Source: Nitrosomonas sp. JL21 (GTDB lineage Bacteria; Pseudomonadota; Gammaproteobacteria; Burkholderiales; Nitrosomonadaceae). Taken from it: a stretch of 64,000 bases of DNA. The translations under genes were made by a program, and so were the position numbers. Under the pieces are notes generated by a model. The model made no database searches. It had not been told where the DNA came from and saw only the letters and a list, made by a program, of their open reading frames with translations. This document shows positions 1 through 64,000 of this stretch, piece after piece (the first letter of the stretch is position 1; each line of letters starts with the position of its first letter). Location: positions 1-64,000 of the forward strand of contig NZ_QRCB01000002.1 of the NCBI RefSeq assembly GCF_009833095.1, read 5' to 3'.

Positions 1-19
1 TCGAAAAAGCCAGATCAGG

Positions 20-925
20 TCAACTGCTCAGTGATCCACCGACTTCCCCGTCGACATTCACCCAAAGATGCGGTAAACCCAGCGAATCGAGCCATTCCGC
101 GCCTTGTTTTTCCTTGAGCATCCCGATCGTGGATGCGCTGCCCGCAACGACACAAAATTCACCGACCACACTCACCGCTGCCATATAATTCACCGGCCAG
201 CCGGTTCTGGGATTCAATACATGGCCATAGCGCACGCCATTAAGCGTGATGCAGCGTTCGTAATCACCGCTGCTGGCCAATGCGCCCGAATGCAGCAATA
301 ACATTTTCAATACCCCACCAGGCTGGCGCGGATGCCGCACCGCGACCCGCCACGGACTGCCATCATCATGCGGGCCAATCACCTTGATATCTCCGCCCAG
401 ATTTACGATGCCGTGATGAATACCTGCTTCCCAGCACAACGAAGCAGCCCGGTCAACGGCATATTCCTTGACCACACCGCCAAAATCAATCTCCATCCCC
501 GGCACTGGGAACGCCAACCGTGGTCGTCGCCAACTCAGTTTGTGCCAGCCAATTTTCTCAAGTACCGACTGAATCATCTCGTCACCCGGAATAATATTCG
601 ACTTGAAATCCCAGGCTCGACGCAAAATTCCCGATGTAATATCGAATAACCCATCGCTTTGTTCATAGCAGGTCGCAGCGTAATCGAGCAATCCGGCTGT
701 TTCGTCATCCACCGTGATAGTCCCGCCGCGCGCAGCCACGCGGTTTATTTTCGACAAGAAACTATCCTGCCGATAACGCGAATACCGCGCCTCCAAACGA
801 TGCACGTCGTCCATCGCCGCCTCGGCTACCCGTCTGCCCATTCTGGAATTTCTGGCGTACAGTTGGATACTGCAGGGCGAACCCATCGCCTTGAAGTCAT
901 AGTGGTAGTAATTAAGGTGAGCCAT
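20..925 (-). CDS. apbE: ApbE-family FAD:protein FMN transferase
   Basis: ApbE enzymes move FMN from FAD onto a Ser/Thr of exported redox proteins. Family blocks are clear: AMGSPCSIQLY near the N-terminus, DFGGVVKEYAVD (the DxGGxxKGYAxD block), VNLGGDI, SGDYER and HVLNPRTGWP. Two oddities. First, there is no signal peptide: the ATG at 925 is preceded in frame by only 11 codons before a stop, none of them a start, so the protein as encoded seems cytoplasmic, whereas most ApbE proteins are exported lipoproteins. Second, the C-terminal metal-binding stretch, usually A-D-x-x-(S/A)-T, reads A-G-S-A-S-T (residues 261-266), so the usual Mg-binding Asp appears to be Gly. It is the last gene of a minus-strand row with DUF3570, DUF4266 and a TlpA-like protein, after a 178-bp gap. 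The family assignment is secure; activity is less certain. Confidence 0.9.
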   Translation of the reverse strand: MAHLNYYHYDFKAMGSPCSIQLYARNSRMGRRVAEAAMDDVHRLEARYSRYRQDSFLSKINRVAARGGTITVDDETAGLLDYAATCYEQSDGLFDITSGILRRAWDFKSNIIPGDEMIQSVLEKIGWHKLSWRRPRLAFPVPGMEIDFGGVVKEYAVDRAASLCWEAGIHHGIVNLGGDIKVIGPHDDGSPWRVAVRHPRQPGGVLKMLLLHSGALASSGDYERCITLNGVRYGHVLNPRTGWPVNYMAAVSVVGEFCVVAGSASTIGMLKEKQGAEWLDSLGLPHLWVNVDGEVGGSLSS

Positions 926-1103
926 ATCAGCTCGATATGTTGATATCGCTGAGGATTTTTAAAAGATGACGATCTGCATAATGCTTTGCCATTATGCCAT
1001 TAAATCAATAATTGGCAGGATAAGGTCATTGGATCAGAAGAGACTGAGATAGATAAACACAACTGTCAATCTTGGCGAAAATATCAAAATAAAACTATTA
1101 GGG

Positions 1104-3827
1104 TCAAAAATGGTAACTCCAAGTCGCTGCCAAAGATCCCTGGCGGTTCAACTGGAATCCGTTGAAATCGTTGCTGATCGGTTGCAACCATTCTATGCCG
1201 AAGCGGTTGCCGGCGAATCGGCCGGCTGGGATTCTGGCATTGACGCCGAATCCCATGTCCCAGAATTGCCCACCGTAATTCGATGGAAAATCCATCGGGC
1301 CCATGCGCGCGTTGAATTGGTCAAAATCCCGATGAATCCTATCCTGCCAGGTATATGCGCCGCGCACGGTGGCGGTCAGCCAATGCGTCAGATCGAATCC
1401 GCCCCAGGTCGTCGCCTGTACCATATCACCTAGGCGATAACCCGATTTGTTCTTTTCCTCCAGGCGCTTGATGCCACTCAACTGCGCGCCCCATGACCAA
1501 CGGCTTCTCTCTCCGACGTACGTCAGGCTCGGCATGAAATCCCAGGTGCCGCTCCCTAATTGCATGCCAAAATGAATCAATCCACCTTCCTCGGTATGCG
1601 TGCGGCGCATTTCAATATCGGTTTTACCAGTGGGCGCACTCAGGCCAAGATTGACGTGGATACGGTGTCCTGAGATGTCGAGCAATTTAACCAGAGAGGA
1701 GAAATATGTGTCGCTCAACGCGCCAGTTTCGTGCACCAAACCAGCATGGCTACTATGTGCGGCTGACCGCAGCGGATCTTTCACACCGGATAATTCTCGC
1801 AAATTCATATCCATATCCATGAATGTCGGCATCAACATCACATTCAGCCAACGCGTCGGCGCGTACATCAGATCGATCATGTGCATGCGCATGTCCATAT
1901 TGGCAGGCGTAAATTGACAATCCTGACCACTGCATCCTTGGTCGATGATGCGCTGATCAGCTGCTTTGTGAGTACCATGCATCATGTTTCCGCCAGTCCA
2001 GTTATACATGAACCGGTAGCCCGCCATAAAATCCCCGGCTTTATCGAGCATATGGCCAAACATGATTCCGGCAGGCGGTATCGTGTGATGGTGATGCGAT
2101 GCAGCATGGTTATGAGACATCGCGGAACTGTCCTGGCCACCCATCGGTGAAGAAGTGACGGGTTCGATATCGAATTTGACTGCCGCATTCGCGACATAAT
2201 AATCGAAATCGGTAAAGCTACTACTGCCGCCCCCGCCAATTTGCATCGAACCGGCACGCGTGTAATATTCAAAACCGGCTTCGAGTGCAACGCCTTTTGC
2301 CAATAATTTGCTCAGCACCACGCCGCCGCTCAATGCCCCGAATCCTGCCAGGCGATGGTCGCTGGAAAAATTTTTCGGCAATTGATAAGGAACGTATTTA
2401 GGCTGCAAGGTTTGGGCCACTGCATCATCAATCGCATTGCCATTCTGATCGACATAGCCAAACACGCCACTTCGAAAATATAAGGCGTCAGGATTGGTAG
2501 GATTGAAATAAATCTCTCGTCCCAAGCTATCAATCTGGGGTTTTTGATAAGTTTGTTGAGTGAACAAATAAGGCCGATAAAAACTGGCTGAATCCTGCGA
2601 GTAGTAACGGATCCGCGGCGTCAACGTCCAGCCGCTGCCAAGCGGTTGCACCCAACTGGCATCAAATGTATGCGTATTGACGCCCCAATCGTCGACCGAT
2701 AGGCGGTAACCCAGATGCATAGCTGCATTGAACGGACTGATGTAATGCACATATTTCGCATTGAGCGCAACCTGGTTACGAGTACCCGGCCGCTGTTCGA
2801 TGAACGCGCGCACTCTCCCGGTAACCGGTGTCGATAGACCATTGTTCAACTCGGCCGGGTCGACGAAAATGAACGACATCGCTTTGTACGGATTTTCCAG
2901 AAAGCCGCTGCTGTGTGTATAGCCGATACTGGCATCGATGTATGCATTCTTGGTCAATACCTGCGTCAGTCCAACATTGGCAACCCAATCCTGCCGATCA
3001 TCCCGTAAAATCTCTGAACTGCCACGGCGTACGATGTTCTGTATATACGCATCCTTATTGATATACGGTGATGAATCATGATCGAGGATGGCACCAATTT
3101 CACTGAAGGTATAGCCGCCATTGAATTTGACCGTAGTCAACTTCTGATTGAAATCGAGGCGGCCGCCGATATTGCCGAAACTGGATTTGTAGTCGCGCTC
3201 GCGCGAAAAACCACCCGCGACATTGATAGCGGCTTCGTTCCACTCGTGGCTCAAACCAAATGTGGCCTGACGACGCGTTTCCGGTGAAGCCGACACCATG
3301 ACCAATACCGAGCGAGGATCGACATCGCCGGTCAATTGCTTAGTGAACAGATCCCGTCCAATGGGGGTCAAATCGCGATTCAACAGCACATCGCTCTGGA
3401 GTATCGGAGAAGCACCTGCAACCACCCCGCCCTTACCAAAATATGCACGATTCCCGCCGGTAGTGGCCAATGGCGTTGAGGTGATCGGCGTCGCACCTGA
3501 CCAGGTATCCTGCGTATAGCTGAACGAAAACGTGGTGCGGTCGGTCAATGAGAATAACCCGCTGCCGTGCAGAACATCCGCAGTGATGGGCTTCAAACTG
3601 TGCGGCGCACCATAGAGATTGCGCTCGCCTTCCTGATAGCGGCTGTACTGGAAATTGATGCGCTCTTTCGCGCTGGCATGTCCCGGTGACAATAACAATC
3701 CGGGTAATACCAACGCCGCGCTGGTCAAGGCATGAAGCGCATGTTGGGAATGTACCGCTGATCCTGATGAATGATCAGACAACTTCCGGCAGCCACGGTA
3801 ACACTGCGGCTTTTTATTTCGATGCAA
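1104..3827 (-). CDS. DUF3570 protein fused to a second beta-barrel-like domain
   Basis: A 907-residue predicted outer-membrane protein. The start is TTG with an AAGG upstream; an export-like hydrophobic stretch (about residues 33-52) ends in HASA. Residues about 55-565 resemble DUF3570, with alternating aromatic/polar strands. Residues about 586-907 look like a second barrel-type domain of the kind grouped with phenol-degradation/transporter barrels, ending in the aromatic WSYHF typical of outer-membrane strands. A His-rich linker (HNH plus HHHH at residues 578-581) joins the two, followed by a Met-rich patch (MDMRMHM at 644-650). The sequence DTWSGAT at residues 107-113 matches the ApbE flavinylation consensus DxxSGAT, and apbE is the next gene downstream. 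Copper binding and flavinylation are inferences. About twice the usual DUF3570 length. Confidence 0.75.
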   Translation of the reverse strand: MHRNKKPQCYRGCRKLSDHSSGSAVHSQHALHALTSAALVLPGLLLSPGHASAKERINFQYSRYQEGERNLYGAPHSLKPITADVLHGSGLFSLTDRTTFSFSYTQDTWSGATPITSTPLATTGGNRAYFGKGGVVAGASPILQSDVLLNRDLTPIGRDLFTKQLTGDVDPRSVLVMVSASPETRRQATFGLSHEWNEAAINVAGGFSRERDYKSSFGNIGGRLDFNQKLTTVKFNGGYTFSEIGAILDHDSSPYINKDAYIQNIVRRGSSEILRDDRQDWVANVGLTQVLTKNAYIDASIGYTHSSGFLENPYKAMSFIFVDPAELNNGLSTPVTGRVRAFIEQRPGTRNQVALNAKYVHYISPFNAAMHLGYRLSVDDWGVNTHTFDASWVQPLGSGWTLTPRIRYYSQDSASFYRPYLFTQQTYQKPQIDSLGREIYFNPTNPDALYFRSGVFGYVDQNGNAIDDAVAQTLQPKYVPYQLPKNFSSDHRLAGFGALSGGVVLSKLLAKGVALEAGFEYYTRAGSMQIGGGGSSSFTDFDYYVANAAVKFDIEPVTSSPMGGQDSSAMSHNHAASHHHHTIPPAGIMFGHMLDKAGDFMAGYRFMYNWTGGNMMHGTHKAADQRIIDQGCSGQDCQFTPANMDMRMHMIDLMYAPTRWLNVMLMPTFMDMDMNLRELSGVKDPLRSAAHSSHAGLVHETGALSDTYFSSLVKLLDISGHRIHVNLGLSAPTGKTDIEMRRTHTEEGGLIHFGMQLGSGTWDFMPSLTYVGERSRWSWGAQLSGIKRLEEKNKSGYRLGDMVQATTWGGFDLTHWLTATVRGAYTWQDRIHRDFDQFNARMGPMDFPSNYGGQFWDMGFGVNARIPAGRFAGNRFGIEWLQPISNDFNGFQLNRQGSLAATWSYHF

Positions 3828-3897
3828 AATGACTTACCTTTTTTACCTGATTAATCCACCTTCCTGCTGGGTGAAGGATTAGGGATGGAGATTTGGC

Positions 3898-4149
3898 TCA
3901 ATAACAACCGCAGCCCCCGCCCCCCGATGTGGATTTATGGCTGGGAGCCGCTTCACGACTGCTGTAATTATGCGATTGGATTTCACTTTGCAGTGGATAC
4001 GGCTCCAATTCCATCTGCGGTTGGGCGAGGTTACCGCGCTCCCAGGGAGCTACATTCGCGCATCCTGTAAAGACGATACTCAATATCAACGCTTGCAGGA
4101 TAACAGGTAATATCTTCAGCTTAGAAAGAGAAGAGCAATTCTTAACCAT
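3898..4149 (-). CDS. small DUF4266-type lipoprotein
   Basis: An 83-residue protein with a hydrophobic signal (residues about 11-27) and a lipobox ending VFTGC, so a lipoprotein is expected. The C-terminus ends in a Gly run followed by CGCY; a GGGGCGC tail is the hallmark I associate with DUF4266 proteins encoded next to DUF3570. The start ATG has a weak GAGA ribosome site. It lies 34 bp downstream of the TlpA-like gene and 70 bp upstream of the DUF3570 gene, on the same strand. Function unknown; the terminal Cys pair could be a redox or metal site, which is inference. A small lipoprotein partner of the outer-membrane protein is the most reasonable reading. Confidence 0.7.
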   Translation of the reverse strand: MVKNCSSLSKLKILPVILQALILSIVFTGCANVAPWERGNLAQPQMELEPYPLQSEIQSHNYSSREAAPSHKSTSGGGGCGCY

Positions 4150-4183
4150 TGATTATTTCTCAATGAGATCAACATACCTCGGA

Positions 4184-4687
4184 CTATTCCGTCAATAACT
4201 GCGTGATCAATGCCCGTAATTGCTGTGATTCATCCGAGCGAAATCCCTGATGAATATGCCGTACATTGCCTTTCTTGTCGATCAGATATGACGTCGGCAT
4301 CGCCATTAATTCGAATACTTTGGCGCATTGCTTATTGCCATCGGCTACAATCGAAAAATCAACAGGATTATTCGCAATAAATGCCTGAGCATCAGCAATT
4401 TTTTCATCCAAATTGATACCAACCACATGCAACCCTTTATCCTTCAATTCATGTTCGAGCTGATTCAGGAACGGAAAGGATTTAACGCACGGCGGACACC
4501 AGGATGCCCAGAAATCCATATACACCACTTTTCCCTTCAATTCCTGCAGAGCAAAGGTTGATTTGCCATCCAATGTAGTCAATTGGCACGACTCTGAGGC
4601 CTGATCTAAATGCTCTGCATGAGATGTAAATCCGCCTAAGAGCAGTAATGGTATACACGAAAGAAAAACAATTAACTTATCCATCAT
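4184..4687 (-). CDS. TlpA/ResA-like periplasmic thioredoxin
   Basis: A 167-residue exported thioredoxin-fold protein. An N-terminal signal (residues about 1-24, ending SHA) is followed by the AhpC/TSA-redoxin fold with the active site WCPPC (residues 63-67) in FWASWCPPCVKSFP, and the cis-Pro loop MPTSYLID. This is the TlpA/ResA type, which usually reduces periplasmic disulfides, for example during heme or copper-site maturation. It is the first gene of the row leading to DUF4266, DUF3570 and apbE, and lies 56 bp downstream of a small secreted Cys-containing protein. Likely clients are the Cys-containing neighbours (inference). Confidence 0.9.
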   Translation of the reverse strand: MMDKLIVFLSCIPLLLLGGFTSHAEHLDQASESCQLTTLDGKSTFALQELKGKVVYMDFWASWCPPCVKSFPFLNQLEHELKDKGLHVVGINLDEKIADAQAFIANNPVDFSIVADGNKQCAKVFELMAMPTSYLIDKKGNVRHIHQGFRSDESQQLRALITQLLTE

Positions 4688-4743
4688 ATCAATACCTACA
4701 TAAAATCCTAAACGAATACAGATTCGAGCATCAAACTCAATAA

Positions 4744-5214
4744 TTATTGATAGTACAATACATTCGGTGCACTTGTTTCAGTGTGCACATCATTCGCAAT
4801 CGCTTTGCAATGGTAAGTAAAATTAAAGGTGCGCATCCCAGCGGCGGTTTTGTTGACTAACACTAGATAGTTTCCATTACCGCCATACACTCGAGCCTCA
4901 GGGCCAGGTTCTCCATCACCAGAGACTGGATCAGTAGCATTAGCAGCAAGGCGATCTTTAATTACTTGTACACTAAGAAATAAATTATCCTGTGGTGGCG
5001 AAAGATCTTCGACCTGTGCAACAAAATAATCCGTGGCAATATCCGTTCCCACAAGATTACTGCAATTAACAACTGCATATCCGATGAAACCGGCATTATC
5101 ACTATTCACATCCATCGGAATATTAGGTTCTTCATGAGCACTTGATAAAGTCATATACCCTAACAAAGCTATTCCAAAACCAGTAGCCAATAGCGTATTC
5201 ATTATTTTTTTCAT
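4744..5214 (-). CDS. small secreted protein with predicted N-terminal His, paralogue of the 8366-8833 gene
   Basis: A 156-residue exported protein I cannot assign to a named family. The signal peptide is predicted to end TLSSA (residues 22-26), leaving His27 as the first mature residue. The mature part has one Cys early (VVNCSNL) and one late in YHCKAIANDVHTETS. This C-terminal pattern, HCKx-N-VHTxTS, and the overall layout recur in the protein at 8366-8833 (VHCKTATNVHTGTS), so the two are diverged paralogues of about 155 residues. The two Cys probably form a disulfide. N-terminal His plus two further conserved His suggests metal binding, most simply copper; that is inference. A terminator (5352-5400) separates it from the upstream YcnI-like gene. 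Confidence 0.75.
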   Translation of the reverse strand: MKKIMNTLLATGFGIALLGYMTLSSAHEEPNIPMDVNSDNAGFIGYAVVNCSNLVGTDIATDYFVAQVEDLSPPQDNLFLSVQVIKDRLAANATDPVSGDGEPGPEARVYGGNGNYLVLVNKTAAGMRTFNFTYHCKAIANDVHTETSAPNVLYYQ

Positions 5215-5351
5215 GATTCTAATTCCTTAATTGTCAATTAATAGTTACTGTTTTTATTGTTAGATTTTTTGTACATTTATTTCAATTTCTCAAACCAAGA
5301 TTCAACATGAGCCTCCCACAACTGCCATTATTCATTTAACACATTTGGCTC

Positions 5352-5400
5352 GTTTCTAAAAAAACCTCGCTCCGATAAGGAAGGAGGGAGAGCGAGGTTT
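5352..5400 (-). terminator. rho-independent terminator of the 5443-6171 gene
   Basis: AAACCTCGCTC at 5362-5372 pairs perfectly with GAGCGAGGTTT at 5390-5400 (11 bp, 17-nt loop). Read on the minus strand the stem is followed by a run of T. It lies 43 bp beyond the stop of the YcnI-like gene and insulates it from the next small secreted gene. Confidence 0.85.
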
Positions 5401-5442
5401 CGTAACAAAATTGTATTATCTACAAAACCTATTCTTACATTC

Positions 5443-6171
5443 TTATTGAGGCCAAACTTGATTGCCTTCAAACTTGATAGGCATATCTCGATTGAGCTGT
5501 GCAGCCGATGGTTTGACCTCAACAGCGGTTCCAGTTCCTCCGCAACTTTCCGGTAATGCGCTGGTACGGGTAATGGTCAATGAAGCAGCGCCATCTTCTG
5601 TGCTGTCATAGGGAGTGCCCAATCCGGCCAATGTCCACTTATTGACGGTTTCATCGTTAAATCCGGAAATCGCGGTGATCTCACAAACATCCACGATCGA
5701 TACATGAAACTTGACACTTGCGGCGCATGAATCAGTTTTAATTGTAATGGCTCCTACTCGGAAGGGAATATATCCATTCAAATGATGCGGCAAAGAATTT
5801 CCACCGCCTGCCCAAAAACCGACGACATTACCGTTCGCATCAGTCTTCTCATCTTCAAAATTGAAGATAGCCCGGCTATAGTTTTTTTGAATTGAATTTC
5901 CCCAGTCGGCAAAATCAGTCAGAGCGCCAGTATGAGGTTGTCCGTCAACGGTAATCGTAGAATCCACACCATCGGGAAACACAACGCTGGTGCCGATCAC
6001 ATTGTGCTCTCCACACCCATGGCCAATGATGATATTGTTGGAGCTTCTCGCACCTTCCGGAACGCTTGGAAGCTCGAGCGTCGTATGCGCCAACACGCTT
6101 ACTCCCCCTATTGCTGCAGCCATACTGACCATTGAAACCGCCAAAAATTTTAATCCTTGTTTTTTACACAT
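5443..6171 (-). CDS. YcnI/DUF1775-like secreted protein 1 (predicted N-terminal His)
   Basis: A 242-residue exported protein. The signal peptide ends SVLA (residue 28), so the mature chain begins His29-Thr-Thr-Leu-Glu. The NNIIIGHGCGE segment and the VFPDG segment resemble the DUF1775/YcnI pattern (GC..s.T..v.iP.G). YcnI proteins bind Cu(II) through the mature N-terminal His; extending this here is inference. Four Cys (53, 149, 163, 210), Trp120 in VGFW and Trp240 in the C-terminal WPQ are shared with the paralogues at 6668 and 9609, as is PSAAQLNRDMPI. ATG with a strong AAGGGGG ribosome site. It is divergent from the 6668 gene, with two 17-bp palindromes between them. Confidence 0.8.
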   Translation of the reverse strand: MCKKQGLKFLAVSMVSMAAAIGGVSVLAHTTLELPSVPEGARSSNNIIIGHGCGEHNVIGTSVVFPDGVDSTITVDGQPHTGALTDFADWGNSIQKNYSRAIFNFEDEKTDANGNVVGFWAGGGNSLPHHLNGYIPFRVGAITIKTDSCAASVKFHVSIVDVCEITAISGFNDETVNKWTLAGLGTPYDSTEDGAASLTITRTSALPESCGGTGTAVEVKPSAAQLNRDMPIKFEGNQVWPQ

Positions 6172-6356
6172 TTTTTGCCCCCTTCTTCTAAATAATTTTT
6201 ACTTCCAAATAACCGCTAATCAATAAAACTTAAAATAAGTTAATTACATTGTTTTTTTAATAATTTAATCTCTCCAGTGCATGGAATGTATTCTTCTTCT
6301 ACTCTATATTCTCTACTCTGTAACTTGATTATCTGTTGCCATTTTTGAAATATCAA

Positions 6357-6373
6357 TGCGACAAATTGTCGCA
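6357..6373. promoter_or_regulatory. palindromic operator-like site A
   Basis: TGCGACAAATTGTCGCA is a perfect 8+1+8 inverted repeat in a divergent intergenic region. Sister sites lie at 6523-6539, 10559-10575 and 10688-10704. Probably bound by a dimeric regulator that I cannot name. Confidence 0.7.
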
Positions 6374-6522
6374 CCCCTATACGCATAATCCGCCACTCAA
6401 ACCTTATTAGAAAAATATCGTGTTTTTCGCTTGATTTCTTCTTACTTATCCAACGCTTGTTATTTTTTCTAAAACTTTCTAAATGAGATATTCATCGACA
6501 ATATATTCTAATCATTGCCAAC

Positions 6523-6539
6523 TGCGGCATTTTGCCGCA
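6523..6539. promoter_or_regulatory. palindromic operator-like site B
   Basis: TGCGGCATTTTGCCGCA is a perfect 7+3+7 inverted repeat with the same 17-bp frame as site A, 129 bp upstream of the YcnI-like gene at 6668. Confidence 0.7.
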
Positions 6540-6667
6540 TTGCCATTCACGGAACTATTGATGACAATACCCGTGCGCTCAATTGAAGTTTTATCAGCCT
6601 TTCTCACTTCTTTCTTTTCTGCATACAGTTTTTTATATCACAATAATATTCAATCGGAGAATGTGTA

Positions 6668-7426
6668 ATGCTCATACGTAAATTACTACTAACATCAAGC
6701 ATGATAATAATTTTGGCTGCAATTCAACATGCACAGGCTCACACAGTTTTGGAAGTCCCACAAATAACCGAGCAAAAAAGAAGCAGCAATAATATTGTGA
6801 TCGGCCACGGTTGTGGTGAGTCGCCAGTGATCGGCACCAGCGTCGTTATACCTGATGGCATTGATTCGACTATCACCACGGGCACCACTCAGGCAGGTGG
6901 TACCGATCCATATACTGGCACTCTCTCTAACTTCATAAATTGGGGTAACGCTATTCAATTGTTGCAAAATCGTTCGGTATTCAGTGAGCAAAATGAAAAA
7001 ACCGATAGCCTTGGTAATGTCGTAGGATTTTGGTCGGGCGGCGGAAAGGGTGTAGCCGCTAATCTCAATGCATATATCCCTTTCACCATTAGCGCCCTTT
7101 TTGTGGAACCTAGTTCATGCGCTAAAAGCGTACGGTTCGACGTGGCCATCGTTGATGTATGCAAAATAACCCCAATCACCGATATTAATGATGACACAGC
7201 AGTAAGTTTATGGACACCCGCTGTCGGTTCCAAATATGATGGTGTAGAGGGTGGTCATGCCTTCAATTCTCCAGCTTTTTTGACTATAAATCGGGATTTG
7301 ACAGTCAATCCCCTACCAGAAACCTGTGGTGAAGGATTACATGTATACGTAAGACCTTCTGCTGCTCAGATTGATCGCGATATGCCCATTATTTTCGATG
7401 GCACGCAGATTTGGCCACAACCTTAA
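6668..7426 (+). CDS. YcnI/DUF1775-like secreted protein 2 (predicted N-terminal His)
   Basis: A 252-residue exported paralogue of the proteins at 5443-6171 and 9609-10361. The signal ends AQA (residue 24), giving a mature start His25-Thr-Val-Leu-Glu. The shared blocks are all present: RSSNNIVIGHGCGE, VIPDG, DSLGNVVGFWSGGG, SCAKSVRF, VDVCKI, PETCGEG and PSAAQIDRDMPI, ending in WPQP. Four conserved Cys probably form two disulfides. ATG at 6668 with a GGAGA about 6 bp upstream. It is divergent from copy 1; site B lies 129 bp upstream. A periplasmic or secreted copper-binding role is inferred from the family and the predicted N-terminal His. The copies have diverged enough to suggest distinct roles rather than recent duplication. 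Confidence 0.8.
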   Translation: MLIRKLLLTSSMIIILAAIQHAQAHTVLEVPQITEQKRSSNNIVIGHGCGESPVIGTSVVIPDGIDSTITTGTTQAGGTDPYTGTLSNFINWGNAIQLLQNRSVFSEQNEKTDSLGNVVGFWSGGGKGVAANLNAYIPFTISALFVEPSSCAKSVRFDVAIVDVCKITPITDINDDTAVSLWTPAVGSKYDGVEGGHAFNSPAFLTINRDLTVNPLPETCGEGLHVYVRPSAAQIDRDMPIIFDGTQIWPQP

Positions 7427-7462
7427 GAAACCCTCAAGTGACGATTGCACACGGTCAAGCCC

Positions 7463-7534
7463 GGTGAAACCAAATATAGAGGCTCATTTACAGTCAACCA
7501 GTAACCGTCTTTTGCCTAATATATTTGGTTCGCC
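7463..7534. repeat. imperfect long-range inverted repeat
   Basis: ACCAAATATA at 7469-7478 and TATATTTGGT at 7520-7529 are exact complements; pairing extends outward to about 15 bp with one bulge. It lies in the 176-bp gap between the YcnI-like gene and the PEP-CTERM gene. It lacks a T-run and is not an obvious terminator; it may fold as an mRNA 3' or 5' structure. Confidence 0.4.
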
Positions 7535-7602
7535 TAGCTTGATCGCTGCTCACTTTCTTTTCAAAGGCTCCCTACCTTTCATTTCTTAAATATGGAGGAA
7601 GA

Positions 7603-8265
7603 ATGATAACCAATCGATTCATATCCTATGCATGTGTGTTCTCATTGAGCAGTGTCACTGGTAGCGCTTTTGCCACGATGACGTATCTCGATGAAGCATC
7701 GTTTACTTCCGCCCTGGGCGGCGCCACCACTACTCTTGAAAGTTTTGAAGAACCCCCTGTCGACAATTCATCACCACTTGTATTTCCTACGGTTGAAGTG
7801 TCTTGCGACGGTTCAGAATGGTGCTCCGGTTTTTTTGGTACCTCGACCGTAATGCCGACGGATGGTTCGTTCGGGGTGTATTTTTCAACTCCCGACAGCA
7901 TTACGTTCACTTTTTCATCGCCGATCACGGCATTCGCAATCGATGTGGGCGATCTGGGCACGCGCGGCGCAACGGATTTCAGCGCCACCCTATCCAACGG
8001 TAACTCGGCAACGCTATTCACTGGCTTTACCGGCACACCAGATAATCAGGCGTTTGTGGGTTTGATTGATACCACGGAGTTCACTTCCATCACTTTTCAA
8101 GGTTCGGCGCCCAATGATGGCATTTATTTTGACAGCATGCAGACCGCACTGGTGACGGCGGTTCCCGAACCCCATACCTATGCGCTGCTATTAGCTGGTT
8201 TGGGATTATTGGGAATGACGCATTTTCAAAAACGCCAGACAGGCACGGCAGCAATCCAGCAATAA
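7603..8265 (+). CDS. PEP-CTERM sorting-domain exoprotein
   Basis: A 220-residue exported protein. A signal peptide (residues about 1-24, ending AFA) precedes a Ser/Thr/Gly-rich beta-type body with TFSSPITAFAIDVGDLG, common in PEP-CTERM proteins. The tail VPEPHTYALLLAGLGLLG, then basic FQKRQ, is the three-part PEP-CTERM signal: Pro-Glu-Pro motif, hydrophobic helix and basic cluster. That signal is processed by exosortase EpsH/XrtA and usually marks proteins associated with exopolysaccharide or biofilm; no exosortase lies in the window. Strong GGAGGAAG ribosome site right before ATG. Followed by a bidirectional terminator. Confidence 0.9.
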   Translation: MITNRFISYACVFSLSSVTGSAFATMTYLDEASFTSALGGATTTLESFEEPPVDNSSPLVFPTVEVSCDGSEWCSGFFGTSTVMPTDGSFGVYFSTPDSITFTFSSPITAFAIDVGDLGTRGATDFSATLSNGNSATLFTGFTGTPDNQAFVGLIDTTEFTSITFQGSAPNDGIYFDSMQTALVTAVPEPHTYALLLAGLGLLGMTHFQKRQTGTAAIQQ

Positions 8266-8286
8266 AGCTTTCTATCTTTGTCAATG

Positions 8287-8321
8287 AAAAAATCCCAATG
8301 AGCAATGCTCATTGGGATTTT
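8287..8321. terminator. bidirectional rho-independent terminator
   Basis: A perfect 15-bp stem (8289-8303 with 8307-8321) with a 3-nt loop, between the convergent PEP-CTERM gene and the small secreted gene at 8366. T-runs flank both sides, so it can serve both strands. Confidence 0.9.
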
Positions 8322-8365
8322 GCTTTAAACGCGATGATAATAATGCTACTGCAAGAGCACAATTA

Positions 8366-8833
8366 CTATTGTTGCTGCTTGGAAGAAACGCTCGTTCCTG
8401 TATGAACATTAGTTGCGGTTTTGCAATGCACCTGAACATCATAGCTATCGGTTCCCGCAGTACTATGAGACACGAATAAATTATAAACACCCGAACCTTG
8501 CGTTACTCTTATCAGCGGACTGTACGCCGCGTCGGTGTCGGTAGTATCGGTGCTGGCTTGCGCGCATTTGTTGGCTGTGCATGGCGTGGTGCCTTTTTGC
8601 AAAACGATGCCGACTTTAGAGGAATTTGCTGTCATATCCTTGACTTGTGCTTCGGCATAGGAAGGTGCGCCGGCGCCATCATCGAAACAGGAAACTTGAT
8701 AAAAATCAATGCCAGCAGCCAAGCCTGTGGTAAAGCTACCTGCTTGGTTATGAGCCAGCACTGCGCCTGCCTGACTGATCATTAATCCACCCAATACTGT
8801 AGCCACTGTATTTTTCAATCCTGAAAATTTCAT
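8366..8833 (-). CDS. small secreted protein with predicted N-terminal His, paralogue of the 4744-5214 gene
   Basis: A 155-residue exported protein. The signal ends AVLA (residue 27), so the mature N-terminus is His28-Asn-Gln. Visible features: VSCFDDGAG, AEAQVKD, a central Cys pair in TTPCTANKC, and the C-terminal VHCKTATNVHTGTS motif shared with the 4744-5214 protein. The central Cys pair is absent from that paralogue. No known family recognised. The conserved pair of outer Cys, the mature N-terminal His and the HC/VHT histidines are compatible with a small periplasmic metal-binding beta-sandwich; this is inference. It lies downstream of the HEAT-repeat gene on the same strand. Confidence 0.75.
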   Translation of the reverse strand: MKFSGLKNTVATVLGGLMISQAGAVLAHNQAGSFTTGLAAGIDFYQVSCFDDGAGAPSYAEAQVKDMTANSSKVGIVLQKGTTPCTANKCAQASTDTTDTDAAYSPLIRVTQGSGVYNLFVSHSTAGTDSYDVQVHCKTATNVHTGTSVSSKQQQ

Positions 8834-8942
8834 ATTTATGCTCCTTAATTATTAGGTTGTGATACCTATTCTGAACAACAATGGATTCTCAACAAAAATC
8901 GATGATTTTATGGAGAATTATCAGTTCGATCGAGTTATGTCA

Positions 8943-9500
8943 CTACTTCGACGACGTTTCGAGTTTCATGGCGGCCAATTCTCTGACGGCCTCTTCTTCG
9001 TCGCTCAACGCTTGTTCAAGCAGGCTGGCACCTTTTTCATCCGCACTGAGGCTATCCACTGCCATCAAACGCACTGAAAGCTCGCTGTCCTGCAGAGCCT
9101 GTTCAAGTATCAAAGGCACATCAGCGCAATTCTGCTGAGCAAGCGCATATACCGCCTGTGCTCTGACATTCGAATCCGGATCGCGAAGCGCCGCTTGCAG
9201 GATTTTTTGTACGATATTAGCGTCCACTGATCCTTTACCGGCGAGTTGAGACAGCGCGCTAACCCGATCCAGGGGATTATTCGAGGAAGCCAAATTCATG
9301 AGTTTGGCTGATAATTCCCGGTTCGACTCTTGACTCTCATTGGCGTTACAGCTAATTTGCAATGATTCCAGACTGTTGAATACTGCCCGGCTATCTGCAT
9401 TGCTGGCATCATTCGCCAAGACATTACCGGCGGCAACCGCAAGCGAAGACATCATGACCAGGATCGGTATACCCATTTCCGGTTTTTTTACTATTCGCAT
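8943..9500 (-). CDS. secreted HEAT-repeat protein
   Basis: A 185-residue exported protein. A signal peptide ends NVLA (about residue 29); from residue about 65 there are tandem helical HEAT-like repeats: NPLDRVSALSQLAG, DPDSNVRAQAVYALAQ, DSELSVRLMAVDSLS and DEEEAVRELAAMKL, each with the D-x-x-V-R-x-x-A pattern. Two Cys (ISCN and QNCAD) could form a disulfide. HEAT repeats are protein-binding scaffolds, so this may be a periplasmic adaptor for the neighbouring secreted proteins (inference). ATG at 9500 with an AAGGAGTAATT site. Same strand as the flanking small secreted and YcnI-like genes, but separated from the latter by a terminator. Confidence 0.8.
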   Translation of the reverse strand: MRIVKKPEMGIPILVMMSSLAVAAGNVLANDASNADSRAVFNSLESLQISCNANESQESNRELSAKLMNLASSNNPLDRVSALSQLAGKGSVDANIVQKILQAALRDPDSNVRAQAVYALAQQNCADVPLILEQALQDSELSVRLMAVDSLSADEKGASLLEQALSDEEEAVRELAAMKLETSSK

Positions 9501-9515
9501 AATTACTCCTTAGTG

Positions 9516-9570
9516 ATAAAAAAGAGAATTGAAGATGAAGTGAGAGCTCCCGTTCTCACTTCATCTTCAA
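9516..9570 (-). terminator. rho-independent terminator of the 9609-10361 gene
   Basis: TTGAAGATGAAGTGAGA at 9529-9545 pairs perfectly with 9554-9570 (17 bp, 8-nt loop); read on the minus strand it is followed by a T-rich run at 9516-9523. It lies 39 bp beyond the YcnI-like stop codon. Confidence 0.85.
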
Positions 9571-9608
9571 TTTAGAAACTGCCTAAACTCTTAAGCGAAC
9601 AGCTTAGC

Positions 9609-10361
9609 TTAATGTTTTGGCCAGTACTGTTTGCCTTTAGAGCTTTTGATTGGCATGTCGCGATTGAGCTGCGCAGCCGAAGGAATGATTTCAACATCTA
9701 CGCCATCACCGCATGCTGCATCCAGAGGATTATTCGTGGCATCACGAGTTACAGTATAGGTGGCTGGTGAATTGTATCCGCCCAATCCGACACCGTCGTA
9801 ATTTGAACCTACAGCAGGAGTCCATGTTTCAAGTACTCCATCAACGAATCCTGATATGGGTGTCACTTTACAAATATCTGCAATGCCAAGAACAACTTTG
9901 ACACTGCGTGCGCAGGAGGTTGGTTCGATGAACATGGCGCTTGCACGGAATGGCAGATATACCGTATAGCCTTCTGGCATTTTTCCGTCTTTCACCCAAA
10001 AACCAACGACGTTGCCGTTAGCATCTTTTTTCTCGTCTTCTGATTCGTAGACGCTATGATCCAGAATTTTTTGGAATAAATTTCCATAGTTAGATACATA
10101 AGTGTCAATTGTGTCATTTGATGGGGCGCCATTGACTTTAATGATGGAATCCGCACCATCCGGGAAAACGACTGTGCTGGCGATGGTATTTTTGCCTTCT
10201 CCGCAGCTATGGCCGATAACGACGTTATTGGTGACTCTAACCCCTTCCACAACCGTTGGTATATCCAAGCGAGTATGCGAAAATGCGCTTTGTGAGACGC
10301 CCACCAGTAATGCAACAGCGACTGCTGCCTGGGTTGAAAGCTTGAATTTTTTATTAATCAT
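9609..10361 (-). CDS. YcnI/DUF1775-like secreted protein 3 (predicted N-terminal His)
   Basis: A 250-residue exported paralogue of the proteins at 5443 and 6668. The signal ends SAFS (residue 28); the mature chain starts His29-Thr-Arg-Leu-Asp. Shared blocks: VTNNVVIGHSCGEG, VVFPDG, DANGNVVGFWVKDG, TSCARSVKV, IADICKV, AACGDG and PSAAQLNRDMPI, with C-terminal YWPKH. The four Cys are conserved. The HGC of the other two copies is HSC here. The leader carries a perfect 14-bp hairpin (10417-10450), and palindromes C and D lie further upstream in the divergent region shared with the amidohydrolase. Copper binding through the N-terminal His is inferred from YcnI. Confidence 0.8.
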   Translation of the reverse strand: MINKKFKLSTQAAVAVALLVGVSQSAFSHTRLDIPTVVEGVRVTNNVVIGHSCGEGKNTIASTVVFPDGADSIIKVNGAPSNDTIDTYVSNYGNLFQKILDHSVYESEDEKKDANGNVVGFWVKDGKMPEGYTVYLPFRASAMFIEPTSCARSVKVVLGIADICKVTPISGFVDGVLETWTPAVGSNYDGVGLGGYNSPATYTVTRDATNNPLDAACGDGVDVEIIPSAAQLNRDMPIKSSKGKQYWPKH

Positions 10362-10416
10362 GTTAAGAAAACCCCTTTTAACTTTTTAATGAATTATTTT
10401 TGTGCTTCTCACTAGA

Positions 10417-10450
10417 GGTTGCTTTTTGAGGTGGATCTCAAAAAGCAACC
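10417..10450 (-). promoter_or_regulatory. perfect 14-bp leader hairpin
   Basis: GGTTGCTTTTTGAG at 10417-10430 and its exact complement at 10437-10450 are separated by a 6-nt loop, 56 bp upstream of the YcnI-like start codon. No T-run follows on either strand, so it is not a typical terminator. It may stabilise the transcript 5' end or act as a regulator site. Confidence 0.55.
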
Positions 10451-10558
10451 CGAAACCGATTCTTTTCATTTTCCCTGACTGAACAATTGATAGATGTTCC
10501 CTAAATAAAAAGAATTGATTTCGGCGCCAATCATATTTTTTAATCCACCAAAACACAA

Positions 10559-10575
10559 TGCGGCAAAATGTCGCA
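10559..10575. promoter_or_regulatory. palindromic operator-like site C
   Basis: TGCGGCAAAATGTCGCA, a 7+3+7 inverted repeat with one mismatch, 198 bp upstream of the 9609-10361 gene. Same 17-bp frame as sites A, B and D. Confidence 0.65.
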
Positions 10576-10687
10576 GGCACGCATGAAATAAGGGTTATTT
10601 TCTTACGCCTGATTTTTCTAGTATGCAAAATTAACAATCGCTTACCGATCAGCTCGAAAATCTTCACTACTTGATTTCCCACATGAC

Positions 10688-10704
10688 TGCGACAATTTGC
10701 CGCA
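10688..10704. promoter_or_regulatory. palindromic operator-like site D
   Basis: TGCGACAATTTGCCGCA, a 7+3+7 inverted repeat with one mismatch, 182 bp upstream of the amidohydrolase start. It forms a pair with site C as A does with B. Confidence 0.65.
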
Positions 10705-10885
10705 TTATCAGCAGCCGCTTTCTTACTTAGAATATCAATCGATAGAAATCTGCAGAAAGATTGAACTTCAAGATTGAACATCGAAATTTGCGCACGTTGA
10801 ATTTCCTTCCCATCTCGATCCTCGTCAAACCAGCAGGTTAAAATCATTTTTTATAAATAAATACAAAAATTATCAAATTACAAAA

Positions 10886-12193
10886 ATGATTACTCAAAAA
10901 AATTTTTTATTCCATGCCAAATCACTGTTAACTTTTTCTGCTTTCACATTGCTGTGCGGATTCAACCATGCCAACTCAGCACCGGACAACGCTGCCAGTC
11001 GTTCACGAAATCAGAACTGTTACGTCCTTGTGGCTGATCGTGTATTCGATGGTTTCAATTTGCTTGAATATTCAGCAGTATTGATCAGGAGCAATAAAGT
11101 TATTCAGACCGGCGATGCAATCCAGTTGAGCAAGCAATGCAGCCGCACCGTCGATCTCGGCGATGCCACGATATTGCCCGGATTCATCGAATCGCACGCT
11201 CATCTGACGTTCCAGAATATACCTGCGGAAATCGTATTGAAGCACGGTATTACCACCGCACGGGATACAGGCGGCCCTCTGCTCAAACCCTCAGGCGGCG
11301 CCGGCACCTTACGCCTGATCAACGCTGGCCCGATCATTCAAGCGAGTGGGGGCTATCCACTGAATATTTTCGGTCATGGCGATCATGCAACCACCGATCA
11401 ATATGGTGATATCGGTATTGTCGTGTCGACCGCCGAAGAAGCGCAAAAAGTCGTCAAAGATCTCGTGGATGGAGGTTCAGCGCTGATCAAGCTTTCGCTG
11501 GAACTCGGAGGAGAAACCGGGGCTCCATGGATGTCCAGTCATGGCCACGGCACACCCCCTGCCACACCTTGGCCGCTGCTGTCACTTGACATCGTCAAAG
11601 CAATCGTTGCCAAAGCACATTCGTTGAACCGCAGAGTCGCTGTCCATGTGGGTGAAAATACCGGGGTCGAGCTTGCACTCGATGGCGGTGTCGACGAATG
11701 GGCGCATATACCTTGCGCGGAAATTCGCGATGAATTGCTGCACCGCGCCGTCGCTCAGCATGTGACCTTCGTAACGACCATTGATACGTTATCGGCTTGC
11801 ACTGGCATCCATGCTAACGTGCATAAGCTTTCTCACCTCATTGCGCATAATCCCGATACGCGTTCCAAATTCATCTACGGTTCTGAAATTGGCCATGACA
11901 ATGTGCCATGGGGCATCAATGGAGAAGAAATGAGCATGATGCTGCATTTAACCAGCGGAGAAGCTATCGAATTCGCCGATGTGCTGAACGTATTCAAAGC
12001 AGCCACCTCAGAGGCCGGAAAAAATTTAGGAAAACCATTGTTGGGAACCCTCTCGCCGGGCGCACCTGCGGACATCATTGCCGTGCGTGGCAATCCATTT
12101 CTGAGATTCAAATTACTGGAATATCCGGATCTGGTCATTTCCGGCGGCCACTTCATAGTCAACAACTTCAAGAAAACCAAAGCTAATCCTTAA
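10886..12193 (+). CDS. secreted amidohydrolase-superfamily protein
   Basis: A 435-residue metal-dependent hydrolase of the imidazolonepropionase-like/Xaa-Pro dipeptidase-like group. A signal-like N-terminus (residues about 12-32, ending ANSA) suggests a periplasmic protein. The metal motif HxH lies in PGFIESHAHL; further candidate ligands are Lys in ALIKLSLE, His in RVAVHVGE and His in EWAHIP. The usual GTD/GSD Asp block reads GSEIGHDN, so the catalytic Asp position is altered or shifted. The C-terminus shows the typical APADIIAVRGNP strand. The substrate cannot be read from the sequence; peptides or amides are likely for this group. Ribosome site weak. It ends 9 bp before the SpeE-like gene and is probably co-transcribed with it. 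Confidence 0.85.
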   Translation: MITQKNFLFHAKSLLTFSAFTLLCGFNHANSAPDNAASRSRNQNCYVLVADRVFDGFNLLEYSAVLIRSNKVIQTGDAIQLSKQCSRTVDLGDATILPGFIESHAHLTFQNIPAEIVLKHGITTARDTGGPLLKPSGGAGTLRLINAGPIIQASGGYPLNIFGHGDHATTDQYGDIGIVVSTAEEAQKVVKDLVDGGSALIKLSLELGGETGAPWMSSHGHGTPPATPWPLLSLDIVKAIVAKAHSLNRRVAVHVGENTGVELALDGGVDEWAHIPCAEIRDELLHRAVAQHVTFVTTIDTLSACTGIHANVHKLSHLIAHNPDTRSKFIYGSEIGHDNVPWGINGEEMSMMLHLTSGEAIEFADVLNVFKAATSEAGKNLGKPLLGTLSPGAPADIIAVRGNPFLRFKLLEYPDLVISGGHFIVNNFKKTKANP

Positions 12194-12202
12194 AGGCACA
12201 CC

Positions 12203-13747
12203 ATGAATCGATCTCCTTCAAAACTCCTTGAAAAAATCTGGCTGCATTGCACGGTATTTCTGACCGGCGCGGCGGTAATGGTCATCGAACTGCTCGGAAC
12301 CCGCCTGATCGCGCCTTTTTATGGCGCCAGTCTGTATGTATGGACTTCCCTCATAGCAGTCACGCTGATTGCATTGGCGATCGGTTATTATGCCGGCGGA
12401 ATCTTGGCAGACCGGGCCCGATCGGGACTCTCCGTGATTATTGCAGCCGCTGGCTTCTTGACGCTCATCATTCCCTGGCTGACAGGCCCAATTCTATTGG
12501 CAACCGATCCATTAGGATTGCGCCTGGGAAGCTTTATCAGCACGCTGATTTTATTTTCACCCAGCTTGATCCTGTTGGGCATGGTAGGTCCATTTGCAGT
12601 CAAGCTTTCGACTTCGGCACTGGCCAATGTAGGCACAAACACAGGCTCCATTTATGCGGTCAGCACCGTTGGCAGCGTGATCGGAACCTTATTCCTAGGG
12701 TTTTATTTGTTTCCACTGATTGGCTCCCGCGAAATTTTCATCGGCTTGGGCATCGCATTGCTGATACTGGCGATACTCATCACGGTGATCGAGCGAAAAT
12801 ATCAAAAATCCACATTGTCTCTGATTCCCACCACGCTATTGGTCGTGATCGGTATCGGGTTATTTCCGCAAATCGCCAATTCTGGCAAGCCCGAATCCAG
12901 CGAAACGTTCAAGACTTTATTCGAACGCGAAAGCTTGTATGGCTGGGTTCGAGTGATCGACAAACCCAAAGAGAACATTCGCTTATTGACTGTCGATGCA
13001 TCGACGATAGGGGCAGCCAGCATCAGTCACGGCGAAAACCTCCTCACGTATCAAAAAATCGTCGGACACCTTCCGGCATTAGCGCCAGCGATGAAAAATG
13101 CCTTATTGATCGGCCAAGGCGCGGGCCATATGGCGATGACGCTGAAAGAATATGGCATCGCCACTGATACGTTGGAAATAGATCCGGCGGTAGCTGAGGC
13201 AGCAACCCGTTTCTTTGGATTCAAGCCAAGTGGCCGCGTCATCATTGGCGATGCCCGCTACGAAATCCGTAAACTCAAAGGCCCCTATGATTTGATCATA
13301 TTGGATGTATTCACCGGCGGCTCGGAGCCGACACATTTACTCACGGTTGAAACGCTCGCTCAATTGCGGTCTCTGTTGAACGATCAGGGTATGTTGGCAC
13401 TGAATTTTGTTTCTTTCTTCGAGAACGGTCAAAATGCCGCGCTTGCATCGGTATCAAAAACGATTGCTGAAGTTTTTCCCTATCAGCAAGTATTTATTTC
13501 TGACCTTGGTGCAGATTTCAACGATTTTATTTTTCTCGCGACCAATCACGACATCAATCTTGCCCAAAACGAATTGCCAAAGAAACATCATGATTGGTTA
13601 AAGCAGCGGATGTTATCGGTCGATCAATCACGGGGGATCGTGCTGACCGACAATCTCAGTCAATTGGAACTGTTACAGATGCGCAAATCAGAGCATTATC
13701 GGCGAATGATCGTGGATACGTTGGGTACCCGACATTTCATCCGCTAA
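12203..13747 (+). CDS. membrane-fused spermidine synthase-like protein
   Basis: A 514-residue protein. Residues about 10-230 contain seven or eight transmembrane helices (first: VFLTGAAVMVIELLGTRLIAPFYGAS, a signature of fused MFS/spermidine synthase proteins). Residues about 260-500 carry a SAM-dependent aminopropyltransferase-like domain with ALLIGQGAGHMA (motif I, GxGxG variant), DTLEIDP (acidic end of beta-2), IGDAR and LIILDVF. Such fusions are widespread but their product is unproven. Good AAGG site 6 bp before ATG; follows the amidohydrolase by 9 bp. Convergent with recN. Confidence 0.85.
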   Translation: MNRSPSKLLEKIWLHCTVFLTGAAVMVIELLGTRLIAPFYGASLYVWTSLIAVTLIALAIGYYAGGILADRARSGLSVIIAAAGFLTLIIPWLTGPILLATDPLGLRLGSFISTLILFSPSLILLGMVGPFAVKLSTSALANVGTNTGSIYAVSTVGSVIGTLFLGFYLFPLIGSREIFIGLGIALLILAILITVIERKYQKSTLSLIPTTLLVVIGIGLFPQIANSGKPESSETFKTLFERESLYGWVRVIDKPKENIRLLTVDASTIGAASISHGENLLTYQKIVGHLPALAPAMKNALLIGQGAGHMAMTLKEYGIATDTLEIDPAVAEAATRFFGFKPSGRVIIGDARYEIRKLKGPYDLIILDVFTGGSEPTHLLTVETLAQLRSLLNDQGMLALNFVSFFENGQNAALASVSKTIAEVFPYQQVFISDLGADFNDFIFLATNHDINLAQNELPKKHHDWLKQRMLSVDQSRGIVLTDNLSQLELLQMRKSEHYRRMIVDTLGTRHFIR

Positions 13748-13771
13748 TGAGTGAGGCCTTGAAAAACTGGG

Positions 13772-15457
13772 TTATTCGGATGCTGCATGATGGGCATGAT
13801 GCAACATTTCAGCCGCATGCTTACGGGTGACTTCGGTAATCTTCACGCCTCCCAGCATACGGGCGATTTCTTCAATTCGTTCTGGCTGATCAAGTACCTT
13901 GATCGTGCTCGAGATCGGCTGATTTTCTGCCAGGTCTGCTGATTTTATAACCTGCCACTGCTGATCTCCGCTTGCCGCCACTTGCGGTAAATGCGTGATG
14001 CACAGCACCTGGCGCTCATTGGCTAATTTTTTCAGCAAATTTCCGACGATCTCTGCCACCTTCCCACCAATCCCAACATCGACTTCGTCAAAAATCAATG
14101 TCGGTACCGTGCCTAACTTGCTGCAAATCACTTGTATTGCAAGACTGATGCGTGATAGCTCGCCGCCCGAGGCAACTTTCGCCAGAGGCCGTAAGGGTAA
14201 ACCCTGATTGGCCGAAACTTGAAATTCAATCTGCTCAAAGCCTTGAGCATTGCCTTGCTCGCTCGGCGTCAGTGTCACTGCAAATCGTCCACCCGACATC
14301 GCCAGCATCTGCATGGCGGCGCTGACTTGGTGCGACAGCGCTTCGCTACCGTGCTGACGCACCTGGCTTAATTGTTTGGCCAGTGCCACATACTCTGTTT
14401 TAGCCGCAATTTCTTGTGCCTGCAGATGACTGATATCGGATTCAGAATCCAACGCCTCTAATTGACATTGGAGATTATCAAGCAATGGCGGTAATTCTTC
14501 TGCCGATGTGCGATATTTTCGTGCCAGCGCGTGAATGGCCGACAATCGCTTTTCCATATCCTGCAGGGCTTGTGGATCCAGATCCAGGCCCTGCCGGTAA
14601 TGCTTCAGATCACGTACTCCCTCCTGCAATTGAATTCTTGCTGAGTCAAGCAAATCAGTAATTGCTTCAAGTTGTTGATCATAGTCAACGAGAGAATGTA
14701 ATTGCGCAGTGATGGCATCCACTTTTTTCAGTACAGCCGACTCGCTCTCGGATAACGTTTCTACAGCACTATCCGCTGCAGCCAGCAACGTTGCCATGTG
14801 CGACAATCGGTTATGATCAACCTGTAACTTGTGCCATTCATCCGTCGTAAGATTAAGGTCGAATAACTCCTGTACCTGCCACTCCAGCTGCTCGCGCTTG
14901 AGTCGAGATTCCTCCATCTGCTGTTCCATGGCTATTCTGTGCCGTTGGCGGGATTGCCAGCTTTGATAGGTCGCCTTGACCGTACGCGCCAATTCGGCGC
15001 AGCCAGAAAAAGCATCGAGCAATTCGAGTTGGATATCTTTCTGAAGCAACGATTGATGGACATGCTGACTGTGAATATCGATCAAAAAATTTCCAGCAAG
15101 GCGCAGTTGCTGGAGTGTCACACCATGTCCATTGATATAGCTGCGCGAACGCCCCGAGTTTTCAAGGATACGGCGCAACAGGCAAAGATCGGGATCACCG
15201 TCAAGATCATTCTCCCGCAGCCAATGCTTCAAGTCTGGCAGCCGGCTGATGTCGAAGAGAGCATCGATTTCTGCGCGATCGCACCCCATCCGTATCTGGT
15301 TGATATCTCCGCGCTCTCCCAAAGCGAGTGTGAGCGCATCGATCACGATGGATTTACCCGCCCCAGTCTCTCCGGTAACCACTGTAAATCCCGGCATGAG
15401 ATCCAAGTCAACCTGATCCACGATGACAAAATTTTTAATGCCTAAATGTTTGAGCAT
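13772..15457 (-). CDS. recN: DNA repair protein RecN
   Basis: A 561-residue SMC-like ATPase that acts in double-strand break repair. N-terminal KNFVIVDQVDLDL followed by Walker A GETGAGKS (about residues 30-37), a long central coiled-coil, the ABC-type signature VASGGELSR, and Walker B PTLIFDEVDVGIGG near the C-terminus. Length is normal for RecN. Start ATG at 15457. It follows nadK on the same strand with a 22-bp gap, a pairing usual in beta- and gammaproteobacteria. No LexA box was recognised close to nadK or recN. Confidence 0.97.
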   Translation of the reverse strand: MLKHLGIKNFVIVDQVDLDLMPGFTVVTGETGAGKSIVIDALTLALGERGDINQIRMGCDRAEIDALFDISRLPDLKHWLRENDLDGDPDLCLLRRILENSGRSRSYINGHGVTLQQLRLAGNFLIDIHSQHVHQSLLQKDIQLELLDAFSGCAELARTVKATYQSWQSRQRHRIAMEQQMEESRLKREQLEWQVQELFDLNLTTDEWHKLQVDHNRLSHMATLLAAADSAVETLSESESAVLKKVDAITAQLHSLVDYDQQLEAITDLLDSARIQLQEGVRDLKHYRQGLDLDPQALQDMEKRLSAIHALARKYRTSAEELPPLLDNLQCQLEALDSESDISHLQAQEIAAKTEYVALAKQLSQVRQHGSEALSHQVSAAMQMLAMSGGRFAVTLTPSEQGNAQGFEQIEFQVSANQGLPLRPLAKVASGGELSRISLAIQVICSKLGTVPTLIFDEVDVGIGGKVAEIVGNLLKKLANERQVLCITHLPQVAASGDQQWQVIKSADLAENQPISSTIKVLDQPERIEEIARMLGGVKITEVTRKHAAEMLHHAHHAASE

Positions 15458-15479
15458 GTAGGTTGAGTATTGACCGGTC

Positions 15480-16352
15480 TCACGGAAATTCGCTCCACCC
15501 TAATTTCTCCCTGAGCATGCGGTAATAGCTGTGATTGACTGAATGCAATAATCGAACTGTTTTGGGAAAACGCCGAACGATGATGCTATCGGTTTGTTCC
15601 AGATCCCAACAGGAGTGGCTATCGCAATTCATGCGCACATAAGCGGAACTGCGCAATTGAATCTCGACGCTCGCTTCCGGCCCGATGACAATGGGCCGAT
15701 TGCTGAGGGTATGCGGGCATATCGGAACAAGCGCGATCAACTCGAGACTTGGATGCAGAATGGGCCCGCCCGATGATAAAGCATAAGCCGTGGATCCAGT
15801 GGGTGTCGATATAATCAAGCCATCTGAACGCAACGTGTTTACATATTCACGATCCACCTTGACCTCAAATTCAATCATCCCACTGCTCATGCCACGGTAC
15901 AGCACCACATCATTGAATGCCAGGCTTTTATAGACAATGGTTCCACTCCGGATAACTTCAGCATATAACAATATCCTGCGCTCAGTGCTGTAATGCCCTG
16001 CCAGAATCTCATCAAGCGCCTCAAACATCGTTTCCGCAGACAAATCAGTGAGAAATCCCAGCCTTCCCTGGTTGATGCCAATCAGTGGCACATCATAGGA
16101 AACCAGCATCCGCGCGATGTTCAACATCGTTCCATCGCCCCCGATAACTACCGCAAGATCAGCCTGTTCGCCAATCTGCTCCAACGATAAGACGGGATAT
16201 CGATCGGTATGTACCTGGGACGCGGTTAGATGATCCAACAAGACGGTATAGTTGCTTTTTGCCAGATAATCTGCAAGGTTGAGCAGTGGCACTGCAATCT
16301 CTGGATTCTTATGCTTACCGATCAGAGCAATGGTCGAAAATGGCGAGTTCAT
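15480..16352 (-). CDS. nadK: NAD kinase
   Basis: A 290-residue NAD kinase, phosphorylating NAD+ to NADP+. Motifs: GGDGTMLNIAR (the GGDG nucleotide/catalytic loop), GINQGRLGFLTD, NTLRSDGLIISTPTGSTAYALSSGGPI (the conserved NAD-binding block) and CPHTLSNRPIV. Length is normal. ATG at 16352 with a weak AGAA site. It is divergent from hrcA across 273 bp and heads a nadK-recN operon. Confidence 0.97.
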   Translation of the reverse strand: MNSPFSTIALIGKHKNPEIAVPLLNLADYLAKSNYTVLLDHLTASQVHTDRYPVLSLEQIGEQADLAVVIGGDGTMLNIARMLVSYDVPLIGINQGRLGFLTDLSAETMFEALDEILAGHYSTERRILLYAEVIRSGTIVYKSLAFNDVVLYRGMSSGMIEFEVKVDREYVNTLRSDGLIISTPTGSTAYALSSGGPILHPSLELIALVPICPHTLSNRPIVIGPEASVEIQLRSSAYVRMNCDSHSCWDLEQTDSIIVRRFPKTVRLLHSVNHSYYRMLREKLGWSEFP

Positions 16353-16625
16353 TTCTAAAAAGTATCAATGATCACAGCAATTGGATCAAAAGAGGGAAAC
16401 GCAGAAAGCCTGCCCAATATACGCTACACTACACATACTTCTGCTCTGTAAAAATGGTGCATCCGTAGTTCCCAGAACTTGAAATTAACGTCCAAAGAAC
16501 CATCTATTCATCACTTGCTCCGAACTGAACAAAGATATGCTTCACTGTAGAAAGTTTAGCATATATAAGGCAAAATCAATCCTCCTAACTCAACAATGAT
16601 GCCGGCAAATCGTACATAATGCGCT

Positions 16626-17645
16626 ATGTTAAATGAACGTGCTCAAATACTATTAAAAACCCTGGTAGAACGATATATTCACGAAGGTCAACCGGTTGGT
16701 TCGCGTACACTTTCGAAATTTTCTGGATTGGATCTGAGTCCTGCAACAATTCGAAATGTCATGGCTGACCTCGAAGAAATGGGTTTGGTAGCGAGTCCGC
16801 ATACGTCAGCAGGAAGAATCCCCACACCTAAGGGTTATCGGTTCTTTGTCGATACTTTGCTCGTTGTTAAGACCCTGGACAAAGTAGAAATCAATCATTT
16901 GGAAAATCAATTGCATCCGGACAATCCCTCCCGGTTGATCAATGCCGCTTCGCAATTGCTTTCGGAACTGACGCATTTTGCCGGCGTGGTGATAACGCCA
17001 AAACGTAAGGGCGCCGTGTTCCGGTATGTGGAATTCATGGCATTATCAGAAAAACGTATCCTGCTGATCATCGTGACCCCTGAAGGTGACGTTCAGAATC
17101 GCATCATCTTCACTGAAAACTCATATTCGCAATCTGATCTGATCGAAGCGGGTAATTTTATCAATCAGCATTATGCCGGCTGCACCCTGAATGAAATACG
17201 TAGCCGACTGGATGTCGAGCTGAAGCAATTGCGAAGCGAAATGACCAGTCTCATGAGTGCGGCGATCGAGGTCGGTGGAAATGCCATTGATGAAAGCAGT
17301 GAAGCTGTCGTTCTGGCCGGCGAACATAACTTGCTGCATGTCAATGATCTGACAGAAAACTTACTCAGCTTGAAAAAACTTTTCGAATTATTCGAACGTA
17401 AAACCAAGTTGCTTCAGTTACTTGAATTAAGCCGGCAAGCGCATGGGGTAAAAATTTTTATCGGTGGCGAATCGGATGTTGCTACATTGGAAGAATTCAG
17501 CCTTGTCACTGCCCCATATGGAATTGAAGGAGAAGTACTCGGCACTGTTGGGGTCATTGGTCCTCGGCGCATGTCTTATGAACGCATCATTCCCATTGTC
17601 GACATCACCGCAAAACTTCTTTCGAACGGATTATCTCAGCATTAA
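16626..17645 (+). CDS. hrcA: heat-inducible transcription repressor HrcA
   Basis: A 339-residue repressor of class I heat-shock genes. N-terminal winged helix (ERAQILLKTLVERYIHEG, then GSRTLSKF, then SPATIRNVMADLEEMG), an HTSAGRIPT block, and the C-terminal dimer domain containing FIGGE and GVIGPRRMSYERIIP. HrcA binds CIRCE inverted repeats; no CIRCE is seen in front of its own gene, so it is not obviously autoregulated here. The ribosome site is weak. Followed by hemH after 77 bp on the same strand. Confidence 0.97.
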   Translation: MLNERAQILLKTLVERYIHEGQPVGSRTLSKFSGLDLSPATIRNVMADLEEMGLVASPHTSAGRIPTPKGYRFFVDTLLVVKTLDKVEINHLENQLHPDNPSRLINAASQLLSELTHFAGVVITPKRKGAVFRYVEFMALSEKRILLIIVTPEGDVQNRIIFTENSYSQSDLIEAGNFINQHYAGCTLNEIRSRLDVELKQLRSEMTSLMSAAIEVGGNAIDESSEAVVLAGEHNLLHVNDLTENLLSLKKLFELFERKTKLLQLLELSRQAHGVKIFIGGESDVATLEEFSLVTAPYGIEGEVLGTVGVIGPRRMSYERIIPIVDITAKLLSNGLSQH

Positions 17646-17722
17646 TCACTTTGATATTTGCAAATCAGCCAGCAACATTCTTTTTTTCATACAGCCATAC
17701 CTAAAATCAGACCATCACGTCT

Positions 17723-18808
17723 ATGACTTCTGAACCTATCTATCGACACGGATCGCCACAGCGAACGGGTGTTTTGTTAATCAATCTGGGCACTCCAGAT
17801 GCTCCAACGGCGGACGCTCTACGCCCTTATCTGAAGGAATTTCTCAGCAATTCCCGGGTCATCGAGCTGCCCAAGCTGTTTTGGTGGCCGATATTGCATG
17901 GCTTCATCCTGCCATTCAGACCAAAACAATCGGCAGAAAAATATGCCAAAATCTGGATGCCCGAAGGTTCTCCCCTCAAAGTCCATACCGAACGGCAAAC
18001 TGCTTTATTACGCGAGGCGCTAAGCCGGCGATTGACCCACCCGCCTGTGGTTGAGTATGCGATGAATATCGGTAACCCTTCGGTTGCATCGATCTTGAAG
18101 AAGATGCAGGCACAGGGATGCGAGCGGATTCTGATCCTGCCTTTATTTCCCCAATACGCTGCCAGCAGCACCGCAGCCGCCATGGATAGCGTTTTTGCAG
18201 CATTGAAAACGATGCGCAATCAACCAGCCATCCGCACCATAAAACAGTATCACGATGACCCAGGTTATATTGCTGCCCTTACGCAGAATATCCGCGATCA
18301 TTGGAATATACATGGCCGTCCCGACAAACTCATCATCAGTTTTCACGGCACGCCTCGCACCAGTCTTGATAAGGGCGATCCCTACCATTGCGCCTGCCAG
18401 AAAACCGGACGATTACTGGCTGAAGCTTTGTCCTTACAATCCAACGAATACGCCGTTTGCTTTCAATCCCGGTTTGGCAAGGCCAAGTGGTTAACACCTT
18501 ATACTGCAACGACATTGATGGAATTGGGCAATACGCATATGCGTCGCGTCGATGTCGTATGTCCTGGATTTGTGGCGGATTGTCTGGAAACTCTGGAAGA
18601 AATTGCAATGGAAGTAAAAGACTCGTTCATTAACGCAGGCGGAAAAGAATTCCATTACATACCCTGTCTCAATGAACGTAATGACTGGATTCAAGCGTTG
18701 GCAGACATCACCTGCCAAAATTTACAAGGATGGTTGGACAGGCAAACTTCCGAAGAAGCTTGCCTATTATCCAGAAAACGTGCACTTGAAATGGGTGCCA
18801 AAAATTGA
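17723..18808 (+). CDS. hemH: ferrochelatase
   Basis: A 361-residue enzyme inserting Fe2+ into protoporphyrin IX, the last step of heme synthesis. Seen: [14 protein letters not shown] at the N-terminus, [14 protein letters not shown], the catalytic His in IISFHGTPR, the HCACQKT block, [16 protein letters not shown], and [17 protein letters not shown] with its acidic metal ligands. Length is normal for proteobacteria. Heme demand is high in nitrifiers because of their c-type cytochromes (general knowledge). Same strand as hrcA. Confidence 0.97.
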
Positions 18809-19025
18809 ATATTCGAATTTCATCGCTGCGCAGTCAGGAAAATCGACCTTCTGGCAGAGATTGCAATGATTCAATGGAGCGAAAATCTGAAAGAGATAAC
18901 GAATCCCGGTCAAGCAAGGCAAATCAGGTTGAAAGCGGAGTTCATAAATGATCAATGAACAGTTTGAATCTAATGCCTGATTTAAGCACGCCGCATGACC
19001 GAGTACGGCAGTTTTCACAAATTCC

Positions 19026-22000
19026 TTACACAATCCAAATATCGTTTGCCGCAAGTTCAGGATGTGAAGTTACACCCAACGTTTCAAGCAATATGCCCCC
19101 ACCCGCTTTGCTTCCATTATTGTCATATATCAGCGCTCCGGTTGTAGTGTTATAAATGAGCCGATCATCCAGATCATGAGCAACACCGGTATCCGACGCC
19201 CAGAATCGCACATCCGTAGCGCTGAATTGCCCTGTCACGCCAACTGCAGAGAGTATCGATTTACTGAAGTGCAACTTATCTACGCCAGACACAAAATCAA
19301 CGACGATATCTTTATTTGAGGTTGCATTGGCTGCGGTATTGAACCAAAAAATATCGGCCCCGTCACCGCCCGTCAATTCATCATTGCCAGCACCTCCAGC
19401 CAATACATCGTTATCGCTGCCACCATCTAAAATATCATTGCCAGACAGTCCCCATAGGGTATCGTTTCCGGCTTCACCGGTCAGCGTATTAACCCCACTG
19501 TTTCCTGTCAGAATGTTGGCTGCTTCATTGCCACTCCCCGAAATAGCAATTGTTCCCGTGAGCGTCAGATTCTCGACGTTCTCGGGCAATGTATAGCTCA
19601 CGCCGGTCTGTACTGAATCATTTCCATTAACTACCGAATTCGCATTTTCGTTGATCTGATCGGAAACATTATCGATTACATATAAATCATCTCCCGCACC
19701 CCCCGTTAAGGTATCCATTCCAAGTCCACCATTGAGAGTGTCATTTCCAGCACCGCCTTCGATGACATCATTACCGGCTCCACCTGAAATATTATCGATG
19801 AATGCTGTACCCAGCAGATTGTTATTACCCGCATTGCCGACCAATGCAAGTCCATTAGTCGCCAGTGACGCATCGATATTCAATGCAACTAGCGCAGTTG
19901 AAACCGCAGTGGCAGAACCACCTGTTCCGATGACGACCTTTTCCAAGCCAATGTCGCTTGCGAAAACGACCAGTGTTTCGCCGGCGATTGTCGAAGAAAA
20001 GCGAAGTTCATCAGTACCGCTGCTATCGGAAATTTCTGCTTTTGCATGATTGGAACTCGTATTGATGATATAGAGATCATTACCTGCCCCACCACTCAAT
20101 TGATCATCTCCGGCTCCACCAATCAATTGATCATTCCCAACGCCGCCCTCGATAACATCATTGAATGCGGTGCCGGTTAAACTATTTGCGCCAGAATTGC
20201 CAATCATCGTTATAGGACTGAGCATTGCCGAAGCATTGATGTTCAGCGCCAAAGTGCCAGTTGATATCGCGCTTGAATTAGTCCCTGTACCAATAACTAC
20301 CCGCTCAATTCCGACATCTCCGGCAAATAAATTCAACGTACCGGCAGCCGTTGCGGCATAGCGAATTTCATCAATACCCGAACCTCCCTTATCGGAGATT
20401 TCAGCCGCTGGATGATCCGTGGCAAGATCAATCTGATAAATATCAGACCCTTCACCGCCATCCATACTATCAATCCCCGCTTTTCCATTCAGTAAATTAT
20501 CTCCCGCATTACCGATCAGCGTGTTTGCAAGAGTATTTCCCGTTCCTCGGATATGTGCTGTTTCAGTGAGCACCAATTTTTCGACATTATTGCCAAGCGT
20601 ATAGTTGATCGAAGATTTCACAAGATCGATGCCGCCTGTCGAGGCCGTCTCGATCACTTTATCAAGAGTATTATCGACCACATAGGTATCATCGCCATTT
20701 CCACCAGTCAGTGAATCGAGTCCCAACCCTCCATCAAGCAAATCTGCCCCTGCATTCCCATTCAATGTGTCATTGCCTTCCAATCCAAATAAGGAATCAT
20801 CGCCGATCGTGCCGACCAGTGTATTGGCTCCGCTATCGCCATTCAGTATCTGTCCCTTAAAGGTCGTAGCCTTGATTGAATAGGTTCCTGTTGCGGACGA
20901 ATAATCCCACGCGGCCAAATAATAAGTTCCTGTTGTAGGAGCGGTATAGATGATTTGCGAATTGGTTGTTCCGGAATAAGCATTATCATTGAAGGCCACG
21001 CCAGACAAACTTGGATTGAAAAGCTCAAGATATGGATTCAGATCACCACCAACCTTGTTGAGATTAAATACATACGTGGTTCCGGCAATTAAACTTACTT
21101 TAAATAAATCGCCGTCATTCGATTTCTCGATGGAACCCGACAATTCCGCACCATTGACAGTGAGCACGCCACTGGTACTGGTCGCCAACGGATAATCGTC
21201 GTCAGTAGGTAAGGCATCATCGTTCAGAATGGCGCCATTTGCCGTCGCCGTGCCTGCTATCAATCCTGCTGATGGATTGGATAATGTCACGGTAAAACCT
21301 TCATTCGATTCAAAGGTTGTGTCGCCTGACAGCAGAATTTGCAAAGCTTGGGAAGTTTCCCCAGGTTGAAAGGTCACAGTGCCTGATGTAGCCACGAAGT
21401 CATCGCTATTCGCCGCTGCTGAGCCAAATCCTGACACTGCCCAATCGATAGTTTGCAACGTTGCGCTGGCGGCGCTCAAACTGACGGTGAATGCATAAGC
21501 AGTCGTTCCGCTATGCCCTTCCGCCAGCGATGCTGAATCAGCACTGATTGAAACCACCGGTAAAGAAGGAGTAGGTGGGGTTCCTAATAGTTCATTCAGC
21601 GACTTGGTAACATCGGAAAAAATGAAATTTTCAAAATTTCGGATCGTATCTGAGCCGGTTATCCCGTTGACAAAAGTAAATTCTTGATTTCCTGAGGCAG
21701 AAAACGAATAACTCGACCATGCCCCTGAGAATACAATGGAATCCGCTCCATTGCCGCCATCCAATGTATCATTTCCAGCGCCAGCGATTAATGTATCATC
21801 CCCATTTCCTCCGGAAATGACATCATTTCCCGCTCCGCCATCCAATCGATTGCCGAGTAGATTCCCAGTGATCGTATCTGAGCCGGAACCACTCGTCGCA
21901 TTTTCGATATCACTGGTATACGCAATGGCAATGTTATAGGTCATATTATTCCCTGAGGAATAACTGCCCGGCATTAAATTGATGGTATTGGCCGTAGACC

Positions 22001-22787
22001 ATCCCGATAGATTCAAGGTATCAATGCCGTTCGAATCATAAATGGTGATGATCGGATTGAGATTAACGGAGAAATCATAAATGACTGAGAGTTTGTCACT
22101 GATATTGCTGCCAAATCCATAAATTGAATCGGTGCTTCGGGTAGTTGTTTCAGCTCCATAAATGGATTGAATCGCCATGATGTCATTGAGCATGGGCGTT
22201 TGTGGCGAATACAGCTGGCCATTCGTACCCACCCAATCTGCCCAGGCTACTAAACCCTCTCCGCTGCTTTGGCCTGAACCCCAGTTCGGTCCAAAATAAG
22301 ACATCACTGAATAGACACCGCTGTCTTCAAAACTCGAGGGTGTCCACGAACCGGAACCATTATAGTTACCCATATGGTCTAGCCCAAACGCATGGCCAAT
22401 CTCGTGCACATAAGAAAGAAAGGAATGTTTCCCAACTTGGGGCGTCATCAAATCGGCATACGCGCGATTGAACCATACGCTTCCGATCGAAGGGAAATAG
22501 GCGTGAGCGTAGCTTACGCCTGTCGTTGACGTTCCGAATTCGATGTTCGATGATGTCGATGTGGTTTTCTGCAAATCTGGAAGAATCAGATCATCCCAGG
22601 TTTGAAGCGCCACTTCCGCAAAGGATTGCTGAAGCGCATTCAATGCCTGGAAACCGGAAGCTTCCTGCGAACCATACAGACCGCTGGTCGTTGTGGGAAA
22701 GGCATAGGTTATGTTGCCATTGCCCCAGTGATAACCTGAGTCAAGTTGATCGAGAATTTGCTGTTGTGTCCATGACGATAGTGCCAT
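19026..22787 (-). CDS. large RTX exoprotein with M10/serralysin-like metalloprotease domain
   Basis: 1253 residues from the ATG at 22787, chosen over an upstream frame start at 22853 because it has a strong GGAGGAG site 5-9 bp upstream and the extra N-terminus has no family match. Order: metalloprotease domain with zinc motif HEIGHAFGLDH (residues 128-138) and Met-turn SVMSYFG (Met162); first RTX Ca-binding nonapeptide block (GGxGNDxLx); a Calx-beta domain; a PPC-like beta domain; then a long second RTX region; and a C-terminal segment rich in Asp and aliphatic residues ending DIWIV, as in type I secretion substrates. No Sec signal peptide, consistent with type I export; no hlyB/hlyD/tolC homologue lies in the window. 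Expression appears controlled by a c-di-GMP-I riboswitch, which links it to surface attachment or biofilm. Confidence 0.9.
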   Translation of the reverse strand: MALSSWTQQQILDQLDSGYHWGNGNITYAFPTTTSGLYGSQEASGFQALNALQQSFAEVALQTWDDLILPDLQKTTSTSSNIEFGTSTTGVSYAHAYFPSIGSVWFNRAYADLMTPQVGKHSFLSYVHEIGHAFGLDHMGNYNGSGSWTPSSFEDSGVYSVMSYFGPNWGSGQSSGEGLVAWADWVGTNGQLYSPQTPMLNDIMAIQSIYGAETTTRSTDSIYGFGSNISDKLSVIYDFSVNLNPIITIYDSNGIDTLNLSGWSTANTINLMPGSYSSGNNMTYNIAIAYTSDIENATSGSGSDTITGNLLGNRLDGGAGNDVISGGNGDDTLIAGAGNDTLDGGNGADSIVFSGAWSSYSFSASGNQEFTFVNGITGSDTIRNFENFIFSDVTKSLNELLGTPPTPSLPVVSISADSASLAEGHSGTTAYAFTVSLSAASATLQTIDWAVSGFGSAAANSDDFVATSGTVTFQPGETSQALQILLSGDTTFESNEGFTVTLSNPSAGLIAGTATANGAILNDDALPTDDDYPLATSTSGVLTVNGAELSGSIEKSNDGDLFKVSLIAGTTYVFNLNKVGGDLNPYLELFNPSLSGVAFNDNAYSGTTNSQIIYTAPTTGTYYLAAWDYSSATGTYSIKATTFKGQILNGDSGANTLVGTIGDDSLFGLEGNDTLNGNAGADLLDGGLGLDSLTGGNGDDTYVVDNTLDKVIETASTGGIDLVKSSINYTLGNNVEKLVLTETAHIRGTGNTLANTLIGNAGDNLLNGKAGIDSMDGGEGSDIYQIDLATDHPAAEISDKGGSGIDEIRYAATAAGTLNLFAGDVGIERVVIGTGTNSSAISTGTLALNINASAMLSPITMIGNSGANSLTGTAFNDVIEGGVGNDQLIGGAGDDQLSGGAGNDLYIINTSSNHAKAEISDSSGTDELRFSSTIAGETLVVFASDIGLEKVVIGTGGSATAVSTALVALNIDASLATNGLALVGNAGNNNLLGTAFIDNISGGAGNDVIEGGAGNDTLNGGLGMDTLTGGAGDDLYVIDNVSDQINENANSVVNGNDSVQTGVSYTLPENVENLTLTGTIAISGSGNEAANILTGNSGVNTLTGEAGNDTLWGLSGNDILDGGSDNDVLAGGAGNDELTGGDGADIFWFNTAANATSNKDIVVDFVSGVDKLHFSKSILSAVGVTGQFSATDVRFWASDTGVAHDLDDRLIYNTTTGALIYDNNGSKAGGGILLETLGVTSHPELAANDIWIV

Positions 22788-22860
22788 TACTCCTCCCTCT
22801 CTGTGTATAAAATCAGCAAAGCGAGGAGTGCGAGAGAACCAATGGGAAATCAATGGACTT
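22788..22860 (-). promoter_or_regulatory. putative riboswitch expression platform with SD-sequestering hairpin
   Basis: In the minus-strand mRNA the Shine-Dalgarno GAGGAGT (22795 to 22789) is exactly complementary to ACTCCTC (22829 to 22823), so a hairpin can hide the ribosome site. Just upstream, the segment 22850-22837 is complementary over 13 positions, with one bulge, to aptamer segment 22913-22901. This offers two exclusive folds. Translational control is inferred from complementarity only. Confidence 0.55.
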
Positions 22861-22864
22861 GATC

Positions 22865-22968
22865 ATCTGTTGGTACGATGCAACCCGGCCACCCTTCCAA
22901 ATTTCCATTGGTTAGGGCCCTCGGCTTTGCGTCCGGGAGTCTCCTCCCGTTTGCCTTTTAATCAAATT
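22865..22968 (-). ncRNA. cyclic di-GMP-I (GEMM) riboswitch aptamer
   Basis: Reading the minus strand: AAAAGGCAAAC, then a GGGAG-GAGA-CTCCC hairpin with a GNRA tetraloop, then GGACGCAAAGCC, then GGCCCTAACC (tetraloop-receptor-like) and a second hairpin closing with GGCCGGGTTGC. These are the conserved blocks of the GEMM c-di-GMP-I aptamer in the right order and spacing, as in the Vibrio Vc2 element. It ends about 80 bp before the RTX exoprotein start codon. Boundaries are approximate, since the outer P1 pairing is not clear by eye. Confidence 0.88.
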
Positions 22969-23288
22969 ACTGATGCTACTCTCTATAAAACTCTATTCGA
23001 TCGTCATTACCAGTCGAATATCATTTCAAGTTCAATAGATTGATTCAACGATATTTTTTCTTACCAGTTGATGCTTCTGACAAGTCGGTGTTTTAAGATC
23101 GCATTGACAGATTTCAAATCATTATCGACGAGAATCAATAAATCTTTAGAAAAGTTGTCAAAAAACTTATGGGATTACTGCGATGGTGAAATCAGACTCA
23201 AGTCATTCATTTCTCATTCAAAATTACGCTTTTCGTCTGATTTCGCTTTCCCAAACGTCGTTCGATACATTTAAATGCTCAAAGATTA
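22969..23288. other. intergenic stretch upstream of the riboswitch
   Basis: About 320 bp between the SPFH gene's stop codon and the riboswitch. It should contain the promoter for the riboswitch-RTX transcript on the minus strand, but no confident -35/-10 pair stands out. A 68-codon plus-strand frame shows no recognisable product. Confidence 0.5.
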
Positions 23289-24197
23289 TTATTGAGTGGA
23301 CTGAGCCATTTGAATAACCGGCTGAGCACCGGTTTCGGATAACAGCACCGTCATCATGTTAGTCACTAGCACAGCACGTTGATCGGAAGTTAATGACACA
23401 ATGTTTTTATCTTCAAGATTTTTCAGCGCTCCTTCAACCATACCGACGGCTCCATCCACCAATTTCTGGCGCGCCATCACTACCGCTTCGGCTTGCTGAC
23501 GGCGTAGCATCGCATTGGCAATTTCCGGAGCATAGGCAAGGTGAGCAATTTTGGCTTCTTCAATGATAATACCTGCAACATCAACATGTTGCTGGATTGA
23601 TTCACGCAGTAATTCCGCAATAGCATCCAAATCGGTACGCAAGCTTTTTTTTCGTTCTGCGCCAATCATTTCATTTTCATCATACGCATGACTACTGGCG
23701 ACTTGTCGAACCGCAGATTCACTTTGAATTTGAAGATAATTCAAAGTACTCTCGACATCAAATACTGCCCGAGCGGTATCCTGCACACGCCACGCAATCA
23801 CAGCGGCAATTTCTATCGGGCTGCCGCGCTCATCATTCACCTTCAGTACCGGTGTATTCCAGTTATTTATCCGCAAAGACACGCGTGTTCTACTATAAAA
23901 TGGATTGACCCAAAAGAATCCACTCTCGCAAACGGAACCTGCATATTTACCAAAAAAAATCATGACAGCGGCTTGATTTGGTTCAAGTGTAAAAAACCCC
24001 TTGAAGCAAAATAACGCCAGCGCCAGGAGAAATCCTCCGCCAATCAGTTTGATGGGGCTGCCAGGTGTCATGATTAAAAAAATTGCGAATAAGAACGCCG
24101 GAAGCAGGATCATTAACAACACCCACCCATTGGCGCCGGAGATGATGTGTTCAGTGGTTCCAATTGCGCTGCTGCCTCTTTTTTGGCTCAAGCTCAT
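23289..24197 (-). CDS. SPFH/Band 7 domain membrane protein
   Basis: A 302-residue protein of the stomatin/prohibitin/flotillin superfamily. Two hydrophobic segments near the N-terminus (residues about 25-45 and 50-70) anchor it; the SPFH domain follows (LEPNQAAVMIFFGKYAGSV, then ITWRVQD-like AVIAWRVQDTARAVF) and an Ala/Glu-rich helical stretch (EIANAMLRRQQAEAVVMARQKLVDGAVG). Such proteins scaffold membrane microdomains or regulate membrane proteases. No NfeD or HflC partner is adjacent, so it looks monocistronic. TTGGAGA ribosome site directly before ATG. Confidence 0.9.
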   Translation of the reverse strand: MSLSQKRGSSAIGTTEHIISGANGWVLLMILLPAFLFAIFLIMTPGSPIKLIGGGFLLALALFCFKGFFTLEPNQAAVMIFFGKYAGSVCESGFFWVNPFYSRTRVSLRINNWNTPVLKVNDERGSPIEIAAVIAWRVQDTARAVFDVESTLNYLQIQSESAVRQVASSHAYDENEMIGAERKKSLRTDLDAIAELLRESIQQHVDVAGIIIEEAKIAHLAYAPEIANAMLRRQQAEAVVMARQKLVDGAVGMVEGALKNLEDKNIVSLTSDQRAVLVTNMMTVLLSETGAQPVIQMAQSTQ

Positions 24198-24555
24198 TCT
24201 CCAAGAAATAAAATAAAAATAGATACTTGCATAACATTTATCGACAATGATTTTGATTGAGTCGTCGATTTTTTTAAAAATGTAATGGCTGGCAGTAATA
24301 CTGTCAAATTGGAATAAACATTGAAAAAGAAGCTTTTTCTAACTTACAATATGCCTAAAGCGCTGTTATCTTCACTTTCTTATAAGCAACGTTATTTTTT
24401 TCCTGTCGGAAAGAAGATTCGCACATCAATTCTAACACCCTTGATTATTAACCGTATTCATATGAGCAAGGCATCATTCAATACGTTAAAATATTTAAAC
24501 TTAAGTCCATTGATACCTGCTTTCGTTTAAACCCAATTCATTCGAGTACTTAATT
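24198..24555. other. intergenic stretch, nothing firm
   Basis: 358 bp, AT-rich, between the divergent SPFH and OmpA-like genes. It must hold both promoters; I see no strong promoter pair, palindrome or RNA. A 69-codon frame at 24321 has no recognisable product. Confidence 0.5.
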
Positions 24556-25278
24556 ATGCGTTCCATCGTTATTGGACTTACTGCTTTCTTTTTTACATTT
24601 TCGGCTGTGATTCTTTATAAAGCCCTGCAGCTTCCAACTCAGGCATCGACCATCAATGTTCCGATTACTGATTTACCGCTGACTAACGAACCTTCGGCCG
24701 ACGCTCCCTCATCTCTGCAGAATAATGCACACAATCGAATTTCCGAAACAGAAACGGTCAATAGCCCAGCCCAATCTCAGGTCACTGACAACAGCACACC
24801 CGTCATTCCACCAACCGCAATCGCATCGCCACAGGCTGACACAACCCCACCCATCGAAAAGTCCTCCATCCCCGCTCCACCTCCAAAAGCAGCACCCGCC
24901 GAACTTCACTCCCGCGTCTTGACCACATTGGATGGCAAAGCATTTCGATCAGGTCAAGATATCCTCCGTGAAGCAGCGGCTTCTAAAATTGAAAAACTCA
25001 TCAGCGAGATATCGGTATTTCCTAATAGCCACATTCTAATCGAAGGGCATACCGACAGTGTTCCAACCGGCCATCAACGTAGAAATAACATGAATCTATC
25101 CGTCCGCAGAGCAAATGCGATTGCCAAAATTTTAATTTCGCGAGGGATTGCTCGAGAACGAATATCCGTTGTCGGCTATGGTGATAGCCGTCCGATCGAT
25201 ACCAACCGAACCGAAGAAGGCAGAGCCAGAAACCGAAGAGTAGAAGTCAAGCTAATGCTAAAAGAAGGGGAACATTAA
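24556..25278 (+). CDS. OmpA-family peptidoglycan-binding protein
   Basis: A 240-residue protein. One N-terminal hydrophobic helix (residues about 4-22) without a clear cleavage site suggests an inner-membrane anchor. A Pro/Ser/Thr-rich linker (about 30-120) follows, then an OmpA C-terminal domain (about 130-235) with ILIEGHTDSVPTG, NMNLSVRRANAIAKIL and ISVVGYGDSRPIDTN, ending NRRVEVKL. These motifs bind meso-diaminopimelate of peptidoglycan. The stop overlaps the next start as TAATG, so it is translationally coupled to the ExeA-like ATPase. Confidence 0.88.
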   Translation: MRSIVIGLTAFFFTFSAVILYKALQLPTQASTINVPITDLPLTNEPSADAPSSLQNNAHNRISETETVNSPAQSQVTDNSTPVIPPTAIASPQADTTPPIEKSSIPAPPPKAAPAELHSRVLTTLDGKAFRSGQDILREAAASKIEKLISEISVFPNSHILIEGHTDSVPTGHQRRNNMNLSVRRANAIAKILISRGIARERISVVGYGDSRPIDTNRTEEGRARNRRVEVKLMLKEGEH

Positions 25279-26597
25279 TGCATATGTATACAGAGCACTT
25301 TAACCTGAACGCGCTTCCATTCGAGAATGTACCTGATCCCCAATTTTTTTATAATCAGGGCGATCATGCGCGTATTCGCAAGCAGATTTCTGGCTCCTTG
25401 CAGAGCGGCCGAGGACTCGTGGTCGTAACCGGCCCCATGGGATCGGGCAAAACGACGCTCAGTCAGATGATCAAAGCCGACTTCCCTGAAACCATTCAAT
25501 TGATTTGGATGGCCGAGCCCCCGGTGAGCAGCAACGATCTTTATTTGTTTCTTGCTCAGGAACTAGGATTGGAACCTTCCTCATCAGAAAAAACGTTTGT
25601 CATGCGGGATATTCGTAACGCACTGCTGAAGATCAACGCGGAAGGAAAAAAATGCCTGGTCATCATCGATGAATCCCACCTAATGTCCGATGACGTCATC
25701 AATGGCGTACGCCTGCTGAACAATTTGGAAGAGGGATCCTTGAAGCTCATTCAGCTATTGCTGCTGGGCCAGGAAGAGTTGATGGAAAAGATCAACAAGC
25801 CGGCAATGGAACCCTTCAGACAACGGATCGCCGCGCTCGAAACGCTGGGTAAAATGGATGCCGATGCCGTGCGCAGGTATATTTCGCACCGCATCAAAGT
25901 TGCCGGCGGCACACCAGATCTGATCGCGGATACCGGTTGGGAAGCGCTGTCAATCGCATTTCATGTCGGAGGAACACCTCGAACCATTAATTCGTTATGC
26001 GATCGGGCCTTCAGTGTCGCTTACGAACGTGATAAACACGCAATTGACGCCCATGATATTTATGAAGCCACGCAACGACTTGGACTCAGGACCGATGTTT
26101 TTCACTACATCATTTCTTTAAAAAGCAAGGAAAGAAAAAACCAGGAAGCGGATGCAGCATCTGAACAACAAGCTACGGCAGCTCCTGCACCGGCGGCGGA
26201 ACAACCACATCCCGCAATGACGCCTGAAGAAACACCTCAATTCGAATCACCGTCTCCCGCAGCACCGGCTCACTTCTCTCCTCCACCCGAAACATCAACC
26301 CCGTTCAAAGAACAAGAAGCAACCGTCACGCCGATCAGTCAAAAACTGAGGCAACGGGTAAACAGCGTCGTAGATGAAATCCCCGACGACCCCAGAATCC
26401 GGGTAAATGTCACAGAATCCTCATATGAAAATATCGCCCGCGTCATTAAGGAAAAATACCAGCAAAGAAATCTGAAACTGCCTCTGACATTTTTGACCCT
26501 CTCGATGATAACGTTTATCATCAGTTTGTTCTATTTTTGTCATCGCACTGATTCAGTAGGTTTTATTGGCTGCATGATCGATTTATTCAGTTTCTAG
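25278..26597 (+). CDS. ExeA/GspA-like AAA ATPase
   Basis: A 439-residue ATPase of the general secretion pathway ExeA type. Seen: YTEHFNLNALPFENVPDP, the usual ExeA N-terminus; Walker A GPMGSGKTT; Walker B CLVIIDESHL; sensor region LLLLGQEEL; and GGTPRTINSLCDRAF. After residue about 285 comes a Pro/Ala/Glu linker, then one hydrophobic helix (LTFLTLSMITFIISLFYF, about residues 400-418) and a short tail. The peptidoglycan-binding domain usual at the ExeA C-terminus is not seen; the coupled upstream OmpA-like gene may supply it. No other gsp gene is in the window. Confidence 0.88.
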   Translation: MHMYTEHFNLNALPFENVPDPQFFYNQGDHARIRKQISGSLQSGRGLVVVTGPMGSGKTTLSQMIKADFPETIQLIWMAEPPVSSNDLYLFLAQELGLEPSSSEKTFVMRDIRNALLKINAEGKKCLVIIDESHLMSDDVINGVRLLNNLEEGSLKLIQLLLLGQEELMEKINKPAMEPFRQRIAALETLGKMDADAVRRYISHRIKVAGGTPDLIADTGWEALSIAFHVGGTPRTINSLCDRAFSVAYERDKHAIDAHDIYEATQRLGLRTDVFHYIISLKSKERKNQEADAASEQQATAAPAPAAEQPHPAMTPEETPQFESPSPAAPAHFSPPPETSTPFKEQEATVTPISQKLRQRVNSVVDEIPDDPRIRVNVTESSYENIARVIKEKYQQRNLKLPLTFLTLSMITFIISLFYFCHRTDSVGFIGCMIDLFSF

Positions 26598-26626
26598 CAG
26601 CGCTGCTGCGAATGACGGGGTACTTT

Positions 26627-26863
26627 TCATCGTGTCCGGGACGGATGAAACAAGGCATTCACCAAACGCTTGAAAAGCGGTGACAGAATCAACAAGACGG
26701 CAAATCCGATCGGAAAAGCAATACTCCATGAGTAGAGCCATTCACCGATAAAATTACTGGAAAAACCCAGATTCACCGCCGTTACCGTTGCCGACACACA
26801 CCCTGTCATCGTTGCCGACATGATCAAGCAATATACGCAATGCACCAAAAAAGTCTGCTTCAT
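26627..26863 (-). CDS. DUF2798 small membrane protein
   Basis: A 78-residue protein with two transmembrane helices (about residues 7-30 and 46-66) and the pattern N-x-G, W-x-x-S-W and P-x-x-K typical of DUF2798. Function unknown. It is convergent with the ExeA-like gene, 29 bp away, and has no operon partner. Confidence 0.75.
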   Translation of the reverse strand: MKQTFLVHCVYCLIMSATMTGCVSATVTAVNLGFSSNFIGEWLYSWSIAFPIGFAVLLILSPLFKRLVNALFHPSRTR

Positions 26864-27206
26864 TTCAGAGCTATATTCAAATCCAAATCTGTGTTCGTTT
26901 CATCTGCTGACTGGCACACGAAAACCCAGTATATCCGGTGTCCCGTCGATCGATTGGATTCCAGTCGGTTCTTATCCATTTCTGCGCTACTGTCTGGCCA
27001 TACTCTTCAGTTTGCAGGAGCACATGCATCCAGAACCACCTGACATAGCCTTACATCCACAAAAATATCACTAACCTATTCATAGGCTTACAGAATAACT
27101 CGCTTGACAGTCACTCGTCGAATCAAGTCTACTATAGCCAGCTATTCTAGTTTAATTTTTTCACCAATGGATCGCATCTCTCTGCGTCTGCTGCAAAGGA
27201 ATCACT
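26864..27206. other. intergenic stretch, nothing firm
   Basis: 343 bp between the divergent DUF2798 gene and the 638-residue membrane protein. A TTGACA occurs near 27100 but without a well-spaced -10 box. Short frames here have no recognisable product. Confidence 0.45.
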
Positions 27207-29123
27207 GTGGACTTCATGGCACTCAAAAGTTTTAGTGTTACCGGGATTCTGAGTTATGTGCTTTTTTCTGCCAGTTGGTTGGCTTTTGCCTTTTTCTTGG
27301 GCGGCATGATTCCAGATCAGCAACTCTGGTTTGTCTTGCTGATCACGGTATTTTTTGGCTTACCCATCTACCTTGCCGCATTATATGCCGTAACCATCCG
27401 GCGAATTTACCTCTCCAGCCAATTCAGAAAGCTGGGCATATTGCATTGGTTGTTCACCCGGCGCATCCTCGCCTATATCGGATGGCTGCTATGGTCAGTG
27501 GTATTTTCATTCCTGTTGCTGTTTTATCTGGGTTCGGCTGAAAAACAGGAATGGGTCGTCATATTTTGTGCCATTCCGGTATTTGCAATCAGTCACGCGG
27601 TTTTCCTACCAATGGCCAGCCGCGAATACAAGCCGTATATCGCCGTGCATAAATCCTTGACGTGGTCTCGGTGGCTAACATCGCTGATACTGGCCTTGCT
27701 TTTCTTGGTGGCTTCCGATCATGCCGACCGCAGCCGGCAATATGCCAGCCTGACAGAAGCGGTGATATCGGAAACCCAGAAATTGAGCGGAACATCCAAC
27801 AGCATGCTGATCCATGAAGTCAATCGATTATTGGGGCTTGCGGAAGGATTGAAGCGCTATGCGCTGGGAAATTTGCATACACTGAACGACAGCCTTTATC
27901 TGGGCATCCTTTTTCTGGGTAGCGCGGTGTTTTTCTACAACATATCCTTGGGTATTTCCAGTTTCATGATTCCCGTTGCGGAATACCGCCGGGTTTTTGC
28001 ACCCATCCAGGATAGCGATCACCCCCCTCCCACCTCACCGTGGGCCTGGGCAGTGACTTCTGCCTTCGCGACATTCTTCATATTTTTTGTGTATGTGCCG
28101 TCGACGGTCTATATGGATGCCTGGTTGCGGGCCAATCCGGAAACAATCAGGCAAATTCAGCAATCGCAACAACTCGTGGTCGAGACCGTCGAAATGATCG
28201 GCGAACACTACTATAAGCCTGGAACCACCGAACAAATCGAACAGGCCTATTTGGATAGCATCCGCCAATTGGAATCATCGTTGGAGAAATTACGTCAAAC
28301 AAGTTCCGCTGGATTCCAACACATGACAGAGAACGTGGACGACTATCTCGACTGGTATTACAGTCTACCCGGCGAATATGAACGCATCGTAGCGCTGGCG
28401 ACCGGTATGCTGGAACATTGGATGACCGAGAAATTGCAGCATTATTTGATGAAAGGAAATGTCTTTGGCCCGGTGCAACAATCGATAGAGGAAATATTGC
28501 GCAACAACCAACAATTACGCACTGAACATCTGCGCAAGGTCGAACAAATTCTGACCGACAACCAGATCGTGCCGAACGAGGATACTCACCTGGACATCAT
28601 CCGGCATGCCTCTTTGAATGCGCTCAGAGAACCACCGGTACATAGCGTCATCATCAATCTTGAACACCGCATGCTGATCTCGGGCGGAATCGGTACAGCC
28701 GGCGCGATTACGGGTGCCATTGCCGGCAAGATCACCGCAAAAGTAGCCGGCAAAGGAATCATCAAGCTTGGCGCACAAGCATTGATTAAAATCACGGCAG
28801 GTAAAGCGGTGAGTGCCTTGGGCGGAGCCGCCGCGGGTGCTGCCACGGGGATGGCGCTGGGTTCGGTCATTCCTGGGATCGGTACTGCAATCGGTGCGGC
28901 CATTGGCGGTATCCTTGGCGGGATCACCATCGGCTTGACCGTGGAAAAGCTACTGCTGATGCTTGAGGAAGCTTTTTCCCGGGAAGAGTTCAAACGTCAA
29001 ATTCTGCAGGCTATCGACGAAGAGCGTAGCGAATTTGAGAAATTATTAAATAACCACCCAGTATCGGATACACTATCCGGCACTATGCCTGTGGAAATAC
29101 CGGAAGCATCGGAAGCACACTAA
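27207..29123 (+). CDS. uncharacterised polytopic membrane protein with glycine-rich C-terminal segment
   Basis: A 638-residue protein not assigned to a family I recognise. The GTG start at 27207 is favoured by AAGGA 7 bp upstream; an ATG lies three codons in. About seven hydrophobic helices fall in the first 305 residues: five in the first 170, then about 235-260 and 282-303. A long helical region follows (about 315-480), rich in Glu/Gln and probably coiled-coil. Residues 493-578 form a Gly/Ala-rich hydrophobic region of GxxxG character (e.g. GGAAAGAATGMALG and GTAIGAAIGGILGG), and the tail is acidic. Glycine-zipper segments of this kind occur in membrane-inserting proteins; a stress or membrane-remodelling role would be speculation. 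Monocistronic, 148 bp before the antiporter gene. Confidence 0.8.
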   Translation: MDFMALKSFSVTGILSYVLFSASWLAFAFFLGGMIPDQQLWFVLLITVFFGLPIYLAALYAVTIRRIYLSSQFRKLGILHWLFTRRILAYIGWLLWSVVFSFLLLFYLGSAEKQEWVVIFCAIPVFAISHAVFLPMASREYKPYIAVHKSLTWSRWLTSLILALLFLVASDHADRSRQYASLTEAVISETQKLSGTSNSMLIHEVNRLLGLAEGLKRYALGNLHTLNDSLYLGILFLGSAVFFYNISLGISSFMIPVAEYRRVFAPIQDSDHPPPTSPWAWAVTSAFATFFIFFVYVPSTVYMDAWLRANPETIRQIQQSQQLVVETVEMIGEHYYKPGTTEQIEQAYLDSIRQLESSLEKLRQTSSAGFQHMTENVDDYLDWYYSLPGEYERIVALATGMLEHWMTEKLQHYLMKGNVFGPVQQSIEEILRNNQQLRTEHLRKVEQILTDNQIVPNEDTHLDIIRHASLNALREPPVHSVIINLEHRMLISGGIGTAGAITGAIAGKITAKVAGKGIIKLGAQALIKITAGKAVSALGGAAAGAATGMALGSVIPGIGTAIGAAIGGILGGITIGLTVEKLLLMLEEAFSREEFKRQILQAIDEERSEFEKLLNNHPVSDTLSGTMPVEIPEASEAH

Positions 29124-29271
29124 AGTTAGTCAATCAATCGGTTTCGGCTATTTCTCATGCATCAACGCTGCACAGGTTTTTGCACGAATTGCTGATTATT
29201 ACTCTTCAACCGGGCCGGCTGAGCAAGATATCCGTTAAGTCAGCACATAACAAGAAAGAATTGGAACCAAT

Positions 29272-30993
29272 ATGGATCACAACATTGTCTTGATCACCAC
29301 GATTGCCGCAGGTTTCGGCCTGGCATTGATTTTTGGCTTTATCGCTGAACGGCTGAAAACCCCCGCGCTGGTGGGTTATCTACTCGCCGGAATCGCCATC
29401 AGCCCAACCACACCCGGATTTGTGGCCGATATCGGGATTGCTTCTCAGCTATCTGAAATCGGCGTCATGTTATTGATGTTTGGCGTCGGTCTACATTTTT
29501 CGTTGGATGATCTGCTTGCAGTCAAGCGTATCGCCCTGCCCGGCGCGATAGTCCAAATGGCGGTGGCAACTGCCCTGGGCATGGCCCTGGCCACATGGTG
29601 GGGCTGGGATCTCGGTGCGGGACTGGTGCTGGGCTTATCATTATCCTGCGCCAGTACGGTCGTGCTACTGAAGGCGCTGGAATCACGCGGATTCCTGGAA
29701 AGCATGAATGGCCAGATCGCCGTGGGCTGGTTGATCGTAGAGGATCTGGTCACTGTACTCATCCTGGTTCTATTGCCCTCGTTTGCCACCATGCTGGGTA
29801 GCACGAATGGAAATACTCCTGCGGAGGAACCACTGTGGTATACGATTGGAATTACGCTGATGCTGGTTTCGGCATTCATCGCGCTGATGCTGATTGTAGG
29901 CCGCCGGGTATTGCCATGGTTATTATGGCAGGTTGCCCGAACGGGTTCGCGGGAGCTGTTCACATTGGCCGTGGTAGCGGTGGCCATTTGTATCGCTTAC
30001 GGCGCCGCGGCTTTGTTCAACGTGTCATTTGCGCTGGGTGCATTCTTTGCAGGCATGGTGATGCGCGAATCGAAATTCAGTCGCCGGGCTGCCGAGGAAT
30101 CTCTGCCATTGCGCGATGCATTTGCGGTGCTATTCTTCGTTTCAGTCGGCATGCTATTCGATCCGGCGGTGCTCGTCGATGAGCCTTTACGAGTCCTGGG
30201 CGTGGTTGCCATCATCGTCGTCGGTAAATCCCTGGCCGCAATGCTGCTGGTGTTCCTGCTGGGCTATCCGCTCAATACGGTACTGATCGTTGCCGCCAGC
30301 TTGGGACAAATCGGCGAGTTTTCGTTCATTCTTGCCGGTTTGGGATTGTCGCTCGGCTTAATGCCGGCGGAAGGCATGAGCCTGGTTCTGGCTGGTGCTT
30401 TGATCTCGATCGCATTCAATCCGATCGCCTTTGCCGCCATCTTACCGTTCAAGAACTGGATGCTGAAACATTCTGCGCTGGCGCGTAAATATGAAAATCG
30501 CGACGATCCTTTCGCCGAGCTGCCGATGAGCACCGAACGCAAATTCCTCGAAGGCCAGGTCGTGCTGGTCGGCTACGGCCATGTGGGTCAGCAGATCGCC
30601 AAGGCTTTGGCCGAGCGGGATATTCCCTATATCATTGCCGAGCAGAATCGTGAACTCGTCCAGAATCTTCGCAAACAAGGCATCAATGCGGTGTCAGGCG
30701 ACGCGACTGAACCTTCGGTGCTGATACAGGCGCATATCACCGATGCCGACATGCTGGTCATCGCTACCGGAGATCCATTGAACCTCCGGCAGATGATCGA
30801 CACCGCCCGCACACTCAATCCGGACATCGAAATCGTATTGCGTACCCGCAGCGAAGATGAAACCAAATTGTTGCGGAAGGACAGCATGGGAACGGTTTTC
30901 TTTGGCGAGGAAGAACTCGCCAAAAGCATGACGCATCACATTCTCGACCGATTCAATGCAAAATCGGGATTACAAGCTGACTTAGCGCTTTGA
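29272..30993 (+). CDS. KefB/YbaL-type cation:proton antiporter with TrkA-N domain
   Basis: A 573-residue CPA2 antiporter. Residues about 1-390 form a Na+/H+ exchanger-type membrane domain with some 12 helices (LVGYLLAGIAISP, the DLG-like GVGLHFSLDD, GLSLSCASTVVLLK). Residues about 420-535 form an RCK/TrkA-N Rossmann domain (VVLVGYGHVGQQIAKAL, then ISGDAT-like AVSGDAT). The arrangement matches YbaL/RosB-like proteins, which exchange K+ for H+. No TrkA-C domain is evident. A small conserved gene follows after 47 bp. Confidence 0.92.
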   Translation: MDHNIVLITTIAAGFGLALIFGFIAERLKTPALVGYLLAGIAISPTTPGFVADIGIASQLSEIGVMLLMFGVGLHFSLDDLLAVKRIALPGAIVQMAVATALGMALATWWGWDLGAGLVLGLSLSCASTVVLLKALESRGFLESMNGQIAVGWLIVEDLVTVLILVLLPSFATMLGSTNGNTPAEEPLWYTIGITLMLVSAFIALMLIVGRRVLPWLLWQVARTGSRELFTLAVVAVAICIAYGAAALFNVSFALGAFFAGMVMRESKFSRRAAEESLPLRDAFAVLFFVSVGMLFDPAVLVDEPLRVLGVVAIIVVGKSLAAMLLVFLLGYPLNTVLIVAASLGQIGEFSFILAGLGLSLGLMPAEGMSLVLAGALISIAFNPIAFAAILPFKNWMLKHSALARKYENRDDPFAELPMSTERKFLEGQVVLVGYGHVGQQIAKALAERDIPYIIAEQNRELVQNLRKQGINAVSGDATEPSVLIQAHITDADMLVIATGDPLNLRQMIDTARTLNPDIEIVLRTRSEDETKLLRKDSMGTVFFGEEELAKSMTHHILDRFNAKSGLQADLAL

Positions 30994-31040
30994 CGCACGA
31001 TGATTTACACGACTCAATCATTTGATAAGGAATTGACACT

Positions 31041-31343
31041 ATGACAGGACAACAATATGTGGGCATCGATCAAGATAAGAATGAGGGATTGACGCATCTC
31101 GGACGCATCGTGCGGGACGCGTGGGTGTTCGGTATTCTGCCGGAAACAGAAACTTGCTCGGGCTGGAGCGGTGCAGAAATGCAAGTACTCTACGAAAAGG
31201 TACACAATGCCTGGGAACCCTATGCGCATCTGCCGAGCCGCTTACCTGACGACTTGCGCGAGCGGCATAGCCGTTTATATTCACAGGCTATCGAAGAAGC
31301 CAAGAAAAAAGGCTGGGACACCGATTTGACGGATGAAGATTAG
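31041..31343 (+). CDS. small conserved hypothetical protein
   Basis: A 100-residue soluble, acidic protein, rich in Trp (five), with no signal or membrane segment and no family I can name. A well-placed AAGGAA lies 8 bp before the ATG, and the gene lies 47 bp behind the antiporter on the same strand, so it may be co-transcribed with it. Coding potential looks real from codon use and spacing. Confidence 0.65.
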   Translation: MTGQQYVGIDQDKNEGLTHLGRIVRDAWVFGILPETETCSGWSGAEMQVLYEKVHNAWEPYAHLPSRLPDDLRERHSRLYSQAIEEAKKKGWDTDLTDED

Positions 31344-31500
31344 AGAAAATTTGGAGGAAACCGCTGCACTCGACCCGGTTCGTTTCGATCGTGTCGAGAT
31401 CAGATTCAAAAGGCTCGAAGGGCATTCTAAGCCATGCCGCTGAATCCGATCCCGCCTATCTGCGCGCCGATCACGATCTTTTCAGAATTTCAATGCATGC

Positions 31501-31911
31501 TCAGCTTTTGGTTTTCGCAGGAAAATTGATGATCCGGGCTGGGCCATCCAGCTTGGTCTTGCTGACCAATGTCTGTAACGCAACTGGAAATTCTCTCTGC
31601 AATCGTGACATGACTTCAGCCATATCATCACGATAGGCAACGGCTTCATACGCAACGGGTTGATCCAACGCATCGCGGGCCTGGGGCTTGAAATTCTGCC
31701 AGGAAATATCGATCCAGCATTTACGCTCTCCATCGATAAATACAAATTCTTCACTATCCAGAATCGCCATGTACTGCATATTGCGAATAGGAACGAACAA
31801 ATGGCGGGTTGGGCAGCGGGCTAACAGCGTAACGGCCAGATTGTATGTGGTTGCAGGTAAATGGCGCGACTCCCGGTTAATTTCAGGATCTCGATAACAA
31901 GTAATTTCCAT
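31501..31911 (-). CDS. hypothetical protein
   Basis: A 136-residue protein from the ATG at 31911, preferred over one six codons upstream because GGGGGGA lies 4 bp before it. No signal or membrane helix; no family recognised. Visible content: a mixed alpha/beta pattern with FVFIDGERKCWIDISWQNF and a C-terminal acidic/basic tail. It is isolated between two plus-strand units and is transcribed against them. Confidence 0.6.
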   Translation of the reverse strand: MEITCYRDPEINRESRHLPATTYNLAVTLLARCPTRHLFVPIRNMQYMAILDSEEFVFIDGERKCWIDISWQNFKPQARDALDQPVAYEAVAYRDDMAEVMSRLQREFPVALQTLVSKTKLDGPARIINFPAKTKS

Positions 31912-32103
31912 GGTTCCCCCCATCAGCATCGTTTAGAATTTCACACCATTTTATTTGACCAAACGTCTTTGATATGTGTGCTACCTTACCGTCGTTATCC
32001 GAAGAACTCAAGTCCGTTAACATATTTCCTTCGATCAATTCGAATAAACCACATCAATTAGCTGCTCGTTCATGATGCCATTCCATCTTCTCTGATTCGT
32101 CGC

Positions 32104-33918
32104 ATGCGCCCTACTCGACTCGAAAAACCTGCCCCCGTCCGCAATGGCCTGAAAACGATGGCGACGCTGTTGCCCTATCTGTGGGAATTCAAGATCAGAG
32201 TCATTCTGGCGCTCAGTTTGCTGATCCTCGCTAAGTTGGCCAATGTCTCCGTACCGTTGGTGCTGAAGGAAATCGTCGACGCGCTGGATCAACCTCGCGC
32301 CGCCCTGACATTACCGGTGTTTTTACTGATCAGCTATGGCGTGCTACGTCTCTGCAGCACGTTGTTCGGAGAATTACGCGATGCCGTTTTCGCAAAAGTG
32401 ACTCAGCGTGCCATACGCCGGGTGGCAAATACGGTATTTACCCACTTGCATTCATTGTCGCTGCGTTTTCATCTGGAACGGCAGACGGGCGGCGTCTCGC
32501 GCGACATCGAACGCGGGACGCGCGGCATTTCATTCCTGCTGAACTTCATGCTGTTCAATATCCTGCCGACACTGCTGGAAATCGGTTTAGTGCTCGCCAT
32601 CTTGATCAACCAGTATGATCCATGGTTTTCGGTGATCATTCTGTTGACATTGCTGGCGTATATCGCACTCACGCTGATCGTCACGGAATGGCGCATGATC
32701 TTTCGTCGCACGATGAACAACATGGACTCAAAAGCCAACACGCAAGCAATCGACAGCCTCTTGAATTACGAAACCGTCAAATATTTCAGCAACGAAGCTT
32801 GGGAAGCGCAGCGCTACGATACCCATTTGCAATCCTGGGAAAAAGCGGCCGTGCGCAACCAAACGTCGCTTGCCACCCTGAATGCCGGACAGAGCGCCAT
32901 CATTGCCGTTGGCGTCACCTTGCTGATGCTGCTGGCTGCCGACAAGGTCATTGCCGGCAGCATGTCGCTGGGCGACCTGGTGCTGATCAATGCATTCATG
33001 CTGCAACTGTACATGCCATTGCACTTTCTTGGATTTGTTTATCGGGAAATCAAGCATTCGCTGGCCGATATGGAGCGCATGTTCACGCTATTGGACGAAC
33101 ATCGGGAAATCCAGGATATACCCGACGCGCGGATACTGGACGCCCGCAATGCCACGATTCGGTTCAGTCACGTCAATTTCGGTTATGAATCCAATCGGCA
33201 GATATTGTTTGACGTCAGCTTCGATATTCCCGCCGGGCAAAATATCGCAGTCGTCGGTCATAGCGGCTCCGGCAAATCAACCCTGGCTCGGCTGCTGTTC
33301 CGTTTTTACGATGTGCAATCCGGAAAAATCCTGATCAATGATCAGGATATCCGCGACGTCACCCAACACAGCCTGCGCGCTGCGATCGGTATCGTGCCGC
33401 AAGATACCGTATTATTTAACGATACTATTTACTACAATATCGCCTACGGGCGGCCGGAGGCAACGCCGGAAGAAGTTCATGCAGCAGCAGAATCTGCGCA
33501 TATTCATGATTTCATACAAAGTCTGCCGGAACAGTATGAGACGATCGTCGGCGAGCGTGGCCTGAAATTGTCCGGCGGTGAAAAACAGCGCGTGGCGATC
33601 GCTCGTACCATTCTGAAAAATCCGGATATCTTAATCTTTGACGAGGCGACATCAGCATTGGATTCCAAATCCGAAAAACGCATACAAACCGAACTCAGGC
33701 GCATCGCCTTGAACCGCACAACGCTGACGATTGCTCATCGCTTATCCACGATTGCCGATGCCGATCAGATCCTGGTCATGGAAAACGGCCGCATCATAGA
33801 ACGCGGCAATCATTCACAATTGCTGGCAGCGCATGGTGTGTATACGCAGATGTGGGAACTGCAGCAGCAGGAAGAAATCAATAGACATCATCATCTCGCA
33901 ATTCCTCCCTCAGCATGA
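32104..33918 (+). CDS. Atm1/HMT1-type ABC exporter
   Basis: A 604-residue half-transporter. Six transmembrane helices (about residues 20-310) contain the Atm1-family stretch NYETVKYFSNEAWEAQRYD. The nucleotide-binding domain follows: Walker A GHSGSGKST, Q-loop IVPQDTVLFNDTI, signature LSGGEKQR, Walker B ILIFDEATSALD, His-switch AHRLST. Bacterial Atm1-like exporters move glutathione conjugates and metal-thiol complexes and protect against heavy metals. The substrate here is not determined. It is followed 10 bp later by a BT1/MFS permease, probably in one operon. Confidence 0.92.
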   Translation: MRPTRLEKPAPVRNGLKTMATLLPYLWEFKIRVILALSLLILAKLANVSVPLVLKEIVDALDQPRAALTLPVFLLISYGVLRLCSTLFGELRDAVFAKVTQRAIRRVANTVFTHLHSLSLRFHLERQTGGVSRDIERGTRGISFLLNFMLFNILPTLLEIGLVLAILINQYDPWFSVIILLTLLAYIALTLIVTEWRMIFRRTMNNMDSKANTQAIDSLLNYETVKYFSNEAWEAQRYDTHLQSWEKAAVRNQTSLATLNAGQSAIIAVGVTLLMLLAADKVIAGSMSLGDLVLINAFMLQLYMPLHFLGFVYREIKHSLADMERMFTLLDEHREIQDIPDARILDARNATIRFSHVNFGYESNRQILFDVSFDIPAGQNIAVVGHSGSGKSTLARLLFRFYDVQSGKILINDQDIRDVTQHSLRAAIGIVPQDTVLFNDTIYYNIAYGRPEATPEEVHAAAESAHIHDFIQSLPEQYETIVGERGLKLSGGEKQRVAIARTILKNPDILIFDEATSALDSKSEKRIQTELRRIALNRTTLTIAHRLSTIADADQILVMENGRIIERGNHSQLLAAHGVYTQMWELQQQEEINRHHHLAIPPSA

Positions 33919-33928
33919 TAGCTGACAC

Positions 33929-35191
33929 ATGAAAAACTGGCTGCAGCATCTGCTCCCGTTCAAAACGGCGGAATCGCAGCGTCTGGCGCTCTTGTTCGTG
34001 GTCGTGTACTTTGCCCAAGGCATGTCCGCCCTACCCGTTCAAGTCATCACGATCAGTTTTAAAGACCAGGGTTTGAATGCCGACGATATCGCCACATTTT
34101 TCCTGTTGACGTCGATCCCATGGTTTCTCAAGCCTCTGTATGGACTGATCTCGGATTTTCTACCGCTGTTTGGCCAGCATCGTAAAAGTTATTTGTTGCT
34201 GACTTCCGCTTTGGCCTGCGTGGCTGGCGTCGTCGCAGGATTATCGGCGCAGTTTTCATACTGGGAACTGGCTGTGCTGTATACCACGATGGGTTTGGGC
34301 CTGGCGTATAACGACGTATTGACAGATGCATTGATGGTCGAAAATGGCAAATTGAATGGCCTGACCGGCGCTTTTCAGTCGGTGCAGTGGAGTGCCGTGA
34401 CCGCAGCCGCCATCGTCGTGGGGTTACTGGGCGGATATTTTGCTGAGCACCGTCAGTTGCAAGTCGCTTTTGCGGCTTCAGCGCTGTTTCCGTTGATCGT
34501 GCTCTTCATGGCGGTCTTCTTCGTCTATGAAAAACCTGTTGAGTCCAAACAAGGCAATGTTTCCGAAGTATGGAGCGCTCTGCGCGCCGGCTTTGGAGAG
34601 CGCTCGGTTTGGCTGGTGGCTGCATTCATTTTCTTATTCAATTTCAGCCCCTCCTTTGGCCCGGCTTTCTTGTTTTATCAAACCGATGAATTGGGTTTCA
34701 GCCAGCAATACATCGGCATTCTGAATGCCGTCGATTCGGCCGCCAGCATTATCGGCGCGCTGATTTATGTGCCGCTTTCGCGATCCATGCCGCTGCGGCG
34801 TCTGATCAATCTGGCGATAGGATTGTCGGTCATTATGCTGCTCACCTACTTGGCATATCGCGGAGAAATTTCCGCACTCGTGATTCATATCATCTGGGGT
34901 ATTACCGGCATGGTGACGACGCTCGCATTTCTGGATCTAGCTGCCCGGGCCTGCCCGCCCCGCGCCGAAGCCACCTTCTTTGCCCTGCTGATGGCAATTT
35001 TCAACTTGGGAACACTGGCATCGCAGAATATCGGCGCGCATTTATATACCGAACTCGGTGAAGGTTCCTTTGCCTATACCTGGTTGGTCATCATTTCCAC
35101 CATCGCCACCGCCGCGATCTGGTTTCTGGTACCCTTGATTCATATCGAGCGGATCGAATCGCGTGCATTGCAGCAGTATCGAACTAACTGA
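33929..35191 (+). CDS. BT1/MFS-family permease
   Basis: A 420-residue carrier with about 12 transmembrane helices. The N-terminal YFAQGMSALPVQVITISFKDQGL and the IPWFLKPLYGLISDFLPLFG segment match the BT1 group (folate/biopterin transporters) within the major facilitator superfamily. Substrate unknown in bacteria. Starts 10 bp after the Atm1-type exporter. Confidence 0.85.
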   Translation: MKNWLQHLLPFKTAESQRLALLFVVVYFAQGMSALPVQVITISFKDQGLNADDIATFFLLTSIPWFLKPLYGLISDFLPLFGQHRKSYLLLTSALACVAGVVAGLSAQFSYWELAVLYTTMGLGLAYNDVLTDALMVENGKLNGLTGAFQSVQWSAVTAAAIVVGLLGGYFAEHRQLQVAFAASALFPLIVLFMAVFFVYEKPVESKQGNVSEVWSALRAGFGERSVWLVAAFIFLFNFSPSFGPAFLFYQTDELGFSQQYIGILNAVDSAASIIGALIYVPLSRSMPLRRLINLAIGLSVIMLLTYLAYRGEISALVIHIIWGITGMVTTLAFLDLAARACPPRAEATFFALLMAIFNLGTLASQNIGAHLYTELGEGSFAYTWLVIISTIATAAIWFLVPLIHIERIESRALQQYRTN

Positions 35192-35256
35192 CATACCCAT
35201 CGATCAAAATAAATATCGTGACAGGTTTTTCGCAATATCACGCGCGGGGGAATGCG

Positions 35257-35796
35257 ATGACCACATACCGGCATTTTTTTTCGCCACTTTCATTCCTGCT
35301 TTTATTAGCATGTACCGGACTTCCTCCGGCGGTCGAGCATGCGCCCGCCGTGCAACTCGATTACGATCAGGTAACTCGCGACATCAGTCAATACCAAGGT
35401 ATGCCGGTGCGCTGGGGCGGTGTCATCATCGATGTGGAAAATGATGAAGATTCTAGTCTGATACAAGTGGTTTTCCATCCGCTTGATTTCAGCGGCCGCC
35501 CTCAATTACGCAAAACCGGTCAAGGCCGTTTCGTGATCAAGAGCGCAGAATTTCTGGATCCTGCGGTGTATGCGAAGGATAAGGAAATCACCGTCGCTGG
35601 CGTCCTCAGTGAAAAAATTGAACGCACCGTCGGCAAACGGCTTATTCATGTGCCGTTAGTAATGGCCAACGCCCTCTATCTGTGGCCCACCGATTACTAT
35701 GACTCCCGGCAATATGGGCCTTATCCTTATTACGGCTATCCAGGCTATGCCCCGATTTATCGCGGTGGATTTTACGGGCCTTACTTCCGGTGGTAA
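35257..35796 (+). CDS. slp: Slp-family outer-membrane lipoprotein
   Basis: A 179-residue lipoprotein. The ATG at 35257 is preferred to a GTG at 35218 because of GCGGGGG 7 bp upstream and because it leaves a compact signal ending in the lipobox LLAC. The body shows YDQVTRDISQYQGMPVRWGG and FVIKSAEFLDPAVYAKDKEITVAG, the Slp/YeaY pattern; the tail is rich in Tyr, Pro and Gly. Slp proteins are starvation- or stationary-phase-inducible in enterobacteria. It lies 65 bp after the BT1 gene on the same strand. Confidence 0.88.
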   Translation: MTTYRHFFSPLSFLLLLACTGLPPAVEHAPAVQLDYDQVTRDISQYQGMPVRWGGVIIDVENDEDSSLIQVVFHPLDFSGRPQLRKTGQGRFVIKSAEFLDPAVYAKDKEITVAGVLSEKIERTVGKRLIHVPLVMANALYLWPTDYYDSRQYGPYPYYGYPGYAPIYRGGFYGPYFRW

Positions 35797-35962
35797 AACG
35801 GAAAATCATCTATGAGCACCCTGACGAATAACCCTCGCCCGATAAAATTCTTCAGATGTCTTACAAAGTAATGAGCATTCGAGAGTAAAATATCCTCACC
35901 AGCCTTGTCGCACGGGACACGGCACGGCACACCATTCAACCCGATCAATTGAGGATTACGCC

Positions 35963-36259
35963 ATGTATGTCACTATCGTCCATGCCACCGTGAAACCGGA
36001 AAAAATCGACGCTTTCAAGGAAGCGTGCCGGGTAAATCATGAAAATTCCATTCGCGAGCCTGGCAATATTCGATTTGATATTCTGCAAGCAGCCGATGAT
36101 CCGGCAAAATTCGTATTCTACGAAGCCTATAAAACCCCGCAAGACGCCGCCGCGCATAAACAAACAGTTCACTATCTGGCATGGCGCGATACCGTCGCTG
36201 ACTGGATGGCCGAACCCCGTCACGGTGTCGTTCATCACGGTGTATATCCGAACAGCTGA
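35963..36259 (+). CDS. antibiotic biosynthesis monooxygenase (ABM) domain protein, LsrG-like
   Basis: A 98-residue dimeric alpha+beta-barrel type protein. VTIVHATVKPEKIDAFKEA at the N-terminus and NIRFDILQAADDPAKFVFYEAYKT are typical of ABM/LsrG small proteins, followed by the HKQTVHYLAW segment. LsrG isomerises phospho-AI-2, but many ABM proteins have other roles. GAGGA site before ATG. The TGA overlaps the ATG of the alcohol dehydrogenase gene by one base, so the two are coupled. Confidence 0.85.
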   Translation: MYVTIVHATVKPEKIDAFKEACRVNHENSIREPGNIRFDILQAADDPAKFVFYEAYKTPQDAAAHKQTVHYLAWRDTVADWMAEPRHGVVHHGVYPNS

Positions 36260-37446
36260 TGATTTCTGGTTTCTCCATTGCGCGCCTGCCGCGCATCGAA
36301 TTCGGCACCGGCGCTTTCAAAACGATTCCGGACATCATCGCTCGCTTCGGTTCGCGCATTTTATTGGTTACCGGTGCGCACTCACTCAGTCAAACTCATC
36401 ATTGGCCATTTCTTCTCGATCAATTGGCACAGCGATCGATGTATTGGCAGCACTGCACCATTGCCGAAGAACCCTCGCCCGTTCTGATCGATCAACTCGT
36501 CCAAACGCATGCGGATCAAATGTTTGATGTCGTTGTGGGCATCGGAGGAGGAAGCGCGCTGGATGCTGCCAAGGCCATCGCCGGTCTGTTGAAGGTGCAG
36601 CGTTCGGTCATGGACTACCTGGAAGGCGTCGGCCCGGAACTGCCGTACGAAGGCCCGGCCGTACCCTTTATCGCCGTGCCGACGACCGCAGGCACGGGAA
36701 GCGAGGCTACCAAAAATGCAGTGCTCAGCACGCAGGGAGAACACGGCTTCAAAAAATCGTTCCGGCATGACAAGCTGGTCGCCGAATATGCCATTGTCGA
36801 CCCGGATTTGCTCACCAGTTGCCCGCCGCACGTCATCGCCGCCAACGGCATGGATGCATTGACACAACTGCTGGAATCGTATGTTTCCTTAAAATCCAAT
36901 GCCTTCACCGATGCACTCGCGATCAGCGGGCTGCAAGCCGTGCGGCACGCATTGATTCCGCTCTACCGGCAAACCGGGACGCTGGATGAACATCGCAAAA
37001 ACATGGCGTACGCGGCATTGCTGTCGGGAATAACGCTGGCGCAGGTCGGATTGGGGTCGGTGCATGGCCTGGCTTCACCCTTGGGTGCATTTTATCCGAT
37101 TCCCCATGGCGTGGTATGCGGAACGCTGGTCGCGTCGGCAACGCAAGTCAATATCCATAGCATGCTGGCGCGGCAACCGGACAATCTGGCATTGGCAAAA
37201 TATGCGCAGGTTGCTGAAGTGTTATGTCAGCAATCATTCTCAACGTCCGCCGCTGCTTTTGCAGCATTGACCGATCTATTGACGCAATGGACGGATGAGC
37301 TTGCCCTGCCGCGTTTATCGAATTATGGCCTCAACGAGGCCGGACTGGATCACGTCATCGCCCATTGCCGCGGCAGCAGCATGAAGACCAATCCCATCGT
37401 TCTGACCGATGAAGAACTCAAACATATTCTGCTTGAGCGATTGTAA
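36259..37446 (+). CDS. iron-containing alcohol dehydrogenase
   Basis: A 395-residue Fe-type (group III) alcohol dehydrogenase. GIGGGSALDAAKAIAGLL forms the NAD(P)-binding core; VPTTAGTGSEATKNAVL and GMDALTQLLESYVS are signature blocks; metal-binding His lie in GLGSVHGLASPLGAFYPIPHGVVCG. Substrate unknown; these enzymes reduce aldehydes or oxidise small alcohols. Translationally coupled to the ABM-domain protein, so both may act on the same metabolite. Confidence 0.92.
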   Translation: MISGFSIARLPRIEFGTGAFKTIPDIIARFGSRILLVTGAHSLSQTHHWPFLLDQLAQRSMYWQHCTIAEEPSPVLIDQLVQTHADQMFDVVVGIGGGSALDAAKAIAGLLKVQRSVMDYLEGVGPELPYEGPAVPFIAVPTTAGTGSEATKNAVLSTQGEHGFKKSFRHDKLVAEYAIVDPDLLTSCPPHVIAANGMDALTQLLESYVSLKSNAFTDALAISGLQAVRHALIPLYRQTGTLDEHRKNMAYAALLSGITLAQVGLGSVHGLASPLGAFYPIPHGVVCGTLVASATQVNIHSMLARQPDNLALAKYAQVAEVLCQQSFSTSAAAFAALTDLLTQWTDELALPRLSNYGLNEAGLDHVIAHCRGSSMKTNPIVLTDEELKHILLERL

Positions 37447-37458
37447 TACCGAAGCACC

Positions 37459-37493
37459 GCCACGCACCCCATCCGTGCGTGGCAGTCGTTTTC
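37459..37493 (+). terminator. rho-independent terminator after the alcohol dehydrogenase
   Basis: GCCACGCAC (37459-37467) pairs perfectly with GTGCGTGGC (37475-37483), 7-nt loop, followed by GTTTTCTC. It lies 13 bp past the stop codon, in the gap between two convergent genes. Confidence 0.7.
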
Positions 37494-38666
37494 TCAATTG
37501 CGGATGCAGGTTCCATAGGTCGACGGACAATCCGTCTGCAGCTCGACCCTCGAGTCGCCGTTGTTCTTCAGCATCTGCAATTTAGCGAAAGCTTCCTTGT
37601 AATGCTCGGGCTTATCGCGCGACCAGAACAAGTGCGTGGCCATCAATCGTTCCCGGCCGAAATCCAGCAATTCATCGATACTCGGCTGGCGCGACGCCAC
37701 TCGTTCATCCATGGACGTGTTCAGATAATTGCTCGGCATCACCGATGGCGTCAGCGCCACTGAACCCGACAGTCTGGGGTAATAACTGTAGGCACCGTCC
37801 TGCTGATTGGGAATATTGATCGCATTCAACCCGGGATCGTCGATCAGGATATCCGGACCTCCCAGCGCAGTGCCGCTGAGCTGCAATCCAGCAATGAAAC
37901 CAGCCAGACGGTTGCGCGGAAAATTGGTGAATTGCACAGTGATGGTATTGGGAAATGCTTTAGTCATTGCTTCTTGAATATACAGATGAGCGGCGTAATA
38001 GCGGTCGATATCGGCGGCACTGACATCGTTGGCATTCAGCGGTATACCCATCGATGTCTCACCCAGACCAATCCCCTCGAAATGACTGTGGGCGTTATAT
38101 CGATTACCCAACGCCTGCATCAATTTGACGAAGCGGTTGCGCACGGCGTCATTCCATAACCGGATGCCGTTGCCGAAATGCTGCCCTTTCGCGGTTTTTT
38201 TGTAGGGAAATATCCCGCCTTCGTAAGTGTCCGAATAACCCGAGCAGCTACTGGTCGTCAAATAACACGGCACGAGCTTGGTGCTGGTATCGAATGTCCT
38301 GGTTTCTATGATGATGAACAAGCGTTTTTGCCGTGATCCCATCGTGGACAGGCGCTCCAGATGTTCATCGATTTCCTTGAAATTATAAACGCCCTTAGCC
38401 GTCTCAAGCTCGGGCCACTTGAACCGTATTTGAATACCGGCTAAAGCAGAATTGCTTTCCAGCTCCTGATAGATAGTATTGGAAGCAGAGGTATACGCGC
38501 TTTTTTTAGCACCGTACATTGCGCTATAGTAATGCCCAGGATGCCATTTCACCTGGGCGTACGCAGCAGCGCCTTGCCAGCCCGTCACCCAGATCAGGCA
38601 CAGCAAAGCCAAATTGATATTACGGAAGAAGAGGATTGTTGATAAATTCCTCAGGGTAGATTTCAT
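37494..38666 (-). CDS. secreted glycoside-hydrolase-like protein
   Basis: A 390-residue exported protein. The ATG at 38666 has AAGGAGA 9 bp upstream, better than a frame start 11 codons earlier. The signal (about residues 14-38) ends AAAYA. The mature protein looks like a TIM-barrel glycosidase: IQIRFKWPELETAKGVYNFKEIDEHL is the classic 'W..lE...G.ydf..iD' strand of clan A glycosidases, and FEGIGLGETSMG could carry the acid/base Glu. I cannot name the GH family. Two or three Cys pairs, including one near the C-terminus (DCPSTYGTC). Confidence 0.7.
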   Translation of the reverse strand: MKSTLRNLSTILFFRNINLALLCLIWVTGWQGAAAYAQVKWHPGHYYSAMYGAKKSAYTSASNTIYQELESNSALAGIQIRFKWPELETAKGVYNFKEIDEHLERLSTMGSRQKRLFIIIETRTFDTSTKLVPCYLTTSSCSGYSDTYEGGIFPYKKTAKGQHFGNGIRLWNDAVRNRFVKLMQALGNRYNAHSHFEGIGLGETSMGIPLNANDVSAADIDRYYAAHLYIQEAMTKAFPNTITVQFTNFPRNRLAGFIAGLQLSGTALGGPDILIDDPGLNAINIPNQQDGAYSYYPRLSGSVALTPSVMPSNYLNTSMDERVASRQPSIDELLDFGRERLMATHLFWSRDKPEHYKEAFAKLQMLKNNGDSRVELQTDCPSTYGTCIRN

Positions 38667-38880
38667 TTCGCAGTCTCCTTTGTGAATGCACCTGATCATT
38701 CAGGATCAGGTTGGGGAAAGGATGGGGGAGCGAATTGTCTACCCTATCGGTTTTTTTTCATCGGTTGAGCATCCCTTGAAAAAACCGTTTTCACAGTCAT
38801 TTGATTTCCAGTAAAGATGCTACTCTTCAGCGCCGCGTTTTCTTACTTCAGCCCTTTCTGGGTTTTGACGCCGCTACGAA

Positions 38881-39594
38881 TCAGCCCATGATCTCGATCA
38901 GAAAATCCGCAATCGTGCGGTAAGCCCGGTCTGCCGCCACTTCGTGATAGACCGTTCCAAAACTCGGATTGTTGGCCTTCGGATTGGTAAAGGCATGCAT
39001 CGTGCCGCCATAGACGTGCACTTGCCAATCCACGCCGGCCTGCGTCATTTCGGTCTCAAACGCGAGCACCTGTTCCGGCGGCACCATCGGATCATCGTGA
39101 CCATGCAGGCAAAGCACTTTGGCAGTGATTCTCTCATTGGCAATTTTTCCCGGTGCAAAAATGCCATGTACGCTGATGACACCACGAACATCTGCGCCTG
39201 AGCGCGCCAATTCCAGTACGCACATGCCCCCGAAACAATAACCCATCGCCGCGATTCGGGTAGCATCGACATTCGGCAATTGCCGCACAGCCTGCAGCGC
39301 AGCATTGATCCTACGGCGCAGCAAGGCGCGATCCGCAGCCAACGGACTCATCAGCGCGCCATTTTTCTCGGCATCGCCATCCGCTCCTACGATGCCTTTA
39401 CCATACATATCCAGCGCAAACCCTGCATAACCGATGTCGGCAATCCGCTCAGCCGCCTTGCACGCAAATTCGCGTCGCCCGCTCCAGTCATGCGCCACCA
39501 GCACTACCGGTCTGGGTTGCGTCGATTCATGATAAGCGAGATAACCTTCCAGTAAGGTACTTCCATCTTGATAATCGATCGTTGTTGTAATCAT
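38881..39594 (-). CDS. dienelactone hydrolase family protein
   Basis: A 237-residue alpha/beta hydrolase. The nucleophile motif is GYCFGG, with Cys as nucleophile as in dienelactone hydrolase; the acid is in HGHDDPMVPP and the His in GTMHAFTNP. Early VAHDWSGRREFACKAAERIADIGYAGFALDMYGKG matches the family. No signal peptide. GAGGTGG ribosome site. Divergent from the GlcG/HbpS gene across 85 bp. Physiological substrate unknown. Confidence 0.92.
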   Translation of the reverse strand: MITTTIDYQDGSTLLEGYLAYHESTQPRPVVLVAHDWSGRREFACKAAERIADIGYAGFALDMYGKGIVGADGDAEKNGALMSPLAADRALLRRRINAALQAVRQLPNVDATRIAAMGYCFGGMCVLELARSGADVRGVISVHGIFAPGKIANERITAKVLCLHGHDDPMVPPEQVLAFETEMTQAGVDWQVHVYGGTMHAFTNPKANNPSFGTVYHEVAADRAYRTIADFLIEIMG

Positions 39595-39679
39595 ATTGCC
39601 ACCTCAATGTAAAAGTAGTGATAATCACGGTGTTCGTCGTAGTGTAAACACCCATAACAATTGACCAGAGGACTCGATC

Positions 39680-40198
39680 ATGACACCAAAGATATTGAAA
39701 CCACTTGCACTTGTCATTGCAACGCTCGGCGCAATCTCCAGTCAAGTATTCGCTCAGGATTTTCCGTCGCAAAAAGTTCTGCCGCTGGAATTATCGACCC
39801 AGGCGGCGATGGCGGCAATCAAAAAATGCCACGATGATGGATTTAAAGTCAGCGTCGCGATCGTCGACCAATCCGGTTTGGTAAAAGTGCAACTGAAGGC
39901 CGATGGCGCCGGGCCGCATACATTGGACAGCAGCCGCCGCAAAGCCTATACCGCCAACAGCTTGCGCGATTCGACACATAAATATGCCGTGTTGATTGCC
40001 CAGAAACCCGAATTGCACAGCTTGTCCCGCCTGAATGACAACATCCTGTTATTGGGCGGCGGCTTTCCGATCAAAATCGGTGGCGAAGTAGTCGGCGGTA
40101 TCGGTGTCGGCGGTGCACCGGGCATTGAATTTGACGAAGTCTGCGCGAGCGCGGCGCTGAAAGTACTCAAAGCCGACGATACCTATGAGAAAAAATGA
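39680..40198 (+). CDS. secreted GlcG/HbpS heme-degrading-domain protein
   Basis: A 172-residue exported protein. Signal peptide about residues 1-25 ending VFA; the mature part is a GlcG/HbpS domain (LSTQAAMAAIKKCHDDGFKVSVAIVD, RKAYTANSLRDST, LGGGFPIKIGGEVVGGIGVGGA). HbpS binds heme and iron; other members are cofactor-binding with unclear roles. AGAGGA 7 bp before ATG. Convergent with holB, only 7 bp between stop codons. Confidence 0.88.
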   Translation: MTPKILKPLALVIATLGAISSQVFAQDFPSQKVLPLELSTQAAMAAIKKCHDDGFKVSVAIVDQSGLVKVQLKADGAGPHTLDSSRRKAYTANSLRDSTHKYAVLIAQKPELHSLSRLNDNILLLGGGFPIKIGGEVVGGIGVGGAPGIEFDEVCASAALKVLKADDTYEKK

Positions 40199-40205
40199 CG
40201 CCGCG

Positions 40206-41255
40206 TCATTTCCGCTCGATCATAGCCGTATACTCAATGAACAATTCCTCCAGGAACAAACGCGCATTTAACGGATGATGCGCCAGTTGCCGGCGGGAAT
40301 TCAAAGTCCGGCTGTAAACCAGGCACGCATGCAGATCCATACGTGCGCTCACAGCTTTGATGGCGATCAAATGATTTAAAAAATAGCGGATCTTTCCGGT
40401 GCTGCGGTAGCTGATCAGGTCGTAGCACCATTGTTGCAGCCAGGTAACGGTCAAGGCCAGGTCGGCTTGCGGCATGGCCGCGGCAATAGCGACCGGATCC
40501 AATCGCTTGGTAGTGCTGATCAGTTGAATGAATTGCGCATAATAACCGGCTTGTTGCGCTTCGTTGAACAACAACGCGGACAACGGTGAAAAACTTGCCC
40601 CCGCAAGGTTGGCTTCGGGATCGGGCACATTGTGTTGAGTTAACCAGGCCACGGACGTGGCCACGTCGGGTATCGGCATCGCGATAGTCTGGCAGCGGCT
40701 GCGGATGGTCGGTAACAGATGCTGCGCCTGGTGCGCCACCAGCAGGAACACGACATGCTCGGGCGGTTCTTCAAGCTTTTTCAGCAACGCATTGGCTGCC
40801 GCTGGGTTCATTGCTTCCGCCGGATAGATCAGCACGATCTTGTGACCTTCCTGATGGCCGCTCAGGTAAACGAAATCGTTCAGTTTGCGGATCTGATCGA
40901 TGCCAATCTGCTGGCTGGCACTTTTTTTAGGGCCAGTTTCAGCATTTTTTTCTATTTGATCGTCTTTTTGACCCGCTTCAGCAGCCTCCACCGCCAGCGC
41001 TTCCGGCAACACCGCATAAAAATTCGGATGACTGCCCTGCTCAAACCAACCGCAACTATGGCATTGGCCGCAAGCTCTGCGGTCTTTACGGTCTGCCGTA
41101 GGTGCTGCGCACAACAAGGATTTGGCCAGACAGCGCGCGAAATGATATTTGCCGATGCCTTTTTTTCCACTCAGCAATAGGGCATGGCCGGGCAATTCCG
41201 TGCGCTTGGTCAGTTTTTGCCAAAGATCGCGCTGCCAGATAAAAATGTCATCCAT
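40206..41255 (-). CDS. holB: DNA polymerase III subunit delta'
   Basis: A 349-residue clamp-loader subunit. The start at 41255 is chosen because the frame continues 71 codons upstream inside tmk but homology begins at IFIWQRDLW. Seen: LPGHALLLSGKKGIGKYHFARCLAKSLLC (degenerate P-loop), a zinc module CGQCHSCGWFEQGSHPNF with an upstream Cys, and SGHQEGHKIVLIYPAEAMNPAAANALLKKLEEPPEHV, the hallmark AAA+ block. It overlaps tmk by 8 bp, a conserved tmk-holB coupling. Confidence 0.93.
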   Translation of the reverse strand: MDDIFIWQRDLWQKLTKRTELPGHALLLSGKKGIGKYHFARCLAKSLLCAAPTADRKDRRACGQCHSCGWFEQGSHPNFYAVLPEALAVEAAEAGQKDDQIEKNAETGPKKSASQQIGIDQIRKLNDFVYLSGHQEGHKIVLIYPAEAMNPAAANALLKKLEEPPEHVVFLLVAHQAQHLLPTIRSRCQTIAMPIPDVATSVAWLTQHNVPDPEANLAGASFSPLSALLFNEAQQAGYYAQFIQLISTTKRLDPVAIAAAMPQADLALTVTWLQQWCYDLISYRSTGKIRYFLNHLIAIKAVSARMDLHACLVYSRTLNSRRQLAHHPLNARLFLEELFIEYTAMIERK

Positions 41256-41874
41256 CGGAAATGAGCGCTCGTATCGTTCGTTCAACCGCCATTTTGACGT
41301 CTGCCAACGGTTGGCTGCTATCAATGATCTTGATGCGCTCGGGAAATTGCCGTGCTCTGTCCAAATAAGCCGCCCGCACACGCCGGAAGAACTCGGCCTG
41401 CTCGTTTTCAAAACGATCCTTGTCCCTGTCCTGATTGACACGCAACTGACCCACTTCCACAGGCACATCGAAATACATGGTCAAATGGGGTTGCAATGTT
41501 CCCAATGTCCATTGCTCCAGGGCTTCTAGTTTATGCATATCCAATCCCCGGCCGCCGCCCTGATACGCAAAACTGGCGTCGGTGAAACGATCCGATACTA
41601 CCCACTGGCCTTGCGCCAGGCTCGGTTGAATGACCTGATCGACATGCTCGCGCCGCGCGGCAAACATCAGCAACGCTTCGGTTTCAGCGTGCATGGCCAT
41701 CGATTTGTCCAGCAATAATGCGCGCAATTGCTCGCCCAACGGTGTTCCGCCCGGTTCGCGCGTGACAATCACCGGACAACCTGCCTCTTGCAGAAGCTCG
41801 ACGATCCACGCAAGCTGGGTCGATTTTCCGGCGCCATCGATACCTTCCAACGTAATGAACTTGCCTTGCTCCAT
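41248..41874 (-). CDS. tmk: thymidylate kinase
   Basis: A 208-residue enzyme phosphorylating dTMP to dTDP. P-loop FITLEGIDGAGKSTQ, the DR(Y/F) motif in VVSDRFTDASFAYQGGGRGLD, and TREPGGTPLGEQLRALLL. The lid contains the RFENEQAEFFRRVRAAY block. Normal length. Its 3' end overlaps the holB start by 8 bp. Divergent from ampD across 41 bp. Confidence 0.97.
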   Translation of the reverse strand: MEQGKFITLEGIDGAGKSTQLAWIVELLQEAGCPVIVTREPGGTPLGEQLRALLLDKSMAMHAETEALLMFAARREHVDQVIQPSLAQGQWVVSDRFTDASFAYQGGGRGLDMHKLEALEQWTLGTLQPHLTMYFDVPVEVGQLRVNQDRDKDRFENEQAEFFRRVRAAYLDRARQFPERIKIIDSSQPLADVKMAVERTIRALISDG

Positions 41875-41915
41875 AGGTGATGTCCGGTTTTCAAATAAAG
41901 TCGAGATAGGCTACC

Positions 41916-42524
41916 ATGAATGAATCTTCTGTTTTTAGTTACTTTTTTATGCCCATCGACGCCAACGGCCTGCTTGACACCGCTCAGTTCATTTTTTCTC
42001 CGAATCATGACGAGCGGCCGGAGGGCTCGGCCATCAGTTTATTGGTCATACACAGCATCAGCTTGCCACCCGATGAATTCGGCGGCAATGGCGTCATTGA
42101 ACTATTCACCAATCAAATCGATCCCGATGCGCATCCGTATTATCAAAACTTACGTGATTTGAGAGTCTCGGCGCATTTTTTCATCCGCCGTGATGGCGCA
42201 GTCATCCAATTCGTGCCTTGCCTCAAACGGGCCTGGCATGCAGGCGCCTCATGCTGGCAAGGAAAGGAACGCTGCAATGATTTCTCGATCGGTATCGAAC
42301 TGGAAGGCTCCGACGACACACCGTTTACCGATGCGCAATATTCCGCCTTGCTCTCTCTGACGCGATGTATATGCGATCACTACCCGATTGAACATATCGC
42401 CGGCCACGCGGATATCGCTCCTGGCCGCAAAACCGATCCGGGGTCCTGCTTCGATTGGGACAGATACGGCAGCGGTTTGCCACGCAACTTGATCAGGCGA
42501 TCAACCAGTAACACACCGACGTAA
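41916..42524 (+). CDS. ampD: 1,6-anhydro-N-acetylmuramyl-L-alanine amidase AmpD
   Basis: A 202-residue zinc amidase of cytoplasmic murein recycling. Seen: LLVIHSISLPPDEFGG (first Zn His), VSAHFFIRRDGAVIQFV, RAWHAGASCWQGKERCNDFSIGIELEG, and AGHADIAPGRKTDPGSCFDWDRY with the second Zn His and the catalytic Lys/Asp block. No signal peptide, as expected for AmpD. The last 32 bp overlap the 3' end of the convergent DASS transporter gene. Confidence 0.95.
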   Translation: MNESSVFSYFFMPIDANGLLDTAQFIFSPNHDERPEGSAISLLVIHSISLPPDEFGGNGVIELFTNQIDPDAHPYYQNLRDLRVSAHFFIRRDGAVIQFVPCLKRAWHAGASCWQGKERCNDFSIGIELEGSDDTPFTDAQYSALLSLTRCICDHYPIEHIAGHADIAPGRKTDPGSCFDWDRYGSGLPRNLIRRSTSNTPT

Positions 42525-43866
42525 TGACGGCAGCACCGATAAAGTTCAGCGTCAGCCCTTCGCGCACCATGCTGCCGATCGGCACCACACCGGTGCCGAA
42601 CACGATCGCATTCGGCGCCGTACCCACCGGCATCATGAAACCATAACTGGCGGCCATCGCGGCCGGCAGCATCAGCAACGCCGGATCGATACCCGCCGCT
42701 GCCGCCGCGGGTGCAAAAATCGGCATCAACAAAACGGTGATTGCCGTATTACTCGTTACTTCGGTAAGAAAAGTAACCGATAGCGCAACGAATGCAATGA
42801 TGATCAGCGGATGCAAACCGGAAAGAATCGCCAAATGTTCACCGATCGCTTTCGACAACCCGGTCTCGAGAAACGCCTGCGCAATCGCAATGCCGCCCGC
42901 GAACAGGATCAGGATGCCCCACGGCACCTTGACGGCGGTATTCCAATCCAGCAATTGGCCACCGCGTCCATTGGGAATCAGAAACATCGCGACTACGGCA
43001 ATCAACGCCACAGTTGCATCGCTCGCTCCTTTCAAATCAAACCAAGTACTCCAGCCGCCGAACGGTTCATTGCGCGTGATCCACATCAGTACGGTCAACC
43101 CGAAAATCAGCAACATGCGCCGCTCTTCCGCACGCCACGGCCCTGCTGGCGGCATCGTCAATTCACCCTTGAAATGCAAATGCCGGGTCAACCACAAACC
43201 GGCCAGCGGCGTCATCAACAGTACCACCGGCACGCCCCAACCCATCCACTGGGTAAAGCTGACGGTGATCCCGGTAAAACCCTCGTATTCGCGCATGAAC
43301 ACCAAATTCGGCGGCGTGCCGATCGGCGAACCCAATCCGCCAATACTGCTGCCGTAAGCGATCGCCAATAACAGCGGGATGGCCAATTTTTTGTCACTGC
43401 TTTGATCGACCACTGCCAGCGCCAGCGGCAGCATCATCAACGTCGTTGCGGTATTGGAAATCCACATGCTGATGAATGCACAAGCACATAAAAACCCCAA
43501 TACGATGCGCCGGCTGCTATGCCCGCCGACGATGCGAATCAATCCGAGCGCCAAGCGGTGATGCGCGCCAGAATGCGCCAGCGCCGCTGAAAGCATGAAT
43601 CCACCGAGCATCAGCAAGATCATATCATCACCGTATGCTCTTGCGATGTCTTCCTTCGTTAACACCCCTGCCAACGGAAACACCGCCAGTGGAATGATCG
43701 ATGTCACCGGAATCGGAATCGGCTCAAAAATCCACCAAACGACGCATAAGGTAACAATTGCGCCGACCCAGCATGCTTGGATGTCCCAGCCGGAGGCGTT
43801 CATGCTGATGGCAATAATAAAGGCTAATAAAGGTCCAAAGATTAGTGACCAGGAAATTTTAAGCAT
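42493..43866 (-). CDS. DASS/SLC13-family anion:sodium symporter
   Basis: A 457-residue carrier from the ATG at 43866 (a TTG five codons earlier is possible). About 11-12 helices. FEPIPIPVTSIIPLAVFPLAGVL, MWISNTATTLMMLPLALAV (the SNT Na+-binding motif) and the second repeat TEVTSNTAITVLLMPIFAP are the paired signatures of divalent anion:Na+ symporters, which carry dicarboxylates or sulfate. The substrate cannot be read. Its end overlaps ampD by 32 bp on the other strand. Confidence 0.92.
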   Translation of the reverse strand: MLKISWSLIFGPLLAFIIAISMNASGWDIQACWVGAIVTLCVVWWIFEPIPIPVTSIIPLAVFPLAGVLTKEDIARAYGDDMILLMLGGFMLSAALAHSGAHHRLALGLIRIVGGHSSRRIVLGFLCACAFISMWISNTATTLMMLPLALAVVDQSSDKKLAIPLLLAIAYGSSIGGLGSPIGTPPNLVFMREYEGFTGITVSFTQWMGWGVPVVLLMTPLAGLWLTRHLHFKGELTMPPAGPWRAEERRMLLIFGLTVLMWITRNEPFGGWSTWFDLKGASDATVALIAVVAMFLIPNGRGGQLLDWNTAVKVPWGILILFAGGIAIAQAFLETGLSKAIGEHLAILSGLHPLIIIAFVALSVTFLTEVTSNTAITVLLMPIFAPAAAAAGIDPALLMLPAAMAASYGFMMPVGTAPNAIVFGTGVVPIGSMVREGLTLNFIGAAVITSVCYWLIA

Positions 43867-43944
43867 TGTGTAAGATTTCAATTTGATGTTTCGGTCATTG
43901 CATGACCGTTATGTTAAAACATGACCCTGGCTTCTCACCAGTCA

Positions 43945-43974
43945 TTGATGCCAATAATTTATTTTCTGTATAAA
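43945..43974 (+). promoter_or_regulatory. candidate sigma-70 promoter for the HigBA-like pair
   Basis: TTGATG (43945-43950) and TATAAA (43969-43974) with an 18-bp spacer, about 20 bp upstream of the toxin start codon. By-eye match only. Confidence 0.4.
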
Positions 43975-43993
43975 TTGGGATACAATCTTGCCG

Positions 43994-44290
43994 ATGAATA
44001 CGATTCAAACCACAGAAGTTTTCGATAAATGGTTCGATGAATTGAGGGATCGAACAGCAAAAGCGCGGATTCAGGCGCGAATCGACCGGGCGGAAGATGG
44101 CAATTTTGGCGATTGCAGCCCGATTGGCGAAGGTGTATCCGAAATGCGCATTCATGTTGGCGCTGGATATCGCGTGTATTACAAACAAGTTGGCATGGAA
44201 ATATTTTTGCTGCTGGCCGGTGGAAACAAATCGACACAGCAGCGGGATATAGAAACAGCGCTTGAGTTGGCGCGCAAAATTAAGGAATAA
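43994..44290 (+). CDS. HigB/RelE-superfamily toxin (Gp49-like)
   Basis: A 98-residue protein from the ATG at 43994. TTEVFDKWFDELRDRTAKARIQARIDRAEDGNFGD, then EMRIHVGAGYRVYYKQVG and LLLAGGNKSTQQRDIETALELA, are the pattern of the phage-derived Gp49-like/HigB family (RelE fold), usually mRNA interferases that act on the ribosome. Three bp later comes its HTH partner; toxin-first order is typical of HigBA. Intact as read. Confidence 0.9.
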   Translation: MNTIQTTEVFDKWFDELRDRTAKARIQARIDRAEDGNFGDCSPIGEGVSEMRIHVGAGYRVYYKQVGMEIFLLLAGGNKSTQQRDIETALELARKIKE

Positions 44291-44293
44291 CCC

Positions 44294-44593
44294 ATGGATA
44301 AAATCAAATTGCGACGCTGGGACAGCGCCGAACACCTCAAAACTGAGGAAGATATAGTACTTTACCTCGACGCCTGCCTGGAAGAAGCTGGCGATGATGC
44401 CGCTTTTATCGCCAAAGCGCTTGGAAACATAGCCCGTGCGCGCGGCATGACTCAGCTTGCGCACGATACCGGACTTGGCAGAGAAAGTCTTTACAAAGCT
44501 TTGTCCGGAGACGGCAACCCTAGCTTCTCCACGATCCTGAAAGTCATTAAGGCGCTCGGATTGAAGCTGCATGTCGAAACAGCCGGGCACTGA
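44294..44593 (+). CDS. HigA-like HTH antitoxin
   Basis: A 99-residue antitoxin. An N-terminal segment with LRRWDSAEHLKTEEDIVLYLDACLEEAGDD is followed by a Cro/C1-type helix-turn-helix (NIARARGMTQLAHDTGLGRESLYKALSGDGNPSFSTILKVIKALGLKL). This is the standard addiction-module antidote partner of Gp49-like toxins. It starts 3 bp after the toxin stop, probably autorepressing the operon. Confidence 0.9.
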   Translation: MDKIKLRRWDSAEHLKTEEDIVLYLDACLEEAGDDAAFIAKALGNIARARGMTQLAHDTGLGRESLYKALSGDGNPSFSTILKVIKALGLKLHVETAGH

Positions 44594-44615
44594 GTTTGTG
44601 TCACTCCAACCGCGC

Positions 44616-44655
44616 TCATCTTCATGAATAAGTGATATCAGAACGCAATCCCTTG
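44616..44655 (+). repeat. dispersed repeat copy R1
   Basis: About 40 bp, related to R2 (45274-45314): both open TCATCTTCATGAAT, continue AGTGAT-TCA and end in CCTTG. It is the most diverged of the three copies and lies just upstream of the brnT inverted repeat. Confidence 0.6.
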
Positions 44656-44657
44656 CC

Positions 44658-44700
44658 GTGCATACAAAAATAACTTGATCCAGGTTATTTCTGTATGCAC
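44658..44700. promoter_or_regulatory. 17-bp inverted repeat upstream of brnT
   Basis: Arm 44658-44674 (GTGCATACAAAAATAAC) pairs with 44684-44700 with a single mismatch and a 9-nt loop, ending 10 bp before the brnT start. Position and symmetry fit the operator of a BrnTA autoregulatory complex. Confidence 0.55.
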
Positions 44701-44710
44701 AATTATGTAG

Positions 44711-44981
44711 GTGAAAATCACATTCGATCCCGACAAAGATGCTATCAATATCGCCAAACATGGCGTATCGATGGCGCTGGCTTCTGAGCTTGACTGGGAA
44801 TCTGCTCAATTTATGGCAGGATACGCGCATGGAATACGGTGAAGTACGCATCATCGCCCTTGCGCTCATCAAAACACGCTTATTTTATGTGGTATTCACC
44901 GACCTCGGCGACTATCGTCGCGTTATTAGCCTGCGTAAGGCAAATGCTAGAGAGGTTAAACGCTATGTATCTCAAGACTAA
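44711..44981 (+). pseudogene. brnT: frameshifted BrnT-family toxin gene
   Basis: From the GTG at 44711 the reading frame gives KITFDPDKDAINIAKHGVS, the BrnT N-terminus, up to SAQFMA, then a +1 base (one extra G at 44819/44820) shifts it to an early stop. The rest of BrnT (DTRMEYGEVRIIALAL, YRRVISLRKANAREVKRY) continues in the next frame to 44981. Removing one G restores a full 89-residue BrnT. Either the toxin is inactivated, or this is a sequencing error. BrnT is a RelE-like ribonuclease neutralised by BrnA, whose gene overlaps the end by 17 bp. Confidence 0.85.
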
Positions 44982-45249
44982 ATCAGGCAAAAAAGTGTAT
45001 CTACCAACACCGGAAGAAGATGCCGCCATCACCGCAGCCGCGTTGTCCGATCCGGATGCTTTACCCCTAACCGATGCCGAGTTTGCGAAATTGAAGCGCG
45101 TAGGCCGCCCGCGCGCCGCGGTAACCAAAGAACGAATCACCATCCGCTTATCACGTGAAGTGGTCGAATCGTTCCGCGCTACCGGCAGCGGCTGGCAAAC
45201 GCGCATGGATGAAGCACTCATGGAGTGGATACGGGAGCATCGTTCATGA
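44965..45249 (+). CDS. brnA: BrnA-family antitoxin
   Basis: A 94-residue antitoxin. N-terminal Lys-rich part with PTPEEDAAITAAALSDPDALPLTDAEFAKLKRVGRP, then the C-terminal ribbon-helix-helix domain KERITIRLSREVVESFRATGSGWQTRMDEALMEWI. ATG at 44965 with GAGAGG 9 bp upstream, inside the end of brnT. Intact, although its partner is frameshifted. Confidence 0.9.
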   Translation: MYLKTKSGKKVYLPTPEEDAAITAAALSDPDALPLTDAEFAKLKRVGRPRAAVTKERITIRLSREVVESFRATGSGWQTRMDEALMEWIREHRS

Positions 45250-45273
45250 CCGTCAGATGGAACGAAAAGTTGT

Positions 45274-45314
45274 TCATCTTCATGAATGAGTGATGTCAAG
45301 ATCTGGTACCTTGG
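45274..45314 (+). repeat. dispersed repeat copy R2
   Basis: About 41 bp. Its 5' half matches R1; its 3' half (TGAGTGATGTCAAGA then CTG, CCTTGG) matches R3 (46562-46595) in opposite orientation. It lies between brnA and the pentapeptide gene. Confidence 0.65.
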
Positions 45315-45341
45315 TTTCTTTTGGTTTGTTATTAAGTTGAT

Positions 45342-46508
45342 ATGTTGACAAGAATTCTGAGAAATCGCGTATTGATAATAGCTGCTGTTGCTTTCATTGA
45401 AATGGTATTTCTTCTCTGTTTCTACGAAGAAATTATTAATTTTATTGATGACAAGAATTTGACTAATATTTCATGGCTCAGTGCGCCCGTTACAATGGTG
45501 ATTGCTGCGCCCATTGCTTATTTTATTTGGATATTTCGCAATGCTGATAAACGACGAGACCAAGAACACGTTGAAGAAAATATTCGACAATCAGATTTTC
45601 ACCAATTGGAACAATGGGCAACCGGCGATAGCGAGAAGGTATCTCTACAAACGGCAGCAATTTATCAATTGTTGCCATATGTGAAGGGTGAATATGGCGA
45701 GCGATTTATTCGTCCAGCAATGGAAATCTATCGTAGCGTTCTTTCTTCTTGGAGATTAACTTCTGAAGAGGCAGACATATCATTTAAATCGATTCGTGCA
45801 TCTATTGATCAAGGCGAAAGAATACAAATTCCAACTGCTATAAGTGCTATACACGATATTTTTATTCAAGAATTGAATTTTTTTAAATCTCTTCATCACA
45901 TAAAAATATCCACTCATAAAAATTGGATTCCACTGAGACGAATGAGTCTAAAATGCATTCCATACGAAAACGGCACTAATTTTTCAGGAATAAATTTGCT
46001 TGAAGCTGATCTGAGCTTTTCTATTTGTTTAGCAGCAAATTTTGAAGATGCAAACTTGAAGATTACAAATTTTGATTGCTCCGTTTTCTATAACGCGAAT
46101 TTTCGATTTGCGGTTCTTGAGTCAACCAATTTTAGAGGTGCTGAATTATCCAATTCTGATTTTAGAAATGCTAATTTTAAGCTTACAAAATTTAATTTAA
46201 CTCAACTAAATCAATCTGATTTTCGGGATACAAATCTTGGGCGAGTTCTTTTTTATAAAACAAATCTTAAAGATGTAGACTTCACTGGAGCTACATTCAA
46301 AAACGTTGTTATCTGCACCGAAAATCCTTTTTCTGAAAATTACTCTGTAAACGAACGCATATTTAATGCTTATTTTGAAGAAGCAATTCTGGAAGGTGCA
46401 AATTTTCAGAATGCATTTTTTGAAAAAGCTGTATTTTTCGAACCTCTTAATTTCGATCAATCAAAGATGGATTGGGTAGTGTCTAACCAAATCAGTAAAC
46501 AATCTTAG
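45342..46508 (+). CDS. membrane-anchored pentapeptide-repeat protein
   Basis: A 388-residue protein. Two N-terminal transmembrane helices (about residues 9-28 and 46-64), a helical middle (about 75-190), then pentapeptide repeats A(D/N)LXX from about residue 215 to 370 (TNFSGINLLEADLSF, ANFEDANLKITNF, TNFRGAELSNSDFRNANF). The gene is markedly richer in A+T than its neighbours and is flanked by inverted copies R2 and R3, suggesting acquisition. Pentapeptide-repeat proteins form right-handed quadrilateral beta-helices; membrane-anchored ones are of unknown role, some conferring resistance or immunity. No partner gene lies next to it. Confidence 0.85.
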   Translation: MLTRILRNRVLIIAAVAFIEMVFLLCFYEEIINFIDDKNLTNISWLSAPVTMVIAAPIAYFIWIFRNADKRRDQEHVEENIRQSDFHQLEQWATGDSEKVSLQTAAIYQLLPYVKGEYGERFIRPAMEIYRSVLSSWRLTSEEADISFKSIRASIDQGERIQIPTAISAIHDIFIQELNFFKSLHHIKISTHKNWIPLRRMSLKCIPYENGTNFSGINLLEADLSFSICLAANFEDANLKITNFDCSVFYNANFRFAVLESTNFRGAELSNSDFRNANFKLTKFNLTQLNQSDFRDTNLGRVLFYKTNLKDVDFTGATFKNVVICTENPFSENYSVNERIFNAYFEEAILEGANFQNAFFEKAVFFEPLNFDQSKMDWVVSNQISKQS

Positions 46509-46561
46509 CTTATACCAGCTTCTCAAGGTGCAGAACCCTAGGCTCCTCACCAGAGGTGTCA

Positions 46562-46595
46562 AGAACCCAAGGCATCAGGTCTTGACATCACTCAC
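46562..46595 (-). repeat. dispersed repeat copy R3 (inverted)
   Basis: 34 bp; its reverse complement contains TGAGTGATGTCAAGA, CTGATGCCTTGG and TTCTT, matching R2 with a few differences. It is also an imperfect palindrome itself (TGTCAAGA ... TCTTGACA). R2 and R3 bracket the AT-rich gene in inverted orientation. Confidence 0.65.
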
Positions 46596-46605
46596 AATCA
46601 GCTCA

Positions 46606-47517
46606 TCAATCACGCACCACCCGATAATTAGCCACCAACCGGCACTCCCCACCCGCCGCAACTTCGACGACATCATTCGCAGCATTGGTGGTTTCTACGC
46701 ATAGCAAACGCTTGTAATCGCCGTCTTCCAAATCAGCCATATCCTTGGCGATTTTCTCCCACGGGTTCCATACCACGGCGGTTTTGCTGTTTTTCGAGGT
46801 AATCTGGATGCGTCGGTTGAGGGCTGCGTCGTCGATGGTCAGGGTATTGCCGACGTTCAGATAAATGCGGTCGACTTCGGCGCCGATGGTGACGTCACCC
46901 GTCTGGTGTTTTTGCGCATTACCGCCACCGGCTTTGTCGAGGTAATCGCAACCGGCCAGTCCTAGCACTTTTGCGCGGGTAATGTCGCCAACTTTGAAAT
47001 AGGTGTGAAAGGCCTGGGTGATGGTGAATTTTTCTTTGCCAGTGTTGCGGGTAATCAGCGACAGGTTCAGGGTATCGCCGATGACGATTTCCTGGCGCAG
47101 ACTGAAGGCATGCGGCCAGATGGCTTGGGTTTCCGGCGTATCGTCCAAACCGACGGTGACTTTGATGTCGCCATTGGCCAGCGCTTCGGTCGCCACCAGA
47201 TTCCAGCCCCGGTTGCGCACGAAACCGTGTCCGGGACGACCCTTGCCTTCCGGATCAGCACCAAACCATGGCCAGCACACCGGTGCGCCGCCTTTGATCG
47301 CCTTGCCGTCCTGGTAATACGCTTTTTCACTCAGAAACAGCACATCTTCCGCTTCACCGGCGGGTTGGTACGACAGCACCTGACCGGCATGGATCGAGAT
47401 CAGCGCCTTGGCTTTGGCGGTTTCGATCTGAATCATCGGTAATCCACCTTTACCGGCGATCAATTTCAGTTGATCTGCGATACCAAAATTGGCGTTCAAT
47501 TGTTCAATAGTCATCAT
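46606..47517 (-). CDS. D-hexose-6-phosphate mutarotase (YeaD-like aldose epimerase)
   Basis: A 303-residue galactose mutarotase-fold protein. KGGAPVCWPWFGADPEGKGRPGHGFVRNRGW carries the active-site His/Arg stretch; ITQAFHTYFKVGDI and AVVWNPWEKIAKDMADLEDGDYKRLLCVETTNA match the YeaD/glucose-6-phosphate 1-epimerase family. AAGGA lies before two adjacent ATG codons, so the start could be 47517 or 47514. Downstream of purT on the same strand, 27 bp apart. Confidence 0.92.
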   Translation of the reverse strand: MMTIEQLNANFGIADQLKLIAGKGGLPMIQIETAKAKALISIHAGQVLSYQPAGEAEDVLFLSEKAYYQDGKAIKGGAPVCWPWFGADPEGKGRPGHGFVRNRGWNLVATEALANGDIKVTVGLDDTPETQAIWPHAFSLRQEIVIGDTLNLSLITRNTGKEKFTITQAFHTYFKVGDITRAKVLGLAGCDYLDKAGGGNAQKHQTGDVTIGAEVDRIYLNVGNTLTIDDAALNRRIQITSKNSKTAVVWNPWEKIAKDMADLEDGDYKRLLCVETTNAANDVVEVAAGGECRLVANYRVVRD

Positions 47518-47544
47518 TTTTCCTTTATTCCTGATTGATAAGAG

Positions 47545-48756
47545 TTAATCTTTGATTGGCACGACCCGGCTGGCAGCAAGCTTGGCACACTCTCGCGCCT
47601 GGTTCGTATCGTTGCCATTGGCCAGCGCCACACCCATGCGCCGCCGCTTGAACGATTCCGGTTTGCCGAACAAGCGGATGTCGCTTTGCGGCACGTTGAG
47701 TGCATCGACCACGCCGGAAAAGGCAATGCCTGTGGCTTCGATCTGACCGTAAATCACGGCGCTGGCTCCGGGTGCGAGCAATGTTGTATCCACCGGCAAC
47801 CCCAGAATTGCGCGGGCATGCAAATCGAATTCGCTCTGCTTCTGACTGCACATCGTGACCATGCCGGTGTCGTGCGGCCGCGGACTGACTTCACTGAACC
47901 AGACATCATCGCCCTTCACGAACAATTCCACACCAAATATGCCCAGTCCTCCCAGATCATCGGTGATGATTCTGGCTATCTCACGTGCACGCTGTAGCGC
48001 CACTGGCGACATTGCTTGCGGTTGCCAGCTTTCGACATAATCGCCATGCACCTGCACATGGCCGATCGGCTCGCAGAAATGTGTGTTGATATTGCCGTAA
48101 CCATCCCGCGCACGCACGGTCAGTTGCGTGATTTCATAATCGAAATGAATCACACCCTCGACGATGACACGTCCCTGATCGACCCGGCTGCCACTGGCAG
48201 CATACTCCCAGGCTGCTTTGACTTCCCCAGCGTGATCGATGCGCGACTGGCCTTTGCCGGACGACGACATCACCGGTTTGACGATGCAGGGGTAGCCAAT
48301 TTTATTGTCGATTGCCGCTTGTAACTCCGCCAAGCTGTTGGCGAAGGCAAACGGCGATGTCGGCAGCCCCAGCGTTTCCGCTGCCAGACAGCGAATGCCC
48401 TCGCGGTTCATCGTCAACCGCACAGCGCGTGCTGTCGGAATCACCGTGGCCAGTCCGGCTTGCTCGATTTCGACCAGCATATCCGTGGCGATTGCTTCGA
48501 TTTCCGGAACGATGATGTCGGGTCGTTCTTGTTCGACCAGTGCACGCAACGCCTGACCGTCCGCCATGTTGATCACGTGTGCGCGATGCGCCACCTGGTG
48601 GCCCGGCGCATTGGCGTAACGATCGACCGCGATGGTTTCAATGCCGAGGCGCTGCAATGCGATGATGACTTCCTTGCCGAGTTCGCCACTGCCGAGCAGC
48701 ATGACTTTGGTCGCCGATGGACTCAGCGGCGTACCGATGACCGATGGTGTTTTCAT
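47545..48756 (-). CDS. purT: formate-dependent phosphoribosylglycinamide formyltransferase
   Basis: A 403-residue ATP-grasp enzyme of purine synthesis that uses formate to formylate GAR. The ATG at 48756 has AGGAG 8 bp upstream; a frame start 18 codons earlier would overlap queG. Seen: [50 protein letters not shown] (ATP-grasp), FEVELFV-type [29 protein letters not shown] and [14 protein letters not shown]. 5 bp after queG: probable queG-purT-mutarotase operon. Confidence 0.95.
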
Positions 48757-48761
48757 AGGTT

Positions 48762-49865
48762 TCACTCCTGATTGGCTGTTCTTTTTTGATCCTGTTGCTG
48801 CAGCGCCCACTGCACATGCTCACGTACCAGTTCGGATGCGTCGTCTGCCCGCCCCTGCAATGCTTGTACGATTTCGGTCGAATACGGTGCATTACCCAAA
48901 CCAACCGCAATATTGCGCAACCATTGCTGATAGCCGATGCGGCGAATCGCACTGCCGGCCAGTTTGGCTTCGAAGGTAGCTTGATCCCAGCCAAACAGTT
49001 CGATCAGCGATACATCGTCCAAGCCGTTACGCACGTGAAAATCAGCTTCCCGTGTAATCTTCGCGTATTTGTTCCACGGACAAATCAACTGACAGTCGTC
49101 ACAGCCATAGACACGATTACCAATCAGCGGTCGCAACGGCTCCGGTATGCTGTCCTTCATCTCGATAGTCAGATAGGAAATGCAGCGACGCGCATCCAGC
49201 CGGTAGGGTGCAGTGATGGCCTGAGTGGGGCAGATATCGATACAGCGGGTGCAACTGCCGCAATAGTTTCCGGTTTCCTCATCGACCGGCAATGGCAGAT
49301 TGACATACATTTCACCGAGAAAAAACATCGACCCTGCCTGGCGATTCAATAGCAGAGTATGCTTGCCGCGCCAACCCAAGCCGGCTTTCTGAGCCCAGGC
49401 TACTTCCATGACCGGTGCACTGTCCGAAAATACCCGATACTGAAAGGTGCCGATCTGCGCTGTCATTCTGTCGGCCAGCTTTTGCAAACGCGCGCGGATC
49501 ACTTTATGGTAATCGCGCCCCAGCGCGTAACGCGAAATAAATGCCCGGTCGCCGGAATGAATGACTTCCCAGCTATTTTTGATGGACGGCGGCGCATAGT
49601 TCATGCATACCGAAATGACCCTCTGCGTACCGGGTTCCAATTCCGCGGGCCGGGTGCGTTTGGTGCCGTGTTTGGCCATATAATCCATATCGCCGTGATA
49701 TCCTTCACCCAGCCATTTGAACAGACCCGATTCAATTGCGGTCATATCCGCATGCGCATCGGCAATGCGGATATCTTGAAAACCGAGTTCTTTGCCCCAC
49801 GTTTTAATTGAAAGCGCCACCGACGCATAATCCGATACATTATTTTCCGAGGTATTTTCTTGCAT
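48762..49865 (-). CDS. queG: epoxyqueuosine reductase
   Basis: A 367-residue cobalamin/Fe-S enzyme for the last step of queuosine tRNA modification. Two 4Fe-4S sites: [16 protein letters not shown] and [41 protein letters not shown] and [10 protein letters not shown] are family blocks; C-terminal HEAT-like helices ([14 protein letters not shown]) are usual. The start codon at 49865 directly abuts the TTG start of divergent tsaE, the coding regions overlapping by 6 bp. Confidence 0.95.
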
Positions 49866-50366
49866 AACACGCCTTCTGCTGATCCTGAATCAGCGCACAA
49901 ATTAACGTTCTATCTTGCTGATGAAACAGCCATGCTCGATTTGGGTAACCGGATGGCCCGCTTCCTGCAGCCCGGATTGACGATTTTTTTACAGGGCAAT
50001 CTCGGAGCCGGTAAGACGACACTCGCACGCGGTATTCTACACGGCCTGGGCTATCAGCATGTAGTGAAAAGCCCCACCTATAATTTAGTTGAAATCTATA
50101 AAATTTCTAGGTTATACTTGTATCACTTTGATTTTTATCGATTCAATGATCCTCTGGAATGGGAAGAAGCGGGCTTCCGGGAATATTTCAATCCAGCCTC
50201 GATCTGTATCGTGGAATGGCCCGAAAAAGCTGAAGATTTACTGCCAATAGCCGATCTCCAGATCACGATCAAGATTCATGACAAGGGTCGAAGTATTGAA
50301 ATTCGGGCCAGCACGGAACCAGGGATACAATGCCTACAACAGTGGAACACTCAAGAAATGTCCTAA
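49860..50366 (+). CDS. tsaE: tRNA threonylcarbamoyladenosine biosynthesis ATPase TsaE
   Basis: A 168-residue P-loop ATPase of the t6A pathway. LADETAMLDLGNRMA, Walker A GNLGAGKTTLARGIL, KSPTYNLVEIY, YHFDFYRFNDPLEWEEAGFREYF and CIVEWPEKAEDLLP are all diagnostic. The start is TTG at 49860 with GAGG 7 bp upstream; the only ATG in the frame lies inside the conserved N-terminus, so TTG is preferred. The queG-tsaE-amiC arrangement is common in proteobacteria. The 3' end overlaps the amiC frame by 37 bp. Confidence 0.94.
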   Translation: MHNTPSADPESAHKLTFYLADETAMLDLGNRMARFLQPGLTIFLQGNLGAGKTTLARGILHGLGYQHVVKSPTYNLVEIYKISRLYLYHFDFYRFNDPLEWEEAGFREYFNPASICIVEWPEKAEDLLPIADLQITIKIHDKGRSIEIRASTEPGIQCLQQWNTQEMS

Positions 50367-51796
50367 CACCTCATGGCGATCGCACCATATCGAAAGCCAT
50401 GCATCATTCACCTGGGTATTTTCTCGGCGCGATCTGTTTCTTTCTCTTTATCCTGTTTGCTTTTGAGCCGGTACTGGCTGCCCCTACCGCGATCAAGTCC
50501 GTTCAAGTCGGGCTGACACCGGATTACACGCGAGTCACTCTGGAATCGAATCAACCCCTGCAATATGAGCTGAGCATGCTCGATAATCCTCATCGGGTAA
50601 TCATCGACTTGAGCAATATCAAGATCACGCCCACGCTGGCCTCATTACCGCAGAAAATCGATGCCATCGATCCTTTCATCCAAAAGATTCGCATCGGGCA
50701 ATTCAAACCTGATGTGGTTCGGTTAGTCTTCGACTTGAAATTGCATGTGGTGCCGCGCGCTTTCCTCGTGGCGCCGAAGGAAAATCTGGGGCATCGATTG
50801 ATTCTGGACATTTATCACCCTGATAAAGCAGCTAAAATCAATTCCGATATCAAAGTGAATCCAACACCTCCAGTTTCTGCAAAGGCCCTGGATCATGAAA
50901 GCGATATTCTCGATGAGTTAGTGACTTCGCTGGCCCACAATGCCAAACCGGCTCAGAAACCCGATCCCGCAAAAGATACCCAGCCTCGTCAGACTAAGCA
51001 GACCGCGACACCTCAGCCCAAGCAACCAAGCAGTTCGTCGTTAGCAAAAAACCGTAAGCCACTCAAAATCCCCCGCATAATCGTGATTGCCATCGATCCC
51101 GGCCACGGCGGCAAGGATCCAGGCGCAGTTGGGAATCAGGGCACGCACGAGAAAGACGTTACCTTGGCAATCGCGCGCAAACTCAAGGAGCGAATCGACC
51201 GGGAATCGACAATGCGCGCCATGCTCACGCGCGATGGTGATTATTACGTTTCCCTCCCGCAACGGCGCATCAATGCCCGCCGCGCCAATGCCGATTTGTT
51301 CGTATCGATCCATGCCGATGCGAATCCAAAATCCCATGCACGGGGCTCATCGGTATTCACGCTGTCAGAACACGGCGCAACCTCGACTTCGGCAAGTTGG
51401 CTGGCCAACAAGGAAAACAGCGTCGACAACGATTTGATGGGTGGAATCGATATCACTTCAAAATCAAAAGACATGAAAGAATTGTTGCTCGATCTGTCAT
51501 TAAGCGCTACGATCAACGACAGTGTCAAACTGGCCGAGCATGTGCTGAAACAGTTGGGTGACATCAACCACCTGCACAAACGGAATGTCGAACAGGCTGG
51601 TTTCGCAGTACTAAAATCGCCGGATATTCCATCAATTCTGGTGGAAACCGCTTTTCTCAGCAATCCGACTGAAGAAGAGAAATTACGTAACACTGCTTAT
51701 CAAAATAAAATGGCAGATGCTGTTTTTCTGGGCATCAAAAATTACTTTTCAAACAATCCGGCGCTGACTCGCGCCGAAATGGCGCAAGCCAAATAA
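50330..51796 (+). CDS. amiC: periplasmic N-acetylmuramoyl-L-alanine amidase (AmiC type)
   Basis: A 488-residue cell-separation amidase. Export signal about residues 27-50 ending PVLA; AMIN domain about 55-155 (VQVGLTPDYTRVTLES, PHRVIIDLSNI); Pro/Lys/Gln-rich linker about 160-240; Amidase_3 domain about 245-475 with IAIDPGHGGKDPGA (Zn His), VSIHADAN (Zn His) and PSILVETAFLSN (catalytic Glu). An ATG at 50399 is an alternative start, but it would leave a signal without basic residues; the upstream ATG at 50330 has AGGGA and lies inside tsaE. Confidence 0.93.
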   Translation: MPTTVEHSRNVLTPHGDRTISKAMHHSPGYFLGAICFFLFILFAFEPVLAAPTAIKSVQVGLTPDYTRVTLESNQPLQYELSMLDNPHRVIIDLSNIKITPTLASLPQKIDAIDPFIQKIRIGQFKPDVVRLVFDLKLHVVPRAFLVAPKENLGHRLILDIYHPDKAAKINSDIKVNPTPPVSAKALDHESDILDELVTSLAHNAKPAQKPDPAKDTQPRQTKQTATPQPKQPSSSSLAKNRKPLKIPRIIVIAIDPGHGGKDPGAVGNQGTHEKDVTLAIARKLKERIDRESTMRAMLTRDGDYYVSLPQRRINARRANADLFVSIHADANPKSHARGSSVFTLSEHGATSTSASWLANKENSVDNDLMGGIDITSKSKDMKELLLDLSLSATINDSVKLAEHVLKQLGDINHLHKRNVEQAGFAVLKSPDIPSILVETAFLSNPTEEEKLRNTAYQNKMADAVFLGIKNYFSNNPALTRAEMAQAK

Positions 51797-51962
51797 ATCG
51801 TTACGCTATCGCGGCGGCAGCACCCCGCAATTGCATTGATGCCATGCAAGCACTACACTAAATTCCGGTAGAAAATCCTTTTACTGCGTTATCATGACCG
51901 TAATAAAACGCCGCATTGCTGCGAAAAGGACGAGATACTCCGTTGAAAATAATCAAGGATTC

Positions 51963-53093
51963 ATGCATACCCATAAGCCGACGACTCACTGGTATCGATT
52001 GAAAAATGACCACGGTACTGAATGCATCGTACTGGTTGGAAACTATACGCTGATGGCATTGGAACATGTGATGGGCGCGTTGACGAACGAACTGATCCAA
52101 CAAGCTGCCAAACCTGATATACGATGGGATTTAACCGGCATCAAGCATATCGACACTGCCGGCATCGCGATGTTATGGCGCGTCTGGCAGGAGCAACGTC
52201 CGGCAAGTTTAGTATTGCGCCCAGAGCACGAAAAGATGATTGCGCGATTGGAGCAAGCTCCGGTACTTCCACCGGAAACCGGTGACCGCAGCTTTCTGCG
52301 GCCAGTCACACACCTCGGAGAATTGGCGTTGGTGCTATGGCAGCATGCCGTGGGACTGGTGACACTGATCGGACAGTTATTGATGGATGCGATCTACTTG
52401 GCTCGGCATCCCATAAATATTCCCTGGCGTGAAATTTCAGCGAATTTGTTTCGAACCGGCGCGCAGGCATTGGGCATTACCGCGCTGGTCGGGTTTCTGA
52501 TCGGTATTGTGCTGAGCTATTTATCGTCCAAGCAATTGCAATTATTTGGTGCCGATATTTTTATTATCAACATCCTTGGCATCAGTATCATCCGAGAACT
52601 TGGGCCCATGCTCGCAGCAATCCTCGTAGCCGGCCGCTCCGGATCATCGATGACCGCACAGCTTGGGGTCATGCGCGTCACTCAGGAACTCGATGCGTTG
52701 ACGGTCATGGGAATCTCCCATAGCCAGCGCTTGATCCTGCCCAAAATTCTGGGTCTTGGCATCGCCATGCCATTGCTGGTGATATGGACGAGCGCAATCG
52801 CCTTAATGGGCGGCATGGTTGCCGCAGAATTGCAATTGGGATTGAGTTATCAGTATTTCATTACTGCACTGCCGGATTCAGTTCCAATCGCCAATTTATG
52901 GCTTGGATTAGGCAAAGGCGTCGTCTGCGGCATGATCATTGCGTTGATTGCGTGTCATTTTGGCTTGCGCATCAAGCCCAATACCGAGAGCCTGGGAGAA
53001 GGCACCACTACGTCCGTGGTGACCGCCATTACGATGGTGATCATCATTGATGCGATTTTCGCTATATTATTTTCCGATGTAGGATTGACATAA
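51963..53093 (+). CDS. mlaE: MlaE-type ABC permease with N-terminal STAS domain
   Basis: 376 residues from the ATG at 51963 (alternative ATG at 51894, without a ribosome site). Residues about 1-100 resemble a STAS domain (DLTGIKHIDTAGIAMLWRV); the rest is the MlaE permease with five or six helices: IIRELGPMLAAILVAGRSGSSMTAQLGVMRVTQELDALTVMGI is diagnostic. It acts with MlaF and MlaD in inter-membrane phospholipid transport. In other Mla systems the STAS protein is separate (MlaB); here it is fused. First gene of a four-gene operon. Confidence 0.93.
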   Translation: MHTHKPTTHWYRLKNDHGTECIVLVGNYTLMALEHVMGALTNELIQQAAKPDIRWDLTGIKHIDTAGIAMLWRVWQEQRPASLVLRPEHEKMIARLEQAPVLPPETGDRSFLRPVTHLGELALVLWQHAVGLVTLIGQLLMDAIYLARHPINIPWREISANLFRTGAQALGITALVGFLIGIVLSYLSSKQLQLFGADIFIINILGISIIRELGPMLAAILVAGRSGSSMTAQLGVMRVTQELDALTVMGISHSQRLILPKILGLGIAMPLLVIWTSAIALMGGMVAAELQLGLSYQYFITALPDSVPIANLWLGLGKGVVCGMIIALIACHFGLRIKPNTESLGEGTTTSVVTAITMVIIIDAIFAILFSDVGLT

Positions 53094-53097
53094 ACCC

Positions 53098-53907
53098 ATG
53101 ACAAAAACTGATGACATCGTTGAAATTAAGGATCTTCAGACGCGTTTTGGCGATCATGTCGTTCATCAAGATATCAATCTATCTGTCTATCGCGGGGAAA
53201 TTCTGACGCTCATCGGCGGCTCAGGCAGTGGTAAAACGACGCTGCTGCGCCAGATGCTCGGCCTGGAAAAACCCTCTCATGGCAGTGTCAGAGTTTTTGG
53301 TAAGCCTGCGCGCGGCGCTAGCCTCAATCCCCAGCGCAAACATATTCGCAATCGCTCTGGCGTACTGTTTCAACAGGGTGCATTATTCAGCGCACTGACC
53401 GTGTTCGATAATGTCGCGTTGCCTCTGCGCGAATTGCATACGCTCAGTGAACCCGTCATTCATGATTTGGTGATGATCAAACTCGATATGGTGGCGATAG
53501 CACCAGAGCATGCCTATAAAATGCCCGCTACGCTTTCCGGCGGAATGATCAAGCGTGTCGCTCTGGCGCGCGCCCTTGCGTTGGATCCAGAACTATTGTT
53601 TCTGGATGAGCCGACAGCCGGGTTGGATCCTGAACTCAGCGAGAGCTTCGTGGATTTGATACTGACTCTACGCAGCGAAATGGACTTAACGATTGTCATG
53701 GTAACTCATGACCTCGATACGTTGGTCGCCTTATCGGATCGCATTGCGGTCCTGGCAGATCAACATGTGATCATCGCCGGCACATTGAGCGAGGTCTGCC
53801 AGCATCATCATCCCTTCATCAGCAGTTATTTCAAAAGCATACGGCATAAATTCGATCAACGAAATCCTTCGGAGTCCACATGGAAAACCGCGCCCATGCC
53901 CTCGTAG
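53098..53907 (+). CDS. mlaF: MlaF-type ABC ATPase
   Basis: A 269-residue ATPase. Walker A GGSGSGKTTLLRQML, Q-loop GVLFQQGALFSALTVFDNV, signature LSGGMIKRVALARAL (the Mla/Mce variant), Walker B ELLFLDEPTAGLDP, His switch VTHD. Four bp after mlaE; its 3' end overlaps mlaD by 28 bp. Powers lipid transfer by the MlaE permease. Confidence 0.95.
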   Translation: MTKTDDIVEIKDLQTRFGDHVVHQDINLSVYRGEILTLIGGSGSGKTTLLRQMLGLEKPSHGSVRVFGKPARGASLNPQRKHIRNRSGVLFQQGALFSALTVFDNVALPLRELHTLSEPVIHDLVMIKLDMVAIAPEHAYKMPATLSGGMIKRVALARALALDPELLFLDEPTAGLDPELSESFVDLILTLRSEMDLTIVMVTHDLDTLVALSDRIAVLADQHVIIAGTLSEVCQHHHPFISSYFKSIRHKFDQRNPSESTWKTAPMPS

Positions 53908-54779
53908 CCGGATTGTTTGTCATTTTTCTCAGTATCACGATCGCATTGGTCGCGATGTGGTTCAGTGGAAACAACGTCAAACGCAACAGCTACTGGGTCG
54001 TTACGAAAGAATCTGTCAGTGGGCTGAATCCGCAATCGGCTGTGCTTTATCGCGGCGTGAATATCGGCAAAGTCGAAAGCATCCAATTTGATCCTGAAAA
54101 CCCGCAACAAATACTCATCCATGTATTAATCGACGAAAATGTATCCTTGAGCAAGACCGTCTACGCGCAATTGGGTTATCAGGGCGTCACCGGCTTGGCC
54201 TATATTCAATTGAATGACAACGAAGTGGGTAACGAAAAATTGTCGAGTGATGAGCGCATTCCGATGCGGCGCTCGTTGCTCGAGGAAGTTGCAGGATCGG
54301 GTCAGGACTTGCTCAGCAATGTCAATCAACTGATCCTGAAATTGCATCAATTACTTGACGATCAGAATCGCACCCATGTCTCGCAAATTCTCAAGAATGT
54401 TGAAAAAGCCACCAACAATATCGATAAGATTACCGGAAACGCCCAACCCGTGATGTCATCCTTCACCGATCTCACCATTGAATCGGCGACCCTGGTCAAG
54501 CGCCTGGATCAGTTATTGGCTGAAATCAATCTCGCAGTCGCAAAAGCCAATCAAAAAGAAGGCATTTTTGAGAATTTGTCGCTGAGTGTGCAGGAATTGG
54601 CGTCAACCCTACCTGAAATTCAGCGGGCAAGCACCAGTGTGACCAGGACATCCACCAAGCTGGAGCGCGTGTTGCAATCGCTGGAAGAAAACCCGCAAAG
54701 CTTGTTGTTTGGTCGTTCTCCGCCCGCCCCAGGGCCGGGGGAGACGGGTTTCGTATCGCCGATGGAGAATCGCCCATGA
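53880..54779 (+). CDS. mlaD: MlaD-like MCE-domain protein
   Basis: A 299-residue periplasmic protein anchored by one N-terminal helix (about residues 8-29). The MCE domain (about 40-120) has SVSGLNPQSAVLYRGVNIGKVESI and YAQLGYQGVTGLAYIQL. A long helical region (about 135-270) follows, then a Pro-rich tail. Longer than E. coli MlaD (about 180 residues), nearer to the MCE proteins paired with auxiliary lipoproteins. GGAG site before ATG, inside mlaF. The ATGA overlap with the next gene indicates coupling. Confidence 0.93.
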   Translation: MENRAHALVAGLFVIFLSITIALVAMWFSGNNVKRNSYWVVTKESVSGLNPQSAVLYRGVNIGKVESIQFDPENPQQILIHVLIDENVSLSKTVYAQLGYQGVTGLAYIQLNDNEVGNEKLSSDERIPMRRSLLEEVAGSGQDLLSNVNQLILKLHQLLDDQNRTHVSQILKNVEKATNNIDKITGNAQPVMSSFTDLTIESATLVKRLDQLLAEINLAVAKANQKEGIFENLSLSVQELASTLPEIQRASTSVTRTSTKLERVLQSLEENPQSLLFGRSPPAPGPGETGFVSPMENRP

Positions 54780-55420
54780 AAAAAATAGTAATGACCGTCT
54801 GCGCAGTTTGCTTTTTTTCAGGCTGCGCCGCGATTCAAAAAGCGCCCGTTGCTATTGCAACCTATGATTTCAGTCAGCAATCTGCATCTCATCAGAACCC
54901 AAAAACATTTCAGACTCAGAAAAAAAGTCTGTTGATTACCGATGCCACGGTGCCCACGTGGCTCGATAGCACCGCTATTCATTATCGACTGCGCTATCAC
55001 AATCCAGCGCAATCCTATAGTTATGCCAGCAGCCGTTGGATTGCCCCCCCCGCTGCAATGCTCACTTCCAAAATCCGTGACCGCATCATCACGGATACTC
55101 AAGGACAAGTGATCAAAAGCAACACGATCGCCAACGCCGATTACACCCTGCATATTGATTTGGATGAGCTCGTTCAAGTATTTGATACGCCTGATGACAG
55201 TCATGGAATGATTGCGATACGCGTCAGTTTGATCGAACGCAGCACTCGGCGGATCCTTGCTCAGAGTGATTTCAAGGCTCAGCAAGAATCATCGTCTGCC
55301 AACGCGGAAGGCGCAGTGTTTGCGTTGAGCGCGGCCAGCGATCAATTAATCGATGAATTGATCGAATGGCTCGCCTTGCAATTACCGCCCAATGCCGCTC
55401 CGGCCAAAAGACATCATTGA
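54776..55420 (+). CDS. ABC-type transport auxiliary lipoprotein (PqiC/YmbA-like)
   Basis: A 214-residue lipoprotein with lipobox FSGC (Cys17). LLITDATVPTWLDSTAIHYRL, then SYASSRWIAPPAAMLTSKIRDRI and TLHIDLDELVQVFD, are the pattern of the auxiliary lipoprotein family (PF03886 type) that partners MCE transporters at the outer membrane. It overlaps mlaD by 4 bp (ATGA) and closes the operon. Confidence 0.9.
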   Translation: MKKIVMTVCAVCFFSGCAAIQKAPVAIATYDFSQQSASHQNPKTFQTQKKSLLITDATVPTWLDSTAIHYRLRYHNPAQSYSYASSRWIAPPAAMLTSKIRDRIITDTQGQVIKSNTIANADYTLHIDLDELVQVFDTPDDSHGMIAIRVSLIERSTRRILAQSDFKAQQESSSANAEGAVFALSAASDQLIDELIEWLALQLPPNAAPAKRHH

Positions 55421-55644
55421 AGAAGTTTTGCAAAAATTTCGTTCAACCAATGCTGCACATCAGGTTTTTCGGCATCGAGGCCAAAATGCTCATGTGCACT
55501 TCGTGAATTGCACGTGTTGAACCATTTCACCGAGCATGACCTTCACCCTGCCTTTTTTCAAGACCTGCTCCATTGCAAGTTTGATTAAATTTGTGTCCTG
55601 TTATGTTAGTATCCCGCACATGACCGTTAGATGAGACCTTCGTT
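55421..55644. other. intergenic stretch with possible decayed minus-strand coding remnant
   Basis: 224 bp between the lipoprotein gene and lptM. On the minus strand two overlapping frames look protein-like (one ending WLNEIFAKLLQ before a stop near 55420, another running through EQVLKKGRVKVMLGEMVQH), without a shared start. This could be a remnant of a small gene or chance. The lptM promoter must lie here; no strong boxes are seen. Confidence 0.35.
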
Positions 55645-55773
55645 GTGCGTTTATTCATTACTCTATTGCTTGCAACTTATTTATTCAGTGGCTGTGGTCT
55701 GAAAGGCCCTTTGTATCTGCCTCAAACTGACGAACCCAATCGTGCTTCGACCAATGAAACTGAAAAAAAATGA
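55645..55773 (+). CDS. lptM: LptM (YifL) small lipoprotein
   Basis: A 42-residue lipoprotein read directly from the DNA: GTG start, hydrophobic signal, lipobox LFSGC with Cys17, then GLKGPLYLP, the invariant LptM motif. LptM assists maturation of the LPS translocon protein LptD in E. coli. Its stop overlaps the lysA start as ATGA, and the lptM-lysA order is conserved in beta- and gammaproteobacteria. Confidence 0.92.
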   Translation: MRLFITLLLATYLFSGCGLKGPLYLPQTDEPNRASTNETEKK

Positions 55774-57023
55774 GTGGATTCCCTGAATTTATCTATCGAA
55801 ATGATGAGCTTTTCATTGAATCCGTTCCTTTAAAACAGATTGCCGAGAAGTTTGGAACACCGTGCTATGTCTATTCTCGCAATGCCCTGACTCAAGCTTA
55901 TCAAGAATTCGACTCCGCATTTGCGGACCGCAACCACCTGATCTGTTATGCGGTTAAAGCCAATTCCAATATTGCGATACTCAACCTTCTGGCACGCTTG
56001 GGCAGCGGATTCGATATCGTCTCCGGAGGAGAATTACAGCGCGTCATCAGAGCCGGCGGCGATCCGCACAAGACTGTTTTTTCCGGCGTAGGAAAAACCA
56101 TCGATGAAATGAAAATGGCGCTGGATATCGGCATCCTGTGCTTCAATGTCGAATCCGAGGCAGAATTGGTGGCACTCAATCACGTTGCAAACAGCATGGG
56201 CAAGATTGCCCCTGTCAGTCTGCGCGTCAATCCGGATGTGGATGCTAAAACCCACCCATACATATCGACAGGTCTCAAAGAGAATAAATTTGGCGTTCCT
56301 TCTGATGAAGCGATGAGGATTTATCAGTCTGCGCATGCATATCCTCATGTTCGCTTTAGCGGTCTGGATTGTCATATCGGTTCACAATTAACTGAACTGA
56401 CGCCGTTCATGCAGGCCAGCAACAAGCTACTCGACTTGTTGAATACCGTTCAATCAGCAGGCCTGACCATTACTCATCTGGATCTGGGAGGCGGCTTGGG
56501 TATTCGCTATCGCAACGAATCACCTCCCTCCATCAAGGAATATGTCTCTGCACTATGCGCAAGTACTCAATCTGTCAGTCAGCGTCTATTGATCGAACCC
56601 GGCCGTTCCCTCATCGGGAATGCCGGCATCCTGCTCACCCGAGTCGGGTATCTCAAGCATACGCCGGCGCGTAATTTTGCCATCGTCGATGCCGCGATGA
56701 ACGATCTGATGCGTCCGGCGCTGTACGATGCCTACCATGACATTCTTCCCGTTATCAAAGATATGCAGGCAACGACGAATTATCAGATTGTCGGGCCGGT
56801 GTGCGAAACCGGCGATTTTCTTGGGCATGATCGCAATTTGCATCTCGCGCAAGGCGATTTGCTGGCAGTCATGTCGGCGGGAGCGTATGGCATGAGCATG
56901 AGCTCAAATTACAATACTCGACCGCGTGCTGCTGAAGTCATGGTCGATGGATCGATCACCCACCTGATCCGCCGGCGTGAAACAACAGAGCAATTGATAG
57001 GCTCCGAGTGCTTATTGCCGTGA
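55770..57023 (+). CDS. lysA: diaminopimelate decarboxylase
   Basis: A 417-residue PLP enzyme, the last step of lysine synthesis. PLP Lys63 in CYAVKANSN; GSGFDIVSGGEL; FSGVGKTIDEM; HIGSQLTEL; DLGGGLGIRY; EPGRSLIGNAGILLTRV; and VGPVCETGDFLG with the catalytic Cys. Length is normal. Overlaps lptM by 4 bp. Confidence 0.97.
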   Translation: MSGFPEFIYRNDELFIESVPLKQIAEKFGTPCYVYSRNALTQAYQEFDSAFADRNHLICYAVKANSNIAILNLLARLGSGFDIVSGGELQRVIRAGGDPHKTVFSGVGKTIDEMKMALDIGILCFNVESEAELVALNHVANSMGKIAPVSLRVNPDVDAKTHPYISTGLKENKFGVPSDEAMRIYQSAHAYPHVRFSGLDCHIGSQLTELTPFMQASNKLLDLLNTVQSAGLTITHLDLGGGLGIRYRNESPPSIKEYVSALCASTQSVSQRLLIEPGRSLIGNAGILLTRVGYLKHTPARNFAIVDAAMNDLMRPALYDAYHDILPVIKDMQATTNYQIVGPVCETGDFLGHDRNLHLAQGDLLAVMSAGAYGMSMSSNYNTRPRAAEVMVDGSITHLIRRRETTEQLIGSECLLP

Positions 57024-57081
57024 TGAAGAGGACAAACATGCTTAAACCGGCAGCGCCCGAACACTCGATGATGAATTCGTA

Positions 57082-58152
57082 ATGACCAACCTTCCTAGCA
57101 CTGAAGATGAGCGATATCAGGATTTCATCCTGCAAGGTGTATCCCGCACCTTCGCATTGACCATTCCGCAGTTACCGGAAGCGCTTCGCCGTGTCATTGG
57201 GAACGCCTATTTACTGTGCCGCATTACCGACACCATAGAAGATGACAATGCACTCACATCAGAACAAACCCGGCAATTATCCGAAATGTTTTCTGAAGTC
57301 GTCAGCGGAAACACTTGCGCAGAAGAATTTTCCCAAACTTTATATCCGCTTCTTTCGGATCACACCATTCCAGCAGAGCACGATTTAATCAAGAATACCG
57401 CTGCTGTCATCCGGATCACGCACAGTTTCAATCCGACGCAGCGCGCCGCACTGGAACGTTGTGTCCGGATCATGGCAAAAGGAATGGCCGACTATCAGGA
57501 AACTGAATCCCTGGCTGGCCTAAAGGACTTATCCGCCATGAATCAGTACTGCTATTTTGTCGCTGGCGTGGTGGGTGAGATGCTAACCGAGCTATTTTGT
57601 GATTATTCCCCGACAATCAATCATCACAAACCCGTACTGATGAAGCTCTCAGTATCCTTTGGGCAAGGATTACAAATGACCAATATTCTCAAAGATATCT
57701 GGGAAGATCGTCAGCGCGGCGCCTGTTGGCTGCCTCAGGATATCTTCGATAAGCATGGTTTTGATCTCAAGAATTTAACACCGGGAATGACCGATGAGAA
57801 ATTTCAGGCAGGATTGGCAGAACTGCTGGGCATCGCCAAAAGCCATTTACGTAATGCGCTGATATATACCCACCTGATTCCTCCCGAGGAAAAAGGAATT
57901 CGACGCTTTTGTCTCTGGGCTATCGGTATGGCCATTTTAACCCTCAATAACATCAACAAGAATCGAAGCTTCTCAGAAGCCAATCAGGTTAAAATCAACC
58001 GCCGCAGCGTCAAGGCAACCATCATTGCAACGAGTTTATTTGCCCGCTATAACTGGGCCTTGAATCTATTATTCGAAATCACGTCAAAAAACCTTCCCGA
58101 TGCCGGATCATTCACCGACGTGATTCTCAGCGATCACATCAAAAATCCATAA
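57082..58152 (+). CDS. squalene synthase (farnesyl-diphosphate farnesyltransferase type)
   Basis: A 356-residue all-helical isoprenoid synthase. The first Asp-rich motif DTIEDD (in YLLCRITDTIEDD), and the second in LQMTNILKDIWEDRQRG, mark the squalene/phytoene synthase family. The 'TDTIEDD' context and the YCYFVAGVVGEMLTELF block resemble the single-enzyme squalene synthase rather than HpnC/HpnD pairs. With hpnA 42 bp downstream it probably feeds hopanoid synthesis; no squalene-hopene cyclase is in the window. Confidence 0.88.
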   Translation: MTNLPSTEDERYQDFILQGVSRTFALTIPQLPEALRRVIGNAYLLCRITDTIEDDNALTSEQTRQLSEMFSEVVSGNTCAEEFSQTLYPLLSDHTIPAEHDLIKNTAAVIRITHSFNPTQRAALERCVRIMAKGMADYQETESLAGLKDLSAMNQYCYFVAGVVGEMLTELFCDYSPTINHHKPVLMKLSVSFGQGLQMTNILKDIWEDRQRGACWLPQDIFDKHGFDLKNLTPGMTDEKFQAGLAELLGIAKSHLRNALIYTHLIPPEEKGIRRFCLWAIGMAILTLNNINKNRSFSEANQVKINRRSVKATIIATSLFARYNWALNLLFEITSKNLPDAGSFTDVILSDHIKNP

Positions 58153-58194
58153 CTTTTGCAAGTATGATCAATTGATTCCACACATTGTTTCCCT

Positions 58195-59184
58195 ATGAAA
58201 TCATTAGTTACCGGTGCTACAGGGTTTCTCGGCTCGGCTGTGATGCGATGTCTGGTTGCTGCGAATCACGATGTGCGCGTACTGGTACGACCGGACAGTA
58301 ATCGAAAAAATCTTGAAAACTTCCCGGTAGAAATTGTCGAAGGTGACCTACTGGATCACACTTCTCTCCACCGGGCAGTTGATGGCTGCGATTATTTATT
58401 TCACGTTGCCGCTGACTACCGTTTGTGGGTGCCTGATCCGGAAATCATGCACAAAATCAATGTCACGGGTACTGAGGCATTGATTTTGGCAGCAGCCGAA
58501 GCAAACCTGAAGCGTATCGTTTATACCAGCAGTGTTGCGGCATTGGGGCTCCTTTCGGATGGATCACCGGCTAACGAAGAAACCCCTTCCGATTACTCCG
58601 CCATCCGGGGAAACTACAAACGATCAAAATACCAAGCCGAACAAACAGTGAAACAACTGACGATGAAACATCAATTACCGTTGATCATCGTCAATCCCTC
58701 GACCCCGATTGGCCCGGGAGATATCCGTCCCACTCCGACTGGACGCATTGTATTGGATACGCTGATGGGACGCATGCCCGCCTATGTCGATACCGGCCTC
58801 AACATTGCCCATGTCGATGATATCGCAGAAGGACATTTGCTCGCGCTGCGACAGGGACAGTTTGGACAGCAATACATCTTGGGCGGCGATAACTTGACCT
58901 TATTTCAAATCCTTCAATATATCGATGAAATCTCAGGAACCTCTCAAAACCGTATCAATATACCTACCAACATCATGCTTCCATTAGCCTGGTGTATGGA
59001 AAAAATCGCAGTGCTCACTCACCGCGAACCACGGGCGACTGTCGATAGTATCCATATGGCAAAGAAACTGATGTTCTTCTCCAGCTTAAAAGCCGAGCGT
59101 GAGCTCGGTTACCGCCATCGACCCGCTATCGAAGCACTCAGGGACGCGGTCAAATGGTTCAGAGATAACGAATATTGCCAATAA
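58195..59184 (+). CDS. hpnA: hopanoid-associated sugar epimerase HpnA
   Basis: A 329-residue extended-SDR protein. Rossmann motif TGATGFLGSAVMRCL; catalytic Tyr/Lys in NYKRSKYQAE; VNPSTPIGPGDIRPTPTGRIVLD and HVDDIAEGHLLAL are typical of HpnA, which lies in hopanoid clusters and is thought to modify the hopanoid side chain. It follows squalene synthase on the same strand. Confidence 0.92.
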   Translation: MKSLVTGATGFLGSAVMRCLVAANHDVRVLVRPDSNRKNLENFPVEIVEGDLLDHTSLHRAVDGCDYLFHVAADYRLWVPDPEIMHKINVTGTEALILAAAEANLKRIVYTSSVAALGLLSDGSPANEETPSDYSAIRGNYKRSKYQAEQTVKQLTMKHQLPLIIVNPSTPIGPGDIRPTPTGRIVLDTLMGRMPAYVDTGLNIAHVDDIAEGHLLALRQGQFGQQYILGGDNLTLFQILQYIDEISGTSQNRINIPTNIMLPLAWCMEKIAVLTHREPRATVDSIHMAKKLMFFSSLKAERELGYRHRPAIEALRDAVKWFRDNEYCQ

Positions 59185-59348
59185 CGATTCAAAAACCCAT
59201 TCAGGAATTTCAAGAAAACCACTGCGCTAACTCAACGTTCTACTCTTCGTAGAACCACTGAAAATGAGGCATTACACTCGAATATTTTTTTCTCTACCTC
59301 AATAAGAATTTTCGAGAATCCGTCTAAACTTTCACCTCGAACTGTCGA

Positions 59349-59376
59349 TAAAAAAAGCACACATAAAACCCTATAA
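59349..59376 (+). promoter_or_regulatory. candidate FliA (sigma-28) promoter for cheYZ
   Basis: TAAA (59349-59352), a 16-bp spacer and CCCTATAA (59369-59376), against the consensus TAAA-N15-GCCGATAA; 83 bp upstream of the cheY ATG. One base off in spacing, so weak, but fits the expected flagellar-class control of chemotaxis genes. Confidence 0.3.
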
Positions 59377-59458
59377 ACCAGTTAATTAATTTGCAAATTG
59401 AATTCAGTTTGATTAATTCTGGTTATTCATAAAATGGCGCTTGTTTACGGAGAGAAAT

Positions 59459-59866
59459 ATGCCTGATAAAAATTTAAAATTCTTGGTGGTGGATGATTTT
59501 TCTACGATGCGTAGAATCGTCCGCAATCTTTTGAAAGAACTCGGATTCGTCAATGTCGATGAGGCTGAGGATGGCGCAATAGCGTTACGCAAATTACAGG
59601 AAGGAAATTTTGATTTTGTGGTATCGGACTGGAATATGCCCAATATGGATGGGTTAACCATGCTGCAAAATGTCCGTGCCAATGAAGCACTCAAAAATAT
59701 TCCGGTACTCATGGTCACTGCTGAAGCCAAAAAAGAAAATATCGTTGCAGCCGCACAAGCCGGGGCCAGCGGTTACATAGTAAAACCTTTTACGGCAGCC
59801 GTTCTCGAAGAAAAATTGAATAAGATTTTCCAAAATATGGAAGCCAAGATAGCAGTAAAAGCCTAA
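59459..59866 (+). CDS. cheY: chemotaxis response regulator CheY
   Basis: A 135-residue single-domain receiver from the ATG at 59459, chosen over an in-frame TTG at 59441 because GGAGAG lies just upstream. Acidic pair Asp12-Asp13, phospho-acceptor Asp57 in [10 protein letters not shown], Thr87 in VTAEA and Lys109 in VKPF. Phospho-CheY switches the flagellar motor. cheZ follows 41 bp later. Confidence 0.96.
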
Positions 59867-59907
59867 CAACCCTTTTCATCTCTTCATTACATCACGACGA
59901 GTCCGAA

Positions 59908-60666
59908 ATGAATACAAAACGTCTTATAAAAGCAAAAATCACTGATATTCCTCTAGAAACTACCGCTACAAAATCAAAAAAATCCGTCAAATCAACCAAA
60001 ACAGCAAAGATTACTGCCATTCACGAACTAGATCACCCAATAGCCGTTACTAACAAGAAAGTGATTGATCAGATCGGGCAACTCACCCGGAACTTGCATG
60101 ATAGTCTGCGAGAATTGGGATATGACAAGCGTTTGGAAATGATCGCTGCGGAAGTGCCCGAAGCGCAGGACAAGCTTTCATATGTTGCCAGCAAAACCGA
60201 ACAGGCTGCTGAACGCACATTGAATGCGACGGAACTCGCCATGCCCATTCAAGAAAAGCTATCCGCAGATGCAATCAACTTGTCAGAACAGTGGAAGCAC
60301 GCACTTGAAACACAGCAAGCTCATCCAGATACAGAAACATTCAAGACACTACTGATCAATACGCTTCATTATCTCGACACAGTCCCGGAACACGCAAACG
60401 CAACCAATGCTCAATTAATGGAAATAATGATGGCTCAGGATTTTCAGGATCTCACAGGTCAAGTGATCAAAAAAATCACGCATATGGTGCAAAGTCTGGA
60501 AAAAGATTTAATCGATCTATTATTGGCCAATGTACCCAATAAAAAACCGGCTGCTGTCACAAATGAAGGACTTTTGAATGGGCCGGTCACCAATCCTGAG
60601 AAACAAACCGACGTCGTATGCAATCAAGATCAGGTCGATGACCTTTTAGCGAGTCTCGGATTTTGA
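59908..60666 (+). CDS. cheZ: CheY-P phosphatase CheZ
   Basis: A 252-residue phosphatase. A Lys/Thr-rich N-terminal tail (about 1-50) precedes the long helical hairpin; QDFQDLTGQVIKK holds the catalytic Asp/Gln pair, and the C-terminal QDQVDDLLASLGF is the CheY-binding peptide. Longer at the N-terminus than E. coli CheZ. Followed by a terminator. Confidence 0.95.
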   Translation: MNTKRLIKAKITDIPLETTATKSKKSVKSTKTAKITAIHELDHPIAVTNKKVIDQIGQLTRNLHDSLRELGYDKRLEMIAAEVPEAQDKLSYVASKTEQAAERTLNATELAMPIQEKLSADAINLSEQWKHALETQQAHPDTETFKTLLINTLHYLDTVPEHANATNAQLMEIMMAQDFQDLTGQVIKKITHMVQSLEKDLIDLLLANVPNKKPAAVTNEGLLNGPVTNPEKQTDVVCNQDQVDDLLASLGF

Positions 60667-60698
60667 TGTTAGCGTGATTTAAAGCAAGACGCAGTTTT

Positions 60699-60725
60699 TG
60701 AAACCACCGGAAACGGTGGTTTTTC
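60699..60725 (+). terminator. rho-independent terminator after cheZ
   Basis: AAACCACCG (60701-60709), a GAAA loop, then CGGTGGTTT and further T (60714-60724). 35 bp past the cheZ stop, between convergent cheZ and dnaQ. Confidence 0.88.
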
Positions 60726-60743
60726 ACATCCACACTCCTAATA

Positions 60744-61460
60744 TCACGTATCGTCCGGATTCTGAATATCCAAATTTTTCCAGATGCACTGCTGATTACT
60801 TTCACGAGCTATTTTCTCCAGAACCGTAGCATGCTGTGCACATTCTTCAACAGTTGCCTGAATGATTCTGAAATTGAAATGACTGAGATCAGTCATTGAA
60901 GTATGAATGAATTCGGTATGCTCGAAATCCATCAGCAGACTTTCCTGGCCTCGCGTCATCGCCAAATAAACTTCGGCCAGTAACTCGGCATCCAATAACG
61001 CGCCGTGAAGTGTACGCCGTGAATTATCGATGCTGTACCGTTCGCATAAGGCATCCAGATTGTTTCGTTTGCCCGGATGAAGCTCTTTGGCTAATTTCAA
61101 GGTGTCGGTGATCTGCCGGCAATGACTTTCCAAGGATTGAAGATTGACCAGATTCAATTCATGGTTGAGAAAGCCGACATCAAAGGGCGCATTGTGAATG
61201 ATGAGTTCGGCATCATGAATGAAACTCAGAAATTCTTTCGATATCTCGATAAACTTTGGTTTATCTTGTAGAAACTCTGTGGTTAGGCCGTGAACTTGCA
61301 AGGCGCCTTCATCGCTGTCACGCCCTGGATTGAGGTAATAATGAAAATGATGCCCGGTCAGCATCCGGTTGCTTACCTCGACTGCGGCTATTTCAACGAT
61401 CCGATGACCCTGCTTATGCTCAAGTCCGGTCGTTTCAGTATCCAATATGATCTGCCGCAT
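60744..61460 (-). CDS. dnaQ: DNA polymerase III epsilon subunit (3'-5' exonuclease)
   Basis: A 238-residue proofreading exonuclease of the DEDDh type: ExoI LDTETTGLEHKQGHRIVEIAAVE, ExoII HNAPFDVGFLNHEL, ExoIII HGALLDAELLAEVYLAM. The C-terminus is short of the polymerase-binding tail seen in some species. One bp after rnhA, in the classic rnhA-dnaQ arrangement, same strand. Confidence 0.96.
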   Translation of the reverse strand: MRQIILDTETTGLEHKQGHRIVEIAAVEVSNRMLTGHHFHYYLNPGRDSDEGALQVHGLTTEFLQDKPKFIEISKEFLSFIHDAELIIHNAPFDVGFLNHELNLVNLQSLESHCRQITDTLKLAKELHPGKRNNLDALCERYSIDNSRRTLHGALLDAELLAEVYLAMTRGQESLLMDFEHTEFIHTSMTDLSHFNFRIIQATVEECAQHATVLEKIARESNQQCIWKNLDIQNPDDT

Positions 61461-61461
61461 A

Positions 61462-61920
61462 TCAACGAGAAGCAGCGGTGTCTTCCACTGCCACTAATTC
61501 GATCCCGCGATTTGCCAATTGATCCGCCCGTTCATTGTCATCATGCCCAGAGTGACCCCGCACCCAAAACCATTCGATGTCATGCTGTTGAGCCAGTTGA
61601 TCCAATAATTTCCATAAGTCTTCATTTTTAACCGGTTTTTTTCCTGCAGTATACCAATTGCGTATTTTCCATGCTTCGATCCACTCACTGATGCCTTTTT
61701 GCACATATCGTGAATCGGTATGTAATTGCACCTTGCACGGCTGTTTCAATGCTTCCAGAGCTCGAATTGCGGCCAGTAATTCCATACGATTATTGGTCGT
61801 TAATTTTTCTCCACCGAAGATTTCACGCTCGTGACCGCCATAACGCAATAGCGCGCCCCACCCTCCGATGCCAGGGTTGCCCTTGCAAGCTCCATCAGTA
61901 TAAATTTCAACGACTTTCAT
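61462..61920 (-). CDS. rnhA: ribonuclease HI
   Basis: A 152-residue enzyme cutting RNA in RNA:DNA hybrids. [19 protein letters not shown] (first Asp), [16 protein letters not shown] (Glu), [11 protein letters not shown] (Asp) and [18 protein letters not shown] (His/Asp). Normal length. Middle gene of methyltransferase-rnhA-dnaQ with gaps of 5 and 1 bp. Confidence 0.97.
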
Positions 61921-61925
61921 AGCGG

Positions 61926-62699
61926 TTAGCTTGGTTCATCATCAATCCGACGTAAATTTTCAATACCTGGCCTCATAGTGGATGTTCTATTAAGTTTCTG
62001 AGTCGCGGGTGCCATCCGTTCTTTCGTATCCAGGCAATGCTTCCAGCCGGGTTTGATAATGCGCATGCCATGCGTGCGTTTAATGGCGTGCAAAAAAAAG
62101 ACACCGCCCGAGATCGGCCACCAACGATCTCCCGCTGCTTCCATGAATTTAAAGCGCTGACGCCATTTCTCTTGCTTAAATGGCGGTACATAGCAGCATA
62201 ACCGCCCTCCCGCCATTTCAAAATCCAGCAGTTTCAACCAATCTTTCAGACGTGACAAGGAAATAAAACGCCCATTCCACGGAAACTCATGTCGTGAGGA
62301 TTGAAGATAGTGACAACTTCCCCACAGGCTGAATGGGTTGAACCCGGATATCACGATGTGTCCTTCGGGAATCAAGATCCGATGAACTTCGCGCAGAATC
62401 TGATGTGGATTGGTATTAAACTCCAATACATGCGGCAGGATGGCCAGATCCATACTATTATTCTGGATCGGCAGAAAATCCACCAATGCCCGTAATGAGA
62501 CCTGATGCTCAAGTCCGATTGAGAAATGTAGCGGCATTCTGTTCAAGCGAAGAAAATTGAACTGAGGAAGCCCGATCTGGACCGCATTATAGCCAAAGAT
62601 ATTGGCTACGGCTTGATCAAAATAGCGATACTCATGATCGATCAAATATTGACCCAATGAGGACTCAAACCATTGCTGAGTATTTTGCATTATCATCAT
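61926..62699 (-). CDS. class I SAM-dependent methyltransferase
   Basis: A 257-residue methyltransferase-fold protein of the type always found upstream of rnhA-dna[50 protein letters not shown] is the motif 4-6 region. The N-terminal glycine-rich SAM motif is not canonical ([10 protein letters not shown]), as in this group. Substrate unknown. Divergent from gloB. Confidence 0.82.
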
Positions 62700-62788
62700 G
62701 AATTTGCATGTTTATTGAATCAAAAGCAAGGCGAGACTAAGTAACTGAAGCATATCAAATTTTTGAGTGATTCTTGCATGGAGACCTG

Positions 62789-63562
62789 ATGTTAACCGTT
62801 GATCCCATACCTGCTTTTACCGACAATTATATCTGGATTATCCATGACCAGACGCATGCGGTTATTGTAGACCCAGGCACTGCTTCTCCCGTTATTGAGT
62901 ACCTGCGTTCCAGAAAATTGCAACTCATCGCAATTCTGGTCACTCATCACCATGCCGATCATACCCAGGGTATCAGTGATTTATTGCAGTCATTTGATGT
63001 TCCCGTCTATGGTCCGCGCAATGAAAACATCCTGCATGTGTCCCATCCCCTGCAAGAGAACGATCACATTCATTTAAATGAACTATCTCTCAGCCTCACC
63101 GTGCTGGATACCCCAGGGCATACCAAGGGCCATGTTGCCTATTATGTCCGTCACCCGGCGGACATGGTATTTTGCGGGGATACATTATTCTCATGTGGAT
63201 GCGGTAAAATGTTTGAGGGAACCGCACAGCAGTTCTTTCATTCCCTGCAGAGGCTATCTCAATTGCCTGATGATACATTGGTTTATTGTACTCACGAATA
63301 CACGCTCAATAATATTCGCTTTGCCAAAGAAGTCGATCCCGGCAATCCAGCGCTGCTTGACTTTGAAAAGAAAGCCCAGGAGTTACGAAATCGCAAAGTT
63401 CCAACCATTCCGACGACCATTGCATTGGAAAAGAAAGTCAATCCTTTCCTGCGGTGTAACCAATCCGCCATCATCCAAAGCGTACAGAATCACTTCTCAC
63501 GCGTCGTCTTAGATCCCGTAGAAAGATTCAGGCTATTACGAGAATGGAAAAATAATTTTTAA
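62789..63562 (+). CDS. gloB: hydroxyacylglutathione hydrolase (glyoxalase II)
   Basis: A 257-residue metallo-beta-lactamase-fold enzyme from the ATG at 62789 (GGAG 5 bp upstream). Metal motif THHHADH (His53, His55, Asp57, His58); DTPGHTKGHVAYY; FCGDTLFSCGCGKMFEGTAQQFFHSL; YCTHEYTLNNIRFA; C-terminal FLRCN and WKNNF. Completes methylglyoxal detoxification to D-lactate. Confidence 0.96.
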   Translation: MLTVDPIPAFTDNYIWIIHDQTHAVIVDPGTASPVIEYLRSRKLQLIAILVTHHHADHTQGISDLLQSFDVPVYGPRNENILHVSHPLQENDHIHLNELSLSLTVLDTPGHTKGHVAYYVRHPADMVFCGDTLFSCGCGKMFEGTAQQFFHSLQRLSQLPDDTLVYCTHEYTLNNIRFAKEVDPGNPALLDFEKKAQELRNRKVPTIPTTIALEKKVNPFLRCNQSAIIQSVQNHFSRVVLDPVERFRLLREWKNNF

Positions 63563-63588
63563 AAAGTAAATAGCTGGCTCAAATGCAA

Positions 63589-63633
63589 AAGGCAATTCGA
63601 CCCAATATTTCGGCTCCAGGGTCAAATTGCCTT
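63589..63633 (-). terminator. hairpin downstream of the cytochrome P460 gene
   Basis: AAGGCAATTCGACCC (63589-63603) pairs with 63619-63633 with one mismatch; on the minus strand the stem ends in a short T-run. A second smaller palindrome, AAGGCAAAAATTGCCTT, lies at 63649-63665, just past the stop codon. The shared AAGGCAATT arms allow alternative folds. Confidence 0.55.
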
Positions 63634-63673
63634 ATTTCAATGTCTTAGAAGGCAAAAATTGCCTTGCATTTAT

Positions 63674-64000
63674 TTATTTTTTGGGTTTAGCAGCTCGTAA
63701 TACTGGATAGTGCTGGATGAAAACCATATCCTGCGCGGCATTGGCCTTATGGCAGGCGGCACAAGCGTCATCGGCCTGGATTGCACCTTGTTTGGCGTCA
63801 TAGGATTCAAAGCCGAAGAATGCCCAGTTACCTGGTTTATCAGGGTAACGTTTCGAATCTTTTACCATCGCGGCAATACCGTTGAATTCGCCTGGGAAAT
63901 AACCATTTCCGCTCGCAGATTGCTTAGTACCGACACTGACTAATTCTTTAACGATAACTGTCCCATCGCGAAACTCGCCAGTTTTTTTCCAGTGATTCCA
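63674..64000 (-). CDS. cytL: cytochrome P460, C-terminal part (runs off the window)
   Basis: 108 codons are visible, open to the window edge. FPGEFNGIAAMVKDSKRYP contains the Lys that would correspond to the heme-crosslinked lysine of cytochrome P460, and CAACH is the c-type heme motif near the C-terminus (DDACAACHKANAAQDMVF). Cytochrome P460 oxidises hydroxylamine, with NO to N2O, in the periplasm of ammonia oxidisers. The N-terminus, including the signal peptide, is beyond the window. Confidence 0.88.
   Translation of the reverse strand, partial: WNHWKKTGEFRDGTVIVKELVSVGTKQSASGNGYFPGEFNGIAAMVKDSKRYPDKPGNWAFFGFESYDAKQGAIQADDACAACHKANAAQDMVFIQHYPVLRAAKPKK

Follow-up and report, generated by a model that had tools for sequence, protein, structure and literature searches.

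Organization of the locus

The window analyzed here, a stretch of 64,000 nucleotides from a contig of Nitrosomonas sp. JL21, carries at its left end a set of genes for secreted and outer-membrane proteins. Judged by the members scanned, two of the secreted families encoded there, called Y and S below, are unnamed in Pfam and NCBIfam. The initial annotation had described five open reading frames of this region as a cluster. Their coordinates stand, but the set is larger and runs in the order Y-S-TlpA-DUF4266-DUF3570-ApbE down to base 20; ApbE (20-925), DUF4266 (3898-4149) and the palindromes had escaped notice there. The TlpA-like, HEAT-repeat and His/Met-rich outer-membrane proteins that it had named are borne out by Pfam matches and residue counts. 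The features are the following.

20-925, minus strand: ApbE, FAD:protein FMN transferase (PF02424, E 8.4e-73); position kept in relatives; terminal gene of unit 1
1104-3827, minus strand: DUF3570 outer-membrane protein, 907 aa, TTG start uncertain (PF12094, E 8.3e-107)
3898-4149, minus strand: DUF4266 small lipoprotein-like protein, C-terminal CGCY (PF14086, E 4.6e-19)
4184-4687, minus strand: TlpA/ResA-like thioredoxin, CPPC (PF08534, E 1.1e-25; ResA model 7.8e-31, under its cut-off)
4744-5214, minus strand: S1, small secreted S-family protein, predicted junction SSA/HEEP
5353-5409: imperfect inverted repeat between Y1 and S1, 80% complementary, then a T-run on the minus strand (by eye)
5443-6171, minus strand: Y1, YcnI-fold family protein, predicted junction VLA/HTTL
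6357-6373: palindrome TGCGACAAATTGTCGCA, Y1-Y2 intergenic
6523-6539: palindrome TGCGGCATTTTGCCGCA, Y1-Y2 intergenic
6668-7426, plus strand: Y2, YcnI-fold family protein, predicted junction AQA/HTVL
7603-8265, plus strand: PEP-CTERM protein (PF07589, E 3.2e-7), recurrent partner of Y2-type genes
8366-8833, minus strand: S2, small beta-sandwich protein (model pLDDT 89.2), predicted junction VLA/HNQA
8943-9500, minus strand: HEAT-repeat protein with signal peptide (PF13646, E 4.8e-17); in relatives between Y and S
9527-9572, minus strand: 19-bp perfect hairpin with T-run, terminator-like, between Y3 and HEAT
9609-10361, minus strand: Y3, YcnI-fold protein, predicted junction AFS/HTRL (AlphaFold2 pLDDT 95.6; top Foldseek matches YcnI)
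10559-10575: palindrome TGCGGCAAAATGTCGCA, upstream of Y3
10688-10704: palindrome TGCGACAATTTGCCGCA, upstream of Y3
10886-12193, plus strand: secreted amidohydrolase (PF01979, E 1.3e-9), divergent from Y3, recurrent neighbor
12203-13747, plus strand: membrane protein with spermine-synthase-like domain (PF01564, E 3.4e-5)

The amidohydrolase gene possibly stands under the same palindromes as Y3. A terminator scan returned 9 sites against 9.3 expected; the stem at 9527-9572 is the longest by far, and the inverted repeat at 5353-5409 is not among these sites.

Gene order and distribution

The search of relatives proposed in the initial annotation found the cluster in further Nitrosomonas genomes as well as in MAGs of methanotrophs. 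Among 78 loci, the pair Y-S occurs in 65, the chain Y-S-TlpA-DUF4266-DUF3570 in 52 and the same chain with ApbE in 40. The loci carrying the chain from Y to DUF3570 include two from methanotroph MAGs (L162 and L165), and the chain is also present in 10 of 17 regions fetched from the methanotroph-like family f193, where Y matches occur in only 54 of 121 genomes and are often weak. At one f193 locus (L255), a gene on the opposite strand lies between Y and S. In some methanotroph-like operons, a homologue of the spermine-synthase-like membrane protein comes after ApbE. In 6 of the 78 loci, the first marked gene to follow a Y gene encodes a PEP-CTERM protein.

Among the 369 class genomes, 7 have Y, 10 have the ammonia monooxygenase family PF02461 and 4 have both. 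Outside the genus, PF02461 occurs in 3 of 5 genomes with Y versus 6 of 362 without (Fisher P 1e-4), one of the three (G220) resting on a weak Y match (E 6.7e-4); the remaining two Y-positive genomes, G384 and G387, have no PF02461 and match Y weakly or in part. S is present in 5 of the 369 genomes, four of which have Y; the fifth match (G328) is weak (E 6.4e-4). The Y and PF02461 genes are not neighbors in the four genomes with both: in G258 they lie on separate contigs, and in G006, G220 and G333 the distance exceeds 300 kb. Within the genus, 4 of 37 genomes show no Y match (G001, G014, G021, G036). Three of these four were tested for PF02461 and carry it, so that ammonia monooxygenase does not need the system. 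PF02461 was not found in the window's own assembly; this looks like an assembly gap, because four other tested genomes of the genus have it. Gaps may also explain why PF02461 has no match in the genomes of the two methanotroph MAGs (G452 and G453). The window's own genome holds 6 copies of Y, one of which, on contig C45, comes after RND and CDF cation-efflux genes. CopC, CopD and PCuAC are absent from the families found at the scanned neighboring genes.

A predicted N-terminal histidine

As claimed at the outset, the predicted signal peptides of all five secreted proteins end in Ala or Ser immediately before a His (SSA/H, VLA/H, AQA/H, AFS/H, VLA/H). Cleavage sites were assigned by the -3/-1 rule together with conservation. 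By the same rule, applied by eye, the predicted first residue of the HEAT, TlpA, DUF3570 and PEP-CTERM proteins is not His. All 73 full-length Y reading frames of the window and the genomes of the genus (80 minus 7 fragments) have His at +1. A second set comprised 112 aligned reading frames from the loci of relatives and the window, after exclusion of those shorter than 120 aa, containing X or identical; two lack a residue at the +1 column, and the other 110 all have His there, preceded by A or S at -1 and by A, V, T, L or I at -3. In S, +1 is His in 46 and Asp in 7 of a first set of 53 (one fragment dropped), and His in 68 and Asp in 12 of a second set of 80, one Asp case belonging to the window's own genome (L039:4666). 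In the predicted mature proteins, +1 His is thus a family rule in Y and not in S.

His occupies +1 in 2.6% of the secreted proteins of the SignalP 6.0 training set (PMC12537917). Since the five proteins represent only two families, simple multiplication gives a chance of about 0.026 squared, or 7e-4; the conservation of the predicted position within Y is stronger evidence than this figure. Two Y-S fusion proteins were also fetched (L262 and L265; the fusion gene at L184 is the one at L265). Because the Y part of a fusion starts about 150 residues in, it lacks an N-terminal His; the S part supplies the first residue of the fusion itself, a His, and a free-standing Y that has the His adjoins the fusion.

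The Y family and the YcnI fold

The initial label YcnI-like is justified at the level of fold but not of profile or ligands. For the Y3 model, the top five Foldseek matches are YcnI entries (7mek, 7me6, 8um6; E 6.0e-5 to 9.5e-5, prob 1.00) with TM-scores by target of 0.72-0.75; cohesin domains appear in the list from rank 7 on. Y matched no Pfam family, DUF1775 (PF07987) included: PF07987 has no match in the window's own genome, its three Y proteins among them, nor at E 1 in 58 Y members of set A1. Comparison of the Y and DUF1775 profiles puts H1, H23, C25 and W152 in register with E 5.4e-4 but a probability of only 30%; control pairs gave E 0.21 and 0.16.

H1, H23, C25, C122, C136, W152 and C189 are identical across 126 aligned Y sequences, namely 108 of set A3 and 18 of 22 Y-labelled reading frames from later loci, the two Y-S fusions and two L261 fragments being excluded. 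W152 aligns with a DUF1775 Trp and may be the equivalent of YcnI Trp137. The glutamate ligand of YcnI is missing. Position 24, equivalent to YcnI Glu50, is Gly or Ser in 100 of the 108 sequences (G70, S30, A3, T3, two not listed) and G14, T2, D1, A1 in the further 18.

Bacillus subtilis YcnI (PDB 7ME6, 7MEK) binds Cu(II) through its N-terminal His, and DUF1775 proteins have been proposed to carry copper (PMC8424229). Y shares with them the fold, by model, and the predicted N-terminal His after the signal peptide; the His23-x-Cys25 spacing is that of the proteobacterial members aligned here, 14 proteins (from 17 loci found) in all of which +1 His is invariant. Y differs in having no PF07987 match and no glutamate among the residues listed at position 24, although many proteobacterial DUF1775 members likewise lack the Glu ligand (PMC8424229). 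YcnI crystal chains comprise 127-129 residues, whereas Y has about 220 with four invariant Cys. In contrast to YcnI, Y is encoded with DUF3570 and ApbE, and Pfam scans of the window proteins and the A1 members found no PCuAC domain in Y.

The flavin module

The ApbE, DUF3570, DUF4266 and thioredoxin genes occur together in the window and in relatives. Clusters of this type are a known flavin electron-transfer module whose function has been called uncertain, and a published test on a Chlorobium protein showed that ApbE flavinylates DUF3570 (PMC8238504). The window shares with the published clusters the four components, the SGAT motif and the C-terminal CxC, which lies within the last six residues of 58 of 61 DUF4266 matches. 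Several differences stand beside this likeness. Here, Y and S precede the module; DUF3570 reaches 907 aa against about 420 aa, with an added Met/His-rich part (Met 11.6% and His 8.4% over residues 546-700); the thioredoxin matches PF08534, and the PF13899 of the published module is not among its matches; and DUF3570 mostly has one flavinylation motif instead of two (PMC8238504). The window protein has a single SGAT-type motif near residue 110. Among 58 homologues, [ST]GA[ST] is present in 56, once in 49 and twice in 7, and absent from 2. Of the published DUF3570 clusters, 25 include the iron transporter VIT1 (PMC8238504). The literature searched scarcely mentions DUF4266, and in it DUF3570 was not found together with copper.

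A palindrome shared by Y promoters

Y promoters share a palindrome, exact in 83 of 129 and in none of the reversed controls. Of 24 inspected palindrome sites located elsewhere than at Y genes, eight precede uptake-type genes: FecI-FecR (G026, G001) and tonB-exbB-exbD, TonB-receptor and PepSY genes (G001, G036), ExbB, ExbD and the G036 copies being named by eye. G001 and G036 have the same genes downstream of the palindrome and may count as one case. A relative of the C-terminal Met/His-rich part of DUF3570 lies directly before feoB on a Methylosinus plasmid, with FecI, FecR, a TonB receptor and PepSY nearby. Both kinds of context are more typical of iron.

Other N-terminal-His and copper proteins

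DUF4198, DUF6702 and the anglerases, in which an N-terminal-His part is joined to a permease, likewise offer an N-terminal His of a secreted protein to metal, but belong to different families with different transporters (PMC12537917). The main text of that paper mentions neither DUF1775, Nitrosomonas nor methanotrophs, and names YcnI only twice. PmoD/AmoD resemble the present set in being common to methane and ammonia oxidizers, but their copper site is a different one, CuA with two strictly conserved Cys, and their genes are often part of amo/pmo operons (PMC6189053), whereas Y lies apart from PF02461 as described above.

Proposed function and alternatives

The set has the look of a previously undescribed apparatus that would capture a metal, probably copper, and reduce it outside the cell. 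The initial annotation had taken the cluster for a possible copper capture or delivery system, a reading that the present findings support in part. We give an even chance to extracytoplasmic metal acquisition, of copper more likely than of iron, by two secreted, mostly N-terminal-His families and a flavin/thiol electron relay. Y would capture Cu(II) via its N-terminal His, with His23 possibly replacing the YcnI glutamate. Electrons may pass from TlpA to the CxC protein (DUF4266) and on to FMN attached to DUF3570 by ApbE, a path suggested by gene content alone; the flavin would reduce the metal, and the Met/His-rich DUF3570 barrel would import it to supply AMO or pMMO. A role as scaffold, partner or second carrier is conceivable for S and for the HEAT protein. 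In a bolder version, which we find conceivable but rather doubtful, the set would be an outer-membrane reductase and importer of copper, driven by flavin, that feeds the copper monooxygenases. Cu(II) would then sit on Y in a variant brace (His1, His23, Trp152) between the one-His site of YcnI and the two-His brace, FMN-DUF3570 would make Cu(I), and control would be by a palindrome regulon in ammonia oxidizers and by other means in methanotrophs.

The same machine could serve iron: the N-terminal-His proteins would bind iron or shield the reduced ion, and the DUF3570 flavin would reduce Fe(III) beyond the inner membrane. The palindromes before FecI-FecR, TonB-related and PepSY genes, the Methylosinus feoB context and the VIT1 clusters argue for it. 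However, TonB and PepSY genes are also able to serve copper, and two of the genomes that show them may be one case. Y shares its fold with a Cu(II) protein and has a conserved N-terminal His, the Met-rich DUF3570 segments favor Cu(I), which such segments fit better than iron, and co-occurrence in the class is with copper monooxygenases. Iron is a serious but unlikely alternative. Copper defense or storage is less probable still: Y and S would sequester surplus Cu(II), either periplasmic or at the cell surface, with the Met/His-rich outer-membrane protein as a CopB-type sink. The Y gene after the RND pump and CDF transporter on C45 fits such a role, as do the six Y copies and the hairpins Y3/HEAT and Y1/S1, which would permit an excess of Y. 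A reduction module of thioredoxin, CxC protein and flavin, however, would yield Cu(I), which is more toxic than Cu(II), and the other palindrome sites include those before uptake-type genes.

It is also very unlikely that the His is incidental and Y a structural surface protein with a YcnI/immunoglobulin-like fold, its His kept for folding or processing. Asp in some S proteins, the Y parts of the fusions, the pairing of Y2 with a PEP-CTERM surface protein and the cohesin matches would agree with this, but folding hardly explains an exact +1 His in all 110 aligned Y with a residue there, with the signal-peptide boundary shifting along, and YcnI binds Cu(II) at just this residue. Least probable of all, to the point of being remote, is an oxidoreductase or oxygenase in which Y His1 and His23 would form a true two-histidine brace, a T-shaped site where an N-terminal and a second His hold one copper ion, and would use electrons of the flavin module to activate oxygen or peroxide. 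Both residues are invariant across the 126 aligned sequences, the operon offers an electron path, and histidine-brace proteins include oxygenases (PMC10952591); against this, the His is equally invariant in the aligned DUF1775 proteins, proposed copper carriers (PMC8424229), and the gene context suggests no substrate.

Biological significance

If true, copper reduction and import by this set would give the DUF3570-DUF4266-ApbE module, a widespread flavin module, its first function. Copper enzymes underlie both ammonia and methane oxidation, and the acquisition and reduction of copper in these organisms are only partly understood. An operon conserved in both groups of oxidizers provides a concrete gene set for experimental testing.

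Organization of the gene cluster

The five secreted proteins predicted to start with histidine fall into two families, here called Y (YcnI-like) and S (small), whose genes are distributed over three units:

4744-5214, minus strand: S1, small secreted protein
5443-6171, minus strand: Y1, YcnI-like secreted protein
6668-7426, plus strand: Y2, YcnI-like secreted protein
8366-8833, minus strand: S2, small secreted protein
9609-10361, minus strand: Y3, YcnI-like secreted protein
6171 down to 20, minus strand: unit 1, Y1-S1-TlpA-DUF4266-DUF3570-ApbE
Unit 2: Y2 and a PEP-CTERM protein
Unit 3: Y3-HEAT-S2; genes for an amidohydrolase and for a membrane protein with a spermine-synthase-like domain lie divergently beside it

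The last four genes of unit 1 (TlpA-like thioredoxin, DUF4266, DUF3570 outer-membrane protein and ApbE) are referred to as the flavin module. Hairpins, one with a T-run, occupy the Y1/S1 (5353-5409) and Y3/HEAT (9527-9572) gaps, and Y may be produced in larger amounts than the products of the genes that follow it. In our genome, contig C25 carries a second set, Y-HEAT-S-S-TlpA-DUF4266-DUF3570 (L039:3186-9920), in which one S protein begins with Asp; no ApbE gene was seen within the 12 kb inspected.

The initial annotation had proposed searching other ammonia oxidisers for the cluster, and it does recur in other bacteria. A single scan baited with one conserved peptide, which favors close relatives and may lack records very near our own genome, gave 78 loci (95 matches were confirmed, and 80 of them kept), some cut by contig ends: Y is followed by S in 65, Y-S-TlpA-DUF4266-DUF3570 is present in 52, two of them from methanotroph MAGs, and ApbE is added in 40. 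The two MAG loci, L162 (Methylococcaceae) and L165 (Methyloprofundus), carry all six genes. Twenty later regions came from a methanotroph-like family of genomes (f193; 17 regions) and from genomes G220, G258 and G387 (one each). They comprise ten gene chains, all in f193, two Y-S fusions with the module nearby, six solitary Y genes, one rearranged set with palindromes (L266, G258) and one region, as fetched, with no operon set (L267, G387). Some of the f193 chains include HEAT; L270 lacks ApbE, and in L255 a gene on the other strand separates Y from S.

Two further observations concern neighboring genes. The membrane protein with a spermine-synthase-like domain (12203-13747) travels with the operon, its counterpart following ApbE in three methanotroph-like loci (L255, L257 and L264) and standing beside DUF3570 in L270. 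A c-di-GMP-I riboswitch (22876-22965, minus strand, 63.4 bits) lies directly upstream of a 1275-residue ORF (19026-22853, minus strand) that by eye resembles a secreted RTX-type protease.

The Y family

All five reading frames exist as the initial annotation had described them, their predicted signal peptides ending in Ala or Ser directly before His according to translation and alignment. Its rule of a histidine at +1, the predicted first mature residue, proved strict for Y and holds only mostly for S (68 His and 12 Asp among 80 proteins). For Y, +1 is His in 73 of 73 full-length sequences, after removal of seven fragments (one S fragment was dropped in the parallel S count). The same is true of 110 of 110 members of a second set built from the window and named loci up to L181, which excluded identical ORFs and those containing X or shorter than 120 aa; 112 were aligned, two having no residue at that column. 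The three larger window proteins form one family with six copies in the genome and matches in 33 of the 37 genomes of the genus examined (own included), and none in 24 genomes from 24 other genera of the order. Residues H1, H23, C25, C122, C136, W152 and C189 are invariant in 108 window and named sequences (alignment A3, without the divergent rows L180 and L176) and in 18 more distant ones, four of the 22 Y-labelled ORFs of the distant loci (two fusions and two fragments) being omitted.

L054:9474-10373 (minus strand), and likewise L176 and L180, encodes a secreted protein of 300 residues whose predicted +1 residue is His (HMFTNFPTYDRGG). It is a remote Y relative adjoining a Y gene, with no Pfam or PDB match.

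Relationship of Y to YcnI

Pfam assigned no family to the three window Y proteins or to any of the 58 members of Y alignment A1, and NCBIfam none to the window Y and S proteins. DUF1775 was found neither in our genome, nor among the hits of the three window Y proteins, nor among the 58 A1 members. Sequence searches of the PDB with Y and S gave nothing meaningful. An NCBIfam match of Y3 to esterase PRK10673 (E 0.0033) was dismissed, its 16.7 bits lying far below the cut-off of 399.

The AlphaFold2 model of mature Y3 (mean pLDDT 95.6, pTM 0.92) retrieved YcnI as its first five Foldseek hits (E 6.0e-5 to 9.5e-5, probability 1.00). DUF1775 being scarce in the class draw (1/114), a comparison set was sampled across the phylum: 16 of 200 genomes had members, at 17 loci, and 14 proteins were aligned. 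Profile comparison of Y with these 14 proteins gave E 5.4e-4 with a probability of only 30%, against E 0.16 and 0.21 for control pairs, and aligned the N-terminal His, H23-x-C25 and a Trp of the two families with one another. Y is thus, judging from the model, a remote fold relative of YcnI and not a DUF1775 member by profile.

According to PMC8424229, YcnI binds Cu(II) through His27 and Glu50, with Trp137 near. Glu50 corresponds to position 24 from the mature N-terminus, where Y instead has Gly or Ser (100/108), preceded by the invariant His23. H23-G24-C25 is invariant in the 14 aligned DUF1775 proteins.

The S family and its fusions to Y

S1 and S2 are paralogues (32% identity, E 4.5e-6), and the window S proteins had no convincing sequence match in Pfam, NCBIfam or the PDB. 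The S2 model (pLDDT 89.2) resembles C2-like and collagenase PPC beta-sandwiches, matching calpain domain 2qfe (E 8.5e-5), 1u5i (E 3.2e-4) and collagenase PPC domains (E 0.002 and above). A first impression that S is a second copper protein was weakened by these matches and by the Asp variants. S and Y occur fused in one secreted protein in two fetched f193 loci (L262 and L265), which supports their working together; L184 holds the gene also seen in L265. The S part comes first and carries the N-terminal His, so that the Y part cannot have one, and this counts against a simple reading. A free Y with His adjoins each fusion.

A palindrome shared with uptake-type genes

The window contains four exact copies of the palindrome TGCGRCAWWWTGYCGCA, two in the Y1/Y2 gap and two ahead of Y3. 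Since shuffled sequences average 3.2 matches at up to three mismatches, its exactness and place stand out, not its number. The whole genome holds 10 exact copies and 20 with up to one mismatch (reversed control, 0). Of 61 genomes from the genus, 59 have it and none has the control. Of 129 Y genes, 83 have a copy in the 600 bases preceding them, as do 20 of 95 S genes (control, 0); the Y stretches are distinct strings, in which a genome recorded under two names may still be represented twice by near copies. The distance to the chosen start codon is 93-392 bases in all but six cases. This spacing prompted a search for sigma-54 promoters, which showed no enrichment (1/129); in a second test, two of 129 exceeded the shuffle threshold (1.3 expected), one on the opposite strand. 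In f193, loci with operon genes yielded no exact copy of the palindrome.

Away from Y, 24 palindrome sites were read, of which eight precede uptake-type genes (FecI-FecR, tonB-exbB-exbD, a TonB receptor and PepSY, some named by eye) and the other 16 lie before genes of various kinds or before no clear one. Seven of the eight belong to G001 and G036, genomes of the genus that lack Y. The palindrome thus appears to mark a wider regulon with a metal-uptake flavor.

Other palindrome-linked secreted proteins (L231:2646-4214, L232, L248 and L250) are seemingly His-first; they include an amidohydrolase-like type (AFS|HEGVDH) and a family with A|HEGxPNM.

The flavin module and what is new

The initial annotation had suspected an undescribed system. 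Half of it is already known: PMC8238504 describes a cluster of ApbE, DUF3570, DUF4266 and thioredoxin, with a Chlorobium DUF3570 flavinylated by ApbE and a C-terminal CxC in DUF4266, and calls its function uncertain. Here, CxC ends 58 of 61 DUF4266 hits and an SGAT-type motif is present in 56 of 58 DUF3570 homologues, mostly once and not twice. The DUF3570 protein, of about 900 residues, contains a Met/His-rich segment (11.6% Met and 8.4% His in the window; 9.0% and 7.7% in L162; 7.1% and 5.8% in L165).

The open-access literature searched yielded neither the pairing of this module with two mostly His-first secreted families lacking a family name, nor the operon in both ammonia and methane oxidisers, nor the palindrome, whose sequence letters were outside that search. 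The main text of the signal-strapping paper on N-terminal-His proteins (PMC12537917) mentions neither DUF1775 nor Nitrosomonas nor methanotrophs.

Distribution and copper monooxygenases

Among 369 genomes of the class, Y occurs in 7, S in 5 and the AMO/pMMO subunit PF02461 in 10, our own assembly being counted as PF02461-negative. Outside the genus, PF02461 is present in three of five Y genomes against six of 362 others (Fisher P 1e-4), a test in which genomes are not independent and G220 counts on a weak Y match. Within f193, which includes the PF02461-bearing G333, Y was matched in 54 of 121 genomes, many weakly. PF02461 had no match in our own assembly (3.17 Mb, 87 contigs, 99.99% complete), although the genus oxidizes ammonia; repeats were probably lost in assembly. 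Nor was it matched in the genomes of the two methanotroph MAGs, in G384 or in G387. Four of the 37 genomes of the genus lack Y, and the three tested (G001, G021 and G036) carry PF02461, which makes the system a help at most and not a requirement.

Proposed function

We give about an even chance to metal acquisition with copper as the likelier metal. Copper draws support from the YcnI-type fold, the histidine at the N-terminus, the Met-rich segment and the association with copper monooxygenases. Evidence against the reading comes from S not being strictly His-first, the two fusions whose Y part lacks the N-terminal His, the iron-type genes under the palindrome, the feoB gene beside an outer-membrane protein relative, and the PF02461-bearing genomes without Y, like the Y-bearing ones without a PF02461 match. 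Iron as the metal, which the four copper features disfavor, is rather unlikely; in its favor are the other palindrome genes, the hint at iron for the DUF3570/DUF4266/ApbE cluster in PMC8238504, and a relative of the Met/His-rich part preceding feoB on a Methylosinus plasmid. That relative (L273:5789-8005, Methylosinus sp. C49) is an outer-membrane protein whose C-terminal part is similarly Met/His-rich; it sits immediately ahead of feoB, in a locus with FecI, FecR, a TonB receptor and PepSY, and has no DUF3570 match, and Y3 itself found no match in the plasmid collection. A role in defence or storage is improbable, a merely incidental histidine still more so, and an enzymatic function very improbable.

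Metal acquisition is the best-supported reading; its parts are encoded in the operon, and the flow between them is what we infer from gene content: Y would capture the oxidised metal, the thiol-flavin relay would reduce it, and it would then pass through the Met/His-rich barrel.
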